This document shows positions 1-64,000 of a stretch of 64,000 bases of DNA, piece after piece. This DNA is from Bacillus gaemokensis. Its GTDB lineage: Bacteria > Bacillota > Bacilli > Bacillales > Bacillaceae_G. Within the stretch, counting starts at the first letter, position 1; every line of letters starts with the position of its first letter. Where the stretch lies: positions 641-64,640 of the forward strand of contig NZ_LTAQ01000008.1 in the NCBI RefSeq assembly GCF_001590835.1, given 5' to 3'. The notes under the pieces are model-generated. The model made no database searches and had not been told where the DNA came from. It worked only from the letters and a program-made list of their open reading frames with translations. The position numbers were made by a program, and so were the translations under genes.

Positions 1-10
1 GGGACCGCCA
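1..10 (+). tRNA. 3' end of tRNA-Asp (partial)
   Basis: The window opens inside a tRNA operon. The first ten bases end in GCCA and match the 3' acceptor end plus CCA of a Bacillus tRNA-Asp, which usually precedes tRNA-Phe in such operons. Identification from ten bases is an inference. Confidence 0.6.
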
Positions 11-22
11 TTTTTACATAAA

Positions 23-98
<76 letters not shown>

Positions 99-111
99 TT
101 TTTGTAAAAAT

Positions 112-187
112 GAGCCATTAGCTCAGTTGGTAGAGCATCTGACTTTTAATCAGAGGGTCGAAGGTTCGAATCCTTCATGGCTCACCA
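112..187 (+). tRNA. tRNA-Lys (TTT)
   Basis: A 76-nt cloverleaf with acceptor GAGCCAT paired to ATGGCTC, anticodon TTT within CTTTTAA, a canonical T-loop GGTTCGAATCC and an encoded CCA. Confidence 0.97.
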
Positions 188-194
188 TTTTTAT

Positions 195-265
195 GCGGGT
201 GTAGTTTAGTGGTAAAACAAGAGCCTTCCAAGCTCTGGTCGAGAGTTCGATTCTCTTCACCCGCT
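195..265 (+). tRNA. tRNA-Gly (TCC)
   Basis: A 71-nt cloverleaf with acceptor GCGGGTG paired to CACCCGC and anticodon TCC within CTTCCAA. The gene ends at the discriminator base and is followed by T residues, so the CCA is not encoded and must be added by tRNA nucleotidyltransferase. Confidence 0.96.
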
Positions 266-276
266 TTTTATAATGA

Positions 277-353
<77 letters not shown>

Positions 354-357
354 TTAT

Positions 358-432
358 TCCGCAGTAGCTCAGCGGTAGAGCTATCGGCTGTTAACCGATC
401 GGTCGTAGGTTCGATTCCTACCTGCGGAGCCA
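358..432 (+). tRNA. tRNA-Asn (GTT)
   Basis: A 75-nt cloverleaf with acceptor TCCGCAG paired to CTGCGGA, anticodon GTT within CTGTTAA and an encoded CCA. It begins only 4 nt after tRNA-Ile. Confidence 0.97.
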
Positions 433-438
433 TATTAT

Positions 439-529
439 AGAGAAGTACCCAAGTGGCTCAAGGGGCTCCCCTGCTAAGGGAGTAGATCGCTAACGCGGTG
501 CGAGGGTTCGAATCCCTTCTTCTCTGCCA
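439..529 (+). tRNA. tRNA-Ser (GCT)
   Basis: A 91-nt class II tRNA with a long variable arm. The acceptor AGAGAAG pairs with CTTCTCT, the anticodon is GCT within CTGCTAA, and GCCA closes the gene. Confidence 0.96.
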
Positions 530-535
530 GAAATT

Positions 536-607
536 GGCCCGTTGGTCAAGTGGTTAAGACACCGCCCTTTCACGGCGGTAACACGGGTTCGAATCCCGTA
601 CGGGTCA
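536..607 (+). tRNA. tRNA-Glu (TTC)
   Basis: A 72-nt cloverleaf with acceptor GGCCCGT paired to ACGGGTC and anticodon TTC within CTTTCAC. Like the tRNA-Gly in this cluster it lacks an encoded CCA. It is the last gene of the operon. Confidence 0.96.
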
Positions 608-612
608 TACTT

Positions 613-643
613 AAAGAGATAGCAGAATCTGCTATCTCTTTTT
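613..643 (+). terminator. terminator of the tRNA operon
   Basis: An 11-bp stem (AGAGATAGCAG with CTGCTATCTCT) with a three-base loop and a T tract, starting 6 nt after tRNA-Glu. Confidence 0.95.
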
Positions 644-668
644 CGTATATTGAATATTTTCTTTAAGC

Positions 669-698
669 TAAAGCAGACTTATCGAAGTTTGCTTTTTT
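669..698 (+). terminator. second intrinsic terminator
   Basis: AAAGCAGACTT pairs with AAGTTTGCTTT (one G-T pair) around a four-base loop and is followed by T residues. It lies just before the gene remnant at 714 and probably belonged to whatever preceded it. Confidence 0.7.
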
Positions 699-713
699 AG
701 AGTCATTACTTAG

Positions 714-872
714 AAAAACGGACTGAAATTGTGGGAATCTACTCTGAAGACTGCTGTAATGCATATAGAAAAAGGGCTAGAATTATGTACAGAACAAGAT
801 AACAAAGAGTATGTGCACCATTTATCTATTTTAAAAGCAAAAACTAGTCACGTATGTACAATTTTTATGTAA
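714..872 (+). pseudogene. C-terminal remnant of a TPR (Rap/PlcR-like) protein
   Basis: An open frame without a plausible start reads AVMHIEKGLELCTEQDNKEY and then HHLSILKA before a stop at 870-872. The helix pair YxEKGxELCxExxxKEY resembles the last TPR repeats of Rap phosphatases and of PlcR/NprR-type quorum regulators. No upstream part of such a gene is present, since the preceding 100 bases hold a terminator and a stop codon at 711. I read it as a decayed fragment. The family is inferred from pattern only. The rest of the 644-1057 gap shows nothing else I can support. Confidence 0.4.
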
Positions 873-1057
873 GACTTTATACCAGTTGTAATCCTTGCTT
901 CCTATGGATAAAAGCTATCAAATATTATTATGTCAGTGATATATAAGAGCTTGCGTAAGATTAAGAACCCTTCCTTTTGTAATGGAAAGATCATCTTTTA
1001 ATCATAACAAATCATATATTTTTTGTATTGAAACACGATATAGAATGGAGTGATAGG

Positions 1058-1930
1058 ATGGATTTTGAAACTTTGTACCGAACTTATCAGCCTTTAGTTT
1101 ACTCTGTTGCATATCGTCTGCTTGGCTCTGTTAGTGATGCCGAGGATGTTGCTCAAGATATACTTATCAAAAGTCAGCAGATAGACAAAGAATCAGTTAG
1201 AAATATAGAAGCGTATTTAATTAAAATGACGACAAACCATTGTTTGAATATACTACAATCGGCTCGGAAAAAGAGAGAAGTGTATACAGGAGAATGGCTT
1301 CCCGAGCCCGAAATAGATACGGCAAAACTAAATCCTATAGAAACCATAATTCAAAATGAAAGGGTATCCTATGCATTTCTTGTACTGTTAGAAAATTTAA
1401 CACCTGTTGAAAGAGCCGTATTTGTCTTAAGGGAAGCGCTCAGGTACGATTATCATGAAATAGCTGAAGTTTTAAACAAATCAGAGGCAAATTGCCGAAA
1501 GATTTACAGCCGTTGCAAAGTGAAGATACAGCATGAGGTACCAGTACATCCACAACAATCAGATTATACAGAAAAGATGATACATACTTTTATTCAAGCT
1601 TCAAATACAGGGAATTTTGAGGAATTTATTAATTTGCTGACAGCAGATGCAACACTTGTCACTGATGGAGGCGGTAAAGTGCGTGCAGCTATATTTCCGA
1701 TTCTGGGCAAACAACGTATCCAGATATTTCTGGAGGCTATTGTTTCACGAGGGTTCTTTCAATTGGAGCTTCTCCCAACTATCATAAATGGTCAATTTGG
1801 TATTTTAGCAAGGAATAAAGGCTATGTAGAGAAAGCCATATGCTTTGAGTGGGATGAAAGTGGCAAAGCAATTAGAAGAATCTACATTGTAGTCAATCCT
1901 GATAAATTAAAGCACATTCCAGTTCTATAA
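1058..1930 (+). CDS. ECF41-type sigma factor with SnoaL-like C-terminal domain
   Basis: An alternative RNA polymerase sigma factor of 290 residues. Residues 1-70 form sigma region 2 and about 100-160 region 4. The remaining 125 residues are the NTF2/SnoaL-like extension that controls activity in ECF41 sigmas, which lack a classical anti-sigma factor. All three family signatures are visible: WLPEP at 80-84 in the linker, DGGGK at 203-207 and NPDKL at 280-284. I start at ATG 1058 because GGAG lies 7 nt upstream; an in-frame TTG at 1028 has no ribosome binding site. No target-like promoter precedes this gene, which fits sigmas of this class that do not autoregulate. The next gene is the typical ECF41 partner. 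The family assignment is strong; the inducing signal is unknown. Confidence 0.92.
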   Translation: MDFETLYRTYQPLVYSVAYRLLGSVSDAEDVAQDILIKSQQIDKESVRNIEAYLIKMTTNHCLNILQSARKKREVYTGEWLPEPEIDTAKLNPIETIIQNERVSYAFLVLLENLTPVERAVFVLREALRYDYHEIAEVLNKSEANCRKIYSRCKVKIQHEVPVHPQQSDYTEKMIHTFIQASNTGNFEEFINLLTADATLVTDGGGKVRAAIFPILGKQRIQIFLEAIVSRGFFQLELLPTIINGQFGILARNKGYVEKAICFEWDESGKAIRRIYIVVNPDKLKHIPVL

Positions 1931-1940
1931 CATTGAATTG

Positions 1941-1975
1941 AAAAGGAGATCTTTATTTTAAGATCTCTTTTTTAT
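1941..1975 (+). terminator. terminator of the sigma factor gene
   Basis: GGAGATCTT pairs with AAGATCTCT across a short A/T loop and is followed by six T. It ends right before the ECF41-type promoter of the next gene and so insulates the sigma gene from its target. Confidence 0.9.
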
Positions 1976-1977
1976 TT

Positions 1978-2004
1978 TGTCACAAAATGAAGAGCTAATT
2001 TGTC
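1978..2004 (+). promoter_or_regulatory. candidate ECF41-dependent promoter
   Basis: TGTCACA at 1978-1984, 16 nt, then TGTC at 2001-2004. ECF41 promoters are described as TGTCACA near -35 and CGTC near -10, so the -35 is exact and the -10 differs at one base. The predicted start near 2012 would leave a leader of about 165 nt before the AhpD-like gene. Motif and spacing are seen; the function is inferred from the family. Confidence 0.7.
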
Positions 2005-2176
2005 TTATAAGTGACAGGGGATAAGAGGGATCACATGTATGTTTTTTAATTAAAGTTTCTGTCATGAACTAAAATATTCTACGACAGATAGTGATAGTAA
2101 AGAATTCATGAGAGACCTTGTTAAATATCCTGATGCCAAAGTATAAACTAATTTTATTTTATGGAGGGAATATACA

Positions 2177-2614
2177 ATGGAAATAAGATTTTTAATGGGA
2201 ACAGTAAATCCGGAAGGCTATAAAGCAATGGTGGGTTTAGAAAAATACTTGATGACTACAAGTATTGATGAAAGATTGAAAGAGCTAATTAAAATTCGGG
2301 CTTCTCAAATCAATGGATGTGCGTATTGCATTGATCTCCATACGAAAGATGCACGAAAACTAGGGGAAACAGAGCAGCGTATTTATGCTCTTAATGCTTG
2401 GCGTGAGACACCATTCTTTACGCAGGAAGAGCGTGCTGTGCTTGCTTTGACAGAGGCAATTACACTAGTAGCGGAAACGCACGTTCCTGATGAGGTATAT
2501 GAAGAAGTAAGGAAATACTTTGAAGAAAAACAAATTGCTGAAATCATTATGCAGATTGTTACTATTAATGCATGGAATCGAATTGGGGTATCTACTCGTT
2601 TAATGCCGGAATAA
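2177..2614 (+). CDS. AhpD-like carboxymuconolactone decarboxylase family protein
   Basis: A 145-residue protein of the AhpD/CMD alpha-helical fold. The redox motif is CAYC at residues 48-51 with His55, as in AhpD peroxidase adaptors (CxxC followed by H after three residues). Such proteins may act as thiol-dependent peroxidases, but for this subgroup no substrate is known. The start ATG follows GGAGGG. It is the COE-type partner (carboxymuconolactone decarboxylase, oxidoreductase or epimerase) that accompanies ECF41 sigma factors, corresponding to YdfG in B. subtilis relatives. It is probably transcribed from the ECF41-type promoter at 1978 and stands alone, ending before a terminator at 2676. 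Confidence 0.88.
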   Translation: MEIRFLMGTVNPEGYKAMVGLEKYLMTTSIDERLKELIKIRASQINGCAYCIDLHTKDARKLGETEQRIYALNAWRETPFFTQEERAVLALTEAITLVAETHVPDEVYEEVRKYFEEKQIAEIIMQIVTINAWNRIGVSTRLMPE

Positions 2615-2675
2615 TATTTAATAGAGGTACTGTCGCATCGTCAGCGAGCTAAGAAAAAGGGTGATCCCAAACACG

Positions 2676-2724
2676 AAAAAAAGCTATTCTTTCTGGAAAT
2701 GCTGCCGAAAGGATAGCTTTTTTT
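2676..2724 (+). terminator. terminator after the AhpD-like gene
   Basis: A 14-bp stem (AAAGCTATTCTTTC with GAAAGGATAGCTTT, one G-T pair) followed by seven T. Between the stop at 2614 and this hairpin I see no gene. The following 2725-2890 stretch has only short coding-looking fragments I cannot assign. Confidence 0.9.
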
Positions 2725-2896
2725 GTTTGAGATATAAAGAGATTTTAACTTGATGGATGCGAGGCTACAGCAAATTATGTATTACCTAATCTTTAATAGA
2801 TCAACGATAAAATATGATGAAATAAGCTTTTCACAATCTAAAGAAAAGGCTTCCATTGAGATTGATTCCAGACCTGACAGCATAACTTTCTACTGT

Positions 2897-2914
2897 CTGT
2901 GAAAAAGTTCACAA
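2897..2914 (+). promoter_or_regulatory. Rex box 1 upstream of ldh
   Basis: CTGTGAAAAAGTTCACAA matches the Rex consensus TTGTGAA-N4-TTCACAA at all but the first base. Rex represses fermentative genes and releases DNA when NADH rises. Its centre lies 30 bp upstream of box 2, about three helical turns, so both face the same side of the DNA. Confidence 0.8.
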
Positions 2915-2926
2915 ATAGGTCATAAT

Positions 2927-2944
2927 TTGTGAATACATTCACAA
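2927..2944 (+). promoter_or_regulatory. Rex box 2 overlapping the ldh promoter
   Basis: TTGTGAATACATTCACAA is an exact TTGTGAA-N4-TTCACAA Rex site. A -10 hexamer TACAAT follows at 2955-2960, so the box covers the -35 region and binding would block RNA polymerase. The -35 itself is poor, which allows for an activator such as ResD or Fnr (inference). Confidence 0.88.
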
Positions 2945-3043
2945 AGATTCATGCTACAATGTGTATGTAAGGAAGTTAAACAACATTAAATTAGTACTTT
3001 AATTAATTACTTAAACAACAATAATAATAAATGTGAACAATAG

Positions 3044-4003
<960 letters not shown>

Positions 4004-4017
4004 TATAATTGATAAAT

Positions 4018-4058
4018 CATTCAGAAGTGGGAAACTGCTTCCTGCTTCTGAATTTTTA
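4018..4058 (+). terminator. ldh terminator
   Basis: ATTCAGAAG pairs with CTTCTGAAT, extended by inner pairs between GGGAA and TTCC, then a T run. It begins 15 nt after the ldh stop codon. Confidence 0.9.
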
Positions 4059-4219
4059 TATAACCCTATATAAATTCCTTTTCCAGTTCCCTTGTATATC
4101 CCCCAAATATACCCCTTTTGCTGGAAGAGGGTTGTTTATAGAAACAAGCACTTTATTTTTAAAATAGAGTGCTTTTTATGTTTATCCCGCTATTTGTGGG
4201 AGTATTACGGCTCGTAAAA

Positions 4220-4290
4220 GCTCGATTGGTGAAGGTTAATAATCAGTGGGGGATGAAGAACCCCCCACTGATTAAAGTTTCACTTTATTT
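4220..4290 (-). repeat. dispersed bcr-type inverted repeat, copy A
   Basis: Contains a perfect 12-bp stem (AATCAGTGGGGG at 4241-4252 with CCCCCACTGATT at 4262-4273) around ATGAAGAAC, flanked by CTCGATTGGTG and by AAAGTTTCACTTTATT. The same flank and core recur at 57962-58014, and parts recur at 30378 and 31765. On the minus strand it reads TAAAGTGAAACTTTAATCAG and acts as the terminator of the protease pseudogene, supplying its stop region. Confidence 0.8.
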
Positions 4291-7211
4291 TTTAGGCGTT
4301 AAACCTAACTTCTTTAGAATATCTGCTAATGTTCCACTTTTTGATTTCTCAAGAGGCTTTTGCGTTTTCGCTGCATCTGGTCCTTTTTTCAGGAAGTTCT
4401 TTTCTACAAAGCGAATATCTTTTTCATCCAAAATACCGTCTTGATTAATATCTCCGTCTTTTACAGATACTCCTTTTTTACCATAGTTGTTTGCAATGAT
4501 TTCTGCATCTTTAATGTCGATAACTTTATCGCTATTCACATCGCCTGCAAGGTTTTCATCCAAACGAGCATAGTAATACTGACCAAGTAGCTTACCATCT
4601 TTTTCAGTGCCTAGTTTTGTTGTTAAGCGGCTTGTTAAATGTTCTGGTGCTTCCACATATAAGTTATAGTCACGTTTATTGACAGGTAGACCATGTAAAT
4701 TGACAGGTAGACCATGTAAGCGGAAGAAACCGTATTTATCTAAGGTACCATCATATTTATGGCGATAGGAATCAGCCGCATATACTTTAATGCCAAGCTT
4801 TGTATAATCGAACTTTTCATCTAAATATCCACGTTCATTTAGGAATGCTTCAGGTTTAATATTTCCTTCAGCTAATGAGTTTAAAGACATAACAGAGAAT
4901 GATTGATCTTGAAGAATACGAATTTTACTTGGCTCTGTTTCACTTGATTTCCAGTAGAAGAAGCTAGGCGCTTCAAATTGGATGTCAGATTGATAATATT
5001 CATCATTGGATACTTTAAACGTTACATCGATAAATGGAATGTTACCATCAAAACCAGTAAAGTTTTTATCATCAATAGATGCACCAACTTTAACGGAACC
5101 ATCTTCTAGTTTCGGTTCATGTAACGTTGGTTTTACTCCTTTTTCAGCAGCTAATTTTTCAAAAGCAGGATTTAATCTCGCATGTGAGAAGCTAAAGTTT
5201 TTTTGTAAGAAATCGAGATTAAACTCTCCTGATACGAGTTGTTTCACTATGAACAGCATTGTAAGCATCTACTCGTCCAGCCCCAACTTCATATACGGAA
5301 TATTTATCTTTCAAATCATCAGCTGTATTCATGAGAGCAGCTTTCACATCAAATGGAGAGTAGTTTGGATGTTGTTGTAAAATGAGAGCAGCGACACCAG
5401 CAATATGAGGTGATGCCATAGATGTACCTTGCTTACGAGCATAAGCACCATCGTAATTTTCACCTTCTTGTGGATCGTTAATAAACTCTGGTAATGTTGA
5501 GAGCACCGCAACTCCAGGTGCAACGATATCAGGTTTAATATCATCGTTGGTTGTAACAGGACCACGGGAACTAAAATCAGCAAGGTGGTCACCTTCAGTC
5601 TGAACATAATCTAGTCCATCAAATGTAAAAGGTGTATTTCCTTGTTCTACTTGTGCTTTTAATTTTTTCCCGTTTTCTTTACTTAAGCGGAATGTTGGGA
5701 TATAGCTTGTACTTTCACCAACATAGTATGGAATTTCCCCGTCCACATTGTTATAAACAATAACGGCTTTTGCTCCAGCTTGTTTTGCATTGACAATTTT
5801 TTCATCAAAGGAAATGTTACCTCTTTGCACAAGTGTAATTTTTCCTTTGAAATCTTTGTTACTAAATTCGCTAGGACTACCAAGACCGACGTGTTCAACT
5901 GGCAAGCTTTGTCCTTTAAAGTCTTCTATTTTGTCAGTAAAGTTTTTGCCAAATAGAATGATGCTTGGAATTTGTAATTCTTCCGCATGACCCGAAAACT
6001 TCGGAAGAGAGATAGAACTATCGCTCGCTCCCACTGTAATGGCGAACGGAGAAGCACCAGGTGATCCAAGGGTTGCTGGATTCGGGCCAGCGTTCCCTGC
6101 TGCAACTACTGTAACAAGTCCAGACAGCATCGCATTATTGACTGCGATAGAAGTTGGATCAAGTGGATTGTTACTATCATCGCCTAAAGATAAGTTGATG
6201 ACATTCATACCGTCAGAAATCGATTTATCGATGGCTGCGATAATACCAGAAGTTGCACCGCTTCCGTAAGGACCTAATACACGGTAGTTATATAGCTCAA
6301 TATCAGGGGTCACGCCTTTTACGGCAGCATCAACTTTATTTTTCTTTTGAGCGGAGACAATGCCAGAAACATGTGTCCCATGTGATATGTAAAATGCTGA
6401 TCCACGATCGTTGAATTCAAGAGCACCGGAATCTTTCCATTCTGAATAAGTTGTTTCCATTGGATCGGCATCGTTATTAATAAAGTCCCAACCCTTTACT
6501 GAGTTTGGATCAATTGTAGTAGCATTCTCACCAGGTTTCGCACGATATCCTTTATATACGTCTTTTAAATCAGGGTGATTATAGTCAATCCCAGTATCTA
6601 GCACACCCATTTTAATTCCTTTTCCAGTAATCCCTTCGCTATGTAGCTTGTCGACACCAATTTGCGGAATGCTATCTGTTAATTTTTGAGGTGCTTTTTG
6701 TTCTCCTTGTTTTGGAAGATCTAATTTCACTTCGTAATCTTTCCAAACTCGCTTTACGACTCCAATTCGTAATAACTCTTCTACTGTATTTGCTGGTAAG
6801 GTCAGCGCAACACCGTTTATAGCGTGTTTATAAGAACGGTTAATCTTTGCAGTTTGTAAATTGCCTGACTTCACGGATGGACTATTTTGATGAAGTCGCT
6901 CAAGCCCTTTGCGAAACTCTTCATGCTCTTGGTCAATACGTGCTTTCAAATTTTCTGGTGCAGCTTGTAACCCTTTTGCTTTTTGTTTTAGTTCATTAAT
7001 TTTCACGGGAGCGGTTTGAAATTCTACAATGACATTTATAGGTTCGGAACTACTTGTGTTAATGTCTGGTGAAATAACAAACTCAGGATTCGCATCTAGG
7101 CTATTTAATGCTTGGCGCTGTTCTTTTGAAAGGTTAGATAATATAGATGCAGCATGATCCGCCGGCAGTTACAATTCCAGTAACGAGTTTCTTTTTATTT
7201 TTCTTTTTCAT
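4285..7211 (-). pseudogene. secreted subtilisin-like (S8) protease with dockerin domain, double frameshift
   Basis: A former extracellular serine protease of the Vpr/lactocepin type, about 970 codons. ATG 7211 follows AGAGGAA and encodes MKKKNKKKLVTGIVTAG, the start of a signal peptide, but the frame is lost near 7165, inside the hydrophobic core. The correct frame resumes as ADHAASILSNLSKEQ and continues through an I9-like propeptide, the catalytic Asp (VLDTGIDYNHPDL), His (HGTHVSG), an inserted PA domain and Ser (GTSMASPHIAG). A second frameshift near 5230, just after the catalytic domain, ends this frame at 5219. The rest runs from about 5268 to 4285: a beta-rich segment and two dockerin-like calcium repeats (GDVNSDKVIDIKDAEIIANN and GDINQDGILDEKDIRFVEKN). 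An open frame beginning at GTG 7006 is internal and has no ribosome binding site. The gene is probably inactive or not secreted. Confidence 0.85.
4680..4719 (-). repeat. 21-bp tandem duplication inside the protease pseudogene
   Basis: TGACAGGTAGACCATGTAAA is followed at once by a near-identical copy. In the protein it doubles the heptapeptide LHGLPVN. It is in frame, so it is a variation at the peptide level rather than a lesion. Confidence 0.9.
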
Positions 7212-7313
7212 TATGTTCCTCTGGATTTATTTTTTAAAAATTCAGAAATAAAAAGATAGAAAATAGTTATAATTGATTAATAGAAAATTTGGAAATACTC
7301 ATGTGAAAAAAAT

Positions 7314-7919
7314 CTATTTTTCTTCCCCTGCTGTTTGCTCTGCATGGAATGTCCAGTTTAACTGGAGGGAATCTCCTTGAAATTTGTTTTGGTCTTGTTC
7401 ATTATCGACAAAGGAAAATAGAACGTGTAAGTTGTCTGTATTACCGGATTTAATACCATCTATTAAATTATAGCGTTCAAGTGATGTTGCTACATCTTCC
7501 GGTTTCATATTTTTTAATTCTGATAGTTTTGTTTCCCATAAAATCTCATGGTCATCATTTGGATTAGATTGGTTCCCATCATTGACTAGAAATTGTACAA
7601 GAACATGATCGCCCAAATCTTCCCCATTATTATCTTGTTTAACATCTTTCACTTGATAAGATGTTTCTAGTGCTACTTTTGCAATGTCTAATGATCCTTT
7701 GTTTTCAAGCTGGAAATTTCGCTCGATTGAATCACCTGGTTTTAAACCTTTCACATCGACAATGACAGTAGGATTAACGGATAAGTCTAATGTACCAGCT
7801 TGGAATGAGTTATTTGATGTTTCAGAGTCGCTAAAATAAGCAAAAACACCGCCCAAGCTAAGAGATAAACCTAGTGAAGCACTAATAACTCCCATTCCTA
7901 TTTTTCTTTTTAATGACAT
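7314..7919 (-). CDS. CalY/TasA family (camelysin-like) SipW-type secreted protein
   Basis: A 201-residue protein of the TasA/camelysin family (Peptidase_M73). It has a long N-terminal signal sequence (residues 1-27, MSLKRKIGMGVISASLGLSL onward) ending in GGVFAYFSDSETSNNSF, the hallmark of SipW-processed biofilm and surface proteins. TasA and CalY form amyloid-like fibres or surface protease activity; whether this paralogue does either is unknown. The start follows GGGGGCC with weak Shine-Dalgarno character. In this group tasA/calY normally lie beside sipW, but no sipW is present here, so processing must occur in trans. Its neighbour downstream is the broken S8 protease. Confidence 0.85.
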   Translation of the reverse strand: MSLKRKIGMGVISASLGLSLSLGGVFAYFSDSETSNNSFQAGTLDLSVNPTVIVDVKGLKPGDSIERNFQLENKGSLDIAKVALETSYQVKDVKQDNNGEDLGDHVLVQFLVNDGNQSNPNDDHEILWETKLSELKNMKPEDVATSLERYNLIDGIKSGNTDNLHVLFSFVDNEQDQNKFQGDSLQLNWTFHAEQTAGEEK

Positions 7920-8459
7920 AATAAGGCCCCCAGTTGAGATGTATTTGATATCTAGCTCTACTAACAGTAAATCCTTAAAAATAGATAAAACATAGTGTTT
8001 AAGTAAGGATTATAGTCATAAGAGTTCGATCCCCAAAAAAAGAAATATTAAATGGAAAAATATTCTTTATTGAGGGCAAGTATATTCCTGTGTATTACGT
8101 GTTTCAATAATTTTCTTGCATAAAATGTTGAGAAACATTTTATTATGAAAGATTTTGTAAGAGCTTTATAAGCTGAAAATTATTCGATTCAACATAGTGA
8201 AGAAAGGAAGAAGCTAGTAAAATAGCGATTTTCTTGCTATCGTGTATATTTATCAAAAAAAATCTTTGAAACCCGAAAATAAAATAAACCGCTTTCAAGG
8301 AATATTCGTCAAAATTCGATATTTTCCATTGAAATGTAAAAAAAACTTAAAAAAACATAGGGAAAAACGTATATTAATTTAAATTTAACAAGGATATTTC
8401 AGTTTTTTGGAGAATGTTAAAAGTATCAAAAATTCTGTCATCTTAGTGAGGTGAACATA
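7920..8459. other. 540-bp divergent intergenic region
   Basis: It separates the CalY/TasA-like gene from the glycogen operon. It is very AT rich and holds no open frame I would support. A candidate cre site lies at 8284-8297 and is listed separately. Promoters for both directions should be here, but no hexamer pair is convincing. Confidence 0.6.
8284..8297 (-). promoter_or_regulatory. candidate cre (CcpA) site upstream of glgB
   Basis: On the minus strand TGAAAGCGGTTTAT matches 12 of 14 positions of the cre consensus TGWAANCGNTNWCA. It is about 165 bp before glgB. Carbon catabolite control of glycogen synthesis would be plausible, but this is inferred from one degenerate motif. Confidence 0.4.
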
Positions 8460-10397
8460 TTGGGTGTAACAAATTATTTAGAAGAAAGTTTGTATGAGTT
8501 TCATACAGAAGGATGTTATGAGAGTTATAACATATTTGGAGCACACCTTGTAATAGAGAATGATATACAAGGTGTACGTTTTACAGTATGGGCTCCTCAT
8601 GCGAAAAATCTAAGCGTTGTTGGAGATTTCAATGATTGGGATAGCGAGCAACATAGGATGCTCCAAATGACAGAAGAGGGTATTTGGTCATTGTTTATAC
8701 CACAGATAGAGACAAACGAAATATATAAGTATGCGATTGAGACTCTAGGTGATGAGACGATTTTAAAAGCAGACCCTTATGCAACATATGCAGAAGTAAG
8801 ACCGAATACGGCATCTGTAGTTTTTGATATAAGGGGATATGAATGGAATGATAAAAATTGGTTTCGGAAGAAGAAACGAAAGCCAATTTATAAAGAAGCA
8901 ATGGCTGTTTATGAATTGCATTTTGGTTCATGGAAAAAGAAAGAAAATGGCTCTCTGTATTCGTATCGGGAGATGGCAGAGGAGCTCATTCCTTATGTGG
9001 CGGAACATCAATTTACTCATATTGAAATTATGCCGCTTGTTGAACATCCGTATGATCGTTCCTGGGGATATCAAGGGACTGGATATTATGCGGTGACAAG
9101 TCGATTTGGTACGCCTCATGATTTTATGTATTTTGTCGATGAATGTCATAAATATGGAATCGGTGTCATTTTAGATTGGGTACCAGGACATTTTTGCAAG
9201 GATGCTCATGGTTTGTACTTATTTGATGGAACACCAACCTATGAATATAAAGATGCGGATGTTCAGCAAAATCATGTATGGGGTACAGTGAATTTTGATT
9301 TAGGAAAGCGAGAAGTTCGAAACTTTTTAATTTCAAACGCATTGTTTTGGATGAAATATTACCATATTGACGGTTTTCGTGTCGATGCGGTTGCTAATAT
9401 GTTGTACTGGGAAAAGGAAGGGAAAGAGCAAAGTAATGAATATGCGGTTTCCTTTTTACGAGAGCTAAATGAAGCAGTATTTGCAGAGGACGAAGAATTT
9501 CTAATGACGGCAGAAGATTCGACAGCTTGGCCACTTGTAACGGCTCCAACGTATGAGGGCGGGCTTGGGTTTAATTATAAGTGGAATATGGGCTGGATGA
9601 ATGATGTGCTGAAATATATGGAGTGTGCACCAGAATACCGGAAATATATTCATGAGAAAATGACATTCTCTTTGCTATATGCGTACTCTGAAAACTTTAT
9701 ATTGCCACTATCTCACGATGAAGTCGTTCATGGGAAAAAATCATTGCTTAATAAAATGCCGGGAAACTACTGGGAGAAATTTGCACAGCTCCGTTTATTA
9801 TATGGATATTTCTTTACGCATCCTGGAAAGAAATTGCTCTTTATGGGCGGTGAATTTGGTCAGTTTGATGAGTGGAAAGACCTTGAGGATTTAGATTGGA
9901 ATTTACATGACTTTGAAATGCATCGTCATATGCATGATTACTTTAAAGAGCTCATAGCATTGTATAAGCGATCGAAATCACTTTGGCAACTGGATCATTC
10001 ACAGGAAGGATTTCAGTGGATTGATGCTGATAATAAAGAACAAAGTATTTTTTCATTTATTCGCAAAGGGGATAAAGAGGAAGACGTTCTTGTTGTTGTA
10101 TGTAATTTTACGAATGTTGTGTACGAAAGTTATAAAGTGGGCGTGCCAGAATTCCAATATTATAACGAGATTTTGAATAGTGATGATGCAGCATACGGCG
10201 GCTCAGGACAGGTGAATAAAAAACGGATGAAAGTAATTGGGGAGCCATATCATAACCAGTCTGCTCATGTAGAAATAACAATTCCACCACTTGGTGTATC
10301 TATTTTAAGACCAGTGAAGACGAGAAAGGGGAGTAAAAAACAAAATGGTTCAAAAGCAGACGTGCGTAGCAATGTTACTAGCAGGGGGAAAAGGTAG
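8460..10397 (+). CDS. glgB: 1,4-alpha-glucan branching enzyme GlgB
   Basis: Forms alpha-1,6 branches in glycogen by moving alpha-1,4 chains (GH13 family). The protein has an N-terminal CBM48 ([20 protein letters not shown]), a TIM barrel with [12 protein letters not shown] (nucleophile Asp) and TAEDST (acid-base Glu), [10 protein letters not shown] and a C-terminal beta domain. I choose TTG 8460 as start because GAGGTG lies 7 nt before it; a GTG at 8451 overlaps that site. It is the first gene of glgBCDAP, and its last 53 bases overlap glgC. The lysine/arginine-rich tail after residue 625 is typical of this group. Confidence 0.97.
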
Positions 10398-11475
10398 TCG
10401 TTTAAGTGCATTAACAAAAAATTTAGCCAAGCCAGCTGTTCCGTTTGGCGGTAAGTACCGAATTATTGATTTCACATTGAGTAATTGCACGAACTCTGGT
10501 ATTGAAACAGTTGGGATTTTAACACAGTATCAACCGTTAGAGTTGCATAATTACATTGGTATTGGGAATGCGTGGGATTTGGACCGTGTGAACGGAGGCG
10601 TGACAGTTTTACCCCCTTATGCGGAATCTTCTGGGGTGAAATGGTATACAGGAACGGCGAGTGCTATTTATCAAAATTTAAATTTTTTACATCAGTATGA
10701 TCCGGAATATGTTCTGATTTTGTCAGGAGATCATATTTATAAAATGGATTACAGTAAAATGCTAGATTTCCATATTGAAAAAGAAGCAGATGTATCGATT
10801 TCTGTTATTGAAGTGCCATGGGAAGAGGCAAGTCGATTCGGCATTATGAATACAAATGAGGAGATGGAGATTGTTGAGTTTGATGAAAAACCACAGTTTC
10901 CGAGAAGCAATCTTGCCTCAATGGGAATTTATATTTTTAATTGGGCTATTTTGAAAGAATATTTAGAGATGGATGCGAGAAATCCTGAATCTAGTAATGA
11001 TTTTGGTAAGGATGTCATCCCACTTTTATTAGACGAAAAGAAAAAACTTATGGCGTATCCATTTGAAGGATACTGGAAAGATGTTGGAACTGTAAAGAGT
11101 TTATGGGAAGCGAATATGGATTTGCTTCATGATGAATCATCCTTACAATTAAATGATCATAGCTGGCGTATTTATTCAGTCAATCCAAATGAACCACCGC
11201 AATATATTGCTGAAGGGGCGACTGTAGAAGAATCGTTAATTAATGAAGGATGCGTAGTTGAAGGGGATATAAAGCATTCTGTTTTATTCCAAGGGGTAAC
11301 GGTAGGAGAAGGCAGCAAGGTGATGGATTCCGTTATTATGCCGGATGTAAGAATTGGTCAAAATGTTGTGATTGAAAGAGCGATTGTCGGATCAGGAATG
11401 GTCATTGAAGATGGAACGATTATTCGTCCAGAAAAAAATATTGATGAAGTTGTATTGATTGCTGAGGGGAAATAG
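10345..11475 (+). CDS. glgC: glucose-1-phosphate adenylyltransferase GlgC
   Basis: Makes ADP-glucose from ATP and glucose 1-phosphate, the committed step of glycogen synthesis. The 376 residues show the nucleotide-binding motif [14 protein letters not shown] (11-24), the GGKYRIIDF motif, [10 protein letters not shown], a glucose-1-phosphate site ([10 protein letters not shown]) and a C-terminal left-handed beta helix of hexapeptide repeats. It begins inside glgB (53-bp overlap, different frame), so translation is probably coupled. GlgC and the following GlgD form the ADP-glucose pyrophosphorylase in bacilli. Confidence 0.98.
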
Positions 11476-11493
11476 AAAAGGAGGATGAGATGA

Positions 11494-12528
11494 ATGGGAG
11501 AAACAATGTTAGGAATTATTAATGCAACAGGAAGTTTTCCTTCCTTAAAGAAAGTAACAGGGCACCGTTCACTGGCCGCGCTACCATTTGGAGGACGTTA
11601 TCGTCTCATTGATTTCATGCTTTCTAATATGGTTAATTCTCATATTCATAGTGTAGCGATTTTTACAAGTCATAAGAATCGCTCCTTGATGGATCATCTT
11701 GGATCAGGGAAACAATGGGATCTAGATAGAAAACGCGACGGCTTATTTTTATTTCCTCCGAATTGCCAATGTGATCAAGATGAGTTCGGTTCCTTCGCTC
11801 ATTTCAGAAGACATATTGACTACTTTCTGCGTAGTAGACAAGAGTATGTTGTTATTACAAACAGCCATCTTGTTACAGCATTAAATTTTCAAAAGGTATT
11901 AGAAAGACATATACATACAGGAGCAGATATTACGGAAGTATGCCATGAAGGCGTATCGCTGCAAACTTATGTGCTTAAGAAACAATTATTATTAGACTTA
12001 TTTGAAACATATAAAGACATGGAACATTATAGTTTGTTTGATGTGGTCAAAGAAAAACGAGGAGAATCGTTGTACATTGGTACATATGAACATACGGGGT
12101 ATGTAGCGGAAATCGATTCGATTGAAAATTATTATAAACATAGTTTGGAAATTTTACAGCCTTCCATTTGGAAACAATTATTTACGAAGAAAGCTCCTAT
12201 CTTTACAAAAGTAAAAGATGAACCACCAACGCGCTATATGAAAGGCGCTGGGGTAAAAAATACAATGATTGCGAACGGTAGTATTATTGCAGGACAAGTA
12301 GATAACAGTGTTGTATTTCGTTCTGTAAAGGTTGGAAAAGGTTCAGTGATTCGAAACAGTATCATTATGCAAAAGAGCCAAATTGGAGATAACTGTATAT
12401 TAGACGGCGTTATTATTGATAAGGATGTTAAAATTGAAGATGGCGTGGTTTTAACAGGGACACCTGACAATCCACATGTTGTGGAAAAAGGTAGTATCCA
12501 AACGCAGACCATTACTAGTTATTCTTAA
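11494..12528 (+). CDS. glgD: GlgD, non-catalytic ADP-glucose pyrophosphorylase subunit
   Basis: A 344-residue paralogue of GlgC. It keeps the fold (FGGRYRLIDFMLSN, the C-terminal hexapeptide beta helix IRNSIIMQKSQIGDNC), but the N-terminal GGxGxRL nucleotide loop is replaced by NATGSFPSLKK, so it should not be catalytic alone. In Bacillus and Geobacillus it stimulates GlgC in a heterotetramer. It starts 18 nt after glgC behind AAAGGAGGATGAG, a strong ribosome binding site. A stable hairpin follows its stop codon. Confidence 0.95.
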   Translation: MGETMLGIINATGSFPSLKKVTGHRSLAALPFGGRYRLIDFMLSNMVNSHIHSVAIFTSHKNRSLMDHLGSGKQWDLDRKRDGLFLFPPNCQCDQDEFGSFAHFRRHIDYFLRSRQEYVVITNSHLVTALNFQKVLERHIHTGADITEVCHEGVSLQTYVLKKQLLLDLFETYKDMEHYSLFDVVKEKRGESLYIGTYEHTGYVAEIDSIENYYKHSLEILQPSIWKQLFTKKAPIFTKVKDEPPTRYMKGAGVKNTMIANGSIIAGQVDNSVVFRSVKVGKGSVIRNSIIMQKSQIGDNCILDGVIIDKDVKIEDGVVLTGTPDNPHVVEKGSIQTQTITSYS

Positions 12529-12535
12529 ACATTCT

Positions 12536-12572
12536 AGCAAGTGAATCCCTATTTGATAGGGGTTCACTTGCT
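12536..12572 (+). other. intercistronic hairpin between glgD and glgA
   Basis: AGCAAGTGAA and inner CCCTAT pair with ATAGGGG and TTCACTTGCT, forming a long stem with a three-base loop. No T tract follows, so it is unlikely to be an efficient terminator. It may set differential mRNA stability or a processing point within the glg transcript. Confidence 0.7.
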
Positions 12573-12661
12573 CATACTTATATGAATTTAAAATCCGAAG
12601 GGAGGAAGCTGTAAGAAGAGCGGCCCAGGGTATATACGCTTTTCAGGCAGTGGAACAACAC

Positions 12662-14098
12662 GTGAATATTTTATTTGCAGTATCAGAATGCGTACCGTTT
12701 ATTAAATCCGGTGGCTTAGCAGATGTGGCAGGTGCACTTCCAAAAGAACTCAAAAAATTAGGAGTAAATGTCCGCATTATACTTCCAAACTATAGTCTTA
12801 TTCCTGCGCACTTGCGAAAAGCATGTACGCTTCATAAAGTAATCAATGTTCAGCTCGGTTGGAGAAACCAATATTGCGGAATTTTGAAAGGTGAGCAGGA
12901 TGGGATTACGTATTATCTCATCGACAATGAATATTATTTTAAAAGAGATTCCCTCTATGGTCACTATGATGATGGGGAACGCTTTTCTTTCTTTTCTAAA
13001 GCGGTGTTAGAGTGTATCCCGCATTTAGATTTTGAAGTTGATATTCTTCATAGTCATGATTGGCATACGGCGATGGCAAACTTTTTGCTGCGTGAAAAGT
13101 ATGGAGATAACCCGTTATATCAAGACATTAAAACGGTTTATACCATTCATAATTTACAGTTTCAAGGGGTATTTCCTCGTGAGGTTATGCATGATTTACT
13201 GGAGCTTGGCGATGAATATTACCAGAGCGAACAGCTAGAGTTTTATGGGAACGTTAACTTTATGAAAGGTGGAATTATCGCCTCAGATTGTATTACAGCA
13301 GTTAGTCCAACTTATAAAGAGGAAATTCAATATGAATTTTTTGGAGAGAAACTAGATGGTTTGTTACGAAAGTATAACCATAAGCTTAGTGGCATTGTAA
13401 ATGGAATTGATACGAGTGTATATAATCCGGTAACAGATCCTTATATTACTGCGCAGTATGATGCAGATTCATTAGATGAAAAACAAGAAAATAAACGCGC
13501 ATTACAGCGTTATTTTGGTTTGCCGGAAAAAGAAGATACACCAATTATTTCTATGGTAACGCGGTTAACAAAGCAGAAGGGTCTTGATTTAGTACGTACT
13601 GTCTTTCGGGAAATCATGGAAGAAGATGTGCAATGCATTATTTTAGGATCAGGAGATTCTGAGTATGAGCAATTTTTCGAATGGATGGCATATGAGTATC
13701 CAGAAAAAGTGAAGGTGTACATTGGTTTTAATGAAGAATTGGCGCATCAAGTATATGCAGGTAGCGATTTATTTTTAATGCCATCGTTGTTTGAACCGTG
13801 CGGGCTCGGACAACTTATCGCACTGGCATATGGCGTAATTCCGATTGTGCGAGAAACAGGAGGATTAAACGATACGGTTCAGTCTTATGAAGAGAAGACG
13901 GAAACTGGAAATGGCTTCAGTTTTACCAACTTTAATGCCCATGACATGTTGCATACCGTTCGTCGTGCGCTGCAGTATTATCATAATAAACCAGTATGGA
14001 ATCGGCTTGTAGAGCAGGCAATGACAGAGGATTACAGCTGGAAAAAATCTGCTCTTGCATATAAGAAATTATATAATAATCTGCTGAAACACTCTTAG
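12662..14098 (+). CDS. glgA: glycogen synthase GlgA
   Basis: Transfers glucose from ADP-glucose to the growing alpha-1,4 chain (GT5, GT-B fold). The ADP-glucose motif [16 protein letters not shown] is at residues 15-30, HSHDWHT and TVYTIHN mark the N-terminal domain, and the C-terminal [11 protein letters not shown]-like motif ([17 protein letters not shown]) is intact. I use GTG 12662 (478 residues, [10 protein letters not shown]), the family start; an in-frame GTG at 12650 would add MEQH. The GGGAGG at 12599 is far upstream, so initiation efficiency is uncertain. It ends 12 nt before glgP. Confidence 0.96.
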
Positions 14099-14110
14099 GT
14101 GGTGAAAAAA

Positions 14111-16519
14111 ATGTTTACTCATGTTGAAAGCTTTAAATCTGCTTTTTTAGAAAAACTAGAAACGATGTATGGAAAAAGTTTCAAAGATTCTACAAGTCGT
14201 GATCAGTATAATACACTGGGACACATGGTACGTGAGTATATGAATCAGCATTGGATTGCAACGAATGAAAAATACCGGACAGGGAATCAAAAGCAAATGT
14301 ATTACTTGTCGATTGAGTTTTTACTTGGCCGTTTACTTGGTAGTAACATGCTAAATTTAGGGATTCGTGATGTATGTGAACAAGGTCTTTCAGAGCTTGG
14401 AATTTCATTACAAGAATTAGAAGAAAGAGAAGCAGATGCAGGCCTTGGTAACGGAGGACTCGGCCGGTTAGCAGCCTGTTTTCTAGACTCTTTAGCATCT
14501 TTAAATCTTCCTGGACATGGATGTGGTATTCGTTATAAACACGGCTTATTCGATCAAAAGATTGTCGATGGATATCAAGTAGAATTGCCAGAACAGTGGC
14601 TCCTTCATGAAAATGTATGGGAAGTAAGAAGACATGATCAAGCGGTGGAAGTGAACTATTTTGGAAAAGTAGAAGCTGCGCAGATTGATGGGCGCTTAGA
14701 GTTTCGACATACGGATGCAGAAGTCATTATGGCGGTTCCTTATGATGTTCCGGTTGTTGGATATGAAACGGATACGGTGAATACACTTCGGCTTTGGAAC
14801 GCAGAACCGATTCCGTTCCCGCAAAATTGTAAAGATATTTTGAAATATAAGCGTGAAACAGAAGCAGTATCAGAATTTTTATACCCTGATGATACGCATG
14901 ATGAAGGGAAAATACTGCGTTTAAAACAACAGTATTTTCTTGTATCAGCAAGCTTACAAAATATCATTCGCTTACATAGAGAGAGAAATGGAACACTTCG
15001 TAATTTACATGAGAAAATTGCGATTCATATTAATGACACTCATCCCGTGCTAGCAATTCCAGAACTCATGCGCATTTTACTGGATGAAGAAAAGCTGACT
15101 TGGGAAGAGGCATGGAATATTACAACTCAGACGATTTCTTATACGAATCATACGACATTATCAGAAGCACTTGAGAAGTGGCCAATCCATATTTTTCAGC
15201 CATTGTTACCACGAATTTATATGATTATTGAAGAAATTAATGAGCGGTTTTGCCATGAACTTTGGGAGCGATATCCGTATGAGTGGAAGCGGATTGAGGA
15301 CATGGCAATTATTGCGCATGATCTTGTGAAAATGGCACATTTAGCAATTGTCGGAAGTTATAGTGTGAATGGTGTTGCAAAAATTCATACGGAAATTTTA
15401 AAACAGCGTGAAATGCGGTTATTTTATGAGTTTTATCCAGACAAATTTAATAATAAGACAAATGGAATTGCGCATCGGCGCTGGCTTATGAAAGCAAACC
15501 CACAGCTTACAAATCTTATTTCTGAAGCGATTGGAACGGAATGGATCAAACAGCCGGTGGGATTACAAGCACTGCAAGGTTTCGTATGCGATGCTGCCTT
15601 TCAAGGCAAGTTGTATGATGTAAAGCAGGAGCGGAAACATATTCTAGCAGAACGAATTCATAGCAAAATGGGGATTATAGTTGATCCTAATTCCATTTTT
15701 GATGTGCAAGTAAAACGATTGCATGCTTACAAAAGACAATTATTAAACGTGTTACATATTTTATATTTATACAATCGTTTAAAAGAGGATTCTAGCTTTT
15801 CATTTTATCCACGTACATTTATTTTTGGTGCAAAGGCATCGCCAGGCTATTACTACGCGAAAAAAATTATTAAATTAATAAATGAGCTTGCTAGAAAGGT
15901 AAATGACGATCCGTATGTAAGTCAATATATGAAAATTATCTTTCTAGAAAACTATCGGGTTTCCTTGGCAGAAGATACTTTCCCGGCGGCTGATGTAAGT
16001 GAACAAATTTCAACAGCAAGTAAGGAAGCATCGGGAACAGGAAATATGAAATTTATGATGAACGGTGCGATTACGCTTGGAACCTTGGACGGAGCTAATA
16101 TTGAGATTAAGGATAGGGTAGGCGATGCTGCCTGTTTCATTTTTGGTTTAACGGCAGAAGAGGTACTTCATTATTATCAAAATGGCGGATATCGTGCAAA
16201 TGATTACTATCATCACAATATGCACATTAAAAAAGTAGTTGATCAGTTAACGAATGGCTTTTTTGCAAATGTAGGAGCTGAATTTGAGGCTATTTATGAT
16301 TCTCTAGTTATTCAAAATGACGAGTACTTTGTCCTTCGTGATTTTAGTCCATATGCAGAACGTCAAGAAGACGTAGGAAGAACATATGAAAACAGAAGCA
16401 AGTGGCTAGAGATGTCCATTTTAAACATCGCACAATCGGGACACTTTGCGAGTGATCGTACGATTTTGCAGTATAGTAATGAGATTTGGAGAATTGGTGA
16501 TAGAGTTAAGCTTTCATGA
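14111..16519 (+). CDS. glgP: glycogen phosphorylase GlgP
   Basis: Releases glucose 1-phosphate from glycogen ends using phosphate and pyridoxal phosphate (GT35). The 802 residues include DAGLGNGGLGRLAACFLDS near residue 115, VKRLHAYKRQLLN, and the PLP motif EASGTGNMKF with TLDGANIEI. ATG 14111 is preceded by AGGTGGTG; GTG at 14099 would only add four residues. It is the last gene of glgBCDAP and allows the cell to spend the glycogen the earlier genes make. A bcr1-like repeat begins directly at its stop. Confidence 0.97.
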   Translation: MFTHVESFKSAFLEKLETMYGKSFKDSTSRDQYNTLGHMVREYMNQHWIATNEKYRTGNQKQMYYLSIEFLLGRLLGSNMLNLGIRDVCEQGLSELGISLQELEEREADAGLGNGGLGRLAACFLDSLASLNLPGHGCGIRYKHGLFDQKIVDGYQVELPEQWLLHENVWEVRRHDQAVEVNYFGKVEAAQIDGRLEFRHTDAEVIMAVPYDVPVVGYETDTVNTLRLWNAEPIPFPQNCKDILKYKRETEAVSEFLYPDDTHDEGKILRLKQQYFLVSASLQNIIRLHRERNGTLRNLHEKIAIHINDTHPVLAIPELMRILLDEEKLTWEEAWNITTQTISYTNHTTLSEALEKWPIHIFQPLLPRIYMIIEEINERFCHELWERYPYEWKRIEDMAIIAHDLVKMAHLAIVGSYSVNGVAKIHTEILKQREMRLFYEFYPDKFNNKTNGIAHRRWLMKANPQLTNLISEAIGTEWIKQPVGLQALQGFVCDAAFQGKLYDVKQERKHILAERIHSKMGIIVDPNSIFDVQVKRLHAYKRQLLNVLHILYLYNRLKEDSSFSFYPRTFIFGAKASPGYYYAKKIIKLINELARKVNDDPYVSQYMKIIFLENYRVSLAEDTFPAADVSEQISTASKEASGTGNMKFMMNGAITLGTLDGANIEIKDRVGDAACFIFGLTAEEVLHYYQNGGYRANDYYHHNMHIKKVVDQLTNGFFANVGAEFEAIYDSLVIQNDEYFVLRDFSPYAERQEDVGRTYENRSKWLEMSILNIAQSGHFASDRTILQYSNEIWRIGDRVKLS

Positions 16520-16687
16520 ATTAAATTAAAAAACCTTTCTTTTTAGGTGGGAGAGAGGATCCAGCCATGGATAGAAGTGGTCAGATCCTTTTTTAGCCCC
16601 ATGCCAAGTGAAGACAAAAGGAGAAAAAAGAGTGGAGGTCACTTTTTTCTTCATAGCAGCGACTTATATGCCTAAAAATCAAAATGA
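16520..16687 (+). repeat. bcr1-like interspersed repeat, copy 1
   Basis: About 165 bp shared with 50827-51012 and 59850-60000. Common blocks are TTTAGGTGGGAGA, ATCCAGCCATG, AAGTGGTCAGATCC, CCCCATGCCAAGTGAA, GGTCAC and TTCATAGCAGCGACTTATAT. Size and species point to the bcr1 family of the B. cereus group, known from memory to be a non-coding mobile-like element. In this copy GGATC and GATCC pair before a T-rich run. Confidence 0.8.
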
Positions 16688-16842
16688 ATATATAGGAATA
16701 ATATAGAGTCCCTTATGGAAATTTGAAGGGGCTTTTATTTATATGTCTAGAAAAAAATGTGTGATTAGTAGATTGGAGTATAGGGTTCTTGTACTATTTA
16801 ATATAGGTAAATTGGTAAAAAGAGGAAATGGGAGGATTTATT

Positions 16843-17573
16843 GTGGAGAAAATTATGAAAACAAAAGTAGGAAAAAAGTTAGATATTGGTGGGATTGAGC
16901 TATACTATGAATATTTTGGTGAAGAGAATGAAAATTCAACTGTTGTTTTTGATTCAGGATATGGATGGGCATTAGAGAATTGGGATCCGATCAGAGAGGA
17001 AGTTTCCAAATCGGTAAAGGTATTTATGTGTAGGTAAAAGCGAAAAGGATGAAAGACCATGTCATAGCAAGCTGTAGAGAATCTTCGCATGTTATTGAAA
17101 AAAGCAAATGTAAAACCGCCTTACGTATTAGTCGGTCATTCATTCGGAGGGTTAAATGTTAGACTATATGCAAGTACATATCAGAAGAAGTAGCAGGAGT
17201 AATCCTGTTAGATTCATGTCATGAAGATCAAAATAAAGTAATGGCTCCTTTATTTTCAAAAGAGGTGCAAGAAGCTTACTTCAATCAATTTGGTGCAGAA
17301 GGATTTCTTCAAGAAGTGGAAGAGAGCCTAGAATAAGCTCGCGTTTCTAAATCACTTGGTAATATTCCGTTAATTGTAATGACGGGTACTTCACAACCTC
17401 ATCATACACCAGAATCTATGTCAGCTTGGATTGGATTTCATGAAGAGCTTGCTAAGCTATCTACAAATAGTAAGTGTATTATTGTTGAAGAAGCTGGACA
17501 TGCAATTCATGTTGATTGCCCACAAATAGTAATACAGGCAATTCAAGATATGTTGGTTGTGATAGAAAGTTAA
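16843..17573 (+). pseudogene. alpha/beta hydrolase pseudogene
   Basis: Remains of a lysophospholipase-like alpha/beta hydrolase. It starts at GTG 16843 (after GGGAGGA) with IGGIELYYEYFGEENENSTV and stops in frame at 17035. Further pieces in shifting frames read QAVENLRMLLKKANVKPPYV, LVGHSFGGLNVRLYAS (nucleophile elbow GHSFGG), VILLDSCHEDQNKVMA, and finally MTGTSQPHHTPESMSAWIGF to EEAGHAIHVDCPQ (catalytic His). At least four lesions are visible: the loss at 17030, TAG at about 17065, a frameshift near 17185 and TAA near 17334. It cannot make a functional enzyme. Confidence 0.88.
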
Positions 17574-17608
17574 ATTGAAACACGAATATAATAGTGTTCA
17601 GTAAAATA

Positions 17609-17640
17609 AAAACAGCTTGGGAATGTCCAAGCTGTTTTTA
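17609..17640 (+). terminator. bidirectional terminator
   Basis: AAAACAGCTTGG pairs with CCAAGCTGTTTT around a six-base loop, with A and T tracts on both sides. It serves the hydrolase remnant on the plus strand and the 47-residue gene on the minus strand. Confidence 0.92.
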
Positions 17641-17641
17641 T

Positions 17642-17785
17642 TTAGTTTGCTATTGAGATATAAGGATTTACTGAATATAGCATGCCGGTGCCACCATATT
17701 CCTCTGTAGCAAAATATGAGAATGTAAAGAAACCTGTAACTGCAAAAAGTAAAACAAGAAACAGTGCAAAGAAATACTTAAGCAT
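17642..17785 (-). CDS. small membrane protein, 47 residues
   Basis: A short gene on the minus strand. ATG 17785 is preceded by GAGGGG at 6 nt. The product begins MLKYFFALFLVLLFAVTGFF, a clear hydrophobic segment (residues 3-24), followed by a short polar tail with EEYGGTG. It ends immediately before the terminator at 17640. I do not recognise the family. The start context, hydrophobic helix and terminator make it likely to be real. Confidence 0.65.
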   Translation of the reverse strand: MLKYFFALFLVLLFAVTGFFTFSYFATEEYGGTGMLYSVNPYISIAN

Positions 17786-17862
17786 GTATGGTCCCCTCAT
17801 CCGAAAAAGTAGTTACATATATTATTATAGTATACTAATAGTTATTTTCTAATTATATCCTG

Positions 17863-18585
17863 CTAAAAATGAGAAGTCAGACATGTCTTGTATGTTGCCA
17901 TCGAATGATTGTTGGTGATAGATTTTGTGTTTTTTGTAAATGTCATGTTGTGATGGACATGGGCATATTCCCAGTCTTGTTCATTAAAATGTACTTTACG
18001 CGGGGGAAGAAGGGGAACGACATCAAATAAATTAACGAAGCGAAAGCTACTGGCTACTTGCAGTTTATAGTAGTTTCGAAAGGTGATGTCTCCAACTTTC
18101 GGGGAAGCGAAGCTATAGAGACCATATTGTGCGAATGCAGTATTAACACGTGCATCTAATATGTGAAGTGTAGCAAGTGCCCCGCCTAAACTATGTCCTG
18201 TAGCAAGCAATTTTTTATGCGCTGGCAAAGAGACGAGCATATCCATAATTGGATCACGGCAAGACTCGTAAGTAGAAAGAAAGCCGTTATGGACGTTTCC
18301 GCTATTTAGTGCATACGGATAAGGTTTTTGATTAACAAGGGAATCAATAACCCAATCTGGCTCTGTTTGTGTTCCCCGAAAGGCAACGATGATTGTATCT
18401 TCAGATTCTAAGATGAAACCAAACCATTCTGTTGTTTGAACCGCTTTCGCTTGAAAGCCTTGTACATATTGAAACCCATCAGGTATTTGGAAAACCCCAT
18501 TTTGTTTATATTGATCATATGTTAACTCACAGCAAGAAGCTAACAATATGGCAGTGTCTTTATCAAAGGATAAAGGAGCACGCAT
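17863..18585 (-). CDS. class 3 lipase family protein
   Basis: A 240-residue alpha/beta hydrolase of the fungal-type lipase (Lipase_3) family, probably hydrolysing acylglycerols or other esters. The triad is visible: Ser132 in GHSLGG, Asp188 in NLFDVVPLLP and His227 in NNHSMATY. VAFRGTQTEPDW is the conserved oxyanion-side strand. There is no signal peptide, so it is likely intracellular. I start at ATG 18585 behind AAGGAGGGC; an upstream extension to 18750 lacks a ribosome binding site. It is transcribed away from the 116-residue gene at 18768. Confidence 0.92.
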   Translation of the reverse strand: MRAPLSFDKDTAILLASCCELTYDQYKQNGVFQIPDGFQYVQGFQAKAVQTTEWFGFILESEDTIIVAFRGTQTEPDWVIDSLVNQKPYPYALNSGNVHNGFLSTYESCRDPIMDMLVSLPAHKKLLATGHSLGGALATLHILDARVNTAFAQYGLYSFASPKVGDITFRNYYKLQVASSFRFVNLFDVVPLLPPRKVHFNEQDWEYAHVHHNMTFTKNTKSITNNHSMATYKTCLTSHF

Positions 18586-18767
18586 CAAGGAAGCCCTCCT
18601 TACGAAAAGGTATAGTTCAATATATGAGTTAAAGGGGAGAATCATTCTTTGAGTAACTTTAAAACAAAGTGAGGTAAAAAAAAGTAAATATTTTTGCGAA
18701 TTAACACTTGAACCTTCAGTTACGTGAGGTAGTATGATTTGGGTAACCACATCGGTAAAAAGAATGT

Positions 18768-19118
18768 ATGTCTAAGGAAGTCGTTGATCAATTATACAAT
18801 AGACCTGAAGAAGAAATGGTGGCACTTGATAAAGAATTTATCCACTTGTCTAAAGAAGTAAAGAGATTATTTGGAAAGCAAGTTGATGATCCAGAGGTAC
18901 AAAAGCTTGTCGATAAACATATGAAGGCAACCCTTACATATGTAGGGGAAGAAGCAGTATACTCTTTGAGTGAATTAGAAAATATGGAAGATCAGTATGA
19001 GAATATGATTCCGTCTCCGTATACCAAGGAAGAAGAGGAATGGTTAAATGGGGCAATGGAGTATTATATGATTCAGAACGGTATGTACAGTCCAAGTGAA
19101 GAAGAACAAGGAAAATAA
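18768..19118 (+). CDS. conserved hypothetical protein, acidic, 116 residues
   Basis: A soluble acidic protein that I do not recognise with certainty. The segment FGKQVDDPEVQKLVDKHMKA recalls the TipAS-like fold (DPEVQxLxxxxxxL), but evidence is thin. It is mainly helical by composition, with a Glu/Tyr-rich C-terminus. Its own ATG has no good ribosome binding site. A 13-codon frame from ATG 18734 (behind GAGG) ends at 18775, overlapping this start, so translation may be coupled to that leader. It ends before a strong terminator. Confidence 0.75.
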   Translation: MSKEVVDQLYNRPEEEMVALDKEFIHLSKEVKRLFGKQVDDPEVQKLVDKHMKATLTYVGEEAVYSLSELENMEDQYENMIPSPYTKEEEEWLNGAMEYYMIQNGMYSPSEEEQGK

Positions 19119-19130
19119 TTCTTTAACATG

Positions 19131-19183
19131 AAAAAGCAAATCGCTACCGCTCTCCTTATGAGAGGTAGCGATTTGCTTTTTTG
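19131..19183 (+). terminator. bidirectional terminator
   Basis: A perfect 18-bp stem (AAAAAGCAAATCGCTACC with its complement) with a 14-base loop and T tracts on both strands, between convergent genes ending at 19118 and 19196. Confidence 0.95.
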
Positions 19184-19195
19184 TATAAAATGATT

Positions 19196-19978
19196 TTACT
19201 CTTTTCCATCTAAAAGACGACCAAGTCCGCCTAAAACACTGCCTTCACCGTTGTTTTGAGCTGCCGGGCTTGTAATACGTGCTGCTAAACGGCTAAGTGT
19301 TAAGGATTGGATCCAAACTGTTCCTGGGCCTTCTAACGTTGCGAAGAATAGACCTTCACCGCCAAATAAAGCAGTTTTTACGTTGCCTACGAATTGAATA
19401 TCGTAGTTAACATCTCGTGTCATTGCGACAAGACATCCTGTATCGATGCGTAGTCTTTCACCAGCTTTAAGTTCACGTTTATATACTGTGCCACCTGCGT
19501 GCATGAAAGCAAGTCCATCACCTTCAAGCTTCTGCATAATAAAGCCTTCACCGCCAAAGAAACCACTGCCTATTTTTTTCGTAAATTCAATTCCGATAGA
19601 AACACCTTTTGCAGCGCAAAGAAATGCGTCTTTTTGACAAACGACTTTACCTTGATATTCTGTTAAATTAACCGGAACGATTTTTCCAGGATAAGGTGCA
19701 GCAAATGAGACGTGGCGTTTGCCATGACCTGTGTTTGTAAATACAGTCATAAACATACTCTCACCTGTAACGAGACGTTTTCCAGCCCCCATTAATTTTC
19801 CGAAGATACCATTAGACTTTCCAGCACCATCGCCGAAAATTGTTTCCATCTCAATGTGGTCTTCCATCATCATCATTGCCCCAGCTTCTGCAATAACGCT
19901 CTCTTCTGGATCTAGCTCAATTTCAACAAACTGCATATCATCGCCATATAATTTATACTCAATTTCATGTGCTTTCAT
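19196..19978 (-). CDS. TIGR00266/AIM24 family protein
   Basis: A 260-residue protein of the AIM24 (TIGR00266) family, a double-psi or beta-helix-like fold of uncertain role widely conserved in bacteria. The repeated glycine-rich strands ([19 protein letters not shown] and [18 protein letters not shown]) are the internal repeats of the family, and EAGAMMMM is the N-terminal signature. I start at ATG 19978 because GAGGTG lies 8 nt upstream; the GTG at 19987 is part of that site. It is a single-gene unit. The bacterial function is not established. Confidence 0.9.
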
Positions 19979-20152
19979 TCTTTTCACCTCATATGTAGTG
20001 GATACTAATGTTGTAGAGAAATTAGTGGAATTAGAAAACTATTGTTTTGTTAATTTTTAAACAAAATAGCATTATATTATGCATGTTTTTTACAAATTTT
20101 ATTAGTTTATAAAAAAATATAAGAAAAATGCTAGGATGAAAGTGTTCTCATT

Positions 20153-20181
20153 TGACGTTTTTGATATAGCGTGATATAGTG
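20153..20181 (+). promoter_or_regulatory. sigma-A promoter of the cold-shock gene
   Basis: TTGACG at 20153-20158, 17 nt, TATAGT at 20176-20181. A start near 20188 gives a 5' leader of about 135 nt, as expected for cold-shock genes, whose long leaders refold at low temperature. Confidence 0.85.
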
Positions 20182-20311
20182 AAATCACTATTGAGCTACA
20201 TAATGTGGTACGGAAATAAAGCGTGTTTAATTCAAGGCATTAGACTTGTAATACATTCATGTCCTTTATATCCACCTTTTCATGTGGATTCATAGTTTCA
20301 TTTTTATTTAG

Positions 20312-20524
<213 letters not shown>

Positions 20525-20536
20525 TTAGCTAGCTAG

Positions 20537-20570
20537 AAAAAAGCATTCCGAACTTCGGAATGCTTTTTTT
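20537..20570 (+). terminator. bidirectional terminator between cspD and the YteA-like gene
   Basis: AAAAAAGCATTCCGAA pairs with TTCGGAATGCTTTTTT around a two-base centre. The stop codon of the minus-strand gene (20569-20571) lies in its T tract. Confidence 0.95.
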
Positions 20571-21300
20571 ATTCCTTCGAACTAGATTCACTTGAAGATA
20601 ATTCACCTTTAAAGGTGCGTTCTTCAAAATCATCTAACATTTGTTCATATTCCTCATGCTCTTCTGTAGCATAAACTTGTGGATTCTTTCCATACATGTC
20701 AGTTCCGATGAAGTTTTCGAAATCCTCTACATAACCGCGTGGTTCTTCAGCATCTACATACATCTCATCAAAATTTTTGGAGTCGCGGCGCTCTAAGTCA
20801 GACGGTGTTTCAGATGTTCCGTACAAAGCGACGTCTTGCCAAGCATCTTCGGCATCGTATCCTACAGCACTATCCATATCGTATTTGCCAAACGGTGGCT
20901 CGACTAACTCTTCTTCGACGGGACGTGCATCTAAGTTTAATTTATTCGTTGTATGTTCAATACAAGTTGTAGCAGTCGGCATTGCTTCTAATCTTTCCGC
21001 CGAAATTTCTTCACCAGATACTTCGCAAATACCGTATGTGCCAGCTTCAATCTTTTGCAGAGCATGTTTTGTATCTTGCAGCTGTTTATGCCAAAATTCA
21101 ATGAGCCCTAAATCTTTTTCGCGTTCATATAATTCGGTCGCCATATCACCAGGGTGATTATCATAAGCAGATAACTCTCCAACAGATTCCCGTTCAGAAG
21201 CACGATTTTCACTCTCATGATTTTGCAGCGTTTGCTCTAGCTCTTGTTGTTGTTTTTCTAAAATGGATTTAAAATGATTGATTTGTTGTGGAGTTAACAT
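20569..21300 (-). CDS. YteA-like TraR/DksA-family protein
   Basis: A 243-residue protein related to B. subtilis YteA, of the TraR/DksA family of RNA polymerase secondary-channel binders. Residues 1-45 form a coiled coil (MLTPQQINHFKSILEKQQQ), then YDNHPGDMATELYEREKD, then the zinc-finger region. That finger reads CEVS...TCIEH, with only two cysteines, so zinc binding may be lost or altered. The C-terminal 100 residues are acidic and specific to bacillus YteA proteins. I choose ATG 21300 (AAGGTGG upstream); GTG 21312 adds MDTA. The role in bacilli is not well defined. Confidence 0.88.
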   Translation of the reverse strand: MLTPQQINHFKSILEKQQQELEQTLQNHESENRASERESVGELSAYDNHPGDMATELYEREKDLGLIEFWHKQLQDTKHALQKIEAGTYGICEVSGEEISAERLEAMPTATTCIEHTTNKLNLDARPVEEELVEPPFGKYDMDSAVGYDAEDAWQDVALYGTSETPSDLERRDSKNFDEMYVDAEEPRGYVEDFENFIGTDMYGKNPQVYATEEHEEYEQMLDDFEERTFKGELSSSESSSKE

Positions 21301-21404
21301 AGCAGTATCCACCTTCCTACAATTCGATTTCTTTATGTAGTATGAGCTGGATTACGGGAATTATCCCGCTATTTAAGGGGGAGTGATCATGTCGTAAATT
21401 GTCG

Positions 21405-21505
21405 AACGGTCGATATGTTATGTCGAAGCGTCGATATATTGAAAAGAACGCCGATATATGAGGAGAAGCGGTCGATATATTTGCAAAAGCGCCGATATAT
21501 TTCGA
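21405..21505. repeat. five phased CGATAT repeats, period about 20.5 bp
   Basis: CGATAT starts at 21411, 21432, 21452, 21473 and 21493, spacings of 21, 20, 21 and 20. Each unit also has a purine-rich GAAGCG-type block (GAAGCG, GAACGC, GAAGCG, AAAGCG). It lies between the start of the YteA-like gene and the end of menA. The period changes frame, so it is not coding. Two helical turns per unit would put all copies on one face of the DNA. Confidence 0.8.
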
Positions 21506-21520
21506 AAATGGAGGCAATAG

Positions 21521-21552
21521 AAAAAAGAGCTGCGCCAGCAGCTCTTTTTTTC
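21521..21552 (-). terminator. menA terminator
   Basis: AAAAAAGAGCTGC pairs with GCAGCTCTTTTTT around a four-base loop and follows the menA stop codon directly on the minus strand. Confidence 0.95.
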
Positions 21553-22505
21553 TATAAGAAATATCCAAGTATCAATCCGATTCCCATTAAGAAACCAAAT
21601 ATTGTATTTGTTTTTGCAGTAGCGATCATCGCGGGTACCATTTCCATTGGAATGCTTTTTCCGATGAATCCTTTTGTCGCTTTAAATGCTTTTGGTGCAC
21701 TTAGGAAAACGATCAGCATCCATGGAGATACAATCCCAACAATGATTAGCGCAATTGTCCAAATGTAGGAAATAATGAACATAGAAGCAAGAACACCAAT
21801 AGCATTTTCACGTCCCACAATAATTGCTAATGTGTTGCGACCGTTTTCTTTGTCTCCATCTAAATCGCGAATATTATTGGAAAGTAAAATCGCTCCAATT
21901 AAAATCGCATTTGGAATGGATAGTAAAATGATTTCTGATGTTACTGTGCCGGTCTGAATGAAGAATGAAATACCAATAATAATAACACCCATAAATAATC
22001 CTGCTGTTAATTCTCCAAAAGGTGTATAGGCAATTGGAAGTGGTCCGCCTGTATAAAGATAGGCAACAGCCATACAAACAAGACCGATTGCAGCAAGCCA
22101 CCAGCTAGAGTTCATACAAATATAAACGCCTAATAGCATCGCGATACCGAAAAAACCAAATGCTAAATTCAGTACTGTTTTTGGCTCAATGCCGTCGCGG
22201 ACAATTGCACCGCCAATTCCAACTGAACCTTCATGATCTAATCCTCTTTTATAATCAAAGTATTCATTAAACATGTTTGTTGCTGCTTGAATGAGAAGAC
22301 AAGCAAGAAGCATGATAAAGAACAGAGGAAGATGTATTTGATTTATGCCCCCTACTTGCATTGCAAAAGCGGTTCCGATAAAAACGGGAACAAAAGCAGC
22401 TGTTAACGTATGAGGACGTAATAAACTCCACCAAATGCGCCAGCCTGTTTGTTTACTTGGTTTTGGCGGCATAGGAGAGGAATTCGTGTCGATTTTCATT
22501 TCCAT
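21552..22505 (-). CDS. menA: 1,4-dihydroxy-2-naphthoate polyprenyltransferase MenA
   Basis: Attaches the polyprenyl chain to 1,4-dihydroxy-2-naphthoate, giving demethylmenaquinone, in the cytoplasmic membrane. UbiA family, 317 residues with about nine membrane segments. The two Asp-rich motifs are seen: NMFNEYFDYKRGLD and DLDGDKENGRNT. ATG 22505 follows AAGGAGG. It is divergent from menF with a 190-bp spacer, so both halves of the menaquinone set are probably regulated from this region. Confidence 0.97.
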   Translation of the reverse strand: MEMKIDTNSSPMPPKPSKQTGWRIWWSLLRPHTLTAAFVPVFIGTAFAMQVGGINQIHLPLFFIMLLACLLIQAATNMFNEYFDYKRGLDHEGSVGIGGAIVRDGIEPKTVLNLAFGFFGIAMLLGVYICMNSSWWLAAIGLVCMAVAYLYTGGPLPIAYTPFGELTAGLFMGVIIIGISFFIQTGTVTSEIILLSIPNAILIGAILLSNNIRDLDGDKENGRNTLAIIVGRENAIGVLASMFIISYIWTIALIIVGIVSPWMLIVFLSAPKAFKATKGFIGKSIPMEMVPAMIATAKTNTIFGFLMGIGLILGYFL

Positions 22506-22696
22506 GGTGAATCCTCCTTGTCACGTAATGTACACAATTAAGTGTAGGAAAAGCATCATTTAGTGTCAACGTTTATTTTCTAGGAAGAGAAGGTGAATTT
22601 CTCAGAAATGCTAAACGTTGACAGGTCTTTCGTTTGAGGTGTATCTTAAAATCAAGCGTATTTATGACTATTTTTCGCCCATAGGGGGGAGCCTTT

Positions 22697-24091
22697 GTGA
22701 TTCAGACGAAACAAAAAGATTTACAAGAAATACTTACTGCAGCTATTAAACGTGCGACTGATGAAAAAACATTGGTTAGTTTTGTAAAACAAATAGATTG
22801 GATGGATCCACTTCTTTTTTATGCAGTAGGAAAACGGATTGCATTCGAAAATAGATGTTATTTTGCAGACCCAGCGCAGCATGTAATATTTGCTGGAATT
22901 GGTTCTGTTTTCACTATAGCAAACTCTTCTGATAAACGCTTTCAAACTGCTCGGGAAGAATGGCGTAAGGTGCAGGAAAAGGCGATTGTTCAAAGGGAAA
23001 CATATGAATTTGGAACGGGGCCACTCTTATTTGGGGGCTTTTCATTTGACCCAGAAAAAGAGCAAACGGATCTCTGGAAAGAATTTAAAGATACAACATT
23101 GTCGTTACCAGCGTTTCTGTTAACCGTAAAAGATGAAAAAGCATGGTTAACGATAAATACATTTGTTTCAGCGGAAGATTGTGTAGAGAAGGTGTATGAA
23201 GAGATTGTCTCTTTAGAAGAAAGAATTTTACAAGAGAGTAAATTCTCGCTGGCAGAAGAAAAATTAACGGTTACTTCGAAAGTGGAAGTAGATCCGAAAG
23301 CATGGATGAAGGCAATTGAAAAAGTGCAGGATGAAATGCGAAAAGGAAGCGTTCAGAAAGTTGTATTAGCAAGAGAACTAAAGCTAGTGATGAATCATGA
23401 TGTTGATTCTGTTCGCGTTTTAGAAGCGCTCCGCATGGGACAACCAGATTGTTATGTATTTTCTTTTGATTATAAAGGGGCGTGTTTCTTAGGAGCCACA
23501 CCTGAGAGACTGATTCGAAAAGAAGGCGACAAATTTACATCGATGTGTCTTGCTGGTTCAATTGGTCACGGTGCTTCTATAGAAGAAAGTAAGAAAAATG
23601 GTAATGCACTTCTTCATGATGAAAAGAATTTAGCAGAGCATGGTTATGTAGTGAACATGATACGAGGCGTATTAAATGAGCACTGTGAATCTGTTACTAT
23701 TCCGCAGCATCCAGAGTTATTAACAACAAAAAATTTACTACATTTATTTACACCGGTTGAAGCGAAAGGTGAAGCGTCACTTCTGACAATGGTGGAAGAG
23801 CTGCATCCAACGCCAGCACTTGGCGGAACACCACGCCATGCGGCGATGAAGCTCATTCGTGATGTAGAATTATTAGACAGAGGATTGTACGGAGCACCGA
23901 TCGGCTGGATAGATGACAAAGGAAATGGTGAATTTGCGGTAGCACTGCGTTGTGGATTATTGAATGGTGAGAAGGCATCCTTATTTGCCGGCTGCGGTAT
24001 TGTAATTGATTCAGTACCACAACTTGAATATGAAGAAACAAGTTTGAAGTTTAGACCGATGCTTGGTGCTTTGGAGGAATTAATGAAATGA
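22697..24091 (+). CDS. menF: isochorismate synthase MenF
   Basis: Converts chorismate to isochorismate, the entry step of menaquinone synthesis. The 464 residues have the chorismate-binding domain with KVVLARE (general base Lys), [17 protein letters not shown] (usually AGT.xRG), EHxxVVNMI and [12 protein letters not shown] and the metal-binding Glu residues in YGAPIGWID. It starts at GTG 22697 behind GGGGGGAG and overlaps menD by 4 nt (ATGA). Confidence 0.97.
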
Positions 24092-25842
24092 ACAATCATA
24101 TAGAAGCATTATCATATTATTTAGGCGCGTTTGTGGACGAATTGGCGCGTCTAAATGTATATGATGTTGTCATTAGTCCAGGTTCACGGTCGACGCCGCT
24201 AGCCTTGCTAATGGAGCAGCATGAACAGATACAAACATATTTGCATGTAGATGAACGATCAGCTGCCTTTTTCGCGCTTGGTATCGCGAAAGCAAAGAAG
24301 CGTCCTGTAGCGATTTTATGTACATCAGGAACAGCGGCAGCAAACTATTATCCAGCCGTTTGTGAAGCATTTCATTCACGAGTGCCCCTACTTGTATTAA
24401 CAGCAGATAGACCGCATGAGCTAAGGGATGTAGGAGCACCACAGGCGATGAACCAAATGAATCTATACGGTTCTTTTGTGAAACAGTTTATGGAGATGGC
24501 ACTTCCAGAAGCTAGAGAACCGATGTATCATTATGCTCGTATGACAGCTGGGCGTGCTGTGGCAAGCGCGTGTTTTGCTCCAAAGGGACCTGTTCATATT
24601 AATTTTCCGCTTCGGGAGCCGCTAATTCCTGATTTCTCTTTAGAGTATTTATGGGAAAAGGGCCGCGGAGAATATACTGGGGCGGTTCATCAGGGAAACA
24701 CGACGATGACGAGTGAATATGTAAGTTCTCTTATAGGGCGCCTTTCAAGTATGGAAAAGGGGCTTATTGTTTGTGGAGACGATAGTCATTCGGATTTGCC
24801 AGAAGCTATTATGCAGTTTGCTGAGAAAACTGGTTATCCAGTTTTAGCAGATCCACTTTCAAATCTTCGTGCTGGAAACCATGATAAAGAAATGGTGATA
24901 GACTGCTACGATACATTTTTACGAAATGAATTGCTAAAAGATACATGGAAGCCAGATGTCATTATTCGTTTTGGCGGTATGCCAGTATCAAAAGCATTAA
25001 CACAATTTATAAAAAAACAAAAGACTGCTGTTCATATCGTTGTAGATGAGTCTGGAAAATGGAGAGATCCAGCTCTTATGGTAACCGAAGTAGTATGTGC
25101 AAGTGATATCTCGTTTTGTAAAGAGATTACAGATAAGATGTCAAAGAGAGAAAAGAATGATTGGTTCCAGATGTGGAAACATATAAATGATAAAACGAAG
25201 GAAGAGCTTCGGAAAATCGAAACATATGAAACTGCGTTTGAGGGCAAGGTCATTACGGATATTGTACGTGTATTACCAGAGGAAGCTACGTTATTCGCCA
25301 GTAATAGCATGCCAATTCGTGATACGGATACATTCTTTTTCACGACAGATAAAAACATTCATATCATGGCAAACCGTGGTGTGAATGGCATTGATGGAAT
25401 TATTTCAACAGCATTAGGAGCGAGTACAGTTTGTGAGCCGCTTGTATTAGTAATTGGTGACTTATCATTTTATCATGATCTAAATGGATTATTAGCAGCA
25501 AAATTACATGATTTAAACATAACAATTGTTGTTGTTAATAATGACGGCGGTGGCATTTTCTCATTCTTACCGCAATATGAGTCAAAAGAACATTTTGAAT
25601 CATTGTTTGGCACACCACTTGGACTTGATTATGAACATGTTGTCAAAATGTACGGTGGTTCATTTGCGCGTGTAAATGGCTGGGAAGCATTTCGTGAAGA
25701 AGTACAAAAAGGAACAGCTGAAAACGGCTTACACGTTGTGGAAATTTGTACGAACCGAGAAGAAAACTTACAACTTCACCGGGATTTATGGGCGAATACA
25801 TCGAAGGTGATTACGGAAATTTTGCAAGGTGAATCGAAATGA
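24088..25842 (+). CDS. menD: SEPHCHC synthase MenD
   Basis: Thiamine-diphosphate enzyme that adds the succinic semialdehyde carbanion from 2-oxoglutarate to isochorismate. The 584 residues match family length. [15 protein letters not shown], the TPP-activating Glu region ([12 protein letters not shown]) and the TPP/Mg motif [10 protein letters not shown]...NNDGGGIF are intact. ATGA overlaps couple it to menF upstream and to menH downstream, a standard arrangement in bacilli. Confidence 0.98.
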
Positions 25843-26651
25843 AAGTAACATTGCAAGGTGTAACGTATGAATATGAAGTGGTCGGAAGTGGAGAACCACT
25901 TCTACTTCTTCATGGTTTTACGGGTAGCATGGAAACGTGGCGTCCATTTATTCCTTCATGGAGCAAACAGTTTCAAGTTATCGTAGTGGATCTTGTTGGG
26001 CATGGAAGAACGGAAAGCCCCAAGGAAATTACGCATTATGATATTGAAAATGTAGCTTCGCAAATGAAAGCATTACTTGACCATTTGCATCTCGAAAAAG
26101 CTCATATACTTGGCTATTCGATGGGCGGTAGACTGGCAATTACAATGGCATGTTTGTATCCAAAACGCGTAATTTCTCTGTTATTAGAAAATTGCACGGC
26201 GGGACTTGAGATGGAGGAAGACCGTAAAGAACGCCGCGTGAAAGATGAACAGCTTGCAAATCGAATTGAATCAGAAGGAATAGAAGCTTTCGTGAACGCT
26301 TGGGAAGATATTCCGCTATTTGCAACGCAAAGAAAATTATCACAGGGTGTGCAAGAAGCAGTACGAAAAGAGCGACTTGCCAATAATCCAAGAGGACTTG
26401 CAAATAGTCTCAGGGGCATGGGAACAGGAGCACAGCCTTCATGGTGGAAGCAGCTTGAAGAGCTTAAATTGCCTGTCTTGTTAATGAATGGGGAGAGCGA
26501 TCAAAAGTTCTTTCACATCTTAACAAACATAAAAAAACGCATCCCTCATGCGAAATTTGTCAAAATTGATGGGGCTGGCCATGCAATTCATGTGGAACAA
26601 CCGCAAAAGTTTGATACAATAGTAAAGGGATTTCTTAAAACTATGCAGTGA
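25839..26651 (+). CDS. menH: SHCHC synthase MenH
   Basis: Eliminates pyruvate from SEPHCHC to give 2-succinyl-6-hydroxy-2,4-cyclohexadiene-1-carboxylate. It is an alpha/beta hydrolase of 270 residues with Ser94 in GYSMGG, an acid residue in NGESDQKF and His in [11 protein letters not shown]. It overlaps menD by 4 nt. A 92-nt spacer with a fresh, strong ribosome binding site separates it from menB. Confidence 0.96.
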
Positions 26652-26743
26652 CACTTTTTTCTTTTGAAGAGGGTAGAGCTTATAGATTGGCTAGTGGACA
26701 AGTTAAATTGACTATTAGCAAGATAAAAAAGGAGGTAATAGTA

Positions 26744-27562
26744 ATGGCTATTGAATGGGTAAAAGAAGGAAATTACGAAGATATTATTTATTCCACATAC
26801 AATGGTATCGCAAAGATTTCGATTAACCGTCCTGAAGTACATAATGCATTCCGTCCGAAGACGGTAATGGAGTTAATCAATGCTTTTGCACACGCACGTG
26901 ATGATGCAAATGTTGGCGTTATCATTTTAACGGGTGAAGGTGGACGTGCATTCTGTTCTGGTGGCGACCAAAAGGTTCGCGGTCATGGCGGATATGTAGG
27001 TGAGGACCAAATCCCACGCTTAAACGTATTAGACTTACAACGTTTAATTCGCGCAATCCCTAAACCAGTTATTGCAATGGTAGCAGGTTATGCAATTGGC
27101 GGTGGACACGTACTTCATATCGTATGTGACTTAACAATCGCAGCAGACAACGCTGTATTCGGACAAACTGGTCCTAAAGTAGGTAGCTTTGATGGCGGAT
27201 ACGGAGCTGGTTATTTAGCTCGTATGGTAGGTCATAAGAAAGCTCGTGAAATTTGGTACCTATGTCGTCAATACAGTGCACAAGAAGCACTTGATATGGG
27301 CTTAGTAAACACAGTTGTACCATTAGATCAATTAGAAGCAGAAACAGTACAGTGGGCAGAAGAAATCTTAGGAAACAGCCCAATGGCACTTCGTTTCTTA
27401 AAAGCTGCGTTTAACGCAGATACAGATGGTTTAGCTGGTATCCAGCAACTAGCGGGAGACGCAACGTTATTGTACTACACAACTGACGAAGCAAAAGAAG
27501 GCCGCGACGCGTTCAAAGAAAAACGCAGCCCGGACTTTGGACAATTCCCTCGTTTTCCGTGA
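26744..27562 (+). CDS. menB: 1,4-dihydroxy-2-naphthoyl-CoA synthase MenB
   Basis: Closes the naphthoquinone ring from O-succinylbenzoyl-CoA. Crotonase fold, 272 residues. The oxyanion loop [20 protein letters not shown] and the signature [13 protein letters not shown] are present. ATG 26744 lies behind AAAAAAGGAGG; an open frame reaching back to 26648 is only the region between genes. Codon use is more optimal than in its neighbours. It is followed by a structured intergenic element and a terminator-like hairpin before menE. Confidence 0.98.
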
Positions 27563-27565
27563 TTA

Positions 27566-27692
27566 AAAGCGGAGCCGACTGTTTAGACCTGTTGGCTAAG
27601 GTTCTTTCGTACAGAAAGTGATTTTTACTTTCTTGTGCGGAAGGTTCTTAGACGCAAGGGTCGAGGAGGCGTAGCTGGATGGGATTAAAGCG
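27566..27692 (+). repeat. structured intergenic element between menB and menE
   Basis: About 125 nt with nested complementarity: GAAAGTGATTTTTACTTTC forms one hairpin, enclosed by AAGGTTCTTTCGTAC with GTGCGGAAGGTTCTTA, and both ends carry TTAAAGCGGAAGC-like or TTAAAAGCGGAGCC motifs as direct repeats. It resembles GC-richer bcr-type intergenic repeats of bacilli. Only one copy is in this window, so repeat status is inferred. Confidence 0.5.
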
Positions 27693-27698
27693 GAAGCA

Positions 27699-27735
27699 AA
27701 AAAGAGACTTGATTGTACATCAAGTCTCTTTCTTT
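27699..27735 (+). terminator. terminator-like hairpin before menE
   Basis: AAGAGACTTGATG pairs with CATCAAGTCTCTT around a two-base centre, followed by TCTTT. It lies 20 nt before the menE start. Since menE has no obvious promoter, it probably reduces rather than stops transcription. Confidence 0.8.
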
Positions 27736-27754
27736 AATGAAAGGAGAATGTGTA

Positions 27755-29200
27755 ATGGAGACGATGCCCAATTGGTTAATGCAACGTGCATTTCTAACAC
27801 CAGAGCGCACTGCGATTGAAACGAAAGAGGAGAAGATTACCTTTTTAGAACTGCATGAAAAAGTATTATCTGTTTGTGAACACCTTTCTTACTTACAGAT
27901 AGAAAAAGGTCAAAAAGTGGCTGTTCTGATGAAAAATGGTACGGAGATGATTACAGTCATTCACGCTTTATCATATATAGGGGCAGTGGCTGTACTTCTC
28001 AATACACGTCTTTCAAGAGAAGAGCTACTTTGGCAAATGGAAGATGCTGAAGTTGTTTGCTTAATAACGGACCAAGAATTTGAAACCGAGCAGGTACCAG
28101 TGCATGCATTTGCAGAAGTAGTGGAAGGACAGAAGAAAACTGCAGTCGTTCAAGAGGAATTCTCCTTAGAAGAGGCAATGACGATTATTTATACATCAGG
28201 GACAACTGGTAAACCGAAAGGCGTTATTTTAACGTATGGCAATCATTGGGCGAGTGCTGTTGGATCATCACTTAATTTAGGGCTTCGTGATGATGATTGT
28301 TGGCTAGCGTGTATGCCGATGTTTCATGTAGGTGGTTTATCTCTTTTAATGAAAAATATTATGTACGGTATGAGGATTTTACTTGTTCCGAAATATGATC
28401 CAGATTTCATTCATGAGGCACTAGAAACAAGAGGAGTTACAATCATATCAGTCGTTTCTAAAATGCTGACAGACCTATTAGATCGACTTGGAGAAGGTAC
28501 CTATCCTAAATCCTTACGATGTGTGTTATTAGGCGGAGGACCAGCACCGAAGCCGTTATTAGAAACATGTGTGGCAAAAGGAATTCCTGTATATCAAACG
28601 TATGGTATGACAGAAACTTCTTCTCAAATCTGTACGCTTTCAGCGGATTACATGTTAACGAAAATTGGATCAGCTGGAAAACCTCTTTTTTCATGTCAGC
28701 TTCGGATTGAGAATGATGGCGAAGTAGTACTGCCGAATGTTGAAGGAGAGATTGTTGTAAAAGGACCGAATGTAACGCGTGGTTATTTTAAACGGGAAGA
28801 TGCGACGCGTGAAACAATAATAAATGGTTGGTTGCATACAGGAGATCTTGGGTATTTGGATGAAGAAGGGTTCCTATATGTATTAGATCGCCGCAGTGAT
28901 TTAATTATTTCAGGCGGAGAAAATATTTATCCAGCGCAAATTGAGGAAGTACTACTTGCTCATGCGGCAGTCGCAGAGGCTGGTGTTGTTGGAAAAGTAG
29001 ATGAAAAGTGGGGACAAGTACCAGCTGCATTTATTGTGAAAGCTGACGATATAACAGAAGAAGAGCTTATTCGTTTTTGTGAAGAAAGGTTAGCGCGATA
29101 TAAAGTACCGAAAGAAGTACATTTCTTATCTGAGTTACCACGTAATGCTTCAAAAAAATTGTTAAGACGTGAATTAAGGCAGCTACTGGAGGAAATGTAG
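27755..29200 (+). CDS. menE: o-succinylbenzoate--CoA ligase MenE
   Basis: Activates o-succinylbenzoate with ATP and CoA. AMP-forming acyl-CoA synthetase of 481 residues with P-loop-like motif [21 protein letters not shown], the hinge motif [15 protein letters not shown] and the catalytic Lys in [11 protein letters not shown] start at ATG 27755 (METMPNWL) behind AAAGGAGA; an upstream ATG at 27738 overlaps that site. Its stop codon abuts menC directly. Confidence 0.97.
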
Positions 29201-30307
29201 ATGAGAATCAAAAAGGCGACGCTTTATATAACAGAAATGCCTCTCGTTATCCCTTTTGCAGCAAGTTACGGAACGTATAAAACACGTGAGAGTATCGTCA
29301 TTGAACTAGAGGATACGGACGGATATATCGGTTTTGGGGAAGTCGTTGCTTTTTCAGAGCCGTGGTATACAGAAGAAACAGTAACAACAGCGCTACATAT
29401 GCTGAAGGACTTTTTATTACCAGATTTATTGAAAGTTGAAATTACGCATCCAAATGAGATTCCGAATCTCTTTCAACATATAAAGCGTAATCGTATGGCG
29501 AAAGCAGGGATAGAAGGTGCAGTATGGGATTTGTATGCGAAACGCCAAAATCAATCACTAGCGACTTTACTTGGCGGAACACAGCTAGAAATTGAAGTCG
29601 GTGTTGTGATTGGATTAGATACGATTCCGAATATGTTAAAGCGAATTGAAAAGTATGCAGAAGAAGGATACCAGCGATTTAAAGTGAAAATAAAGCCGGA
29701 ACTTGATTATGAGTTACTAAAGGAAATACGAAAGGTCTTTTCAAAAATTCCATTAATGGTCGATGCGAATTCAGCATATACGTTAGCGGATACGGAGCAA
29801 TTAAAGAGGTTAGATGAATTTCAGTTAATGATGATTGAGCAGCCTTTAGCAGATAACGATTTTCTGGATCATGCTGAGCTGCAAAAGAGAATAGAAACAC
29901 CGATTTGTTTAGATGAAAGTATTCATTGTTTAGAAGACGCGAGAGTAGCCATTACACTTGGAAGCTGCCGTATTGTTAATATTAAACCAGGACGTGTTGG
30001 CGGATTAACCGAATCGATTCAAATTCATGATTATTGTCAGCGGCACGATATTCCTGTTTGGTGCGGTGGTATGGTTGAAATGGGGATTTCGCGCGCACAA
30101 AATATTGCGTTAGCATCACTTCCAAACTTTACGATTCCAGGAGATATTTCAGCTTCAAGTAGACATTGGGAGCGAGATATTATTTCACCAGAAGTCATGC
30201 TACAAGGCGGGAAAGTAATTGTTCCGAAAGAAGCTGGATTTGGATATAACGTAAACCGAAACAGGTTAGAAGCGATAACGAAGCAGCGGATTATATGTGA
30301 AAGCTGA
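29201..30307 (+). CDS. menC: o-succinylbenzoate synthase MenC
   Basis: Dehydrates SHCHC to o-succinylbenzoate. Enolase superfamily, 368 residues, of the MenC/N-acylamino acid racemase branch. The catalytic Lys pair is in FKVKIKP, metal ligands are in VDANSAY, IEQPL and CLDESI, and the second Lys in NIKPGRVGG. It begins at the base after the menE stop (TAGATG), so translation is coupled. In this order menE works after menC in the pathway. Confidence 0.96.
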   Translation: MRIKKATLYITEMPLVIPFAASYGTYKTRESIVIELEDTDGYIGFGEVVAFSEPWYTEETVTTALHMLKDFLLPDLLKVEITHPNEIPNLFQHIKRNRMAKAGIEGAVWDLYAKRQNQSLATLLGGTQLEIEVGVVIGLDTIPNMLKRIEKYAEEGYQRFKVKIKPELDYELLKEIRKVFSKIPLMVDANSAYTLADTEQLKRLDEFQLMMIEQPLADNDFLDHAELQKRIETPICLDESIHCLEDARVAITLGSCRIVNIKPGRVGGLTESIQIHDYCQRHDIPVWCGGMVEMGISRAQNIALASLPNFTIPGDISASSRHWERDIISPEVMLQGGKVIVPKEAGFGYNVNRNRLEAITKQRIICES

Positions 30308-30377
30308 ACGGATGAGGGAGCGAGAAGAGATTAATTTGTCTTTTGTTTAGCTCTCCGATATTATTAGGTAATTATCT

Positions 30378-30401
30378 ACTGATTAAAGTTTCACTTTATT
30401 T
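30378..30401 (-). repeat. fragment of the bcr-type inverted repeat, copy C
   Basis: ACTGATTAAAGTTTCACTTTATTT is identical to the right part of copy A (4267-4290), without the stem partner. It lies in the 312-bp gap between menC and the response regulator gene, which otherwise holds only the terminator at 30417. Confidence 0.75.
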
Positions 30402-30416
30402 CAGGTGATTGGGTGT

Positions 30417-30450
30417 AAGGAAAGGCTGCTATTGTGGGCAGCCTTTTCTT
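30417..30450 (+). terminator. men operon terminator
   Basis: AAAGGCTGC pairs with GCAGCCTTT around a six-base loop, followed by TCTTATT. Confidence 0.85.
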
Positions 30451-30619
30451 ATTGTACAAACGGAATAGACTGGTTTAAAATCAAGCATGTTAAAATATAT
30501 ATCCAAAAAAACAGTTGGATGTTTTGAAAGTGTATAACTCCGCAAGGCTGGAGCGATAGAATAGAAACGAAATAGATATGAAATATTGAATGCTAACTTT
30601 ATACGGGGGGGGGAATAAA

Positions 30620-31315
30620 ATGAAACGTATTTCGATTTTGATAGCTGATGATGAGATGGAAATTGCAGATTTAATTGCTATCCATTTAGAAAAAGAAGGC
30701 TACCGTGTAGTCAAAGCATCTAATGGGAAAGAAGCTATTCAAGTTATTCAATCGCAAGTAATTGATTTGGTAATTTTAGATATTATGATGCCTGAAATGG
30801 ATGGTTATGAAGTAACGCGTCAAATTCGAGGACAATACCATATGCCTATCATTTTCTTAAGTGCAAAAACATCTGACTTTGATAAAGTAACAGGACTGGT
30901 AATTGGGGCAGATGATTACATGACGAAACCTTTCACTCCTATTGAACTAGTTGCTCGTGTAAATGCTCAGTTACGGAGATTTTTGAAGTTGAATCAACCT
31001 AAACCAGATAATAAATTCGTTTTGGAAGTTGGTGGATTAGTTATTTATCCTGATCAACGGACAGTTAGTCTCTATGGTGAACATATTGAGCTAACGCCAA
31101 AAGAGTTTGATATTTTATATTTACTAGCGAGTCATCCAAAGAAAGTTTATAATGTGGAAAATATTTTTCAACAAGTGTGGGCAGAGGACTACTATGAAGG
31201 TGGGAATACAGTTATGGTACATATTCGTACCTTACGAAAAAAACTTGGAGAGGATAAAAGGAAAAACAAATTGATAAAAACGGTTTGGGGGGTTGGGTAT
31301 ACATTCAATGGCTAA
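30620..31315 (+). CDS. OmpR/VanR-type response regulator (kinase partner truncated)
   Basis: A DNA-binding response regulator of 231 residues. The receiver has acidic pocket DDE near residue 10, phospho-acceptor Asp54 (VILDIMMPEMDGYE) and Lys in TKPF. The C-terminal winged helix (about 130-231) ends TVWGVGYTFNG. It resembles VanR-like regulators of bacilli. ATG 30620 follows a run of G. The kinase gene that overlaps its stop is reduced to 40 codons, so this regulator is either orphaned or phosphorylated by another kinase. Confidence 0.93.
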   Translation: MKRISILIADDEMEIADLIAIHLEKEGYRVVKASNGKEAIQVIQSQVIDLVILDIMMPEMDGYEVTRQIRGQYHMPIIFLSAKTSDFDKVTGLVIGADDYMTKPFTPIELVARVNAQLRRFLKLNQPKPDNKFVLEVGGLVIYPDQRTVSLYGEHIELTPKEFDILYLLASHPKKVYNVENIFQQVWAEDYYEGGNTVMVHIRTLRKKLGEDKRKNKLIKTVWGVGYTFNG

Positions 31316-31430
31316 AATGATAAGAAGCTTTCGTTCAAAAATGATTGCATTATTTGCGTTAAGTATGGTACTAGCTGGTACGATTTTTTTATGTGAATTG
31401 AAAAGTATTCAAAGTAATTTTCATATATGA
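31308..31430 (+). pseudogene. truncated VanS-like sensor kinase, first 40 codons
   Basis: ATG 31308 overlaps the regulator stop, the normal RR-HK junction. The product MAKMIRSFRSKMIALFALSM continues VLAGTIFLCELKSIQSNFHI and stops at 31430. This is the cytoplasmic start and first membrane helix of a VanS-like kinase. No later kinase sequence (H-box, N-box, G-box) occurs in the following 470 bases, so the rest was deleted. Confidence 0.85.
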
Positions 31431-31904
31431 TTCAACAGTAAAATGTCATTTTACTATAGCTATAGTGGAAAGTATCTATACTAAACATTAACAATATTCT
31501 ATATAAATATTCTCAATTTACTGTATATTCGATTGGTGTTAAGCTAATTATGAAGCGGATATCTGTTTCATGGCTATGTCTCTGTGTTTTATTGAAATAT
31601 TCTCCATTAATCCTAGCGCGAGATCTATATTAGGATAAAGGCACTGATAAAGTGCCTTTTTTTTATTTTCTTTCAGAAATCTTGACCTTAAAAAATATTG
31701 ATTTTAACTTCTTTCTATTTGAATTTGCCTGTAGGATAGAAAGATATTTTTCAGTTTATCCTGTAAAATCCCGATTGGTGGGGAGTTAAATAACTCAAGT
31801 ATTCTTTGATAATTGTAAATTGCTTTTGTAATATACAATATCACGATTTAGGATAGAATATGAATTAGAAGCAGTTGAATTTTCAATTTTAGTGGAGGTA
31901 TTGT
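31431..31904. other. non-coding scar after the truncated kinase
   Basis: No gene is evident in 474 bases. The stretch holds a terminator at 31638-31662 and a degenerate left part of the bcr-type repeat at 31765-31787 (AAATCCCGATTGGTGGGGAG). The repeat remnant marks a possible site of the deletion that removed the kinase. Confidence 0.6.
31638..31662 (+). terminator. intrinsic terminator
   Basis: AAAGGCACT pairs with AGTGCCTTT around five bases, followed by a T tract. It is probably the original terminator of the two-component operon. Confidence 0.9.
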
Positions 31905-33281
31905 ATGATACATATCGATAGAGAAAGATGGGGTAGGATTCAGAGTATATTTATATATAGTCTACTACTAAGTACAATCTTTACACCAATGCTTTTTTAC
32001 GTTGTGTATGGACTACAATTAGCCAACGGATTTGAAGGATATTGGCCATCTATCTTGTTTTATACTACCTATATGACTGGGGTGTTCATTTGGATACCTA
32101 TAGTTAGTAAGATTGGTATTCATCGATCTTTATACTGGTCTGTGTTCATTACGATAGTATCTATCATTAGTGTTGCCTTTTTTAAAGATTCTTCCCTATG
32201 GCTTGAAGGAAGTGCATTAGTTTCTGGTTTTTCAGTTAGTACTATTTCTTCAATGACAAGCACTTTATTATTTCGTCACGTAGAAAGAGGGGGGAAAGTT
32301 TTTAACGAAAATCAACAAGCAATGATTATTTTTATCGTTTTCTTCTTGTTAATTGTAATACTTTTGGCCATTAGCTTAGTAAACCTGCCACTAGTAACCT
32401 TAGTGTATGGAAGTTGCTTAATTAGCATACTTTTGGCCATAAGAAAAATGCCAACAATTGAAAAAGTCAAAGAAATGCCCTCTTTTTCAATTATAGGGGC
32501 AGTCGTAAGGTTTCTGTTGTTTTCTCTACTCGTTATTCTGTTACGTGCGAGTCGTAGTATAGACAATGAACAAATCATACTCTTTTTCCTTATTGTGACT
32601 ATACTGCTTGTTGGTTTCATGCTTTTTAAATTATTAAGAGGTCAATTTTTTCATAAACTTTCTTCATCATTACCAGCTAAATTAAAGGCCCAATCATTTT
32701 TGCTTGGATTTGGAAATGGTTATTTATTTTTGATAGGGATATTTTATAGTTTTGCATTTTATAATATTTTAACTAGTATTTTTATTGTAATCGGTCCGTA
32801 TTTATTAGGGATGTTAATGTCTACACTGTTAAACAATAAAACGGTTAAGAAAATGAATCCAGTATATATTTTTCTATTGAGTACATTTTTAATGTTATTC
32901 GGATTTTATTCACCGATATTTATTATCCTTAGTGTAACAATTGGGAGCTATACATTTAACATGATTTCTTCTAAAAATAATATGAATGTATATACCCATA
33001 ATCCTTCACACAGAGAGCTTTCATTACTCATTCACACAACTTGGAGATCGATTGGAAATATGTGTTTACAATTCTTTGTATTTGTTGTGATTGTGACGGT
33101 TGGGATTTACTACGATACCCAGTGGTCGCAACTTTTTCAAACAATTGTTGGAAGGAATAAGTTGGAGATTCCGGGGTTACCAGTACCGCTATTAATGTTT
33201 ATTTTAGCATTCTGTTGTTGGCTTGGAATGGTAGGTTTAGGTGTTTGGATCAGTAAAAGATCTACTCCAAAAGAAGCTTAG
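31905..33281 (+). CDS. MFS-like multi-pass membrane transporter
   Basis: A 458-residue integral membrane protein with about 12 to 14 hydrophobic segments and basic loops. Overall layout (two halves separated by a charged loop near residues 185-200, basic loops such as RKMPTIEKVK) suggests the major facilitator superfamily, but I see no clean MFS motif A and no recognisable substrate family. TGGAGG precedes the ATG. It is a single gene with its own terminator. An export role is possible, given the neighbouring regulator, but this is a guess. Confidence 0.7.
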   Translation: MIHIDRERWGRIQSIFIYSLLLSTIFTPMLFYVVYGLQLANGFEGYWPSILFYTTYMTGVFIWIPIVSKIGIHRSLYWSVFITIVSIISVAFFKDSSLWLEGSALVSGFSVSTISSMTSTLLFRHVERGGKVFNENQQAMIIFIVFFLLIVILLAISLVNLPLVTLVYGSCLISILLAIRKMPTIEKVKEMPSFSIIGAVVRFLLFSLLVILLRASRSIDNEQIILFFLIVTILLVGFMLFKLLRGQFFHKLSSSLPAKLKAQSFLLGFGNGYLFLIGIFYSFAFYNILTSIFIVIGPYLLGMLMSTLLNNKTVKKMNPVYIFLLSTFLMLFGFYSPIFIILSVTIGSYTFNMISSKNNMNVYTHNPSHRELSLLIHTTWRSIGNMCLQFFVFVVIVTVGIYYDTQWSQLFQTIVGRNKLEIPGLPVPLLMFILAFCCWLGMVGLGVWISKRSTPKEA

Positions 33282-33290
33282 AATGATGTA

Positions 33291-33335
33291 AGCAGGTACT
33301 TATTTAGAAATTTTATAGGTATCTGCTCTATTTTT
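33291..33335 (+). terminator. terminator of the transporter gene
   Basis: AGCAGGTACTT pairs with AGGTATCTGCT (two G-T pairs) across a 15-base loop and is followed by TATTTTT. Confidence 0.65.
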
Positions 33336-33347
33336 CGCCCTAAACAT

Positions 33348-33359
33348 TATAACGTTATA
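33348..33359. promoter_or_regulatory. candidate operator palindrome upstream of the catabolic operon
   Basis: TATAACGTTATA is a perfect 12-bp palindrome 109 bp before the first gene of the 33.4-39.5 kb operon. It could bind the operon's own GntR/UTRA regulator. Only the palindrome is seen; the role is inferred. Confidence 0.4.
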
Positions 33360-33420
33360 TTTACTTTTATTTTTTTTCATGTTACTCTAAATGTGTGAAA
33401 GAGATAAAGTGAAACTAAAA

Positions 33421-33434
33421 TGTAAGCGTATTCT
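33421..33434 (+). promoter_or_regulatory. candidate cre (CcpA) site of the catabolic operon
   Basis: TGTAAGCGTATTCT matches 12 of 14 positions of TGWAANCGNTNWCA and lies 34 bp before the first start codon, a usual place for a roadblock or promoter cre site in a carbohydrate operon. Confidence 0.55.
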
Positions 33435-33467
33435 TTAGGGCTTTTTATAGAAAAGGGTGGAAGTACA

Positions 33468-34568
33468 ATGACAGAACGATTCGTACTACGTAATGTAAAA
33501 CGTGTGAACGGGGAAGAAATTGACATTGTAATTGAAAATAATAAAATCGCTGAGATAACAAAGGCTGGTGCTGGAGAAGGTGGAAAGATTTTCGATTACT
33601 CAGATGTGTATGTATCGAGTGGTTGGATTGATTTACATGTTCATGCCTTTCCAGAATTTGATCCATATGGAGATGAAGTAGATGAAATTGGCGTTAAACA
33701 AGGGGTAATAACAATTGTTGATGCGGGGAGCTGTGGTGCAGATCGTATTGCAGATTTAGTTGCAAGTAGAGAGCAGGCGAAAACAAACTTATTTGCCTTT
33801 TTGAACATTTCACGCATTGGATTAAAACGAATTAACGAATTATCCAATATGGAATGGATAGATAGAGAGAAAGTCGTGCAAGCAGTTGATCAATATAAAG
33901 ACATAATTGTTGGTTTAAAGGCACGAATTAGTAAAAGCGTCGTTTGTGGTAGTGGGATTGAACCATTACATGTAGCACGGTCATTATCTCGTGAAACATT
34001 GTTACCGCTTATGGTACACATCGGTTCAGCACCTCCTCGTATTGAAGAGGTAGTACCGCTTTTAGAAAAAGGTGATGTCATTACGCATTACTTAAACGGA
34101 AAAGAAAATAACCTTTTTGATAAGGAAGGAAAGCCGCTTAAGGTGTTACTTGATGCGATTGAACGTGGTATCCATTTAGATGTTGGGCATGGTAATGCTA
34201 GTTTTTCATTTAAAGTGGCTGAAGCAGCGAAGCACCATGGTATCGGACTTCATACAATTAGTACAGATATATATCGTAAAAATCGTGTACATGGTCCGGT
34301 TTATAGTATGGCAAATGTTCTTTCTAAATTCCTTCATTTAGGTTATGCCTTAGAGGAAGTTATTGCAGCTGTTACGACGAATGCAGCAAATTGGCTTAAG
34401 AAACCAGAACTTGGCCGAATTCAGGCTGGAGATATTGCGAATTTAACCTTATTTACGGTTAAAAATGAACCAATTACGTTAATTGATTCAGAAGGGGATC
34501 AGCGCATAGCTGAAAGAAGAATTGATACAAAAGGGGTTGTAATAAATGGGTCATTCATTGAATGCTAA
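33468..34568 (+). CDS. amidohydrolase/deacetylase family metallohydrolase (EF_0837 type)
   Basis: A 366-residue amidohydrolase-superfamily enzyme. The metal site is seen as HVH (DLHVHAFPEFD, about residue 57), a probably carboxylated Lys in GLKARISKS, His in MVHIGSAP and DVGHGNAS and the catalytic Asp in HTISTDIYRKN. It belongs to the family named for Enterococcus EF_0837, close to dihydroorotases and N-acetylglucosamine-6-phosphate deacetylases, and always found beside the next two genes. I infer that it removes an acyl group from an amino-sugar acid. It starts the operon behind AAGGGTGG and overlaps the next gene by 23 nt. Confidence 0.88.
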   Translation: MTERFVLRNVKRVNGEEIDIVIENNKIAEITKAGAGEGGKIFDYSDVYVSSGWIDLHVHAFPEFDPYGDEVDEIGVKQGVITIVDAGSCGADRIADLVASREQAKTNLFAFLNISRIGLKRINELSNMEWIDREKVVQAVDQYKDIIVGLKARISKSVVCGSGIEPLHVARSLSRETLLPLMVHIGSAPPRIEEVVPLLEKGDVITHYLNGKENNLFDKEGKPLKVLLDAIERGIHLDVGHGNASFSFKVAEAAKHHGIGLHTISTDIYRKNRVHGPVYSMANVLSKFLHLGYALEEVIAAVTTNAANWLKKPELGRIQAGDIANLTLFTVKNEPITLIDSEGDQRIAERRIDTKGVVINGSFIEC

Positions 34569-35655
34569 ATACGGATTGAAACGTGTAATTAATGCGAGCG
34601 GGAGAATGAGTATTTTAGGCGTATCTGCTCCAACTAATACAGTAATGGATGCGATGAAACATGGTGGACAAAATTATGTGGAAATTGCAGATTTAGTAGA
34701 TAAAGCAGGCGATTATATTGCGAGTATCTTAGATTCAGAGGCAGCTGTTGTTGTCAATTCAGCTTCAAGCGGCATTGCACTTTCTGTCGCCGCACTTGTT
34801 ACAGAAGGCAATCGTCGTAAGAGTGAAAGACTTCATCAAGAAGTAATTGCAAAAAATGAAGTCATTATGCTGAAAGGGCACAACGTTCAGTATGGTGCAC
34901 CTGTTGAAACGATGATTTACTTAGGTGGCGGTAAGCTTGTGGAAGTAGGTTATGCGAACGAAGGGAAAGCTGAACATATTGAAGATGCAATTGGTGAAAA
35001 TACAGCCGCTATTCTGTATGTGAAATCACACCATGCAGTTCAAAAAAATATGATTTCTGTTGAAGAAGCATGGGAAGTCGCTAAGAGAAATGGTGTACCG
35101 CTTATTGTAGATGCAGCTGCAGAAGAAGATCTTCAAAAATATGTGAAGTATTCTGATCTAGCAATCTATAGTGGTTCTAAAGCAATTGAAGGGCCGACTT
35201 CAGGAATTGTCGGTGGTAAGAGGAAGTATATTGAATGGATTAAAGTACAGCTGCATTGCAGTGGAAGAAGCATGAAAGTTGGGAAAGAAACAACATTTGG
35301 CTTACTGCAAGCACTTGATGAGTATGGCGTTAAAGAAGATAAGAGTGAACAAGAAAAAGAAATGTTACAAGCACTGATGCCGCTGAAAGAATTAGCAGGC
35401 GTGAATGTAACACTTGTGCAGGATGAAGCAGGACGAGCAATATTCCGTGCACGTATTCATATTGACGAAGCAAAAATAAATAAAACAGCAAAAGATATTG
35501 TAACAGGCTTACGTGAAGGGGAAATCGCGATTTATACACGTGATTATGGTGTGAGACAAGGACATTTTGATATTGATCCACGTCCACTTCAAGGTGATGA
35601 TATACACGTGATTGAATCAAAATTAAGAGAACTAGTGGGGGGGAAAATAAGATGA
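34546..35655 (+). CDS. DgaE-like PLP-dependent ammonia lyase
   Basis: A 369-residue fold-type I PLP enzyme of the SelA-related family that includes DgaE, the D-glucosaminate-6-phosphate ammonia lyase of Salmonella. The PLP lysine is Lys212 in YSGSKAIEGPTSG, and Asp189 in IVDAAAEED should hold the pyridine nitrogen. It would convert a 2-amino-2-deoxy aldonate to the 2-keto-3-deoxy acid with release of ammonia. It overlaps the deacetylase by 23 nt (AGGGG before the ATG) and the aldolase by 4 nt (ATGA), which indicates tight translational coupling. Confidence 0.88.
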   Translation: MGHSLNAKYGLKRVINASGRMSILGVSAPTNTVMDAMKHGGQNYVEIADLVDKAGDYIASILDSEAAVVVNSASSGIALSVAALVTEGNRRKSERLHQEVIAKNEVIMLKGHNVQYGAPVETMIYLGGGKLVEVGYANEGKAEHIEDAIGENTAAILYVKSHHAVQKNMISVEEAWEVAKRNGVPLIVDAAAEEDLQKYVKYSDLAIYSGSKAIEGPTSGIVGGKRKYIEWIKVQLHCSGRSMKVGKETTFGLLQALDEYGVKEDKSEQEKEMLQALMPLKELAGVNVTLVQDEAGRAIFRARIHIDEAKINKTAKDIVTGLREGEIAIYTRDYGVRQGHFDIDPRPLQGDDIHVIESKLRELVGGKIR

Positions 35656-36407
35656 CAAACATTCAAAAACGTTTTTATAAAGGCCGCGTGGCATTAAATG
35701 TATTAGCAAGTAGTATTGAAAATGCGAAAGAATTATTTGACGCAGCGGAAGGTTATGTATTGGTAGGTGTTTTATCAAAAGATTACCCAACAGTAAAAGA
35801 AGCAGTAGTTGCAATGAGAGAATACGGAAAAGAAATTGACGAAGCTGTATCTATTGGACTTGGTGCAGGAGATAATCGCCAAGCGGCAGTAGTGGCAGAG
35901 ATTGTAAAACAGTATCCTGGTAGTCATATTAACCAAGTGTTTCCTGCTGTTGGAGCTACACGTGCAAATCTTGGGGAAAAGGATAGCTGGATTAATAGTT
36001 TAGTATCGCCTACAGGAAGAGTAGGGTATGTAAATATTTCAACAGGACCAATCAGTGCAGCACAAGATGAGCATGCGATTGTACCTATTAAAACGGCAAT
36101 CGCACTTATACGTGATATGGGTGGAAACGCAATTAAGTACTTCCCGATGAAAGGATTAGCTCATGAAGAAGAGTTCCATGCAGTTGCGACAGCATGTGCT
36201 GAAGAAGGATTTGCATTAGAACCAACAGGCGGAATTGATAAAGAAAACTTTGAAACGATTTTACGCATTGCGTTAGAGGCAAATGTGCAACAAGTGATTC
36301 CACATGTGTATTCATCTATTATTGATAAAGAAACAGGGAAAACGAATGTGGAAGATGTTCGAGAACTATTAGCAACAGTAAAGAAATTAGTTAATCAACA
36401 TGCCTAA
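35652..36407 (+). CDS. DgaF-like 2-keto-3-deoxy-6-phosphogluconate aldolase (EF_0839 type)
   Basis: A 251-residue TIM-barrel aldolase of the EF_0839/DgaF family. The Schiff-base lysine is likely Lys162 in GGNAIKYFPMKG, and EPTGGID binds phosphate. It would cleave KDPG to pyruvate and glyceraldehyde 3-phosphate. ATGA overlap with the lyase gene and 8-nt overlap with the kinase gene show a single translational unit. Assignment is from family knowledge and gene context. Confidence 0.88.
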   Translation: MTNIQKRFYKGRVALNVLASSIENAKELFDAAEGYVLVGVLSKDYPTVKEAVVAMREYGKEIDEAVSIGLGAGDNRQAAVVAEIVKQYPGSHINQVFPAVGATRANLGEKDSWINSLVSPTGRVGYVNISTGPISAAQDEHAIVPIKTAIALIRDMGGNAIKYFPMKGLAHEEEFHAVATACAEEGFALEPTGGIDKENFETILRIALEANVQQVIPHVYSSIIDKETGKTNVEDVRELLATVKKLVNQHA

Positions 36408-37416
36408 GAATATTGCAGTATTTGGAGAAGTGATGATGCGCCTTCAGGTACCTGGTTATGAATATTTATCGCAAGCAAATACACTGAATTATTCATTTTC
36501 CGGTACAGGCGTAAATGTCGCATCCGCACTTGCTCGTTTAGGACATGGCGGTTCACTTGTATCCACATTGCCAGATAATGCAGTAGGAGATGCAGCGATA
36601 TCATATGTTCAAAAATTAGGCATTCATCACTCGTTTATTAAGCGGGGCGGAAAATATGTTGGTATGTACTTTTTAGAGAATGGATTTGGAGCGCGGCCAA
36701 GCCGCGTTACCTATTCCAATCGATTAGAGAGCAGTTTTAATACAGCGCCTGAAGGAACGTACCATTTTGAAGAAATTGCGAAAAAAATCGATGTCGTTCA
36801 TTTTTGCGGTATTACACTTGCGATGAATGATTCTGTTCGTCAGCATATGCAATCTTTTGCCAAAGCTGTGAAAGAGAACGGTGGTACAGTTGTTTTTGAT
36901 TGTAATTATCGGCCATCTCTTTGGGGAGAAGGTGGATATGAACAGGCAAAACCACATTATGAAGAAATGCTATATCTAGCTGATATTGTGATGATGAACG
37001 AAAAAGATGCGATGTTCATTCTTGGGATGAAAACAGACGAGATAGAGCGTAAAGAGCAATTAACTGATTTAATCCCTAAGGTTGCAAAGCGGTACCATAT
37101 TTCTACAATTGCAGGGACACATCGAGCGATAAATAGTGATAATACGCATTCACTTTGTGGGTATATGTTTAAAAATCAAAGATTCACATTTTCAAAAACA
37201 CTCACGTTTTCTGTATATGATAGAATAGGTGCTGGAGATGCTTATACGAGCGGAATTATCCATGGCGAGGTAGAAGGATTTGCATCAGAGAAAACAGTAG
37301 CATTTGCTGCGGTAGCGGGAATGCTTGCACATACAATCGTCGGTGATACGCCGATGTCATCGGAGAAAGATATATTCAGAGCGATGACGGAATCAGTAGG
37401 TGATGTAGAAAGGTAG
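36400..37416 (+). CDS. PfkB-family sugar kinase, probable 2-keto-3-deoxygluconate kinase
   Basis: A 338-residue ribokinase-family kinase. GEVMMRLQVPG at the N-terminus, the sugar-binding FSGTGVNVASALARLG and the anion-hole motif DRIGAGDAYTSG near residue 285 are present. With an aldolase acting on a 6-phosphate and a GntP-type permease that imports unphosphorylated acid, its best role is to phosphorylate the 2-keto-3-deoxy acid or the hexonate before it. It starts within the aldolase gene without a clear ribosome binding site, so it depends on coupling. Confidence 0.88.
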   Translation: MPKNIAVFGEVMMRLQVPGYEYLSQANTLNYSFSGTGVNVASALARLGHGGSLVSTLPDNAVGDAAISYVQKLGIHHSFIKRGGKYVGMYFLENGFGARPSRVTYSNRLESSFNTAPEGTYHFEEIAKKIDVVHFCGITLAMNDSVRQHMQSFAKAVKENGGTVVFDCNYRPSLWGEGGYEQAKPHYEEMLYLADIVMMNEKDAMFILGMKTDEIERKEQLTDLIPKVAKRYHISTIAGTHRAINSDNTHSLCGYMFKNQRFTFSKTLTFSVYDRIGAGDAYTSGIIHGEVEGFASEKTVAFAAVAGMLAHTIVGDTPMSSEKDIFRAMTESVGDVER

Positions 37417-38141
37417 TGAGTGTAGCGGTGAACGTAACTCGAAAAAAAGGACCATTATATTTACAAATTAAGAATATACTTCGGGATCGGATATTACATG
37501 GTGTATATGCGATTCATACAAATATCCCTTCAGAACCACAGTTAGAAGAAGAGTTTAAAGTAAGTAAAATCACAGTGCGAAATGCGATTAAAGAACTTGT
37601 TCAAGAAGGGTATTTGGAAAAGAAGAGTGGAAAAGGAACAAAAGTCATTCGAAATACTTCGACTGCAAAACTTTCTAAAGGAAAGCGATTTACAGAAGTT
37701 TTAGTGGAAGAAGGGCATAAAGTTCAGAAGAAATTGCTGCAAGCAGGAGTTGTAGATAATGAGGAAGGAACAGTACCTTTTCGATTATTTGGAAAGCAGT
37801 GTTTCCGTATCGAGCGCTTGTATGTTTTGAATGATGCACCATATATTCATTATACGCACTATTTGCCGGTGCAAATGGAGGTAGCGGAACTATCGGATTT
37901 AACGTTCCAATCACTTTATGGCTTAGTCGAAGAACAAGGCGTACACTTAGAAAACTTTCGAGATGAGTTTGCTGTTGCTACTCCGCCAGCTCATATTGGG
38001 ACGATATTAGGGGAAAAGGAAAATACATCATTATTAAAGCGGATGCGTTATTCATATGATGAAATCGGAACAGTAATTGAATATAGTGAAGGATATTATA
38101 ATACTGAAATGCAACATTATGTTGTGAATTATGATGTATAA
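37416..38141 (+). CDS. GntR/HutC-family transcriptional regulator with UTRA domain
   Basis: A 241-residue regulator. Residues 10-75 form the GntR winged helix (PLYLQIKNILRDRI to SEPQLEEEFKVSKITVRNAI), and 95-235 the UTRA ligand-binding domain typical of sugar-responsive repressors. It begins at GTG 37416, overlapping the last base of the kinase stop. Being inside the operon, it is probably an autoregulated repressor relieved by a pathway intermediate. A terminator follows, yet the permease gene comes next on the same strand. Confidence 0.92.
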   Translation: MSVAVNVTRKKGPLYLQIKNILRDRILHGVYAIHTNIPSEPQLEEEFKVSKITVRNAIKELVQEGYLEKKSGKGTKVIRNTSTAKLSKGKRFTEVLVEEGHKVQKKLLQAGVVDNEEGTVPFRLFGKQCFRIERLYVLNDAPYIHYTHYLPVQMEVAELSDLTFQSLYGLVEEQGVHLENFRDEFAVATPPAHIGTILGEKENTSLLKRMRYSYDEIGTVIEYSEGYYNTEMQHYVVNYDV

Positions 38142-38175
38142 AACCTGAAGAGGAATGAATTCCTCTTGGGTTTTA
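38140..38175 (+). terminator. internal terminator between regulator and permease
   Basis: AAGAGGAA pairs with TTCCTCTT, extended by AAAACC with GGGTTTT, at the GntR stop codon. It would lower permease expression relative to the enzymes unless read through. Confidence 0.85.
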
Positions 38176-38176
38176 A

Positions 38177-38190
38177 TGGGAACGTTTTCA
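38177..38190 (+). promoter_or_regulatory. second candidate cre-like site
   Basis: TGGGAACGTTTTCA matches 12 of 14 positions of the cre consensus and lies 20 bp before the permease start. It would suit separate catabolite control of uptake. Evidence is motif only. Confidence 0.4.
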
Positions 38191-38210
38191 TATCGAAGGG
38201 GGAAGTGGAT

Positions 38211-39536
38211 ATGGATATATACTTATTAATCATTACTTTGCTTGCAATCGTCATTGTAATAGTAGGAGTATCATGGTGGAAATGGCATGCGTTCATTAGT
38301 TTAACAGTTGCTTGTATTTTTTTGGCAATTATGTCCGGGGTATCTTTAACTAAAATTGTTACTGCCTATGAAATTGGTGTTGGAAGTGTACTAGGGCATT
38401 TAGTTGGTATTTTAGCGCTCGGTACAATTCTAGGGAAAATGATGTCAGATTCAGGTGCTGGTATGCAAGTGGCAGATTCCTTTATTCGATTCTTTGGTGT
38501 GAAGAAATTGCCTTGGGCAATGCTCTTTGCCGGTTTTATAATCGGGATTCCAGTATTTTTTGAAGTTGGGATTGTTATCTTATTACCACTTGTTATTTCA
38601 ATTCGGAAAACAACGAAACAAAACATATTATTAATTGCTTTACCTGTAATTGCAGGTTTATCTATCGTACATGGGCTTGTGCCACCGCACCCAGGTGCAA
38701 TGACAGCAATTGGCATTTATAATGCGAATTTAGGAAAAGTGCTCCTTTATTCATTAATCATTGCTTTACCAACAGCGATTATCGCTGGACCACTGTTTGC
38801 AAAGTGGGTGCATAAACGAGTGATTCCGGAAGGGGAACCTGAATTGATTCGTGTGACAACAGCATCTACAGATTTACCAAGTCGTAAAGTTTCATGCTTT
38901 ATTATCTTATTACCTGTATTACTAATGGTTTTATCAGTTATTGCACCGTATACTTCATTACCAAATATAATGTCTGAATTTTTAGTTTTTGTAGGAAGTC
39001 CAGTTATTGCTTTACTTATTTCTTGCTTTGCGGCATTTTATTTACTAAGTATGCGCCAAGGAATCGATAAAAAGATGATTAAAAAATTAACCGATGAAAG
39101 CTTGTTACCTGTTGGCTCCATTATTTTAATTATTGGTGCAGGCGGAGGGTTTAAACAAATTTTAATTGAGAGTGGTGTAGGAACTTCCATTGCTCAAATG
39201 TCAGAGCACTTATCGTTATCACCAATCGTGTTAGCCTTTATGGTTGCAGGCTTAATTCGAATTGCTACAGGTTCAGCTACAGTCGCATTGACAACGGCAG
39301 CTAGTATTGTTTCACCAGTAATTGAACATATGTCAGGTGTGAATTTAGAATTGCTCGTCATTGCGACAGGGGCAGGGTCATTAATGTTTTCACACGTCAA
39401 TGATGCTGGGTTCTGGCTTGTAAAAGAGTATTTGGGGTTAACAGTCAAAGAGACGTTTAAAACGTGGACGGTACTTGAGACATTATTGTCATTTATCGCA
39501 TTTGGATTTGCACTATTGCTTAATATGTTCATATAA
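38211..39536 (+). CDS. GntP-family gluconate:H+ symporter
   Basis: A 441-residue permease with about 12 to 14 membrane segments of the GntP family, which carry gluconate and related sugar acids with protons. VHGLVPPHPGAMTA, the characteristic GntP motif, and IRIATGSATVALTTAA and HVNDAGFWL near the C-terminus are all present. ATG 38211 follows GAAGGGGGAAG; an upstream extension has no ribosome binding site. It supplies the substrate of the preceding enzymes as the free acid, unlike the PTS used in Salmonella dga. Confidence 0.94.
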   Translation: MDIYLLIITLLAIVIVIVGVSWWKWHAFISLTVACIFLAIMSGVSLTKIVTAYEIGVGSVLGHLVGILALGTILGKMMSDSGAGMQVADSFIRFFGVKKLPWAMLFAGFIIGIPVFFEVGIVILLPLVISIRKTTKQNILLIALPVIAGLSIVHGLVPPHPGAMTAIGIYNANLGKVLLYSLIIALPTAIIAGPLFAKWVHKRVIPEGEPELIRVTTASTDLPSRKVSCFIILLPVLLMVLSVIAPYTSLPNIMSEFLVFVGSPVIALLISCFAAFYLLSMRQGIDKKMIKKLTDESLLPVGSIILIIGAGGGFKQILIESGVGTSIAQMSEHLSLSPIVLAFMVAGLIRIATGSATVALTTAASIVSPVIEHMSGVNLELLVIATGAGSLMFSHVNDAGFWLVKEYLGLTVKETFKTWTVLETLLSFIAFGFALLLNMFI

Positions 39537-39539
39537 GGT

Positions 39540-39572
39540 AAGGGGTGGCTCTTTAAGGGCATCCTTTTTTTT
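39540..39572 (+). terminator. terminator after the permease gene
   Basis: An imperfect stem between GGGGTGGCTC and GGGCATCC followed by eight T, directly after the stop codon. Confidence 0.65.
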
Positions 39573-39744
39573 GCTATTTCCTCATTCCGTTGCTATATAG
39601 TGAACGGTCTTTTAAGCGAAACAAGCCTGTTTTTTGAAAAAACAAGCTCCCGATTTGCCCTGAAAACATAATATAAATGGAATCCCCTCATTTAGAACAA
39701 GGTTAGGATCTTGTTACGAATGATACTAAAGGAGGAATAGAGCA

Positions 39745-39936
39745 ATGAGTGAAAATTGCGATAACAGAGGGCATGGCGGACACGGCAGGCACGGATGTGG
39801 CGGCGGCTTTGCGCTTCTAATTGTATTGTTTATTTTATTGATTATCATCGGTGCTAGCTGCTTCGGCGGTGGAGGCTATGGTGGCGGTTGTTGTTACGGC
39901 GGCGGATATGGCGGATATGGTGGATACTGCTGCTAA
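39745..39936 (+). CDS. YjcZ-family sporulation protein
   Basis: A 63-residue protein with a His/Gly-rich start (RGHGGHGRHGCGGGF), one membrane helix (FALLIVLFILLIIIGA, 25-40) and a Gly/Cys/Tyr-rich tail (GGGGYGGGCCYGGGYGG). This is the YjcZ family of small sporulation-associated membrane proteins of bacilli. AAAGGAGG lies 8 nt before the ATG. It is monocistronic. CATAATATA at 39667 fits a sigma-K/E type -10 box, but no matching -35 is evident. Confidence 0.88.
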   Translation: MSENCDNRGHGGHGRHGCGGGFALLIVLFILLIIIGASCFGGGGYGGGCCYGGGYGGYGGYCC

Positions 39937-39953
39937 CACTTAAAAACTATTGA

Positions 39954-39988
39954 AAATAGCCTTGTGCATGCGCACAAGGCTATTTTAT
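39954..39988 (+). terminator. bidirectional terminator
   Basis: AAAATAGCCTTGTGC pairs perfectly with GCACAAGGCTATTTT around ATGC. It lies between the convergent YjcZ gene and the ABC permease gene ending at 39989. Confidence 0.95.
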
Positions 39989-41959
39989 TTACAGTTTAAT
40001 GTGTTGTGATAATTTTTTTATATAGAGAGAACGGATTAGGAAAAAGAAAATGATCTCTATCATCCCAAATAAAGTGAGTACAAATAATAACTCTTTGAGT
40101 AAAGAAATTGCGAGCATGTTTTGTAAAAATTGAATGGCGAATATGGTGTGGACAGCGGCAATTACATAAGGTACGAAAAATAAAATGGCCAATTGGATTG
40201 TTGCGGAACGGAACATCTCAGATTCTGTTAATCCAATCTTTGTAATGGCAATATACTTTTGTGTTTCCCTTGTTAAATCATTATACATACGGAAGTACAA
40301 AACACTCGCTGCCCCAATAAAGAAAATGATGCCGAGAAAAGTTCCAATAAAGAAACTAGAAACATTACTCTTTTTACTGTATGCTAGCGCATCACTAGAT
40401 GTAGTAAGTCCAAATGGAATCGTAACATGGTGCGATTCTGAATTTCTATTTTTAAATAAATTGTTTCGGTCTTGATCTATAAGATTTACTATATTTTTGG
40501 TAGGAATCAGAGTGTCTTCCCAATTTTCAACAAGATAGTTATATATAGTCATGGTTTCGATATGTGGAATCATGTTATCAAATACGGTATCTTGTATCAC
40601 AGTTGTATGAGGAAGAGCATATTGTGGCTCGACACCGTGCTTTAGAAAACCTTTAATATAAAATTCTTTTTTATTAGATTCCAAAGTAAAGGTTTGCTTT
40701 TTTGCAAACGGATTGGTTATTAAATTTAATAGCGTTGGTGAATATCTAGAGATGCTAAATGCTTCGTTCCCATCTAACTGAATTTCTGGCTTTTTTAATA
40801 GTTTAGCTAGTGTATTATAATTACTCATTTTCATAATAACAATATCTTCTTCTTGAACTTTATCTTTTAAAACTTTAAATTTATATTTTTGATATTGGAA
40901 TTGATGATTTGTAAGTTCTTGTTCTATTGTAGCAATATGTTGTTGTTCGAATGGATTCTCCTGATTAGATGTATATGTGAACGGAACAGGATATTGTTCG
41001 AGAATAGATGCTTTTGTGTAATTATTCGTAGCAAAGAGCGGTGTAATAATTGTAAAAGCAAGTGCAGATAGCATGGTAACAATAAAGAGCATATTAATAT
41101 TGCCACGCGTACGTGCGACTAAATCTGAAATCCATAACATATTTATTTGTTTCATATAAAGTTTTCTTCTCTTTTTTAAAACAGATATAAAGAGAAGCAA
41201 TGTTTGAGAAAAGAATAAATAGGTTCCAATTGTTACAAGTGGCAAAATGGATAATATAATGAGGTACACAGAACCATCTTCTACATTTTTTTCAGTAACA
41301 TACCCTTGCGGATATCCAGCAATATAATAGCATAGTGCTAAACAAGCTAAAGCAAACAAAGAAATAAGAATCGAAGGTCGTTTTTCTTTGCTTTGTTTTT
41401 GATCTCCTTTAATAAGACGAACGGTTTTACGTGTATGAATAAATGTCGGTGTGAACATCGAAACGATTAAAAATAGAATGATAAATATTACCGTTGTGGT
41501 GAAAAATGCTTTTGTTGGCCAATATAAATAGAGCCCTGCTGCACCTGTTAATTTGGACGTAACCAATAGAAAAAAGTTAGAAAAAACAAGGCCAATTTGA
41601 ATGCCGGAAAAAATAGCCAATAGTCCAATTATCATATTTTCTATAAAAATAAGTCGTTTTAATTGTTTTTTGGAAATACCGAGAATGGTCAAAATACCAA
41701 ATTGTTGTTTACGTACGTTTAAAAATGTTCCAATCGAATACAGTAGAAAAAAGAACGAGAACATGACGATAACAAACTGCGCCATACCAATTAGGCTCAT
41801 CAGTGGTCCTTGTTCTTTTAATCCTTGTAAGCGTGGATGATATGCATATATAGTAAATGAAAAGAAAACCATTATTGAAAATGCACTACTTACAAAATAA
41901 GCAAAGTATGCTTTGGAATTACGAACGACATTTTTAAATGCAAATTGCCAAAATGTCAT
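39989..41959 (-). CDS. BceB-type ABC transporter permease (second of the module)
   Basis: A 656-residue permease with ten expected membrane helices: a pair of helices and FtsX-like domain at the N-terminus, a large extracellular domain at about residues 305-520 between helices 7 and 8, and three helices at the end. This layout is that of BceB permeases that free lipid II cycle intermediates from antimicrobial peptides and activate the partner kinase. It shares start (MTFWQFAFKNV) and end (KKLSQHIKL) with the paralogue at 42729-44705. Its ATG overlaps the ATPase stop by 4 nt. Confidence 0.9.
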   Translation of the reverse strand: MTFWQFAFKNVVRNSKAYFAYFVSSAFSIMVFFSFTIYAYHPRLQGLKEQGPLMSLIGMAQFVIVMFSFFFLLYSIGTFLNVRKQQFGILTILGISKKQLKRLIFIENMIIGLLAIFSGIQIGLVFSNFFLLVTSKLTGAAGLYLYWPTKAFFTTTVIFIILFLIVSMFTPTFIHTRKTVRLIKGDQKQSKEKRPSILISLFALACLALCYYIAGYPQGYVTEKNVEDGSVYLIILSILPLVTIGTYLFFSQTLLLFISVLKKRRKLYMKQINMLWISDLVARTRGNINMLFIVTMLSALAFTIITPLFATNNYTKASILEQYPVPFTYTSNQENPFEQQHIATIEQELTNHQFQYQKYKFKVLKDKVQEEDIVIMKMSNYNTLAKLLKKPEIQLDGNEAFSISRYSPTLLNLITNPFAKKQTFTLESNKKEFYIKGFLKHGVEPQYALPHTTVIQDTVFDNMIPHIETMTIYNYLVENWEDTLIPTKNIVNLIDQDRNNLFKNRNSESHHVTIPFGLTTSSDALAYSKKSNVSSFFIGTFLGIIFFIGAASVLYFRMYNDLTRETQKYIAITKIGLTESEMFRSATIQLAILFFVPYVIAAVHTIFAIQFLQNMLAISLLKELLFVLTLFGMIEIIFFFLIRSLYIKKLSQHIKL

Positions 41960-42708
41960 CCACGTCTTCCCCCTAGTAATGCCAGTACATCTAATATTTC
42001 TTGATAGAATTTTTCACGATACAATCCGCGGTGTAATTCATTATAGAGCTCACCATCTTTAATAAAAATAACACGGTTGCAATAACTAGCAGCAAAGGGG
42101 TCATGTGTCACCATTAAAATAGTAGCCTGTTCTTCCTTATTTAATTTTGTAAATAACTCCATGACATCGATCGCAGATTTAGAGTCTAGATTTCCTGTAG
42201 GTTCATCGGCAAGCAAGAGCGATGGATTATGAATAACGGCACGTGCTACCGCGGTACGCTGCGCTTGGCCACCAGAAACTTCAAAAATCCGCTTATCTAA
42301 AATGTGATCAATCCCAAGTTTCTTTGAAATGTTTTCGAGTTTTTCGTCCATTTCTTTAAGAGGAACGTTGTCTAATGTTAATGGGAGTACAATGTTTTCA
42401 CCAATTGTTAATGTATCTAGTAGATTAAAGTTTTGAAAGACAAACCCTAATTCTTGGCGACGGAAAACGGCAAGTTTTTCTCGGCGGAATGTGTGTGGCT
42501 GTTTACTATTAATAAACACTTCTCCAGAAGTAGGAGAATCAATTGTTGAAATTACATTTAAGAAAGTGGATTTTCCGCTCCCTGAAGGACCCATAATTGC
42601 AACAAATTCCCCTTTATCTACATGTAAATTAATATTTTTTAAAGCGGTATGAGGGACTTTGCCCTCATACACTTTCGAGACATTTTTAATGTGTAATACT
42701 TCTTCCAT
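41956..42708 (-). CDS. BceA-type ABC transporter ATP-binding protein
   Basis: A 250-residue ATPase of the MacB/LolD/BceA group. Walker A GPSGSGKST, Q-loop FVFQNFNLLD, signature VSGGQAQR (usually LSGGQ), Walker B LLLADEPTGNLD and H-loop VTHD are intact. I start at ATG 42708 behind AAAGGTGA. It lies between two permease genes and may serve both. Energises peptide-antibiotic detoxification at the membrane. Confidence 0.94.
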   Translation of the reverse strand: MEEVLHIKNVSKVYEGKVPHTALKNINLHVDKGEFVAIMGPSGSGKSTFLNVISTIDSPTSGEVFINSKQPHTFRREKLAVFRRQELGFVFQNFNLLDTLTIGENIVLPLTLDNVPLKEMDEKLENISKKLGIDHILDKRIFEVSGGQAQRTAVARAVIHNPSLLLADEPTGNLDSKSAIDVMELFTKLNKEEQATILMVTHDPFAASYCNRVIFIKDGELYNELHRGLYREKFYQEILDVLALLGGRRG

Positions 42709-42728
42709 AAAAATCACCTTTCTATTTC

Positions 42729-44705
42729 TTAAAGCTTAATATGTTGCGATAATTTTTGCATATATAGTGAACGGATTAAAAAGAAAAAGATAATTTCAAC
42801 CGCTCCGAAAATCGTAAGAACAACTATAATTTCAGCCAATAATGATAGACCTAGGATGTCTTGTAACATTTTTGTGGCAAACATCGTATGAATGGAGGCC
42901 ATAATATATGGGACAAAAAATAAGATCGCAAGTTGAATCGTGGCTGAACGCTTCATTTCAGATTCTGTTAAACCAATTTTTGTAATGGTAATATATTTTT
43001 CTTGTTCATTTGTTAGGTCCGTATACATTCGGAAGTAAAGTACACTGCCAGCTCCAATGAAGAAAATGACACCAAGGAACGTACCGATAAAGAAGAATGA
43101 AGCGGCGCTTAATTTAATTTCGTATAGTGAATGACCAGCTTCCTCCATCATAAATAAAGGTTCTTTAGATGCGATACTACTTCGATCTTTTATTAATTTA
43201 TCAGTATATTCTGCGGCGATTACATGTGTCTTTTCCCAGTTTTGTACTTGAAAATTATACAGTGTCATATGTTTCATGCTATTTGATAAGGAATGTACTG
43301 TATCATCAGATAAAATTAGTAACTGTGAAGTCAGGCCAGTTGGTATCAAGCTAAAAGTTTTATAACCCTTTACATGAAATGGAATGGGATTTTGAGAAAA
43401 TGTAACGGTTTTTATTTTGTCCATTCCTTCCATAACACCTAATATGTTTTGATACCCATGTCCAGGTAGTAAGTATGTTTCATTATCTTTTACAAAGAGG
43501 TGTTCGAAATTTAAAGCAGTCGCAAGTTTGTTATAATCACTTTGCTTTAATACGTATACTTCTCTTTCATAAGGCGTAGCTTCATCCTCTTTCAATGATA
43601 CGGATACGGCATATAGATCTGTTTTGAACGTTTTGTATGCAAATTGTTCTTCAGTAAGTCGCTTCTCTAACCAGTCCATATGTTGGGAAGCAAGTGGATT
43701 GGCATCGTATGAAATATAGGTGAATGGGAATGGCTTAGTAGTTGCAACATCGAGTTTCATAAATTTCCCGAATCCATATAAAAATGTAATCATTGTAAAT
43801 GCAAGAGTAGATAACATTGCGACAATAAACAGCATATTAATATTTGTCCGAATGCGGCTTGCTAAGTCTGAAATCCAAAGCATGTTAATACGTTTCATAT
43901 AAAATTTTCTTCGTTTTTTCAGTATACGAATGAGCAGAAAACTAATTTGAGAAAAGAAAAGATAGGTTCCCATTGCAACAAGAGACGGAATAACAAAAAT
44001 ACTAGAAACAATGTATATAGACCCTATTTCCATACCGAGTGATAAAAAGTATTTTGGATTACCAGCTAGTACATAACCTGATAATAAACATATGGAACCG
44101 AACAAAGAAATCAAAATAGATGGCTTTCGTTCCTTTTGTTTCACATTTCCTTCTTTTAGAAGACGTACCGCTTTTCTTGTTCGAATGAGCATAGGAGTGA
44201 AAGCTGATACAACGATAAAGAGTCCAAGAAAGATTGTCGTTGTTAAAATGATGGCCCATGTTGGCCAGTATAAATACAATCCTGGTACATGCGAAATTTT
44301 CGCTGTTACCAATAAGAAAAATTGCGAAAAAACAAGTCCAAATTGCATGCCAAAAAAGATAGATAATATACCGATTAACATATTCTCCATGAAAATAAGG
44401 CGTTTCAATTGCTTTCTTGATATTCCTAAAACGGTTAAAACCCCAAATTGTTTTTTTCGAACTTTTAAGAAGGTGCCGATGGAATAAAGCAAGAAGAAAA
44501 AGGAGAAGAACACAATGACTACTTCTGAAAATATCATTAATCCTGAAATTGCATCAACCGTACTAGAATTCTGTAATCGCGGATGAAATAAATACACGGC
44601 AAACGAAAAGAAAATGGCAATGGAAAACGCACTACTCACAAAATAGGCAAAATAAGCCCGAGAGTTTCGTGTTACATTTTTAAATGCAAACTGCCAAAAT
44701 GTCAT
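42729..44705 (-). CDS. BceB-type ABC transporter permease (first of the module)
   Basis: A 658-residue paralogue of the permease at 39989-41959, with the same ten-helix layout and large extracellular sensor domain (about 310-525). ATG 44705 follows GGAGG at 8 nt; the open frame extends further to 44750 without a start signal. It lies 20 nt upstream of the ATPase. Having one permease on each side of a single ATPase is unusual, because Bce modules normally have one. The two could form alternative or mixed complexes. Confidence 0.9.
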   Translation of the reverse strand: MTFWQFAFKNVTRNSRAYFAYFVSSAFSIAIFFSFAVYLFHPRLQNSSTVDAISGLMIFSEVVIVFFSFFFLLYSIGTFLKVRKKQFGVLTVLGISRKQLKRLIFMENMLIGILSIFFGMQFGLVFSQFFLLVTAKISHVPGLYLYWPTWAIILTTTIFLGLFIVVSAFTPMLIRTRKAVRLLKEGNVKQKERKPSILISLFGSICLLSGYVLAGNPKYFLSLGMEIGSIYIVSSIFVIPSLVAMGTYLFFSQISFLLIRILKKRRKFYMKRINMLWISDLASRIRTNINMLFIVAMLSTLAFTMITFLYGFGKFMKLDVATTKPFPFTYISYDANPLASQHMDWLEKRLTEEQFAYKTFKTDLYAVSVSLKEDEATPYEREVYVLKQSDYNKLATALNFEHLFVKDNETYLLPGHGYQNILGVMEGMDKIKTVTFSQNPIPFHVKGYKTFSLIPTGLTSQLLILSDDTVHSLSNSMKHMTLYNFQVQNWEKTHVIAAEYTDKLIKDRSSIASKEPLFMMEEAGHSLYEIKLSAASFFFIGTFLGVIFFIGAGSVLYFRMYTDLTNEQEKYITITKIGLTESEMKRSATIQLAILFFVPYIMASIHTMFATKMLQDILGLSLLAEIIVVLTIFGAVEIIFFFLIRSLYMQKLSQHIKL

Positions 44706-44748
44706 GATGTATACCTCCAAATTGAAGATATAGGTCTTGGCTTGTTGC

Positions 44749-44782
44749 AAAAAATGTATGAGAGTGTGTTCTCATACATTTT
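44749..44782 (-). terminator. terminator/attenuator between kinase and first permease
   Basis: On the minus strand AAAATGTATGAGA pairs with TCTCATACATTTT around six bases and continues into a six-T run. Only about 45 bases then remain before the permease start, too few for an evident promoter, so readthrough past this hairpin probably sets transporter level. Confidence 0.85.
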
Positions 44783-44799
44783 GCTGAAATATGTTATAT

Positions 44800-45825
44800 T
44801 CATACTTCTGTCACCTTCCTGGAATTATCATCTGCTTGATTGTTTGCAGCATTATGGAAGATGATCTTAATGCTAGTCCCTTTGCCTACTTCAGAGTCTA
44901 ACTTCACGGAATGACCTAAATAAGAGCAAATTTTACTTACAATATAAAGCCCCATACCAGTCGATTCTCCAAAGGTACGGCCATTTTTTCCTGTGTAAAA
45001 TGGTTCGAATACTCTTCGAACATCTTCCTGCGGGATACCAACACCTTCATCGCGAACTTCTAAGATAATATCTTTGCCGTTTCGATAGGCAGATAAGAAG
45101 ACTTTCTTTCCACGTTCGCCAGAATAGCGAACAGCATTGGTCATTAATTGATAAATGATGAATTTAAGCCACTTTGCATCAGAAGCAACCATAAGGTCGG
45201 AATGAACTTCTAGAACAGGGAAAACGCCATTACGAATAAAGAGTTCTTTTAAACCATTAATATTTTTCGTTACAGCATCTTTTAGTGAAATTGTTTCGAC
45301 ATGGAAGTCTTCATGGAAGTTATTGAGCCTCGCCATATATAATGCCATATCAAGTCCTTGGTTTAATCTTTCTAATTCTTTCTTAAACTTAGGGATTAAA
45401 TGCTCATCTTCCATTTCTAGTACCATAAGCTGCATAACAGAAACGGGTGTTTTCATTTGATGCACCCAGTGGTTAATAAATAACTGATGTTCTTGTTGTT
45501 TTACTTCATATGTCTGCAGTTCTTTTTGGAACAGGCGATATTGCGTACGAACAAGCTCGTTTACACCGTGCGGCATAGGAGCAGTGGCTCTTTCAATAAA
45601 CGCATCTTCCATTTTCTCTGGTGGCTCGCTTAATCTGTGATACATTCTTCGATTACGAACATAACGATAAGCAAGGAAACAAATAAATAAATATAAACTT
45701 AATACAATAAAATAGAACTTATTGTTTTGGAATCCATCGACTGCATCATATAGAATAAAAATGATACCGAAGTTCAGTGCATATAATACAAAAAATGCAA
45801 AATGATCACGCAAAAATAACTTCAT
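44800..45825 (-). CDS. BceS-type intramembrane-sensing histidine kinase
   Basis: A 341-residue kinase with only two N-terminal membrane helices (about 11-28 and 37-55) and a loop too short to bind ligand, as in BceS kinases that sense through their ABC transporter. The phospho-acceptor is His122 in NHWVHQMKTPVS. N-box (MTNAVRYSG) and G-boxes (DEGVGIPQED, STGMGLYIV) are intact. It begins 2 nt after the regulator stop. Confidence 0.94.
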   Translation of the reverse strand: MKLFLRDHFAFFVLYALNFGIIFILYDAVDGFQNNKFYFIVLSLYLFICFLAYRYVRNRRMYHRLSEPPEKMEDAFIERATAPMPHGVNELVRTQYRLFQKELQTYEVKQQEHQLFINHWVHQMKTPVSVMQLMVLEMEDEHLIPKFKKELERLNQGLDMALYMARLNNFHEDFHVETISLKDAVTKNINGLKELFIRNGVFPVLEVHSDLMVASDAKWLKFIIYQLMTNAVRYSGERGKKVFLSAYRNGKDIILEVRDEGVGIPQEDVRRVFEPFYTGKNGRTFGESTGMGLYIVSKICSYLGHSVKLDSEVGKGTSIKIIFHNAANNQADDNSRKVTEV

Positions 45826-45827
45826 GT

Positions 45828-46523
45828 TTATTCACTCCAAGTTGCGTTAAAACGATACCCTAATCCACGTACTGTTTCAATGGCGTTTTCAATACCAAGC
45901 TCATTAAATTTCTTACGAAGACGTGTAATGTTTACGTTCAATGTATTTTCTTCAACGAAGCTTTCATCATCCCACAGTGCAGCTAATAAATCTTCACGGC
46001 TCGCTGTGCGTGGGAATTTAGATAATAGCATTTCTGCTAAAATTGCTTCCTTTTTTGTTAGAAGAACTTGCTCAGTTCCAAAATGGATTTCTGGTCGCTC
46101 TGGATATAGTTTTAATCCTTCTACTTCTACAATACGCTCTGAAATATTTGGTGCATAATCCCCATAAATACGTCGTAATTGCCCTTTGATTTTCGCCATG
46201 ACAACATCGTAATGGAATGGTTTTGTAATATAATCATCCGCACCGCTCTCAATTGCCATGATTTGTTCCATTTCCCCAGCGCGAGCTGAAATGAAAATAA
46301 TTGGACAAGTAGATTCATGACGGATTTGACGGCACCAGTAGAAACCATCGAATTTTGGTAAGTTTACATCTAATAGAACAAGGTGTGGTTTCACCGAGTT
46401 AAATGATTCCATAATATCATCAAAGTTCTCGGTAACAACTGCATCGTAACCGTATTTTTGAATATGAGATTGTAGTAAAGATGAGATATTTGGATCGTCT
46501 TCAACGATTAAAATTTTATACAT
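45828..46523 (-). CDS. BceR-type response regulator
   Basis: A 231-residue OmpR-family regulator. Receiver Asp52 (LVLLDVNLPKFDGF) and TKPFHYDV are present, and the winged helix ends TVRGLGYRFNATW. ATG 46523 follows AGGAGGAATATAT. It forms one transcription unit with the kinase, then, past an attenuator, with the permease-ATPase-permease genes. It is divergent from sdpR with a 200-bp spacer. Confidence 0.95.
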   Translation of the reverse strand: MYKILIVEDDPNISSLLQSHIQKYGYDAVVTENFDDIMESFNSVKPHLVLLDVNLPKFDGFYWCRQIRHESTCPIIFISARAGEMEQIMAIESGADDYITKPFHYDVVMAKIKGQLRRIYGDYAPNISERIVEVEGLKLYPERPEIHFGTEQVLLTKKEAILAEMLLSKFPRTASREDLLAALWDDESFVEENTLNVNITRLRKKFNELGIENAIETVRGLGYRFNATWSE

Positions 46524-46654
46524 ATATATTCCTCCTAAAAAACAATTGTAGCTATAGTGTACCATGTGTTTCCTGTCTTTTCATTATGTTGAAATGGGCG
46601 CTAGTAAACAGTATAGGTCAAAAGTGGAAAAAGTAAAAAGGGTTATGAATATAA

Positions 46655-46703
46655 TTGACAATATGTGGTTTTTGTTTTAACATTTAGATAAATATCTAAA
46701 TGT
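46655..46703 (+). promoter_or_regulatory. promoter and palindromic operator of the sdpR operon
   Basis: TTGACA at 46655-46660 and TAACAT at 46678-46683, spacer 17, form a sigma-A promoter. A perfect inverted repeat with 11-bp arms (ACATTTAGATA at 46680-46690 and TATCTAAATGT at 46693-46703, two bases between) overlaps the -10. This is the expected ArsR/SdpR autorepressor site. Confidence 0.85.
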
Positions 46704-46728
46704 CTAATTGGTGAAAGGAAGAAAGACA

Positions 46729-47001
46729 TTGAATCAAGCATTTAAAGCATTAGCAGACCCAACAAGGCGAAAAATATTAGATTTATTAAAGGAAGGCGAT
46801 TTAACAGCCGGAGAAATTGCCGAACAGTTTAATATGACAAAACCAAGTATTTCACACCATTTAAATGCACTCAAAAACGCTGAGCTCATTCAAGATGAAA
46901 AAAGAGGGCAATTCGTTGTGTATTCCTTAAACACAACTGTTTTTCAAGATTTATTAACATGGGTGTTTACGTTTACGAATAAAGGGGGAGAAGAGAAGTG
47001 A
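46729..47001 (+). CDS. sdpR: SdpR-like ArsR-family repressor
   Basis: A 90-residue winged-helix repressor starting at TTG 46729 (NQAFKALADPTRRKILDLL). The recognition helix is MTKPSISHHLNALK. It resembles SdpR of B. subtilis, the autorepressor that SdpI captures at the membrane when toxin SdpC is present. No metal-binding Cys motif is present. The start is inferred from the family; GAAAGGAAG precedes it. It overlaps the first sdpI by 4 nt, and its operator overlaps the promoter. Confidence 0.9.
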   Translation: MNQAFKALADPTRRKILDLLKEGDLTAGEIAEQFNMTKPSISHHLNALKNAELIQDEKRGQFVVYSLNTTVFQDLLTWVFTFTNKGGEEK

Positions 47002-47648
47002 AGAAGCATGTATTACCGTGGATTTTCATTATTGTTGTCGCAGTTGGATGGTATATCGCTTGGTCTTATTTACCAGAGAAAATTCCGCGTCATTACAACG
47101 TTGAAGGGACGGTCGACGGATACTTTTCTAAAGTAGAGGCAGTCTCTGTTTCAATGGGAAGCATGATACTGTTTTATGTTATATGGATATTTATGGGGAA
47201 AATTGATTTAAAGAAGGGGAATCATAAACAGCATGCTAAAGCACTTTCTGTGACAAACCATGCTATTCTTTTTGTTGTTTTTGGATGTAACATATTCGCA
47301 TTGTTAGCTTTATCTGGATACATTGTTTCAGGCTCAATAGCATTTAATTTTGGATTAGGGACGATATTTCTTGTACTGGGTAATTATATGCAGCAGACAA
47401 AGCCAAATGGTTTTGTGGGAATTCGAATGTATTGGACATTAGAAAATCCAGAAGTATGGCGTAAAACACATCGATTTTCTTCAAAGGTATTTGTAATCGG
47501 GGGAATATTCATGTATGTTGCTGCAGTATTTCCTGATCCTATTAATATGTTTAGTGCGGTTGGAACTATATTATTATGCGTTATTATCTCAACGATAAAA
47601 TCATATTCCATTTATAAAAAAGAAATAGAGTTAGACGGAAAATATTAA
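46998..47648 (+). CDS. sdpI: SdpI family protein 1
   Basis: A 216-residue membrane protein with six predicted helices. Residues 1-65 contain the DUF1648 motif LPEKIPRHYNVEGTVDGY, and the C-terminal half has the SdpI motif PNGFVGIRMYWTLENPEVWR with KTHRFSSKVF. SdpI gives immunity to the SdpC toxin and signals to SdpR. ATG overlaps the sdpR stop. No sdpC or sdpAB gene exists in this window. Confidence 0.92.
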   Translation: MKKHVLPWIFIIVVAVGWYIAWSYLPEKIPRHYNVEGTVDGYFSKVEAVSVSMGSMILFYVIWIFMGKIDLKKGNHKQHAKALSVTNHAILFVVFGCNIFALLALSGYIVSGSIAFNFGLGTIFLVLGNYMQQTKPNGFVGIRMYWTLENPEVWRKTHRFSSKVFVIGGIFMYVAAVFPDPINMFSAVGTILLCVIISTIKSYSIYKKEIELDGKY

Positions 47649-47675
47649 AAGATTGAATAAGGGGAGTGCGCAAGA

Positions 47676-48311
47676 ATGAAGAAACATATTTTTGCAATCA
47701 TATTAATTCTTACAACATGTCTAGCATGGGCAATTTCTTGGCCTCATTTACCAAATACAATTGCGACCCATTGGAGCGGCGGGACTCCTGATGGATTTTC
47801 TTCTAAATTATATGCCATGATGTTCATGGTAGGTATCATGATTGGTTGTTACGTATTTCTAAATGTTTTACAAAAGATTGATCCAAAGAAAGAAAACTAT
47901 GAAAAGTTTTCTAAAGCTTTGATGATGATAAATAATGGACTAATGGTTGTTTTATTTATAGGGAATATCGATATTATTACAAACGGTTTAGGATATAACG
48001 TATTTATTAATCGGGTGCCAGAATTATTTGTCGGTATTTTATTTTTAATCATTGGCAACTATTTACCACAATGTAAACCGAATTTCTTCGTTGGCATGCG
48101 TAATCCATGGACACTCAGTAATGAGGAAGTATGGCGCAAAACACACCGTTTTAGCGGAAAAGTATTTGTAGCTTTAGGAATTATCATGATCGTAAGTATT
48201 TTTGTGCAAGCTGATTGGAGATCTTATATGATGCTTGCAATGATAGTAGTTGCCGTGTTACTGACGAATTTATATTCTTACATTTTATATAAGAAGGAAA
48301 TGCAATTGTAA
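47676..48311 (+). CDS. SdpI family protein 2
   Basis: A 211-residue paralogue of the preceding protein: DUF1648 motif LPNTIATHWSGGTPDGF and SdpI motif PNFFVGMRNPWTLSNEEVWR with KTHRFSGKVF. It lies 27 nt downstream in the same operon with its own GGGGAG site. The N-terminal halves have diverged more than the C-terminal halves, so the two could protect against different toxins or split sensing and immunity. Confidence 0.92.
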   Translation: MKKHIFAIILILTTCLAWAISWPHLPNTIATHWSGGTPDGFSSKLYAMMFMVGIMIGCYVFLNVLQKIDPKKENYEKFSKALMMINNGLMVVLFIGNIDIITNGLGYNVFINRVPELFVGILFLIIGNYLPQCKPNFFVGMRNPWTLSNEEVWRKTHRFSGKVFVALGIIMIVSIFVQADWRSYMMLAMIVVAVLLTNLYSYILYKKEMQL

Positions 48312-48347
48312 ATAGAAGGAATCGCTTTTTAGGGCGGTTTAGAATTG

Positions 48348-48385
48348 ATTATACGTAGTAAGGATAAAGTCTTATTACGTATAAT
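48348..48385 (+). terminator. hairpin after the sdp operon
   Basis: ATTATACGTAGTAAG pairs with CTTATTACGTATAAT (one G-T pair) around eight bases. A T run (GGGTTTTT) follows a few bases later, so it is probably a weak terminator. Confidence 0.6.
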
Positions 48386-48538
48386 TTCGGGTTTTTAGTC
48401 TGAATATTCAAAAAATATTTTGAAGAAATTCAATCTTGATATTTGATATTTGATTATGAGTAGGGATGTTAGAGGAATGGAGCACAGGAAAAGGTTAAGC
48501 TGATTCTATACTAGTGAAAATCGTTTGGGGGAGAGCAT

Positions 48539-49255
48539 ATGTTAGAAATAATCAATTTTAGCAAAACATACAAAGGTGGTAGAAAAGCAGTAGATCATTT
48601 GAATCTAGTTGTTCAAGCAGGAGATATTTTTGGATTTATCGGACATAACGGTGCGGGAAAAAGTACGACGATTAAATCGCTAGTAGGTGTTATAGATTTC
48701 GAGGAGGGCGAGATTTTTGTTGATGGACATTCAGTGAAAAAGGATCCTATTGCGTGTAAGAGAGTGATGGCATATATTCCTGATAATCCAGATTTATACG
48801 AGCAATTAACCGGAATTCAATATTTGAACTTTGTTGCCGATGTTTTTGAGGTGTCTGCAAAAGATAGGGAAGAACGGATAAAGAAATACGGGGATGATTT
48901 TGAGATTACAGCGTATTTGGGAGATTTAATCTCTTCCTACTCACACGGTATGAAACAAAAAGTAGCAATTATATCGGCAGTTTTGCATCATCCCAAATTA
49001 TTAGTTTTGGATGAGCCTTTTGTTGGGCTTGATCCGAAAGCGGCCATCGTACTTAAGAATATTATGAGGGAACTTTGCGGATCAGGCAGTGCGATTTTCT
49101 TTTCTACCCATGTATTAGATGTGGCAGAAAAATTATGTAATAAGATAGCGATGATCAATAAAGGAAAACTAGCAATATCAGGGGAAGTAAAGTCTCTCAT
49201 AAAGGAAAATTCATTAGAAGAGCTCTTTATGAAGGTACTTGCTGATGACAAATAA
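48539..49255 (+). CDS. ABC transporter ATP-binding protein (exporter type)
   Basis: A 238-residue ATPase with Walker A GHNGAGKST, signature SYSHGMKQK, Walker B LLVLDEPFVGLD and H-loop STHV. It is of the ABC-2 exporter class (YxlF/NatA/CcmA-like). GGGGGAGAG precedes the ATG. It overlaps the permease gene by 11 nt. Substrate unknown; it may export a peptide or lipid-linked compound or give self-protection. Confidence 0.92.
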   Translation: MLEIINFSKTYKGGRKAVDHLNLVVQAGDIFGFIGHNGAGKSTTIKSLVGVIDFEEGEIFVDGHSVKKDPIACKRVMAYIPDNPDLYEQLTGIQYLNFVADVFEVSAKDREERIKKYGDDFEITAYLGDLISSYSHGMKQKVAIISAVLHHPKLLVLDEPFVGLDPKAAIVLKNIMRELCGSGSAIFFSTHVLDVAEKLCNKIAMINKGKLAISGEVKSLIKENSLEELFMKVLADDK

Positions 49256-50819
49256 TACGCTAGCTCTTTTAAAAATTCGTCTTATAACGCAGCTAGGCCT
49301 AAATACTTTTAAATATGAAAAAGATAAGAAAAAGAAGCAGAATAAAATTTTAATTTCAGTATCTATTGCCTTTGTTGGTGTCATGTTGATGGGATATTGT
49401 GGGGGCACAGCATATGGATTGATAAAACTTGGAATAGGAGAGGTCATTCCGGTCTATGCATTCGTTATTAGCAGTGTATTAGTTTTATTTTTCACTATGT
49501 TTAAGGCAAATGGCGAGATTTTTGCTTTTAAGGATTATGAGTTTGTGATGTCTTTACCGATTCGTGTAAGTACTGTTATTGCTAGTAGATTTTTGTATTT
49601 ATACGTACTAAATACACTCTTTTCAATCATAATTATGCTTCCAATGGGCGCTGTTTATTGTATATATGAAAAGCCATCAGCTTTTTTCTACTTGATGTGG
49701 TTTATCACTCTGTTTACAGTATCTTTAATTCCAACAACAATTGCAGCAGTTTTTGGTGCATGTATTACGGCTATCGCCTCTAAATTTAGACATGCGAATA
49801 AAGTCACTACCATTTTAAGTTTCATGGCAATTATTATATTTGGATTTATTATGTTCAAACAGGGAAATACAAAATATAGTTTTACTAATCTTGAAGGGAT
49901 TGGGGCAATTGTTTCAGAGGAATTAGCTAAAGTGTATCCATTAGCTACCATTTTTCAAAAAGCAATTGTTGATGCTAATATGGGAGCTTTTGTTCTTTTT
50001 GTTGGGATATCAGTTATTTGGTATTATCTTTTTGTAAAAATACTCTCTTTGAAATATAAGCAAATCAATACAGCTATTTCTACGTATCACATGCATTCAA
50101 ATTACAAAGTTGATCGTATGAAAAAAGAAAAAGTATTGATTGCATTATATAAAAAAGAACGGAAGCGTTTCTTTTCTTCCACAGTATATGTGATAAATAA
50201 TGGTATGGGAGTTGTGATGGCAGTTGCCGCCTCACTTGCAGTGGTTGTAGTAGGGCCAAGTCAATTAATAGGGTACCCTGGAATCGAAACGATTTTGCAA
50301 AGGGTTGCACCATTTGTGCTTTCAGCAATGATTTCGATGACATGTACATCATGTGTGTCATTGTCGTTAGAGGGGAAAAACGTATGGATTATCAAATCAT
50401 TGCCTCTTACACCTAAGATCATTTATGACAGTAAGGTTCTCATGAACCTTTCGCTGAGCCTACCTGCATCGGTTATTAGCGCTATACTTATGATTATAGG
50501 TTTAGAGCCGGATATTTGGACTTCTATTTTAATCGTAATTACTCCCATCACATATTCATTTTTTTCAGCGATATGGGGTATTTTTATTAATAATCGATTT
50601 GGTTATTATGACTGGGTGTCAGAAACACAAGTGGTGAAACAGAGTGTGGGATCTGTTCTTGGCATGTTTGGAGGCATGATTATGGCTGTCATTCCAGGCT
50701 TTTTAGCAGGTGCGGTTATGATAGGGGACTATAGGGTATTTACTTTTGTAGTTGTTGTGGTGATTTCTGTTATTACCATGTTACTGTACAACAATGAGTC
50801 TAGAAAAAGTATAAAGTGA
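49245..50819 (+). CDS. ABC exporter permease, 524 residues
   Basis: A large integral membrane protein with about 12 hydrophobic segments, partner of the preceding ATPase. A charged N-terminal segment (KYEKDKKKKQNK) precedes the first helix. A central cytoplasmic loop near residues 270-310 includes YKKERKRFFSS. I choose ATG 49245 over TTG 49239. It fits the putative ABC exporter permease group of bacilli with two fused halves; I cannot name a substrate. A bcr1-like repeat begins just past its stop. Confidence 0.82.
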   Translation: MTNNTLALLKIRLITQLGLNTFKYEKDKKKKQNKILISVSIAFVGVMLMGYCGGTAYGLIKLGIGEVIPVYAFVISSVLVLFFTMFKANGEIFAFKDYEFVMSLPIRVSTVIASRFLYLYVLNTLFSIIIMLPMGAVYCIYEKPSAFFYLMWFITLFTVSLIPTTIAAVFGACITAIASKFRHANKVTTILSFMAIIIFGFIMFKQGNTKYSFTNLEGIGAIVSEELAKVYPLATIFQKAIVDANMGAFVLFVGISVIWYYLFVKILSLKYKQINTAISTYHMHSNYKVDRMKKEKVLIALYKKERKRFFSSTVYVINNGMGVVMAVAASLAVVVVGPSQLIGYPGIETILQRVAPFVLSAMISMTCTSCVSLSLEGKNVWIIKSLPLTPKIIYDSKVLMNLSLSLPASVISAILMIIGLEPDIWTSILIVITPITYSFFSAIWGIFINNRFGYYDWVSETQVVKQSVGSVLGMFGGMIMAVIPGFLAGAVMIGDYRVFTFVVVVVISVITMLLYNNESRKSIK

Positions 50820-50826
50820 AATGCTT

Positions 50827-51012
50827 ATAAATACAAATTGAAAAACCGACATAAACCTTTCCGTTTAGGTGGGAGAGAGCATCCGGCCATGCATAGAAAC
50901 GGTCAGATCCTCTTCCTGCCCCATGCCGAGTTAAAACACAGAGAGAAAACAAGTATAGGTCACCTTTTGATCTTCATAGCAGCGACTTATATGTTGGAAA
51001 ATCAAAAATGGA
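50827..51012 (+). repeat. bcr1-like interspersed repeat, copy 2
   Basis: Shares with copy 3 the left end ATAAATACAAATT, and with both other copies the blocks TTTAGGTGGGAGAGAGCATC, GGTCAGATCCTCTTCC and CCCCATGCC. With copy 1 it shares the right end TTCATAGCAGCGACTTATAT. It begins 8 nt after the permease stop codon. The rest of the 50820-51272 gap holds a terminator and two operator-like sites. Confidence 0.8.
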
Positions 51013-51019
51013 TATAGAT

Positions 51020-51053
51020 AAAGCACTCATCTATAAGATGGGTGCTTTTTTTT
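51020..51053 (+). terminator. terminator after the ABC exporter
   Basis: AAAGCACTCATCT pairs with AGATGGGTGCTTT (with one G-T pair) around five bases and a T tract follows. Confidence 0.92.
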
Positions 51054-51055
51054 AC

Positions 51056-51094
51056 CTTACAGAATTGTAATGTTCATGTAAGGAGAATGAATAG
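51056..51094 (+). promoter_or_regulatory. shared operator-like element, copy 1
   Basis: A 39-bp sequence starting CTTACAGAATTGTAATGT and including TGTAAGGAGAAT, close to the copies at 51173 and 60349. The inverted ends CTTACA and TGTAAG are 27 bp apart overall. It looks like an OmpR-family regulator site and lies right after a terminator. Confidence 0.65.
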
Positions 51095-51172
51095 ATGGTA
51101 TGTTATCCCAATGTTATAGTAACAAAGTGGTTATTTCGTGAAGTGAAATTTATGTTTCTTCTGCTAAGTGGC

Positions 51173-51211
51173 CTTACATAACTGTCATGTTTGTGTAAGA
51201 AACATCGATAG
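51173..51211 (+). promoter_or_regulatory. shared operator-like element, copy 2
   Basis: Starts CTTACATAACTGTCATGT, includes TGTAAGAAACATCGATAG, and lies 62 bp before the YxdL-like ATPase gene. It matches the 60349 copy over nearly its whole length, including the final ATCGATAGT, where GATAGT could be a -10 box. Confidence 0.7.
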
Positions 51212-51272
51212 TGGCAAAAGTAGAAGTTAGATATAGTGAAAATAGAGAATAGAAGAAGAGAGGGATATAGAT

Positions 51273-52043
51273 ATGAAAACAGTATTAGAAGCGAAACATA
51301 TAAAAAAAGTATATGATACGGGTGGAAATAAATTTGAAGCGTTAAAAGGTATTAACTTACAAGTTCAAGAAGGCGAATTCGTTGGAATTATGGGACCTTC
51401 TGGATCGGGTAAAACGACTCTTTTAAATGTGCTTTCGACGATTGATAATGCAACGAGCGGTGAAATTTTAATTGATGGAAAAGACATTGTGAAAATGAAT
51501 GATGATAAATTAGCATTATTCCGCCGTGATCATTTAGGGTTCATTTTCCAAGATTATAACTTATTAGATACGCTAACGGTGAAAGAGAATATTGCGTTGC
51601 CACTTGCGTTATCTAAAGTGAAAACAAGTGAAATTGATCGCCGTGTTCTTGAAATTTCGAAGAAGTTTGGTATTGATCATATTTTAAGTCAATATCCATA
51701 TCAAGCATCTGGTGGGCAGAAGCAGCGCTGCGCAGCATCTCGTGCAATCGTTACAAATCCAAGTATGATCTTTGGAGATGAGCCAACGGGAGCACTTGAT
51801 TCAAAATCAGCGACAGATTTATTGGAAAGCATGAAATCATTAAATGAATACGATAATTCAACAATTTTAATGGTAACGCATGATGCATTTGCAGCAAGTT
51901 ATTGTAAACGCGTTATCTTCATTAAAGATGGCGAGTTATATAAAGAATCGCACCGCGGGGAATTAACTCGTAAACAATTCTTCCAACAAGTAGTAGACAT
52001 GATGTCCACAATTTCTGGAGGTACAATGGATGACGTTATCTAG
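51273..52043 (+). CDS. YxdL/BceA-type ABC transporter ATP-binding protein
   Basis: A 256-residue ATPase with Walker A GPSGSGKTT, Q-loop FIFQDYNLLD, signature ASGGQKQR, Walker B IFGDEPTGALD and H-loop VTHD. It belongs to the peptide-detoxification (Pep7E) group like BceA, YxdL and PsdA. No kinase or regulator gene adjoins, unlike most of its relatives. Two operator-like sites precede it. It overlaps the permease gene by 14 nt. Confidence 0.93.
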   Translation: MKTVLEAKHIKKVYDTGGNKFEALKGINLQVQEGEFVGIMGPSGSGKTTLLNVLSTIDNATSGEILIDGKDIVKMNDDKLALFRRDHLGFIFQDYNLLDTLTVKENIALPLALSKVKTSEIDRRVLEISKKFGIDHILSQYPYQASGGQKQRCAASRAIVTNPSMIFGDEPTGALDSKSATDLLESMKSLNEYDNSTILMVTHDAFAASYCKRVIFIKDGELYKESHRGELTRKQFFQQVVDMMSTISGGTMDDVI

Positions 52044-53979
52044 TATTGCCCTCCGCAATATACAGCGGAATTTTAAAGATTACTTTCTATATTTTGCTTC
52101 AATGATTTTCAGCATCGTCATTTATTTTACATTTAAGGCGCTCGAATATAACTCTCAAATGGAAAAAGCAGCGGAAGGCTCTAAGAAAATTAGTGGAGCA
52201 TTCCAAGTATCCAGTGTGATGCTGATTATTTTCGTAGCGGTATTTATTATATACTCTAATGGATTCTTTACACGTAAACGTAAAAAAGAAGTTGGATTAT
52301 ATTCACTGCTTGGAATTCGAAAAAAACAAATTGGTAAAATGTTATTTTATGAAAATATGCTAATGGGATTCGTATCATTAGTCATCGGGATTGCAATTGG
52401 TAGTGTACTTTCGAAGTTATTCCTTGAACTATTAGTAAGCATGATGGGACTGAACTTAAATGTTCACTTTGAAGTGCCAATGTCCGCAATTATTGATACA
52501 GCAATTATCTTCTTTGTGATTATTCTTTATACATCACTTCAAGGATACCGTTTAATCTATCGCTTTAAATTAATCGAACTTTTCCGTGCGGAGCGTGAAG
52601 GAGAATCAATGCCAAAAGGATCAATGATTATGGCTTTGATTTCAATCTTCTTAATTGGTTCTGGTTATTTCTTATCACTTACATTTATGAAGGCTGCTAA
52701 ATACGCTGACTTTATGATGGTTGCTTTTTACATCCTGCTTGCAACGGTACTTGGTACATATTTACTGTTTACATTTTTTACAGTATTTGTACTAAAACGA
52801 GCGAAATATAAGAAATCATCTTTCTATAACGGTATGAACATGGTAATAACGTCACAACTATTGTACCGTATTAAAGGCAATGCAAAATCTCTTGCGACAA
52901 TTGCAATATTAAGTGCGGTAACATTAACGGCAGTTGGTACGTCCGTTACGATGTATTACAACACATTTACCCAAGCCAAGGAATTTGCACCGCATAGTTA
53001 TTCGTATGAGAAAAAAGGCACAGCATTAGATAATAAAGTAAATACAATTCTTGCTGAAGAAAAGAAAAATCATCCCGTCACAGATCAATTTGAAGTTGAG
53101 ATGATTCCTGTTAAAGGGAAATTTGAAGGGAAACAAGCAGATATGCTTGGAAATACTCATTATCGAATTACTGAGCAATACCAGCTTATCTCCCAATCAA
53201 ACTTTACTAACATTGCAAAAAAAATGAATATAGATGTAGTAGATGTGGAAGCTAATGAAGCTTTTGTATATGATAATTCATATATTGAAGGGCATGAGTT
53301 TAGCATTGACTATAAAGGGAATAAAGCAGTATTCCCGATTGGAAATGAAACGAAGACGCTAACAATTAAAGGTACAGGAAGCAGTAATATTACGAACTTA
53401 GGTGAGTTATTTGTAATTGTTCCAGATCAAGTATATGAAGAGGCGAAAAAAGTAGCTGGAACACGCGTTGTAAAAAATATTGATGTTAAAGATGAAAGAA
53501 ATAGTAAAGTTTTAACAGAAAAATTAGCAAAAGTAATGCCGGCTGGAAAATCTGAATTTGAAACACCATTCAGAGACTTTTACACTGGTTTCCATATGGG
53601 ACTTGAAGCAACAGGCTTAATGATGTTTATCGGTCTATTCCTAGGCTTAGTCTTCTTACTCGCAACAGGTTCTATCATTTATTTCAAGCAGTTAACAGAA
53701 GCAAGTGCGGATCGCGATCGCTACGTAGTACTTCGTAAAGTCGGAGTAACAAAAAAAGAAATGAAGAAGGCGGTTGCAAAACAAGTAAGTTTTATCTTCG
53801 CAATTCCATTAGTAGTAGGGATTTGCCACAGCTTATTTGCTTTAAAAGGTTTATCAACATTAATGCCATATGAAATACTGATCCCATTATTAATGAGTAT
53901 CGGTGTGTATAGCGTTATTTATATTGGATATTACTTCTTAACAGTTCGTTCTTACTATAAGATTGTGAGCGCGAAGTAA
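52030..53979 (+). CDS. YxdM/BceB-type ABC transporter permease
   Basis: A 649-residue permease with the ten-helix Bce layout and an extracellular domain at about residues 310-520. It is clearly distinct from the pair at 40-44.7 kb (MTLSSIALRNIQRNFKDYFL start). YxdM is the likely counterpart in B. subtilis, where yxdJKLM-yxeA responds to the peptide LL-37; a YxeA-family gene indeed lies 1.5 kb downstream here. Function in resistance is inferred. Confidence 0.9.
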   Translation: MTLSSIALRNIQRNFKDYFLYFASMIFSIVIYFTFKALEYNSQMEKAAEGSKKISGAFQVSSVMLIIFVAVFIIYSNGFFTRKRKKEVGLYSLLGIRKKQIGKMLFYENMLMGFVSLVIGIAIGSVLSKLFLELLVSMMGLNLNVHFEVPMSAIIDTAIIFFVIILYTSLQGYRLIYRFKLIELFRAEREGESMPKGSMIMALISIFLIGSGYFLSLTFMKAAKYADFMMVAFYILLATVLGTYLLFTFFTVFVLKRAKYKKSSFYNGMNMVITSQLLYRIKGNAKSLATIAILSAVTLTAVGTSVTMYYNTFTQAKEFAPHSYSYEKKGTALDNKVNTILAEEKKNHPVTDQFEVEMIPVKGKFEGKQADMLGNTHYRITEQYQLISQSNFTNIAKKMNIDVVDVEANEAFVYDNSYIEGHEFSIDYKGNKAVFPIGNETKTLTIKGTGSSNITNLGELFVIVPDQVYEEAKKVAGTRVVKNIDVKDERNSKVLTEKLAKVMPAGKSEFETPFRDFYTGFHMGLEATGLMMFIGLFLGLVFLLATGSIIYFKQLTEASADRDRYVVLRKVGVTKKEMKKAVAKQVSFIFAIPLVVGICHSLFALKGLSTLMPYEILIPLLMSIGVYSVIYIGYYFLTVRSYYKIVSAK

Positions 53980-53981
53980 TG

Positions 53982-54021
53982 AAAGAAGCAGCTATTGTTA
54001 TAGGCAATAGCTGCTTTTTTA
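53982..54021 (+). terminator. terminator after the YxdLM-like genes
   Basis: AAGCAGCTATTG pairs with CAATAGCTGCTT around seven bases and is followed by T residues. Confidence 0.93.
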
Positions 54022-54058
54022 TTTATATGTAGTACTGTTACAATATATCTTTCTCTTC

Positions 54059-54113
54059 TTAAGAAAATGTTAAGAAACCTCCTCGGTATTTGTTAAGAAA
54101 TGATAGTTATACT
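54059..54113 (+). promoter_or_regulatory. promoter with helically phased TTAAGAAA boxes
   Basis: TTAAGAAA occurs at 54059, 54070 and 54092, that is at 11 and 22 bp, one and two helical turns. The first two also read CTTAAG-N5-GTTAAG. TATACT at 54108-54113 is a good -10, so the boxes lie at and above the -35 region, as for an OmpR-family activator. The regulator is unknown. Confidence 0.65.
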
Positions 54114-54156
54114 TAGAGCCAGGTTACAAAATACCGAATGAACGGAGAGAGGATAG

Positions 54157-54735
54157 ATGCAACGCATTACATTCTTAACTCAATTTATTAAACATCCGAA
54201 GAATACTGGGGCAATCGCACCTAGTTCAAACATATTAGTGAAGAAAATAGTCGATGCAATCAATTTTGAACAAGCACAGTACATTGTAGAATTAGGACCT
54301 GGAACAGGCTCCTTTACAAGAGAGATTATGAAGAGAAAAAAGAAACAAACTACATTTATTCTTATAGAAATTAATGAAGTTTGTTTCAAAGAGTTACAGA
54401 AACGGTTTAAGAATGATCCAAGCGTTGTGGTCATACATGGATCAGCTGAAAATATAAACAAGTATATGAAAGAGTTATGTATAGATAAAGTGGATTATAT
54501 ATTATCTGGCTTACCATTTACCTCATTACCGCTGGAAGTATCATCACGTATTTTAGAAAATGTGATGGAATCATTACAAGAGAATGGCAAGTTTATTACA
54601 TTCCAATATTCGCTTGTAAGAAAAGGATTTATACAAAATTTCTTCCCGGAAATTTCACTGAAAAAAGTTTGGTTTAATTTTCCGCCAGCCTATGTCTTTA
54701 GTTGTAGAAAAGAGACTAGGAGGATATACGCGTAA
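54157..54735 (+). CDS. class I SAM methyltransferase, phospholipid N-methyltransferase-like
   Basis: A 192-residue methyltransferase with SAM motif I VELGPGTGSFTREI (47-60) and an acidic motif II region (FILIEINEVC). The start FIKHPKNTGAIAPSS is typical of the PmtA/KsgA-like phospholipid methyltransferase group, which often has an N-terminal amphipathic segment. LSGLPFTSLP replaces the NPPY-type motif. Membrane lipid methylation is plausible but not proven. It is co-transcribed with the DedA gene (1-nt overlap). Confidence 0.82.
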   Translation: MQRITFLTQFIKHPKNTGAIAPSSNILVKKIVDAINFEQAQYIVELGPGTGSFTREIMKRKKKQTTFILIEINEVCFKELQKRFKNDPSVVVIHGSAENINKYMKELCIDKVDYILSGLPFTSLPLEVSSRILENVMESLQENGKFITFQYSLVRKGFIQNFFPEISLKKVWFNFPPAYVFSCRKETRRIYA

Positions 54736-55346
54736 TGGAATTACATGAATTGTTATCCTATATTGAACAGTATGGGTATTGGGCTTTATTCTTTTGTCTA
54801 TGGCTCGGGATTATAGGCATGCCAATTCCAGATGAAATGATTGTGATGAGTGGTGGATTTGTATCATCACTGGGTATATTGCGTGTAATTCCTGCTTTCT
54901 TGTTAACATATTTAGGCGTTGTTTCAGGTCTTTCTTTAGGATATATACTTGGAAAAGTATTTGGTTCTAAAATACTTGATAAATTGATGAAAAAGAAAAA
55001 AGTAAAGTATCTTTTAAAGTCAAAAGAGATGATTGGGAAATACGGACATTATGCATTAGTAACAAGTTATTTTATACCTGTGGTTAGACATATCGTTCCG
55101 TATTTAGTTGGGATGAATCAGATGTCATTTCAAACATATGCTTTGTATTCTTATACGACAGGATTTGTCTGGACGCTTCTCTATTTTATGCTTGGTTCCA
55201 TGTTTGGTAAACATATCGAGACGATTGTAGCACTTGCTACGAAGTATGGCATGTATTTTGGTGGTGTAGTTGTCGTCATAGCGAGTATTTCTTATTTGTA
55301 TATGCAGAAGAAAACTCCGGTGGTAGAGAAACGAATGAATAATTGA
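54735..55346 (+). CDS. DedA family membrane protein
   Basis: A 203-residue polytopic membrane protein of the DedA/VTT superfamily. GIIGMPIPDEMIVMSGGF replaces the usual E-x-x-x-P-x-P-x-E region, and YFIPVVRHIVPYLVGM carries the conserved Arg motif. DedA proteins flip phosphatidylethanolamine or undecaprenyl phosphate and affect resistance to cationic peptides. Pairing with a phospholipid methyltransferase-like gene, plus an OmpR-type promoter, suggests an envelope stress operon. Confidence 0.9.
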   Translation: MELHELLSYIEQYGYWALFFCLWLGIIGMPIPDEMIVMSGGFVSSLGILRVIPAFLLTYLGVVSGLSLGYILGKVFGSKILDKLMKKKKVKYLLKSKEMIGKYGHYALVTSYFIPVVRHIVPYLVGMNQMSFQTYALYSYTTGFVWTLLYFMLGSMFGKHIETIVALATKYGMYFGGVVVVIASISYLYMQKKTPVVEKRMNN

Positions 55347-55440
55347 GAGAGGGGATAGATAATCGGGAATATGTGAGTAAAGGATAAGTAAGTTGAAAAA
55401 ATGAAAGTCTAAATAAAATCAAAAAAGGCGGAATTTATAT

Positions 55441-55809
55441 ATGAAACAATTTATTATTGGAACTGCACTACTTGTAGCTGGAATAGGTATATTCTTAATG
55501 AAAGGCGGCGTTATGATTGATCGTTTAAATCCACTTGTAAAAACTGATACGTATTATACAGTTGTAAAAACCGATGGTACACATTTAGGAAAAGATAGTA
55601 TGAAAAAAGATAGTGAAAGCTATGAGTACCACTTCAAAGGTTATAACGATAAAGGTAAAGAACAAGATATTATTATTAATGTAACAAAAAATCTTCGTCA
55701 AGGAGCATACTTAGAAGTAGCTGCTAAAGGACAAAACGGTAAATCTTGGGGAGAAGTGCAACCAAATGAAATTCCTGATGTAGCGAAAGCAAAATTAGGA
55801 TTGAAGTAA
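55441..55809 (+). CDS. YxeA family protein (DUF1093)
   Basis: A 122-residue protein with an N-terminal hydrophobic segment (residues 4-22, IIGTALLVAGIGIFLM) acting as signal or anchor and a soluble beta-rich OB-like domain (YYTVVKTDG to YHFKGYNDKGKEQDIIIN). This is the YxeA/DUF1093 family; in B. subtilis yxeA ends the yxdJKLM operon. Here it is separated from the YxdLM-like genes by two other genes. Function unknown; a secreted accessory role in peptide stress is assumed. Confidence 0.88.
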   Translation: MKQFIIGTALLVAGIGIFLMKGGVMIDRLNPLVKTDTYYTVVKTDGTHLGKDSMKKDSESYEYHFKGYNDKGKEQDIIINVTKNLRQGAYLEVAAKGQNGKSWGEVQPNEIPDVAKAKLGLK

Positions 55810-55839
55810 TAGAGAATAGAAAATAACTCTTGAAGTAAT

Positions 55840-55875
55840 GAAAAAGCAGCTATTTTAAAAAATAGCTGCTTTTTG
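55840..55875 (+). terminator. terminator after the YxeA gene
   Basis: AAAAAGCAGCTATTTT pairs with AATAGCTGCTTTTT around a short A-rich loop. Confidence 0.93.
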
Positions 55876-55993
55876 ATAATCTATTTTTGATTCACATTTA
55901 GGAAATGTAATTATACCGTAGATAAGGAGAAAGAGGATCTTCTCTTTATTTGACTTCATAATTGAGGGATGTAGAGGAAGTGGAGCATCATCT

Positions 55994-56173
55994 CTATAGC
56001 TTTTGTAGTAATCGTGTTCCGCTTTTCATATCACCTTTACATAAAGGACATTTTGGCTCTTCTTCTAAAGAGAAGTTTTTACGCATCCATCCTAAGCAGT
56101 CGTCTGCTTGGCATTCCCATACAGCGATTTCTTCAGGGTCTTCTACAGGTTGATTATTCTTTCTCCAATACAT
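55994..56173 (-). CDS. YdjO-like zinc-ribbon protein, cold-inducible type
   Basis: A 59-residue protein on the minus strand: MYWRKNNQPVEDPEEIAVWE, then CQADDCLGWMRKNFS, and CPLCKGDMKSGTRLLQ. The four cysteines (C-x4-C and C-x2-C) form a zinc ribbon. The pattern is that of YdjO of B. subtilis, described as cold inducible. ATG 56173 follows GAGGAGC. It is monocistronic. Function unknown. Confidence 0.88.
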   Translation of the reverse strand: MYWRKNNQPVEDPEEIAVWECQADDCLGWMRKNFSLEEEPKCPLCKGDMKSGTRLLQKL

Positions 56174-56215
56174 GCAATCGCTCCTCTAAAGTAAAATATT
56201 GTGGTGAAAAAAATA

Positions 56216-56250
56216 AAAAGGTTGTTAACGTTTTTTGTTAACAACCTTTT
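56216..56250 (-). terminator. terminator of the lipid kinase gene
   Basis: AAAAGGTTGTTAAC pairs perfectly with GTTAACAACCTTTT around seven bases. It lies between the lipid kinase stop (56324) and the ydjO-like start. Confidence 0.9.
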
Positions 56251-56323
56251 ATACTTTTAATTATAATCTTTATTTTATAAAAATGCGACCTTTATAAATT
56301 ACCAAAGTGTAACAGGAAATCTA

Positions 56324-57226
56324 TTAGACTAGTTCTGGATTATAAATCATCGTAAAGTGCCCTGGTAATAATTCGATGTGGCACGGTGTATGAAGGGAAC
56401 TTTCTCCGTCTGTATCTACTTCTTTTTTTTCCTGCGTTTCAATATGAATTGATTTTGCTTTGACATGAACAATATCGTTGTTATTTGTATCTTCAAATAG
56501 TTTCTTTCCAATATAATCTTTAAATGCTTGAATACCTGTTGATCTAACGACAAAGATATCAAGTGCACCATCATCACATTTTACATTTGGAATGAAGGAA
56601 GGAATCCCCCCCAGATACTCTCCGTTTCCAACCATGACTAGGACAGCTTCGTCTTCATATATTTGTCCATCATAAGTAATCTTCACAGGGAAAGTCTCCG
56701 CATTTTTGACAGTTCGAATTGTACTCAAATAATAGCCAATCTTACCTAGTTTTGCTTTCTCATCTGCATCAATATTGTTGGATACTTCTGAAACAAGACC
56801 GATCCCCCAAAAGTTTAAGAAGTGTTGATTGTTTGCTTTAGCGATGTCAATTGGCTTTGTGTGACCTTTTACAATTAATTTTGCTGCTTCGCCAATATTT
56901 TGCGGAACACCGAGTGTACGAGAGAAGTCATTGCATGTCCCGCCTGGAATAATGGCAAGTGTTGGTCTAATTTCAAGTGGTGCTAATCCATTTGTACACT
57001 CAAAGACAGTGCCATCACCACCAAAGACAACAATTAAATCAACGTCTTTAGCAAATTGCTGACAATACTTTGTTGCATCCCCTTGCTTTTTCGTATGAAG
57101 GATACGTAAATCTGGAAAGGCAGAAGCAAGTGGGGGAACGATTTTTGATAAGTTTGTATGTAAATCACCTTGTCCTGCTTTTGGATTTACGATAAGAAGA
57201 ACTTTATTAAAGGTTGTCTTTGGCAT
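56324..57226 (-). CDS. diacylglycerol/lipid kinase (DagK/YegS family)
   Basis: A 300-residue ATP-dependent lipid kinase. LLIVNPKAGQGD (N-terminal) and the nucleotide motif VVFGGDGTVFE, then IIPGGTCNDFSRTLGVP, identify the diacylglycerol kinase catalytic family. Substrate may be diacylglycerol or another lipid alcohol. I start at ATG 57226 behind GGGAGAG; the frame runs on to 57283 without support. It follows the hpt-like gene on the same strand with a 77-nt spacer. Confidence 0.92.
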   Translation of the reverse strand: MPKTTFNKVLLIVNPKAGQGDLHTNLSKIVPPLASAFPDLRILHTKKQGDATKYCQQFAKDVDLIVVFGGDGTVFECTNGLAPLEIRPTLAIIPGGTCNDFSRTLGVPQNIGEAAKLIVKGHTKPIDIAKANNQHFLNFWGIGLVSEVSNNIDADEKAKLGKIGYYLSTIRTVKNAETFPVKITYDGQIYEDEAVLVMVGNGEYLGGIPSFIPNVKCDDGALDIFVVRSTGIQAFKDYIGKKLFEDTNNNDIVHVKAKSIHIETQEKKEVDTDGESSLHTPCHIELLPGHFTMIYNPELV

Positions 57227-57303
57227 TTCTAATCTCTCCCTTTGTTTTACGAGTAGTGGCTGATATAAATAAACTTCCATCAATATTTGATGGAAGTTTC
57301 ACT

Positions 57304-57834
57304 TTATTTTTCTGTTACAACCGAAGCGATATATGGTAAGTTACGATATTTTTCAGCGCAGTCGATACCGTAGCCAACGATAAATTCATCTGGAATTTGG
57401 AAGCCAACATATTCAGCTTTCAAATCGACTTTGCGACGTTCTGGTTTATCAAGTAATGTACAGAACTTTAATGCTTTTGGTTTATGCATGAAGAAGTGAT
57501 CTTTTAAGAAGTGAAGTGTTAAGCCTGAATCGATAATGTCTTCCACGACAATTACATTTTTGCCTGTAATGTTTACGTCGATATCTTTTAATAATTTAAC
57601 TTTTCCTGTTGTTTCTGTTTGGTTGCCGTAGCTAGATGCAGAGATGAAGTCGATTGTTACTTCGTTTTTAATGTGACGGATTAAATCGGCAGCAAATACG
57701 AAAGAGCCTTTTAATACCGCAATTACAACGATTTCTTCTCCTTCAAAATCACGTTCAATCTGTAGTGCTAGTTCTTTTACCTTTGTTTGTAATGCTTCTT
57801 CGGAAATTAAAGTATCTTTTATTTCAATTTTCAT
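57304..57834 (-). CDS. hpt: hypoxanthine phosphoribosyltransferase
   Basis: Salvages hypoxanthine or guanine with PRPP to IMP or GMP. The 176 residues have LKGSFVFAADL (PPi loop), the PRPP motif VIVVEDIIDSGLTL (Glu-Asp near residue 98), and the base-binding IPDEFIVGYGID. In bacilli the principal hpt lies by tilS and ftsH; this copy stands beside a lipid kinase, so it is probably a paralogue. GGAGG precedes ATG 57834. Confidence 0.94.
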   Translation of the reverse strand: MKIEIKDTLISEEALQTKVKELALQIERDFEGEEIVVIAVLKGSFVFAADLIRHIKNEVTIDFISASSYGNQTETTGKVKLLKDIDVNITGKNVIVVEDIIDSGLTLHFLKDHFFMHKPKALKFCTLLDKPERRKVDLKAEYVGFQIPDEFIVGYGIDCAEKYRNLPYIASVVTEK

Positions 57835-57961
57835 TGGAATCCTCCTGCGTTGTAAAACTTGTGAACATTTCGACTGTAAAGGATTGAGAGAGAAAAGTCA
57901 AAAAAGAGAAATACAAGTTGATAAAGGGTTATGTTAGGAATTTCAGAATAAAATAAAGTAA

Positions 57962-58014
57962 AAGCCCGATTGGTGGGGGATGAAGAACCCCACCATTGAT
58001 TAAAGTTTCACTTT
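57962..58014 (-). repeat. dispersed bcr-type inverted repeat, copy B
   Basis: AAGCCCGATTGGTGGGGGAT followed by GAAGAACCCCACCATTGATT and AAAGTTTCACTTTA. It has the same order of blocks as copy A at 4220 but lacks the AATAATCAGT insert, so the stem is GGTGGGG with CCCCACC. It lies 40 bp before an Opp-type permease gene. Confidence 0.8.
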
Positions 58015-58053
58015 ACGGTTCATTCATGCTAGAAAAATTGAAGGGAGAATGGG

Positions 58054-58959
58054 ATGTTGAAAAAAACAATCTCAATCATTGTTCAATTATGTATCATGAT
58101 TATGACTTTTGTAGTGATTGTGAGTCTTCCAATGTTATTCATAGAGGAGAAGCAGCTCGGAATACATATAGATTATTTTTTTACACAATGTATACATGTT
58201 ATTTCTTCACTTATGCATCCAGAAGAATTGAAGATGAAAATGGCTACACAAGTAGCGACAGCTTCTAACAATGTACAAATATTTAAGATGCAAGAAAGAG
58301 AATTTCCTTTATTTCCATTTATATTTCATCCATATATCTACTCACTCACGCTTACATTTGGAGCATTTATAGTTTCTGTTTGTTCGTCTTTTTTATGTAG
58401 TATCATTATCGCGATTGCAACAAAGCGTATACAGAGAGTGGTAGAAGAAGTTATGTTTTTTCTTAAAACAATTCCTGATATCTTCCTGATTTTTTTTCTA
58501 CAACTTTTAATGGTAAGTATATATAGGTATACCGGAGTTTTACCATTTCATCCATTTTCTACGATGCAAAATTCATCTATTGTATTGCCAATCCTCATTT
58601 TAGCTATTATACCTACAATCTCTTTATTTCAATTCCAACTGCTACTTATAAAAGAGGAGCAGCAGAAAGATTATGTTATATTCGCGAGGGCAAAAGGTTT
58701 TGGAAATATGTATATTTTATGCAAGCATATTTTTCGTAATATAGTTACTTCAATTGTGAACCATATTGAATCGATAGTACTGGCCTTAATAACGAGCTTA
58801 TTCGTTTTTGAGTATATGTTTAATATAAGAGGATTATTTTCAATTTTAATTAGCGGTCAAGATCCCGCAGTTATTGTTTATTTGCTTCTGTTATTTATAA
58901 TACCTATTTATGGTGTAATAGTAGGATTGAATTGGTTAAGGAGGAAGTTGTATGCGTAA
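58054..58959 (+). CDS. OppB-like ABC transporter permease
   Basis: A 301-residue permease of the binding-protein-dependent peptide/nickel family. The coupling EAA loop is YVIFARAKGFGNMYILCKHI near residue 210. Five or six membrane helices are present. GGGAG precedes ATG 58054. It overlaps the next permease by 8 nt. Neither a substrate-binding protein nor ATPases adjoin, so it must borrow them or be a partial system. Confidence 0.88.
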   Translation: MLKKTISIIVQLCIMIMTFVVIVSLPMLFIEEKQLGIHIDYFFTQCIHVISSLMHPEELKMKMATQVATASNNVQIFKMQEREFPLFPFIFHPYIYSLTLTFGAFIVSVCSSFLCSIIIAIATKRIQRVVEEVMFFLKTIPDIFLIFFLQLLMVSIYRYTGVLPFHPFSTMQNSSIVLPILILAIIPTISLFQFQLLLIKEEQQKDYVIFARAKGFGNMYILCKHIFRNIVTSIVNHIESIVLALITSLFVFEYMFNIRGLFSILISGQDPAVIVYLLLLFIIPIYGVIVGLNWLRRKLYA

Positions 58960-59851
58960 CCAGCGTTATATGTACTTCTTGTTTCCCATTATTTTATTAT
59001 TAATCATTAGCTTTGCACTTCCATATTTTCAGGAGGAGCCGAACGTAGTGCAATATCGATACAATGAAAAAGGTGAAATTGTTGAAGCTGCACCTTTTTC
59101 AATTTCCCGTACATATTGGTTTGGAACGGATCGAGAGGGAGAAGATTTATTTTATAAAGTAATAGATGGAGCTAAGTATACAATTTTGATTGCTTTTTTT
59201 GTTGCAGTTGCTAGAGTAATAATTTCTTTATTGATAAGTTTGTTCATTCATATTGATAAGTGGAGATACTCCTTTTTACAACGTTGTACTGTTAGTTTTC
59301 AATTTTTTCCACAAACGTTATTTTGTATTTTGTTTCTTACACCATTTATTATGTATGAACTGCGAACGAAACCTATTGTTACAAACATAGAAGTATTATG
59401 GATACAATGTATTGTGTTAGTTGCTGTGGCAGTCCCAGGAATGACGCGTTTTTTTCACAAAGAAATTCGGGAAATTTGGGATAAAGAATATGTAACAAGT
59501 TCTTTTGTATTGGGAGGTAGCAAGTGGCATGTATTCCGAATCCATATTATGAAAGTATTACAGCCACAAATTATATTTCAAATTGGGGAACAAATGGTGC
59601 AAGTATTATTGATTATGTTACATCTTGCGTTTTTTAAATTGTTTTTAGGGGGAACGAAAATAGTTTCCTGGCAAGCTCATGATCAGTTTAGCAAATATTT
59701 TCCGTACTTAAATGATTGGGCAAATTTAATTAGCTATTATTATGGAGAATTAATGCTAGAGCCAAGAATTATTATGATTCCAGTTATTTTTTATATGATC
59801 CTTTTATTTTGTATGACGAAAGCAGTGAACGGATATAAACATAATATGTAA
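58952..59851 (+). CDS. OppC-like ABC transporter permease
   Basis: A 299-residue second permease subunit. The N-terminus has one helix and an extracellular segment with FSISRTYWFGTDREGEDLF, the GTDxxGRD-type motif of OppC/DppC proteins, and the EAA loop EYVTSSFVLGGSKWHVFRIH (normally EYVxAARxxGxS). It is paired with the OppB-like gene. A bcr1-like repeat starts at its stop codon. Confidence 0.88.
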   Translation: MRNQRYMYFLFPIILLLIISFALPYFQEEPNVVQYRYNEKGEIVEAAPFSISRTYWFGTDREGEDLFYKVIDGAKYTILIAFFVAVARVIISLLISLFIHIDKWRYSFLQRCTVSFQFFPQTLFCILFLTPFIMYELRTKPIVTNIEVLWIQCIVLVAVAVPGMTRFFHKEIREIWDKEYVTSSFVLGGSKWHVFRIHIMKVLQPQIIFQIGEQMVQVLLIMLHLAFFKLFLGGTKIVSWQAHDQFSKYFPYLNDWANLISYYYGELMLEPRIIMIPVIFYMILLFCMTKAVNGYKHNM

Positions 59852-60000
59852 ATACAAATTAAAAAAATGAAATAAAATCTTTCTTTTTAGGTGGGAGAAA
59901 GCATCCAGCCATGCATCGAAGTGGTCAGACCCTCTTCCTGCTCCATGCCAAGTGAAAACAAAAGGAGAGAACGAGTGCAGGTCACTGTTTGTTTTCAAAA
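59850..60000 (+). repeat. bcr1-like interspersed repeat, copy 3 (right end lost)
   Basis: Left end AAATACAAATT as in copy 2, then TTTAGGTGGGAGAAAGCATC, CAGCCATGCATCGAAGTGGT, CTCCATGCCAAGTGAAAA and GCAGGTCACTG. It departs from copies 1 and 2 after GGTCAC, so the GCAGCGACTTATAT end is missing. The first bases overlap the permease stop TAA. Confidence 0.78.
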
Positions 60001-60092
60001 ACGGAAGTCTTTTTACAAAAATACCCACAGAACATACTGATGATATGATATACTGATGATATGAAGAAAACGCTTCCAAAAAAGGTGTGATA

Positions 60093-60308
60093 ATGATGAA
60101 AAAGAAACAGTATTCAAGCATTACATTTATAAAGGCGCTACTATTAACAATTGTTCTTGGTATGTTAGCTTACATAATTGATATTCCGATTATCCGAGTT
60201 TCTCTTATTGGGATGACGTTAGTTCTTGGTGCTATTTCTCATGGAATGATGCTCCAATTGTATGAAGCGGGATTAGATGATATGAAAGAGTATATAGATA
60301 AAAAGTGA
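60093..60308 (+). CDS. small two-helix membrane protein, 71 residues
   Basis: MMKKKQYSSITFIKALLLTI begins a basic N-terminus followed by two hydrophobic helices (about 13-29 and 33-52) and an acidic tail (EAGLDDMKEYIDKK). AAAGGTG lies a few bases before ATG 60093; ATG 60096 is equally possible. I do not recognise the family. It is monocistronic, ending at a terminator. Confidence 0.7.
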   Translation: MMKKKQYSSITFIKALLLTIVLGMLAYIIDIPIIRVSLIGMTLVLGAISHGMMLQLYEAGLDDMKEYIDKK

Positions 60309-60311
60309 CTA

Positions 60312-60343
60312 GAAACCTTCATTTATAAAAGTGGAGGTTTTTT
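60312..60343 (+). terminator. terminator
   Basis: AACCTTCA pairs with TGGAGGTT (one G-T pair) around ten bases and is followed by seven T. Confidence 0.75.
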
Positions 60344-60348
60344 TCTTT

Positions 60349-60388
60349 CTTACAAAAATGTAAGGTGATTTGTAAGAGAAATCGATAG
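60349..60388 (+). promoter_or_regulatory. shared operator-like element, copy 3
   Basis: Starts CTTACAAAAATGTAAGGT, includes TTGTAAGAGAAATCGATAGT, and matches the copies at 51056 and 51173 with one extra base. It lies directly after a terminator and about 105 bp before the 110-residue gene, as the other copies lie before the YxdLM-like genes. Confidence 0.7.
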
Positions 60389-60492
60389 TTGAATAGTGGT
60401 GTTTTGGATAAACTTATAGGTGTAAGGTAAAAGGCAAGCACATTTTAGGTAAAAAGGCTTTAGGCACTATATGTGAAAAGGAGTAGGAGGGA

Positions 60493-60825
60493 ATGGAGAA
60501 ACGTTGGACGACCCTTGCTTTGTTATCAACTAGCAACAACATGATGCTAGCTGGAGAGATGAGCCTTTCGCATTTGTTTGATCGAGAAGACGATCATTCT
60601 TCTTCACAATTTACAATGAAATGGTGTAAATGGAGCGAAAGTTGTAAGTTTGAAGAAGAGACCCCTAATGAAGAGCAAAGAATCATTTTAACAGACCCCA
60701 TTCAAACATGGGTTGTTCAACATCGTAAGTGTAACGTCAAAAATCACTTAAAGAAAATTGAGCCGAGACAATTAGGTATCGCTTCAGACTCTCTTACTCT
60801 GAAATCACAAGAAAGTAACAATTAG
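60493..60825 (+). CDS. hypothetical protein, 110 residues
   Basis: I do not recognise this protein. It has no signal peptide or membrane helix. The central part (KWCKWSESCKFEEE) holds two cysteines six residues apart and a third Cys follows later (RKCNVKNHL). GGAGGG lies 5 nt before ATG 60493. It is the first gene after a 39-bp operator-like element shared with the YxdLM-like transporter, and has its own terminator, so it is probably a small regulated cytoplasmic protein. Confidence 0.65.
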   Translation: MEKRWTTLALLSTSNNMMLAGEMSLSHLFDREDDHSSSQFTMKWCKWSESCKFEEETPNEEQRIILTDPIQTWVVQHRKCNVKNHLKKIEPRQLGIASDSLTLKSQESNN

Positions 60826-60847
60826 ACACCGAGACACTAAGACACCT

Positions 60848-60884
60848 AAAAAAGCATTGTAGAGAGAATCTATAATGCTTTTTT
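60848..60884 (+). terminator. terminator after the 110-residue gene
   Basis: AAAAAAGCATTGTAGA pairs with TCTATAATGCTTTTTT (one G-T pair) around five bases. Confidence 0.92.
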
Positions 60885-61074
60885 ATTAGCTTTTTTAGAG
60901 AGAATGTAAATGGGAAGGCGCTCTAGTTGTGATAGTAAGTATTTGTATTTTTTATGGATTTAATCTTTAAAAGAAATACATTTTATCTGCATCTCATATT
61001 TACATAACCGATATATCCTATGAATACATCCGATGCGATGTGATGTGAAAAAAGGATAAGAGGAGAGAAGTAAA

Positions 61075-61521
61075 ATGAAAAAGAAACTTTTACCAATTTG
61101 TACGATGGCACTTTTAACAGTAGGATATTCATCGGTAGCTAGTGCAGCTGCTGGACCAATGACAAAAGAAGAAGTAGCACAAGTACAACAAGATACAACG
61201 AAAAAAGAAGCAGCAATTCAAGAACAGAAAAAGGTTGAAGCAGCGAAAAAAGAAGCAGCAATTCAGACGCAACAAAATCAAGATAAGATGAAAAAAGAAG
61301 CAGCAATTCAGGAACAACAAAAACAAGATCAAATGAAAAAAGAAGGAATTCAAAAACAACAAAATCAAGATAAGATGAAAAAAGAAACAGCAAAGGAAGT
61401 TACAAAAGGTGAGAAACTACCAAATACAGCATCAAATAGCGTAACAATGATGGCATTAGGCGCATGTCTTGTAGCGTTAGGGTCATTATTTGGATTTACT
61501 CGCCGTAAGATTAAAGCATAA
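61075..61521 (+). CDS. basI: BasI-like LPNTA-anchored cell wall protein
   Basis: A 148-residue surface protein. Signal peptide at 1-24 (cleavage after ASA), then four tandem 15-residue repeats KKEAAIQxQxxxxxx (about 43-101) of a charged helical rod, the sorting motif LPNTA at 115-119, a hydrophobic helix and the RRKIKA tail. LPNTA with an adjacent class D sortase is the arrangement of BasI and SrtC of B. anthracis, where SrtC anchors BasI to diaminopimelate in the wall. The assignment rests on motif and neighbourhood. GAGGAGAG precedes the ATG. Confidence 0.85.
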   Translation: MKKKLLPICTMALLTVGYSSVASAAAGPMTKEEVAQVQQDTTKKEAAIQEQKKVEAAKKEAAIQTQQNQDKMKKEAAIQEQQKQDQMKKEGIQKQQNQDKMKKETAKEVTKGEKLPNTASNSVTMMALGACLVALGSLFGFTRRKIKA

Positions 61522-61568
61522 AATAAAAGGTGTATTAGTTTATAAAGAATGGGATAATTTCATATATT

Positions 61569-61599
61569 AAAAATGGTAGGATATCCCTACCATTTTTTG
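61569..61599 (+). terminator. partial terminator between surface protein and sortase
   Basis: AAAAATGGTAGG pairs with CCTACCATTTTT around four bases with T residues, 17 bp before the sortase start. As no separate sortase promoter is visible, readthrough would make much substrate and little enzyme. Confidence 0.88.
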
Positions 61600-61615
61600 C
61601 ATGGAGGGATTAAAA

Positions 61616-62236
61616 ATGACAATTCTAAATCGTATTGGATTTGTTCTCATGATAATTGGTGTTTTAATTGGGGGATATTATTCTTTTGAGTGGTACAAAG
61701 GGAAAAGTGCAGCACAAGATTTAACAACGGAAGAGGTAAAGCGTTTGGAACAGATAGAGCCAAAACAACAATCCAATGAAAAACCTGTTAATTCTCAAGT
61801 ATCTTCTTCTCAAATGCAATATAAAGAAGGCGAGAAAGTAGCCGTATTAAATATCCCGAAAATAAAGAAAAAGTTTTCTGTATATTGGGGAGCGAATGAC
61901 ACCACATTGAAAAAAGGAGTTGGGATGTTTGTTAGTGATAGTACAACAGCTCCATCTGGAGGAGGACACACTGTACTGAGTGGACATCGTGATACGGTTT
62001 TTACAGACTTAGGGGAACTTAAAGAAAAAGATAAACTCATTGTGGAATATGATAATAAAATTTATAGTTATGAGATTCAAAAAACGTGGATTACCCATGC
62101 AGATGATCGCACCGTCATTGTAAAGAAAGAAGAACCAACATTAACGCTCACGACCTGCTATCCATTTGATTATATTGGTGATGCACCAGATCGATATATT
62201 ATTGAAGCGAAGTTGATTGCTACTGATTCAAAATAA
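61616..62236 (+). CDS. srtC: class D sortase (SrtC-like)
   Basis: A 206-residue transpeptidase, anchored by an N-terminal helix (5-22). Catalytic His124 (LSGHRDT), Cys181 (TLTTCYPF) and Arg193 (APDRYII) are all present, and TLTTCYPFxYIG is the class D motif. It should cleave LPNTA between Thr and Ala in the preceding protein. I start at ATG 61616 behind GGAGGG; an upstream extension to 61601 is unlikely. The two-component genes that follow may regulate it. Confidence 0.92.
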   Translation: MTILNRIGFVLMIIGVLIGGYYSFEWYKGKSAAQDLTTEEVKRLEQIEPKQQSNEKPVNSQVSSSQMQYKEGEKVAVLNIPKIKKKFSVYWGANDTTLKKGVGMFVSDSTTAPSGGGHTVLSGHRDTVFTDLGELKEKDKLIVEYDNKIYSYEIQKTWITHADDRTVIVKKEEPTLTLTTCYPFDYIGDAPDRYIIEAKLIATDSK

Positions 62237-62283
62237 GGTTACAGTATTTTTGTCTTTAGTAATGAGAGAAGGAGATGTAGAAC

Positions 62284-62973
62284 ATGGCAAAAACAATTTT
62301 GATTGTTGAGGATGAGGATATTTTACGTGAAATTTTGAAAGATTATTTTTTAAATGAACAATATAAAGTGCTTGAGGCAAGAGATGGGAAGGAAGCGTTA
62401 GTTTTATTTGAAGAAGAAGAGGTTCATTTAGTCATTCTTGATATTATGTTGCCAGAATTAGATGGTTGGTCTGTTTGCAGAAGAATTCGTAAGACGTCTC
62501 AAGTACCGATTATTATGCTCACAGCACGTGTAGATGAAGATGATACATTACTTGGATTTGAGCTAGGGGCAGATGATTATGTAGCAAAACCATATAGTCC
62601 GCCTATTTTGTTAGCAAGGGCAAAGCGTTTGTTGGAATATAAAGAAGTTATCAATAAATCTTCAGCTAATGAAGATGATACGTTATCTATTTATGGAATT
62701 TGCGTTCATTTCCCATCACGTACCGTTACGATAGATGGGGTTGATATTAATTTAACGCATACAGAGTTTGAAATATTAACGTATTTCATGAAGAACCAAG
62801 GGATTGTTTTGACAAGAGAACAATTAATTACAAGAATTTGGGGATATGAATTTGCTGGTGATGACCGAACAGTAAATAGCCATATTCGTAATTTACGTAA
62901 TAAATTAGGAGATAAAGCGAAGTATATTACTACTGTTGTTCGAATGGGGTATAAATTTGAGGGGAATGTATGA
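62284..62973 (+). CDS. OmpR-family response regulator beside the sortase
   Basis: A 229-residue regulator. Receiver with Asp53 (VILDIMLPELDGW) and KPYSPPIL, winged helix ending VVRMGYKFEGN. GAAGGAGATG precedes ATG 62284. It overlaps its kinase by 4 nt (ATGA). It could bind the element at 60349 and the related ones at 51 kb; this is a hypothesis from position. Confidence 0.94.
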   Translation: MAKTILIVEDEDILREILKDYFLNEQYKVLEARDGKEALVLFEEEEVHLVILDIMLPELDGWSVCRRIRKTSQVPIIMLTARVDEDDTLLGFELGADDYVAKPYSPPILLARAKRLLEYKEVINKSSANEDDTLSIYGICVHFPSRTVTIDGVDINLTHTEFEILTYFMKNQGIVLTREQLITRIWGYEFAGDDRTVNSHIRNLRNKLGDKAKYITTVVRMGYKFEGNV

Positions 62974-64000
62974 GAAAAGGAATTGTACTCAAATTATTTA
63001 CCCTTACAACAGCGCTCTGCATGTTGATTTTAGCAACAATTTTTATTGGGCAAACGATATTCTTTAAACAATATTATGCAAATCGGAAAGTGGAAGATAT
63101 TAAAGTAAATATAGATTCCTTTGAGAAGAATTATTTGAATCATGTAGGAAATGCCGAAGAAATTCAAAAACTAGAGCAAGATTTTTTACGGGAAAATAAT
63201 ACGTGGATTACAACTGTAGATCGGAATGGGAATTTAAAACATGCAAATGATTTTTATTTTGAAGTCACGCTAGATCGTTGGCAAGAGAAGAAGTTTGGAC
63301 AAAAAACAATTATCGTTCCCTTGTACTATCTCATGAATATAGAAGAGATTGAAAGTACAAAACTACCTGGTTTTGTAGGACAACAAGTTTATTTTAGTGG
63401 AGTGAAACGAGCCGATAGTTTTGTCACATATTATTTAGAGTTAACAAAAGGGAATTTAAGTTGGTCTAATAAACTGTTAGATAAAAAGTTAGGAGAGAGA
63501 GAGCTTAAAGCAGATGAGGAAATGAAAAAAGCTACTCAAGGATTGACTGATGAAGAAAAGAAAAAAGTCGCTCAAGATTTGAGTGTTGAGGAAAAGAAGA
63601 GAGCTGCTCAGAATTCGAGTGTCCATATGGGAGGAACTGTTACGAAAGTACAGTTACCCGATGTAAAAGGACCTGTAAATCCAATTTATAAAAATAATTT
63701 ATTTTTGGATAGTATAAAGGAATTTCAAACTGACTTATTATTAAAAGAGAGCAATAATATACAGTATTCAACACAAACAATGGACTATGAAAAAAATGAT
63801 ATAAAATATAAATTATTAATCAAACCAATTAAAGAAAAAGATGGATCGTTAACATATATATACGCAATGGCTTCCTTGCAGCCTGTTGATGAAGCGGTAC
63901 AAATGGTAAAGGATTATTATGTATATATCATTGCGTTTGTACTAGTACTTATTTTTCTTGCATCTTTCTATTATTCAAAACAAATTGCAAAACCGTTATT
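62970..64000 (+). CDS. sensor histidine kinase (partial, runs off the window)
   Basis: Starts at ATG 62970, overlapping the regulator stop, and stays open to the window end (343 codons). Helix 1 is at about 8-30, followed by a long extracytoplasmic domain (31-310) and helix 2 (about 312-333), then SKQIAKPLL, the beginning of a HAMP linker. Inside the sensor domain is a charged insert, GLTDEEKKKVAQD followed by LSVEEKKRAAQN, which looks like a duplicated helix. The catalytic domains lie beyond the window. Confidence 0.9.
   Translation, partial: MRKGIVLKLFTLTTALCMLILATIFIGQTIFFKQYYANRKVEDIKVNIDSFEKNYLNHVGNAEEIQKLEQDFLRENNTWITTVDRNGNLKHANDFYFEVTLDRWQEKKFGQKTIIVPLYYLMNIEEIESTKLPGFVGQQVYFSGVKRADSFVTYYLELTKGNLSWSNKLLDKKLGERELKADEEMKKATQGLTDEEKKKVAQDLSVEEKKRAAQNSSVHMGGTVTKVQLPDVKGPVNPIYKNNLFLDSIKEFQTDLLLKESNNIQYSTQTMDYEKNDIKYKLLIKPIKEKDGSLTYIYAMASLQPVDEAVQMVKDYYVYIIAFVLVLIFLASFYYSKQIAKPL

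Follow-up and report, generated by a model that had tools for sequence, protein, structure and literature searches.

A six-gene operon runs along the + strand from position 33468 to position 39536 of the window, by which we mean the whole 64-kb stretch of DNA analyzed here. Its genes stand in one order: amidohydrolase, DgaE-family, DgaF, PfkB, GntR/UTRA and GntP. They are listed below with the features around them; the cre consensus is TGWNANCGNTNWCA.

33348..33359, no strand assigned: perfect palindrome TATAACGTTATA, candidate operator of the operon's GntR/UTRA regulator
33421..33434, + strand: cre-like site TGTAAGCGTATTCT, upstream of the operon, two mismatches to the consensus
33468..34568, + strand: EF_0837-family amidohydrolase/deacetylase, predicted to act on an N-acetyl-hexosaminate (TIGR03583, 555 bits, cut-off 432)
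34546..35655, + strand: DgaE-family PLP ammonia-lyase (TIGR01437, 549 bits, cut-off 385)
35652..36407, + strand: DgaF KDPG aldolase with Lys162 (NF047796, 385.5 bits, cut-off 300)
36400..37416, + strand: PfkB-family sugar(-acid) kinase of a dga-specific clade, IGAGDAY motif
37416..38141, + strand: GntR/UTRA transcriptional regulator (Pfam GntR and UTRA)
38139..38175, + strand: hairpin reaching from the end of gntR into the gntR-gntP gap, possible terminator or attenuator
38177..38190, no strand assigned: cre-like site TGGGAACGTTTTCA before gntP, one mismatch to the consensus
38211..39536, + strand: GntP-family permease (TIGR00791, gluconate:H+ symporter, 447 bits, cut-off 293)

The preliminary description of this DNA spoke of six tightly overlapping genes. 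All six genes and their order are confirmed, but overlap or abutment (23, 4, 8 and 1 nt) is limited to the first five, and GntP lies 69 nt further on. The GntP frame is open from TTG 38166, which is merely its first start codon; the start is likely ATG 38211, preceded by GGGGGA. The two lysines that had been pointed out, Lys212 of the DgaE-like protein and Lys162 of the DgaF-like protein, are at those positions, and the GAGD motif of the kinase is present within IGAGDAY. Lys212 aligns with the Salmonella lysine, and the PLP lysine and His pair of the family (equivalents of Lys213, His162 and His163) are present. The lyase does not reach the cut-off of the D-glucosaminate-6-phosphate lyase model NF047797 (397 bits, cut-off 600), and its solved relatives 7lc0 and 7lce match at 299 bits. 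The DgaF protein is 87% identical to the solved aldolase 3m6y, which we take to be from B. cereus. Structures related to the EF_0837-type amidohydrolase are 8wzy, 2ics, 2ogj and 8je0; our literature search found no paper on the activity of an EF_0837-family (TIGR03583) deacetylase with an N-acetyl sugar acid. Among the NCBIfam models, the GntR/UTRA regulator reached no cut-off. There are no Man-family PTS genes among the six, and the locus is typed as GntP.

The palindrome TATAACGTTATA is likely the operator for the GntR/UTRA regulator. When up to one mismatch is allowed, it has a single match in the 64-kb window. In the 300 nt that precede the deacetylase gene, it is exact in 36 of 41 GntP-type loci and has one mismatch in the other 5; the corresponding counts are 17 and 4 of 22 ABC-type loci, and 12 and 5 of 22 loci with no visible transporter. 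Three of six Lac-PTS+MupG loci carry it with one mismatch. At up to two mismatches it was found in this interval in none of the 17 SFCGS-type loci and neither of the two Lac-PTS+MupG+SFCGS loci. Letter-shuffled controls gave 0% exact matches and 0.3% with one mismatch. We count the conservation of this operator as new. The palindrome was not among the features of the preliminary description.

The cre-like sites previously placed at 33421 and 38177 are both there. Many relatives have similar sites about 37-63 nt 5′ of the start codon. An upstream site that deviates from the consensus by no more than one letter occurs in 21 of 39 tested GntP-type loci (the window is not included among the 21) and in 1.8% of shuffles. 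Cre-like letters can be read in the gntR-gntP gap of seven of eight relatives inspected (L001, L002, L003, L005, L006, L012 and L037; not L057). The hairpin just before the second site has a folding energy of -17.7 kcal/mol (z -4.23), and none of 200 shuffles was as stable. Inverted repeats are also readable in the gntR-gntP gap of L001-L003.

The cassette is not new. It was published in 2016 in PLoS One for the B. cereus group as "gluconate system III", with a derivative of gluconate, for example D-glucosaminate, suggested as its substrate (PMC4896439; this and the other pathway papers are cited from excerpts of their text). That system likewise comprises a GntP protein, a GntR-family regulator, a KDG-kinase-like protein, an amidohydrolase, an aldolase and a PLP enzyme, but the excerpts put forward neither reaction steps nor an operator, a position for the kinase or an acetylated substrate. 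Nor is the reaction order put forward in the preliminary description a novelty, as deacetylase, deaminase and KDG kinase have been shown for N-acetylglucosaminate in the ong pathway of Pseudoalteromonas prydzensis (Jiang et al. 2022, PMC9537276). That pathway shares deacetylation, ammonia loss, a sugar kinase, KDPG and free uptake with the route considered here. Its own features are a D-aminoacylase-like amidohydrolase, OngB (PMC12017989), a fold-type III PLP enzyme, OngC, an SSS transporter, a MurR/RpiR regulator and a required RidA protein (PMC9537276). In contrast, the window operon has an amidohydrolase of another family, a SelA-like PLP enzyme and a GntP transporter, with no RidA among its six genes. 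The Salmonella dgaABCD-dgaE-dgaF system has the same DgaE lyase and DgaF aldolase, but there a PTS delivers the 6-phosphate and the pathway, as excerpted, includes neither deacetylase nor kinase (Phillips et al. 2022, PMC9529869). Two EF_0837-type clusters, from a plasmid record of Enterococcus faecalis (L084) and a plasmid of C. difficile (L082), combine the EF_0837-family deacetylase with DgaE, DgaF and a kinase of the dga-specific clade; in them, PTS genes and a MupG-family 6-phospho-glycosidase replace GntP. In a haloarchaeal GlcNAc route predicted for Natrarchaeobius, an unknown kinase would make glucosaminate 6-phosphate before the step of a DgaE homologue. There, however, the acid is made from glucosamine by glucose dehydrogenase, and the excerpts name no EF_0837 deacetylase or DgaF (PMC12343721).

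Our favored model, to which we give about an even chance, is that the operon by itself encodes the breakdown of a free hexosaminate with an N-acetyl group, most probably N-acetyl-D-glucosaminate (GlcNAc1A), and that the PfkB kinase acts before the lyase. The GntP protein would import free GlcNAc1A, and the EF_0837-family enzyme would remove acetate. The dedicated PfkB kinase would then place a phosphate on O6 ahead of the lyase, a role played by the PTS in Salmonella and, by extension, perhaps in Klebsiella and others. DgaE would eliminate ammonia to give KDPG, and DgaF would cleave KDPG to pyruvate and glyceraldehyde 3-phosphate. The GntR protein would repress from TATAACGTTATA, with CcpA probably adding catabolite control at the two cre-like sites. 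We infer the substrate, the acyl group, the place of the kinase step and the mode of regulation. The earlier proposal of N-acylated hexosaminate catabolism with free uptake by GntP and KDPG cleavage fits both the family assignments and the gene content of related loci.

Kinase presence tracks transport type across 117 loci, a rule that we count as new. These are 117 of 119 stretches, as L168 and L169 lack DgaE; L087-L147 and L180 onwards lie outside the count, L042 and L171 are one and the same locus, and the contig scan kept the best 80 among 194 confirmed places. Where several transporters were seen, the type was assigned in the order GntP, Lac-PTS+MupG, SFCGS, Man-PTS, ABC. The kinase is present in 40 of 41 GntP loci, 8 of 8 Lac-PTS+MupG loci (7 distinct) and 21 of 23 ABC loci. 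It is absent from all 17 SFCGS-only loci and both Man-PTS loci, where phosphorylation of the sugar by a PTS is expected; in Bartonella the SFCGS set and ptsP lie within one gene run. The GntP-type exception, L014, is an uncultured isolate's record in which the kinase is missing and dgaF lacks its end, and L023, with neither kinase nor known transporter, sits among sulfatase genes. Distant DgaE-like proteins are found in L156 and L158 (both counted as ABC), L086, L155, L157 and L159, each without deacetylase, DgaF or both. Of the Man-PTS loci, L083 has DgaF and no deacetylase and L152 has neither. In the DgaE tree, kinase-bearing and kinase-less sequences are intermixed within a well-supported clade of seven. 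Kinase presence changes three times among 40 rows, and all three independent pairs go the expected way, although with three pairs only the test cannot reach significance (p 0.25 at best).

Residue comparisons left the order of reactions undecided. Manual docking in the Salmonella enzyme put Arg301, Arg332 and Arg346 next to the 6-phosphate (PMC9529869), and the window lyase retains their equivalents. Among the DgaE relatives, Arg301 and Arg332 are kept in 117 of 117, Arg346 in 115 and His162 in 116. We rejected these arginines as a judge of order, because they are also kept in distant DgaE relatives with no kinase or deacetylase and so do not discriminate; they may have another role. Columns that separate kinase-type from PTS-type loci number 3 in DgaE (0-4 in relabelled controls) and 1 in the deacetylase (0-1), counts within the range of the controls, and were likewise rejected as proof of order. 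A single DgaE column (41) separates the types once Man-PTS and Salmonella rows are added. A list of 89 deacetylase columns within one clade was set aside as mere divergence.

The kinase itself departs from 2-keto-3-deoxygluconate (KDG) kinases at the substrate motif, and we count this clade as new. The Tyr-x-Arg (YxR) motif of KDG kinases is altered to YSNR by one inserted residue, and loops of those enzymes are replaced by SGTGVN, YSNR and CGI. All 20 sampled dga-type kinases, which form a single clade (support 100/99), have a residue in the insertion column; none of the 28 other PfkB proteins has one, nor do 2afb and 1v19. Tyr106 and Arg108 have been named as KDG-recognition residues in S. 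solfataricus (PMC5334617), and the YxR motif here would correspond to that pair. The lyase-then-kinase order of the preliminary description is called into question for this operon by the altered motif and by kinase scores far below the KDG-kinase cut-offs (NF052444, 77 bits for a cut-off of 400; NF040938, 93 for 400; NF041332, 150 for 440). The order bears on whether this kinase deserves the name KDG kinase.

We lean toward a kinase step ahead of the lyase, one that stands in for a PTS, because of the operator, the transport rule over 117 loci and the altered substrate motif of the kinase clade. The family assignments, the mixed DgaE clade and the kept arginines are also on this side. Against it, the curated models that come nearest to the kinase describe a KDPG-aldolase/kinase fusion and KDG kinases, and the proven GlcNAc1A pathway puts the kinase last (PMC9537276). 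The reverse possibility, in which free GlcNAc1A is deacetylated, deaminated to KDG and then phosphorylated to KDPG and cleaved, has in our view somewhat less than an even chance. The identical order is proven, with other enzymes, in P. prydzensis, whose KdgK hardly phosphorylates GlcNAc1A (PMC9537276). The nearest solved structures to our kinase are 3ktn (224 bits) and then 2afb (179 bits), a KDG kinase and the best-matching enzyme with a specific name. Position 64 of the deacetylase, near the HxH motif, splits kinase-type from SFCGS-type loci completely, as if the free acid were deacetylated, and this one column hints at a free substrate. Its count does not exceed that of the controls, however, and the kinase is under all three KDG-kinase cut-offs. 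DgaE has no excess of type-specific columns, as expected if the lyase substrate is the same 6-phosphate everywhere.

We consider it unlikely that the substrate is another N-acyl D-amino-acid-like sugar acid, such as N-acetyl-galactosaminate, another epimer or a compound with another acyl group. The shortfall of the lyase from the D-glucosaminate-6-phosphate lyase cut-off would fit such a substrate, as would the sulfatase genes beside L023 and the GH130 and DUF4127 genes beside L073. On the other hand, DgaF reaches its equivalog cut-off, and Lac-PTS+MupG loci may be suited to a disaccharide whose released unit needs a kinase, such as chitobionate.

Chitin is one potential source of the substrate. 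LPMO_10 occurs in 30 of 63 DgaF-positive and 17 of 335 DgaF-negative genomes, an odds ratio of 17, compared with 2.4 for the control gene UxaC; these statistics ignore kinship, and 7 of the 63 aldolases are under the curated cut-off, two of them (in the L168 and L169 genomes) with no DgaE beside the aldolase. Among UxaC-positive genomes, LPMO_10 is found with and without DgaF in 10 of 22 and 2 of 18 at 5 Mb or more (p 0.035), in 2 of 2 and 4 of 23 at 3.5-5 Mb (p 0.05), and in 1 of 5 and 0 of 26 below 3.5 Mb (p 0.16). It is possible, if rather doubtful, that the cassette is a Bacillota route for the oxidized chitin end unit made by LPMOs. Delivery would be interchangeable (GntP, ABC, disaccharide PTS with MupG, monosaccharide PTS), the enzymes would share no kinship with the deacetylase and lyase of the ong pathway, and phosphorylation of (N-acetyl-)glucosaminate itself would fall to a new kinase subfamily whenever a PTS does not do it. 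No link of the cassette to chitin in Bacillota was found in the literature searched. If it holds, Bacillota would have a dedicated use for the oxidized sugar left by LPMOs, and several poorly characterized families (the EF_0837 deacetylase, the kinase clade, SFCGS/DUF4310-4312 transport and MupG proteins in the dga setting) would share a substrate.

The chances seem to us evenly balanced that the chitin link is instead a by-product of kinship and genome size, with the operon feeding on glucosaminates of any source. Several LPMO-positive genomes, alike in size and LPMO length, look closely related and are thus not independent. LPMO_10 is absent from 18 of 33 Bacilli genomes with a higher-scoring DgaF (the genomes were divided post hoc, after inspection of the list, into 33 with higher and 30 with lower scores), and no copy of the operator was observed at LPMO genes. 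The contrast with UxaC and the association at 5 Mb or more speak against a by-product.

The operator also served as a probe in 14 genomes with the aldolase, 13 of which have LPMO_10. No exact match to TATAACGTTATA lies near an LPMO gene in the 14 genomes, and the nearest one-mismatch site among the matches listed lies more than 4 kb from one (G506); direct regulation of LPMO genes through the operator is therefore unsupported. Exact matches occur in 9 of the 14 genomes (the reversed pattern in 4). Five of them lie about 2.3 kb before dgaF, at the start of the deacetylase gene (G001, G759, G549, G571, G706), and the other four genomes have theirs elsewhere (G656, G617, G599, G528). A one-mismatch search of the other 9 genomes placed a site at the deacetylase start in G506 and G617 and none there in G656 and G718, among the matches listed; such matches were overall no commoner than in the backward control (13-25 and 15-55 per genome, respectively, again among those listed). 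The operator is thus confirmed at the operon in at least 7 of the 14 genomes, fewer than in nearer relatives.

The six genes at about 33468 to 39536 on the + strand, all in the same direction, form a real and conserved operon, a variant of known hexosaminate pathways. Family scans of the window confirmed every gene family named in the preliminary description:

+ strand, EF_0837-type amidohydrolase (deacetylase): TIGR03583, 555 bits against a cut-off of 432; solved relatives 8wzy and 2ics
+ strand, DgaE-family PLP lyase: TIGR01437, 549 bits against 385; solved relatives 7lc0 and 7lce
+ strand, DgaF KDPG aldolase: NF047796, 386 bits against 300; solved relative 3m6y
+ strand, PfkB kinase: family scan; solved relatives 3ktn and 2afb
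+ strand, GntR/UTRA regulator: family scan
+ strand, likely start ATG 38211, GntP permease: TIGR00791, 447 bits against 293

The catalytic lysine of Salmonella DgaE is Lys-217 according to PMC9529869, yet 213 in the 7lc0 chain numbering; this Lys213 aligns with Lys212 of the window lyase. The genes had been described as six tightly overlapping ones, which holds for the first five, each overlapping or touching the next; the most likely start of GntP is ATG 38211, 69 nt beyond gntR. A hairpin (-17.7 kcal/mol, z -4.2) spans the gntR 3′ end and this gap, and a cre-like site lies 3′ of it, ahead of GntP. The cre-like sites proposed for the operon are backed by their position in relatives.

PMC4896439 describes a GntP cassette with a GntR regulator, KDG (2-keto-3-deoxygluconate) kinase, amidohydrolase, aldolase and PLP enzyme, present in every B. 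cereus group genome considered there, and suggests D-glucosaminate as its substrate; the operon is therefore a known cassette. New here are a palindrome, a rule joining transport to the kinase, a distinct kinase clade and a suggestive link to LPMOs. No paper tying the Bacillota cassette to oxidised chitin was found in the literature searched, with subscription journals mostly outside it.

The perfect 12-base palindrome TATAACGTTATA at 33348-33359 has no second copy in the window, even when one mismatch is allowed, and is a natural candidate operator for the operon's GntR protein. In the 300 bases ahead of the deacetylase gene, the exact palindrome is present in 36 of 41 GntP-type loci (one mismatch in the other 5), in 17/22 ABC-type loci (one mismatch in 4 more) and in 12/22 loci where no transporter was recognised (one mismatch in 5 more). 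Three of six Lac-PTS+MupG loci have it with one mismatch, and none of the 17 SFCGS-type or two Lac-PTS+MupG+SFCGS loci has it at up to two mismatches. Letter shuffles of the same stretches gave 0% exact and 0.3% one-mismatch matches. Among 14 more widely drawn whole genomes, only 5 have it exactly ahead of the operon, and 2 more, among 4 judged, with one mismatch; the exact and one-mismatch matches listed for these 14 included none at LPMO genes.

Presence of the kinase follows the transport genes within 8 kb. The survey covered 119 stretches: the window, the best 80 of 194 loci confirmed in a scan of genome contigs, six annotated loci of a plasmid collection and 32 stretches of Bacillota genomes; 117 have a DgaE relative. 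The kinase accompanies 40/41 GntP loci, 21/23 ABC loci, 21/26 loci without a recognised transporter and 8/8 Lac-PTS+MupG loci (two with an added SFCGS set; L042, from Lysinibacillus piscis, and L171 are one locus among the eight). It is absent from all 17 SFCGS/DUF4310-4312 loci without MupG and both Man-PTS loci; the other kinase-less loci are L014, L023, L086 and L155-L159. A single genome carries both L171 (Lac-PTS+MupG with kinase) and L172 (SFCGS, no kinase). The SFCGS set is probably a PTS, given its PRD/BglG-like partners and, in Bartonella, a ptsP gene that belongs to one gene run with it. Most simply, cells would require the kinase where the acid enters unphosphorylated, alone or as the freed half of a phosphorylated disaccharide. 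In the DgaE tree, a clade of seven (support 100/99) mixes loci with the kinase (L082, L084, L148, L170) and without it (L081, L083, L085). Phylogeny and neighbourhood, the comparison proposed in the preliminary description, agree with the rule in 3/3 independent pairs, but these are too few for significance.

The preliminary description placed the kinase after the lyase, converting KDG to KDPG. Such a route is proven for N-acetylglucosaminate in Pseudoalteromonas prydzensis, where deacetylase and deaminase precede (PMC9537276) a KDG kinase that is hardly active on N-acetyl-D-glucosaminate (GlcNAc1A). However, the sampled cassette kinases fall into a single clade of 19 rows (support 100/99), and all 20 dga-type kinases (these 19 and L201, 67% identical) align with an extra residue inside a Tyr-x-Arg motif. 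The residue is absent from 28/28 other PfkB proteins of the same order (30 loci fetched, minus L201 and one without a usable ORF) and from the solved KDG kinases 2afb and 1v19. Among 90 kinases of typed loci, TYxNR occurs in 87 (same-length exceptions TNSSR in L006 and L012, TYTDR in L066), G[ST]GxN in 89 (L032 starts late) and H[FIVL]CGI in 86. The motif probably corresponds to Tyr106 and Arg108, the residues by which, according to PMC5334617, the S. solfataricus enzyme recognises KDG. Because the motif is altered, moderate evidence from sequence suggests that KDG would not be the cassette kinase's substrate. In P. abyssalis a KDG-kinase-like gene lies roughly 3 kb away from UxaC, which gives this genome a further candidate enzyme for phosphorylating KDG.

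The other enzymes discriminate little. Manual docking of Salmonella DgaE (PMC9529869) put certain residues next to the 6-phosphate; these are conserved in the window lyase, but in distant relatives too. Columns splitting the two locus types numbered 3 in the lyase, no excess over the 0-4 of relabelled controls, and 1 in the deacetylase, hardly more than 0-1. We put the chances at about even that the kinase acts before the lyase, unlike the kinase-last P. prydzensis route; an archaeal prediction outlined in PMC12343721 likewise has a kinase of no known identity ahead of a DgaE homologue. The kinase-after-lyase order, on KDG, appears possible but less likely.

SmCHB is a hexosaminidase. GlcNAc-GlcNAc1A is the dimer remaining after SmCHB treatment in one assay reported in PMC13325158, and N-acetylglucosaminate is the C1-oxidised terminal unit of LPMO products (PMC9537276). 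Among 398 Bacilli genomes, the aldolase TIGR03581 occurs in 63, LPMO_10 in 47 and both in 30 (odds ratio 17, p 4e-16). The association holds for genomes with higher-scoring (15/33 with LPMO_10) and lower-scoring aldolases (15/30); eleven of the latter, when fetched, comprised nine of SFCGS type and two without DgaE. The control gene UxaC gave an odds ratio of 2.4 for co-occurrence with LPMO_10. Among genomes that have UxaC, the odds ratio for the higher-scoring aldolases is still 8.3 (13/29 versus 6/67), and within those of at least 5 Mb LPMO occurs in 10/22 versus 2/18 (p 0.035). The association is suggestive only, as many positives look closely related and the statistics ignore kinship.

Two loci suggest other substrate sources in some species. 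At L023:5032-15324, a kinase-less relative is flanked by a sulfatase, an oligogalacturonate-lyase-like protein, a dehydrogenase, a sulfatase-modifying-factor-like protein and a ROK protein; its substrate is perhaps a sulfated amino-sugar acid. At L073:7200-16674, the cassette lies beside DUF4127, a GH130 phosphorylase and an ABC sugar-binding protein, and similar clusters recur in several Paenibacillus.

Immediately upstream of the operon, a 458-aa ORF (31905-33281), membrane-protein-like by eye, has no Pfam or NCBIfam match at E <= 0.001. Farther upstream lie a response regulator (30590-31315; VanR-F/M model, 458 bits, just under the cut-off of 460), a menaquinone operon (22697-30307; isochorismate synthase, menD, menH, menB, menE, menC) and glycogen genes (8451-16519), with glgB at 8451 and alpha-glucan phosphorylase at 14099.
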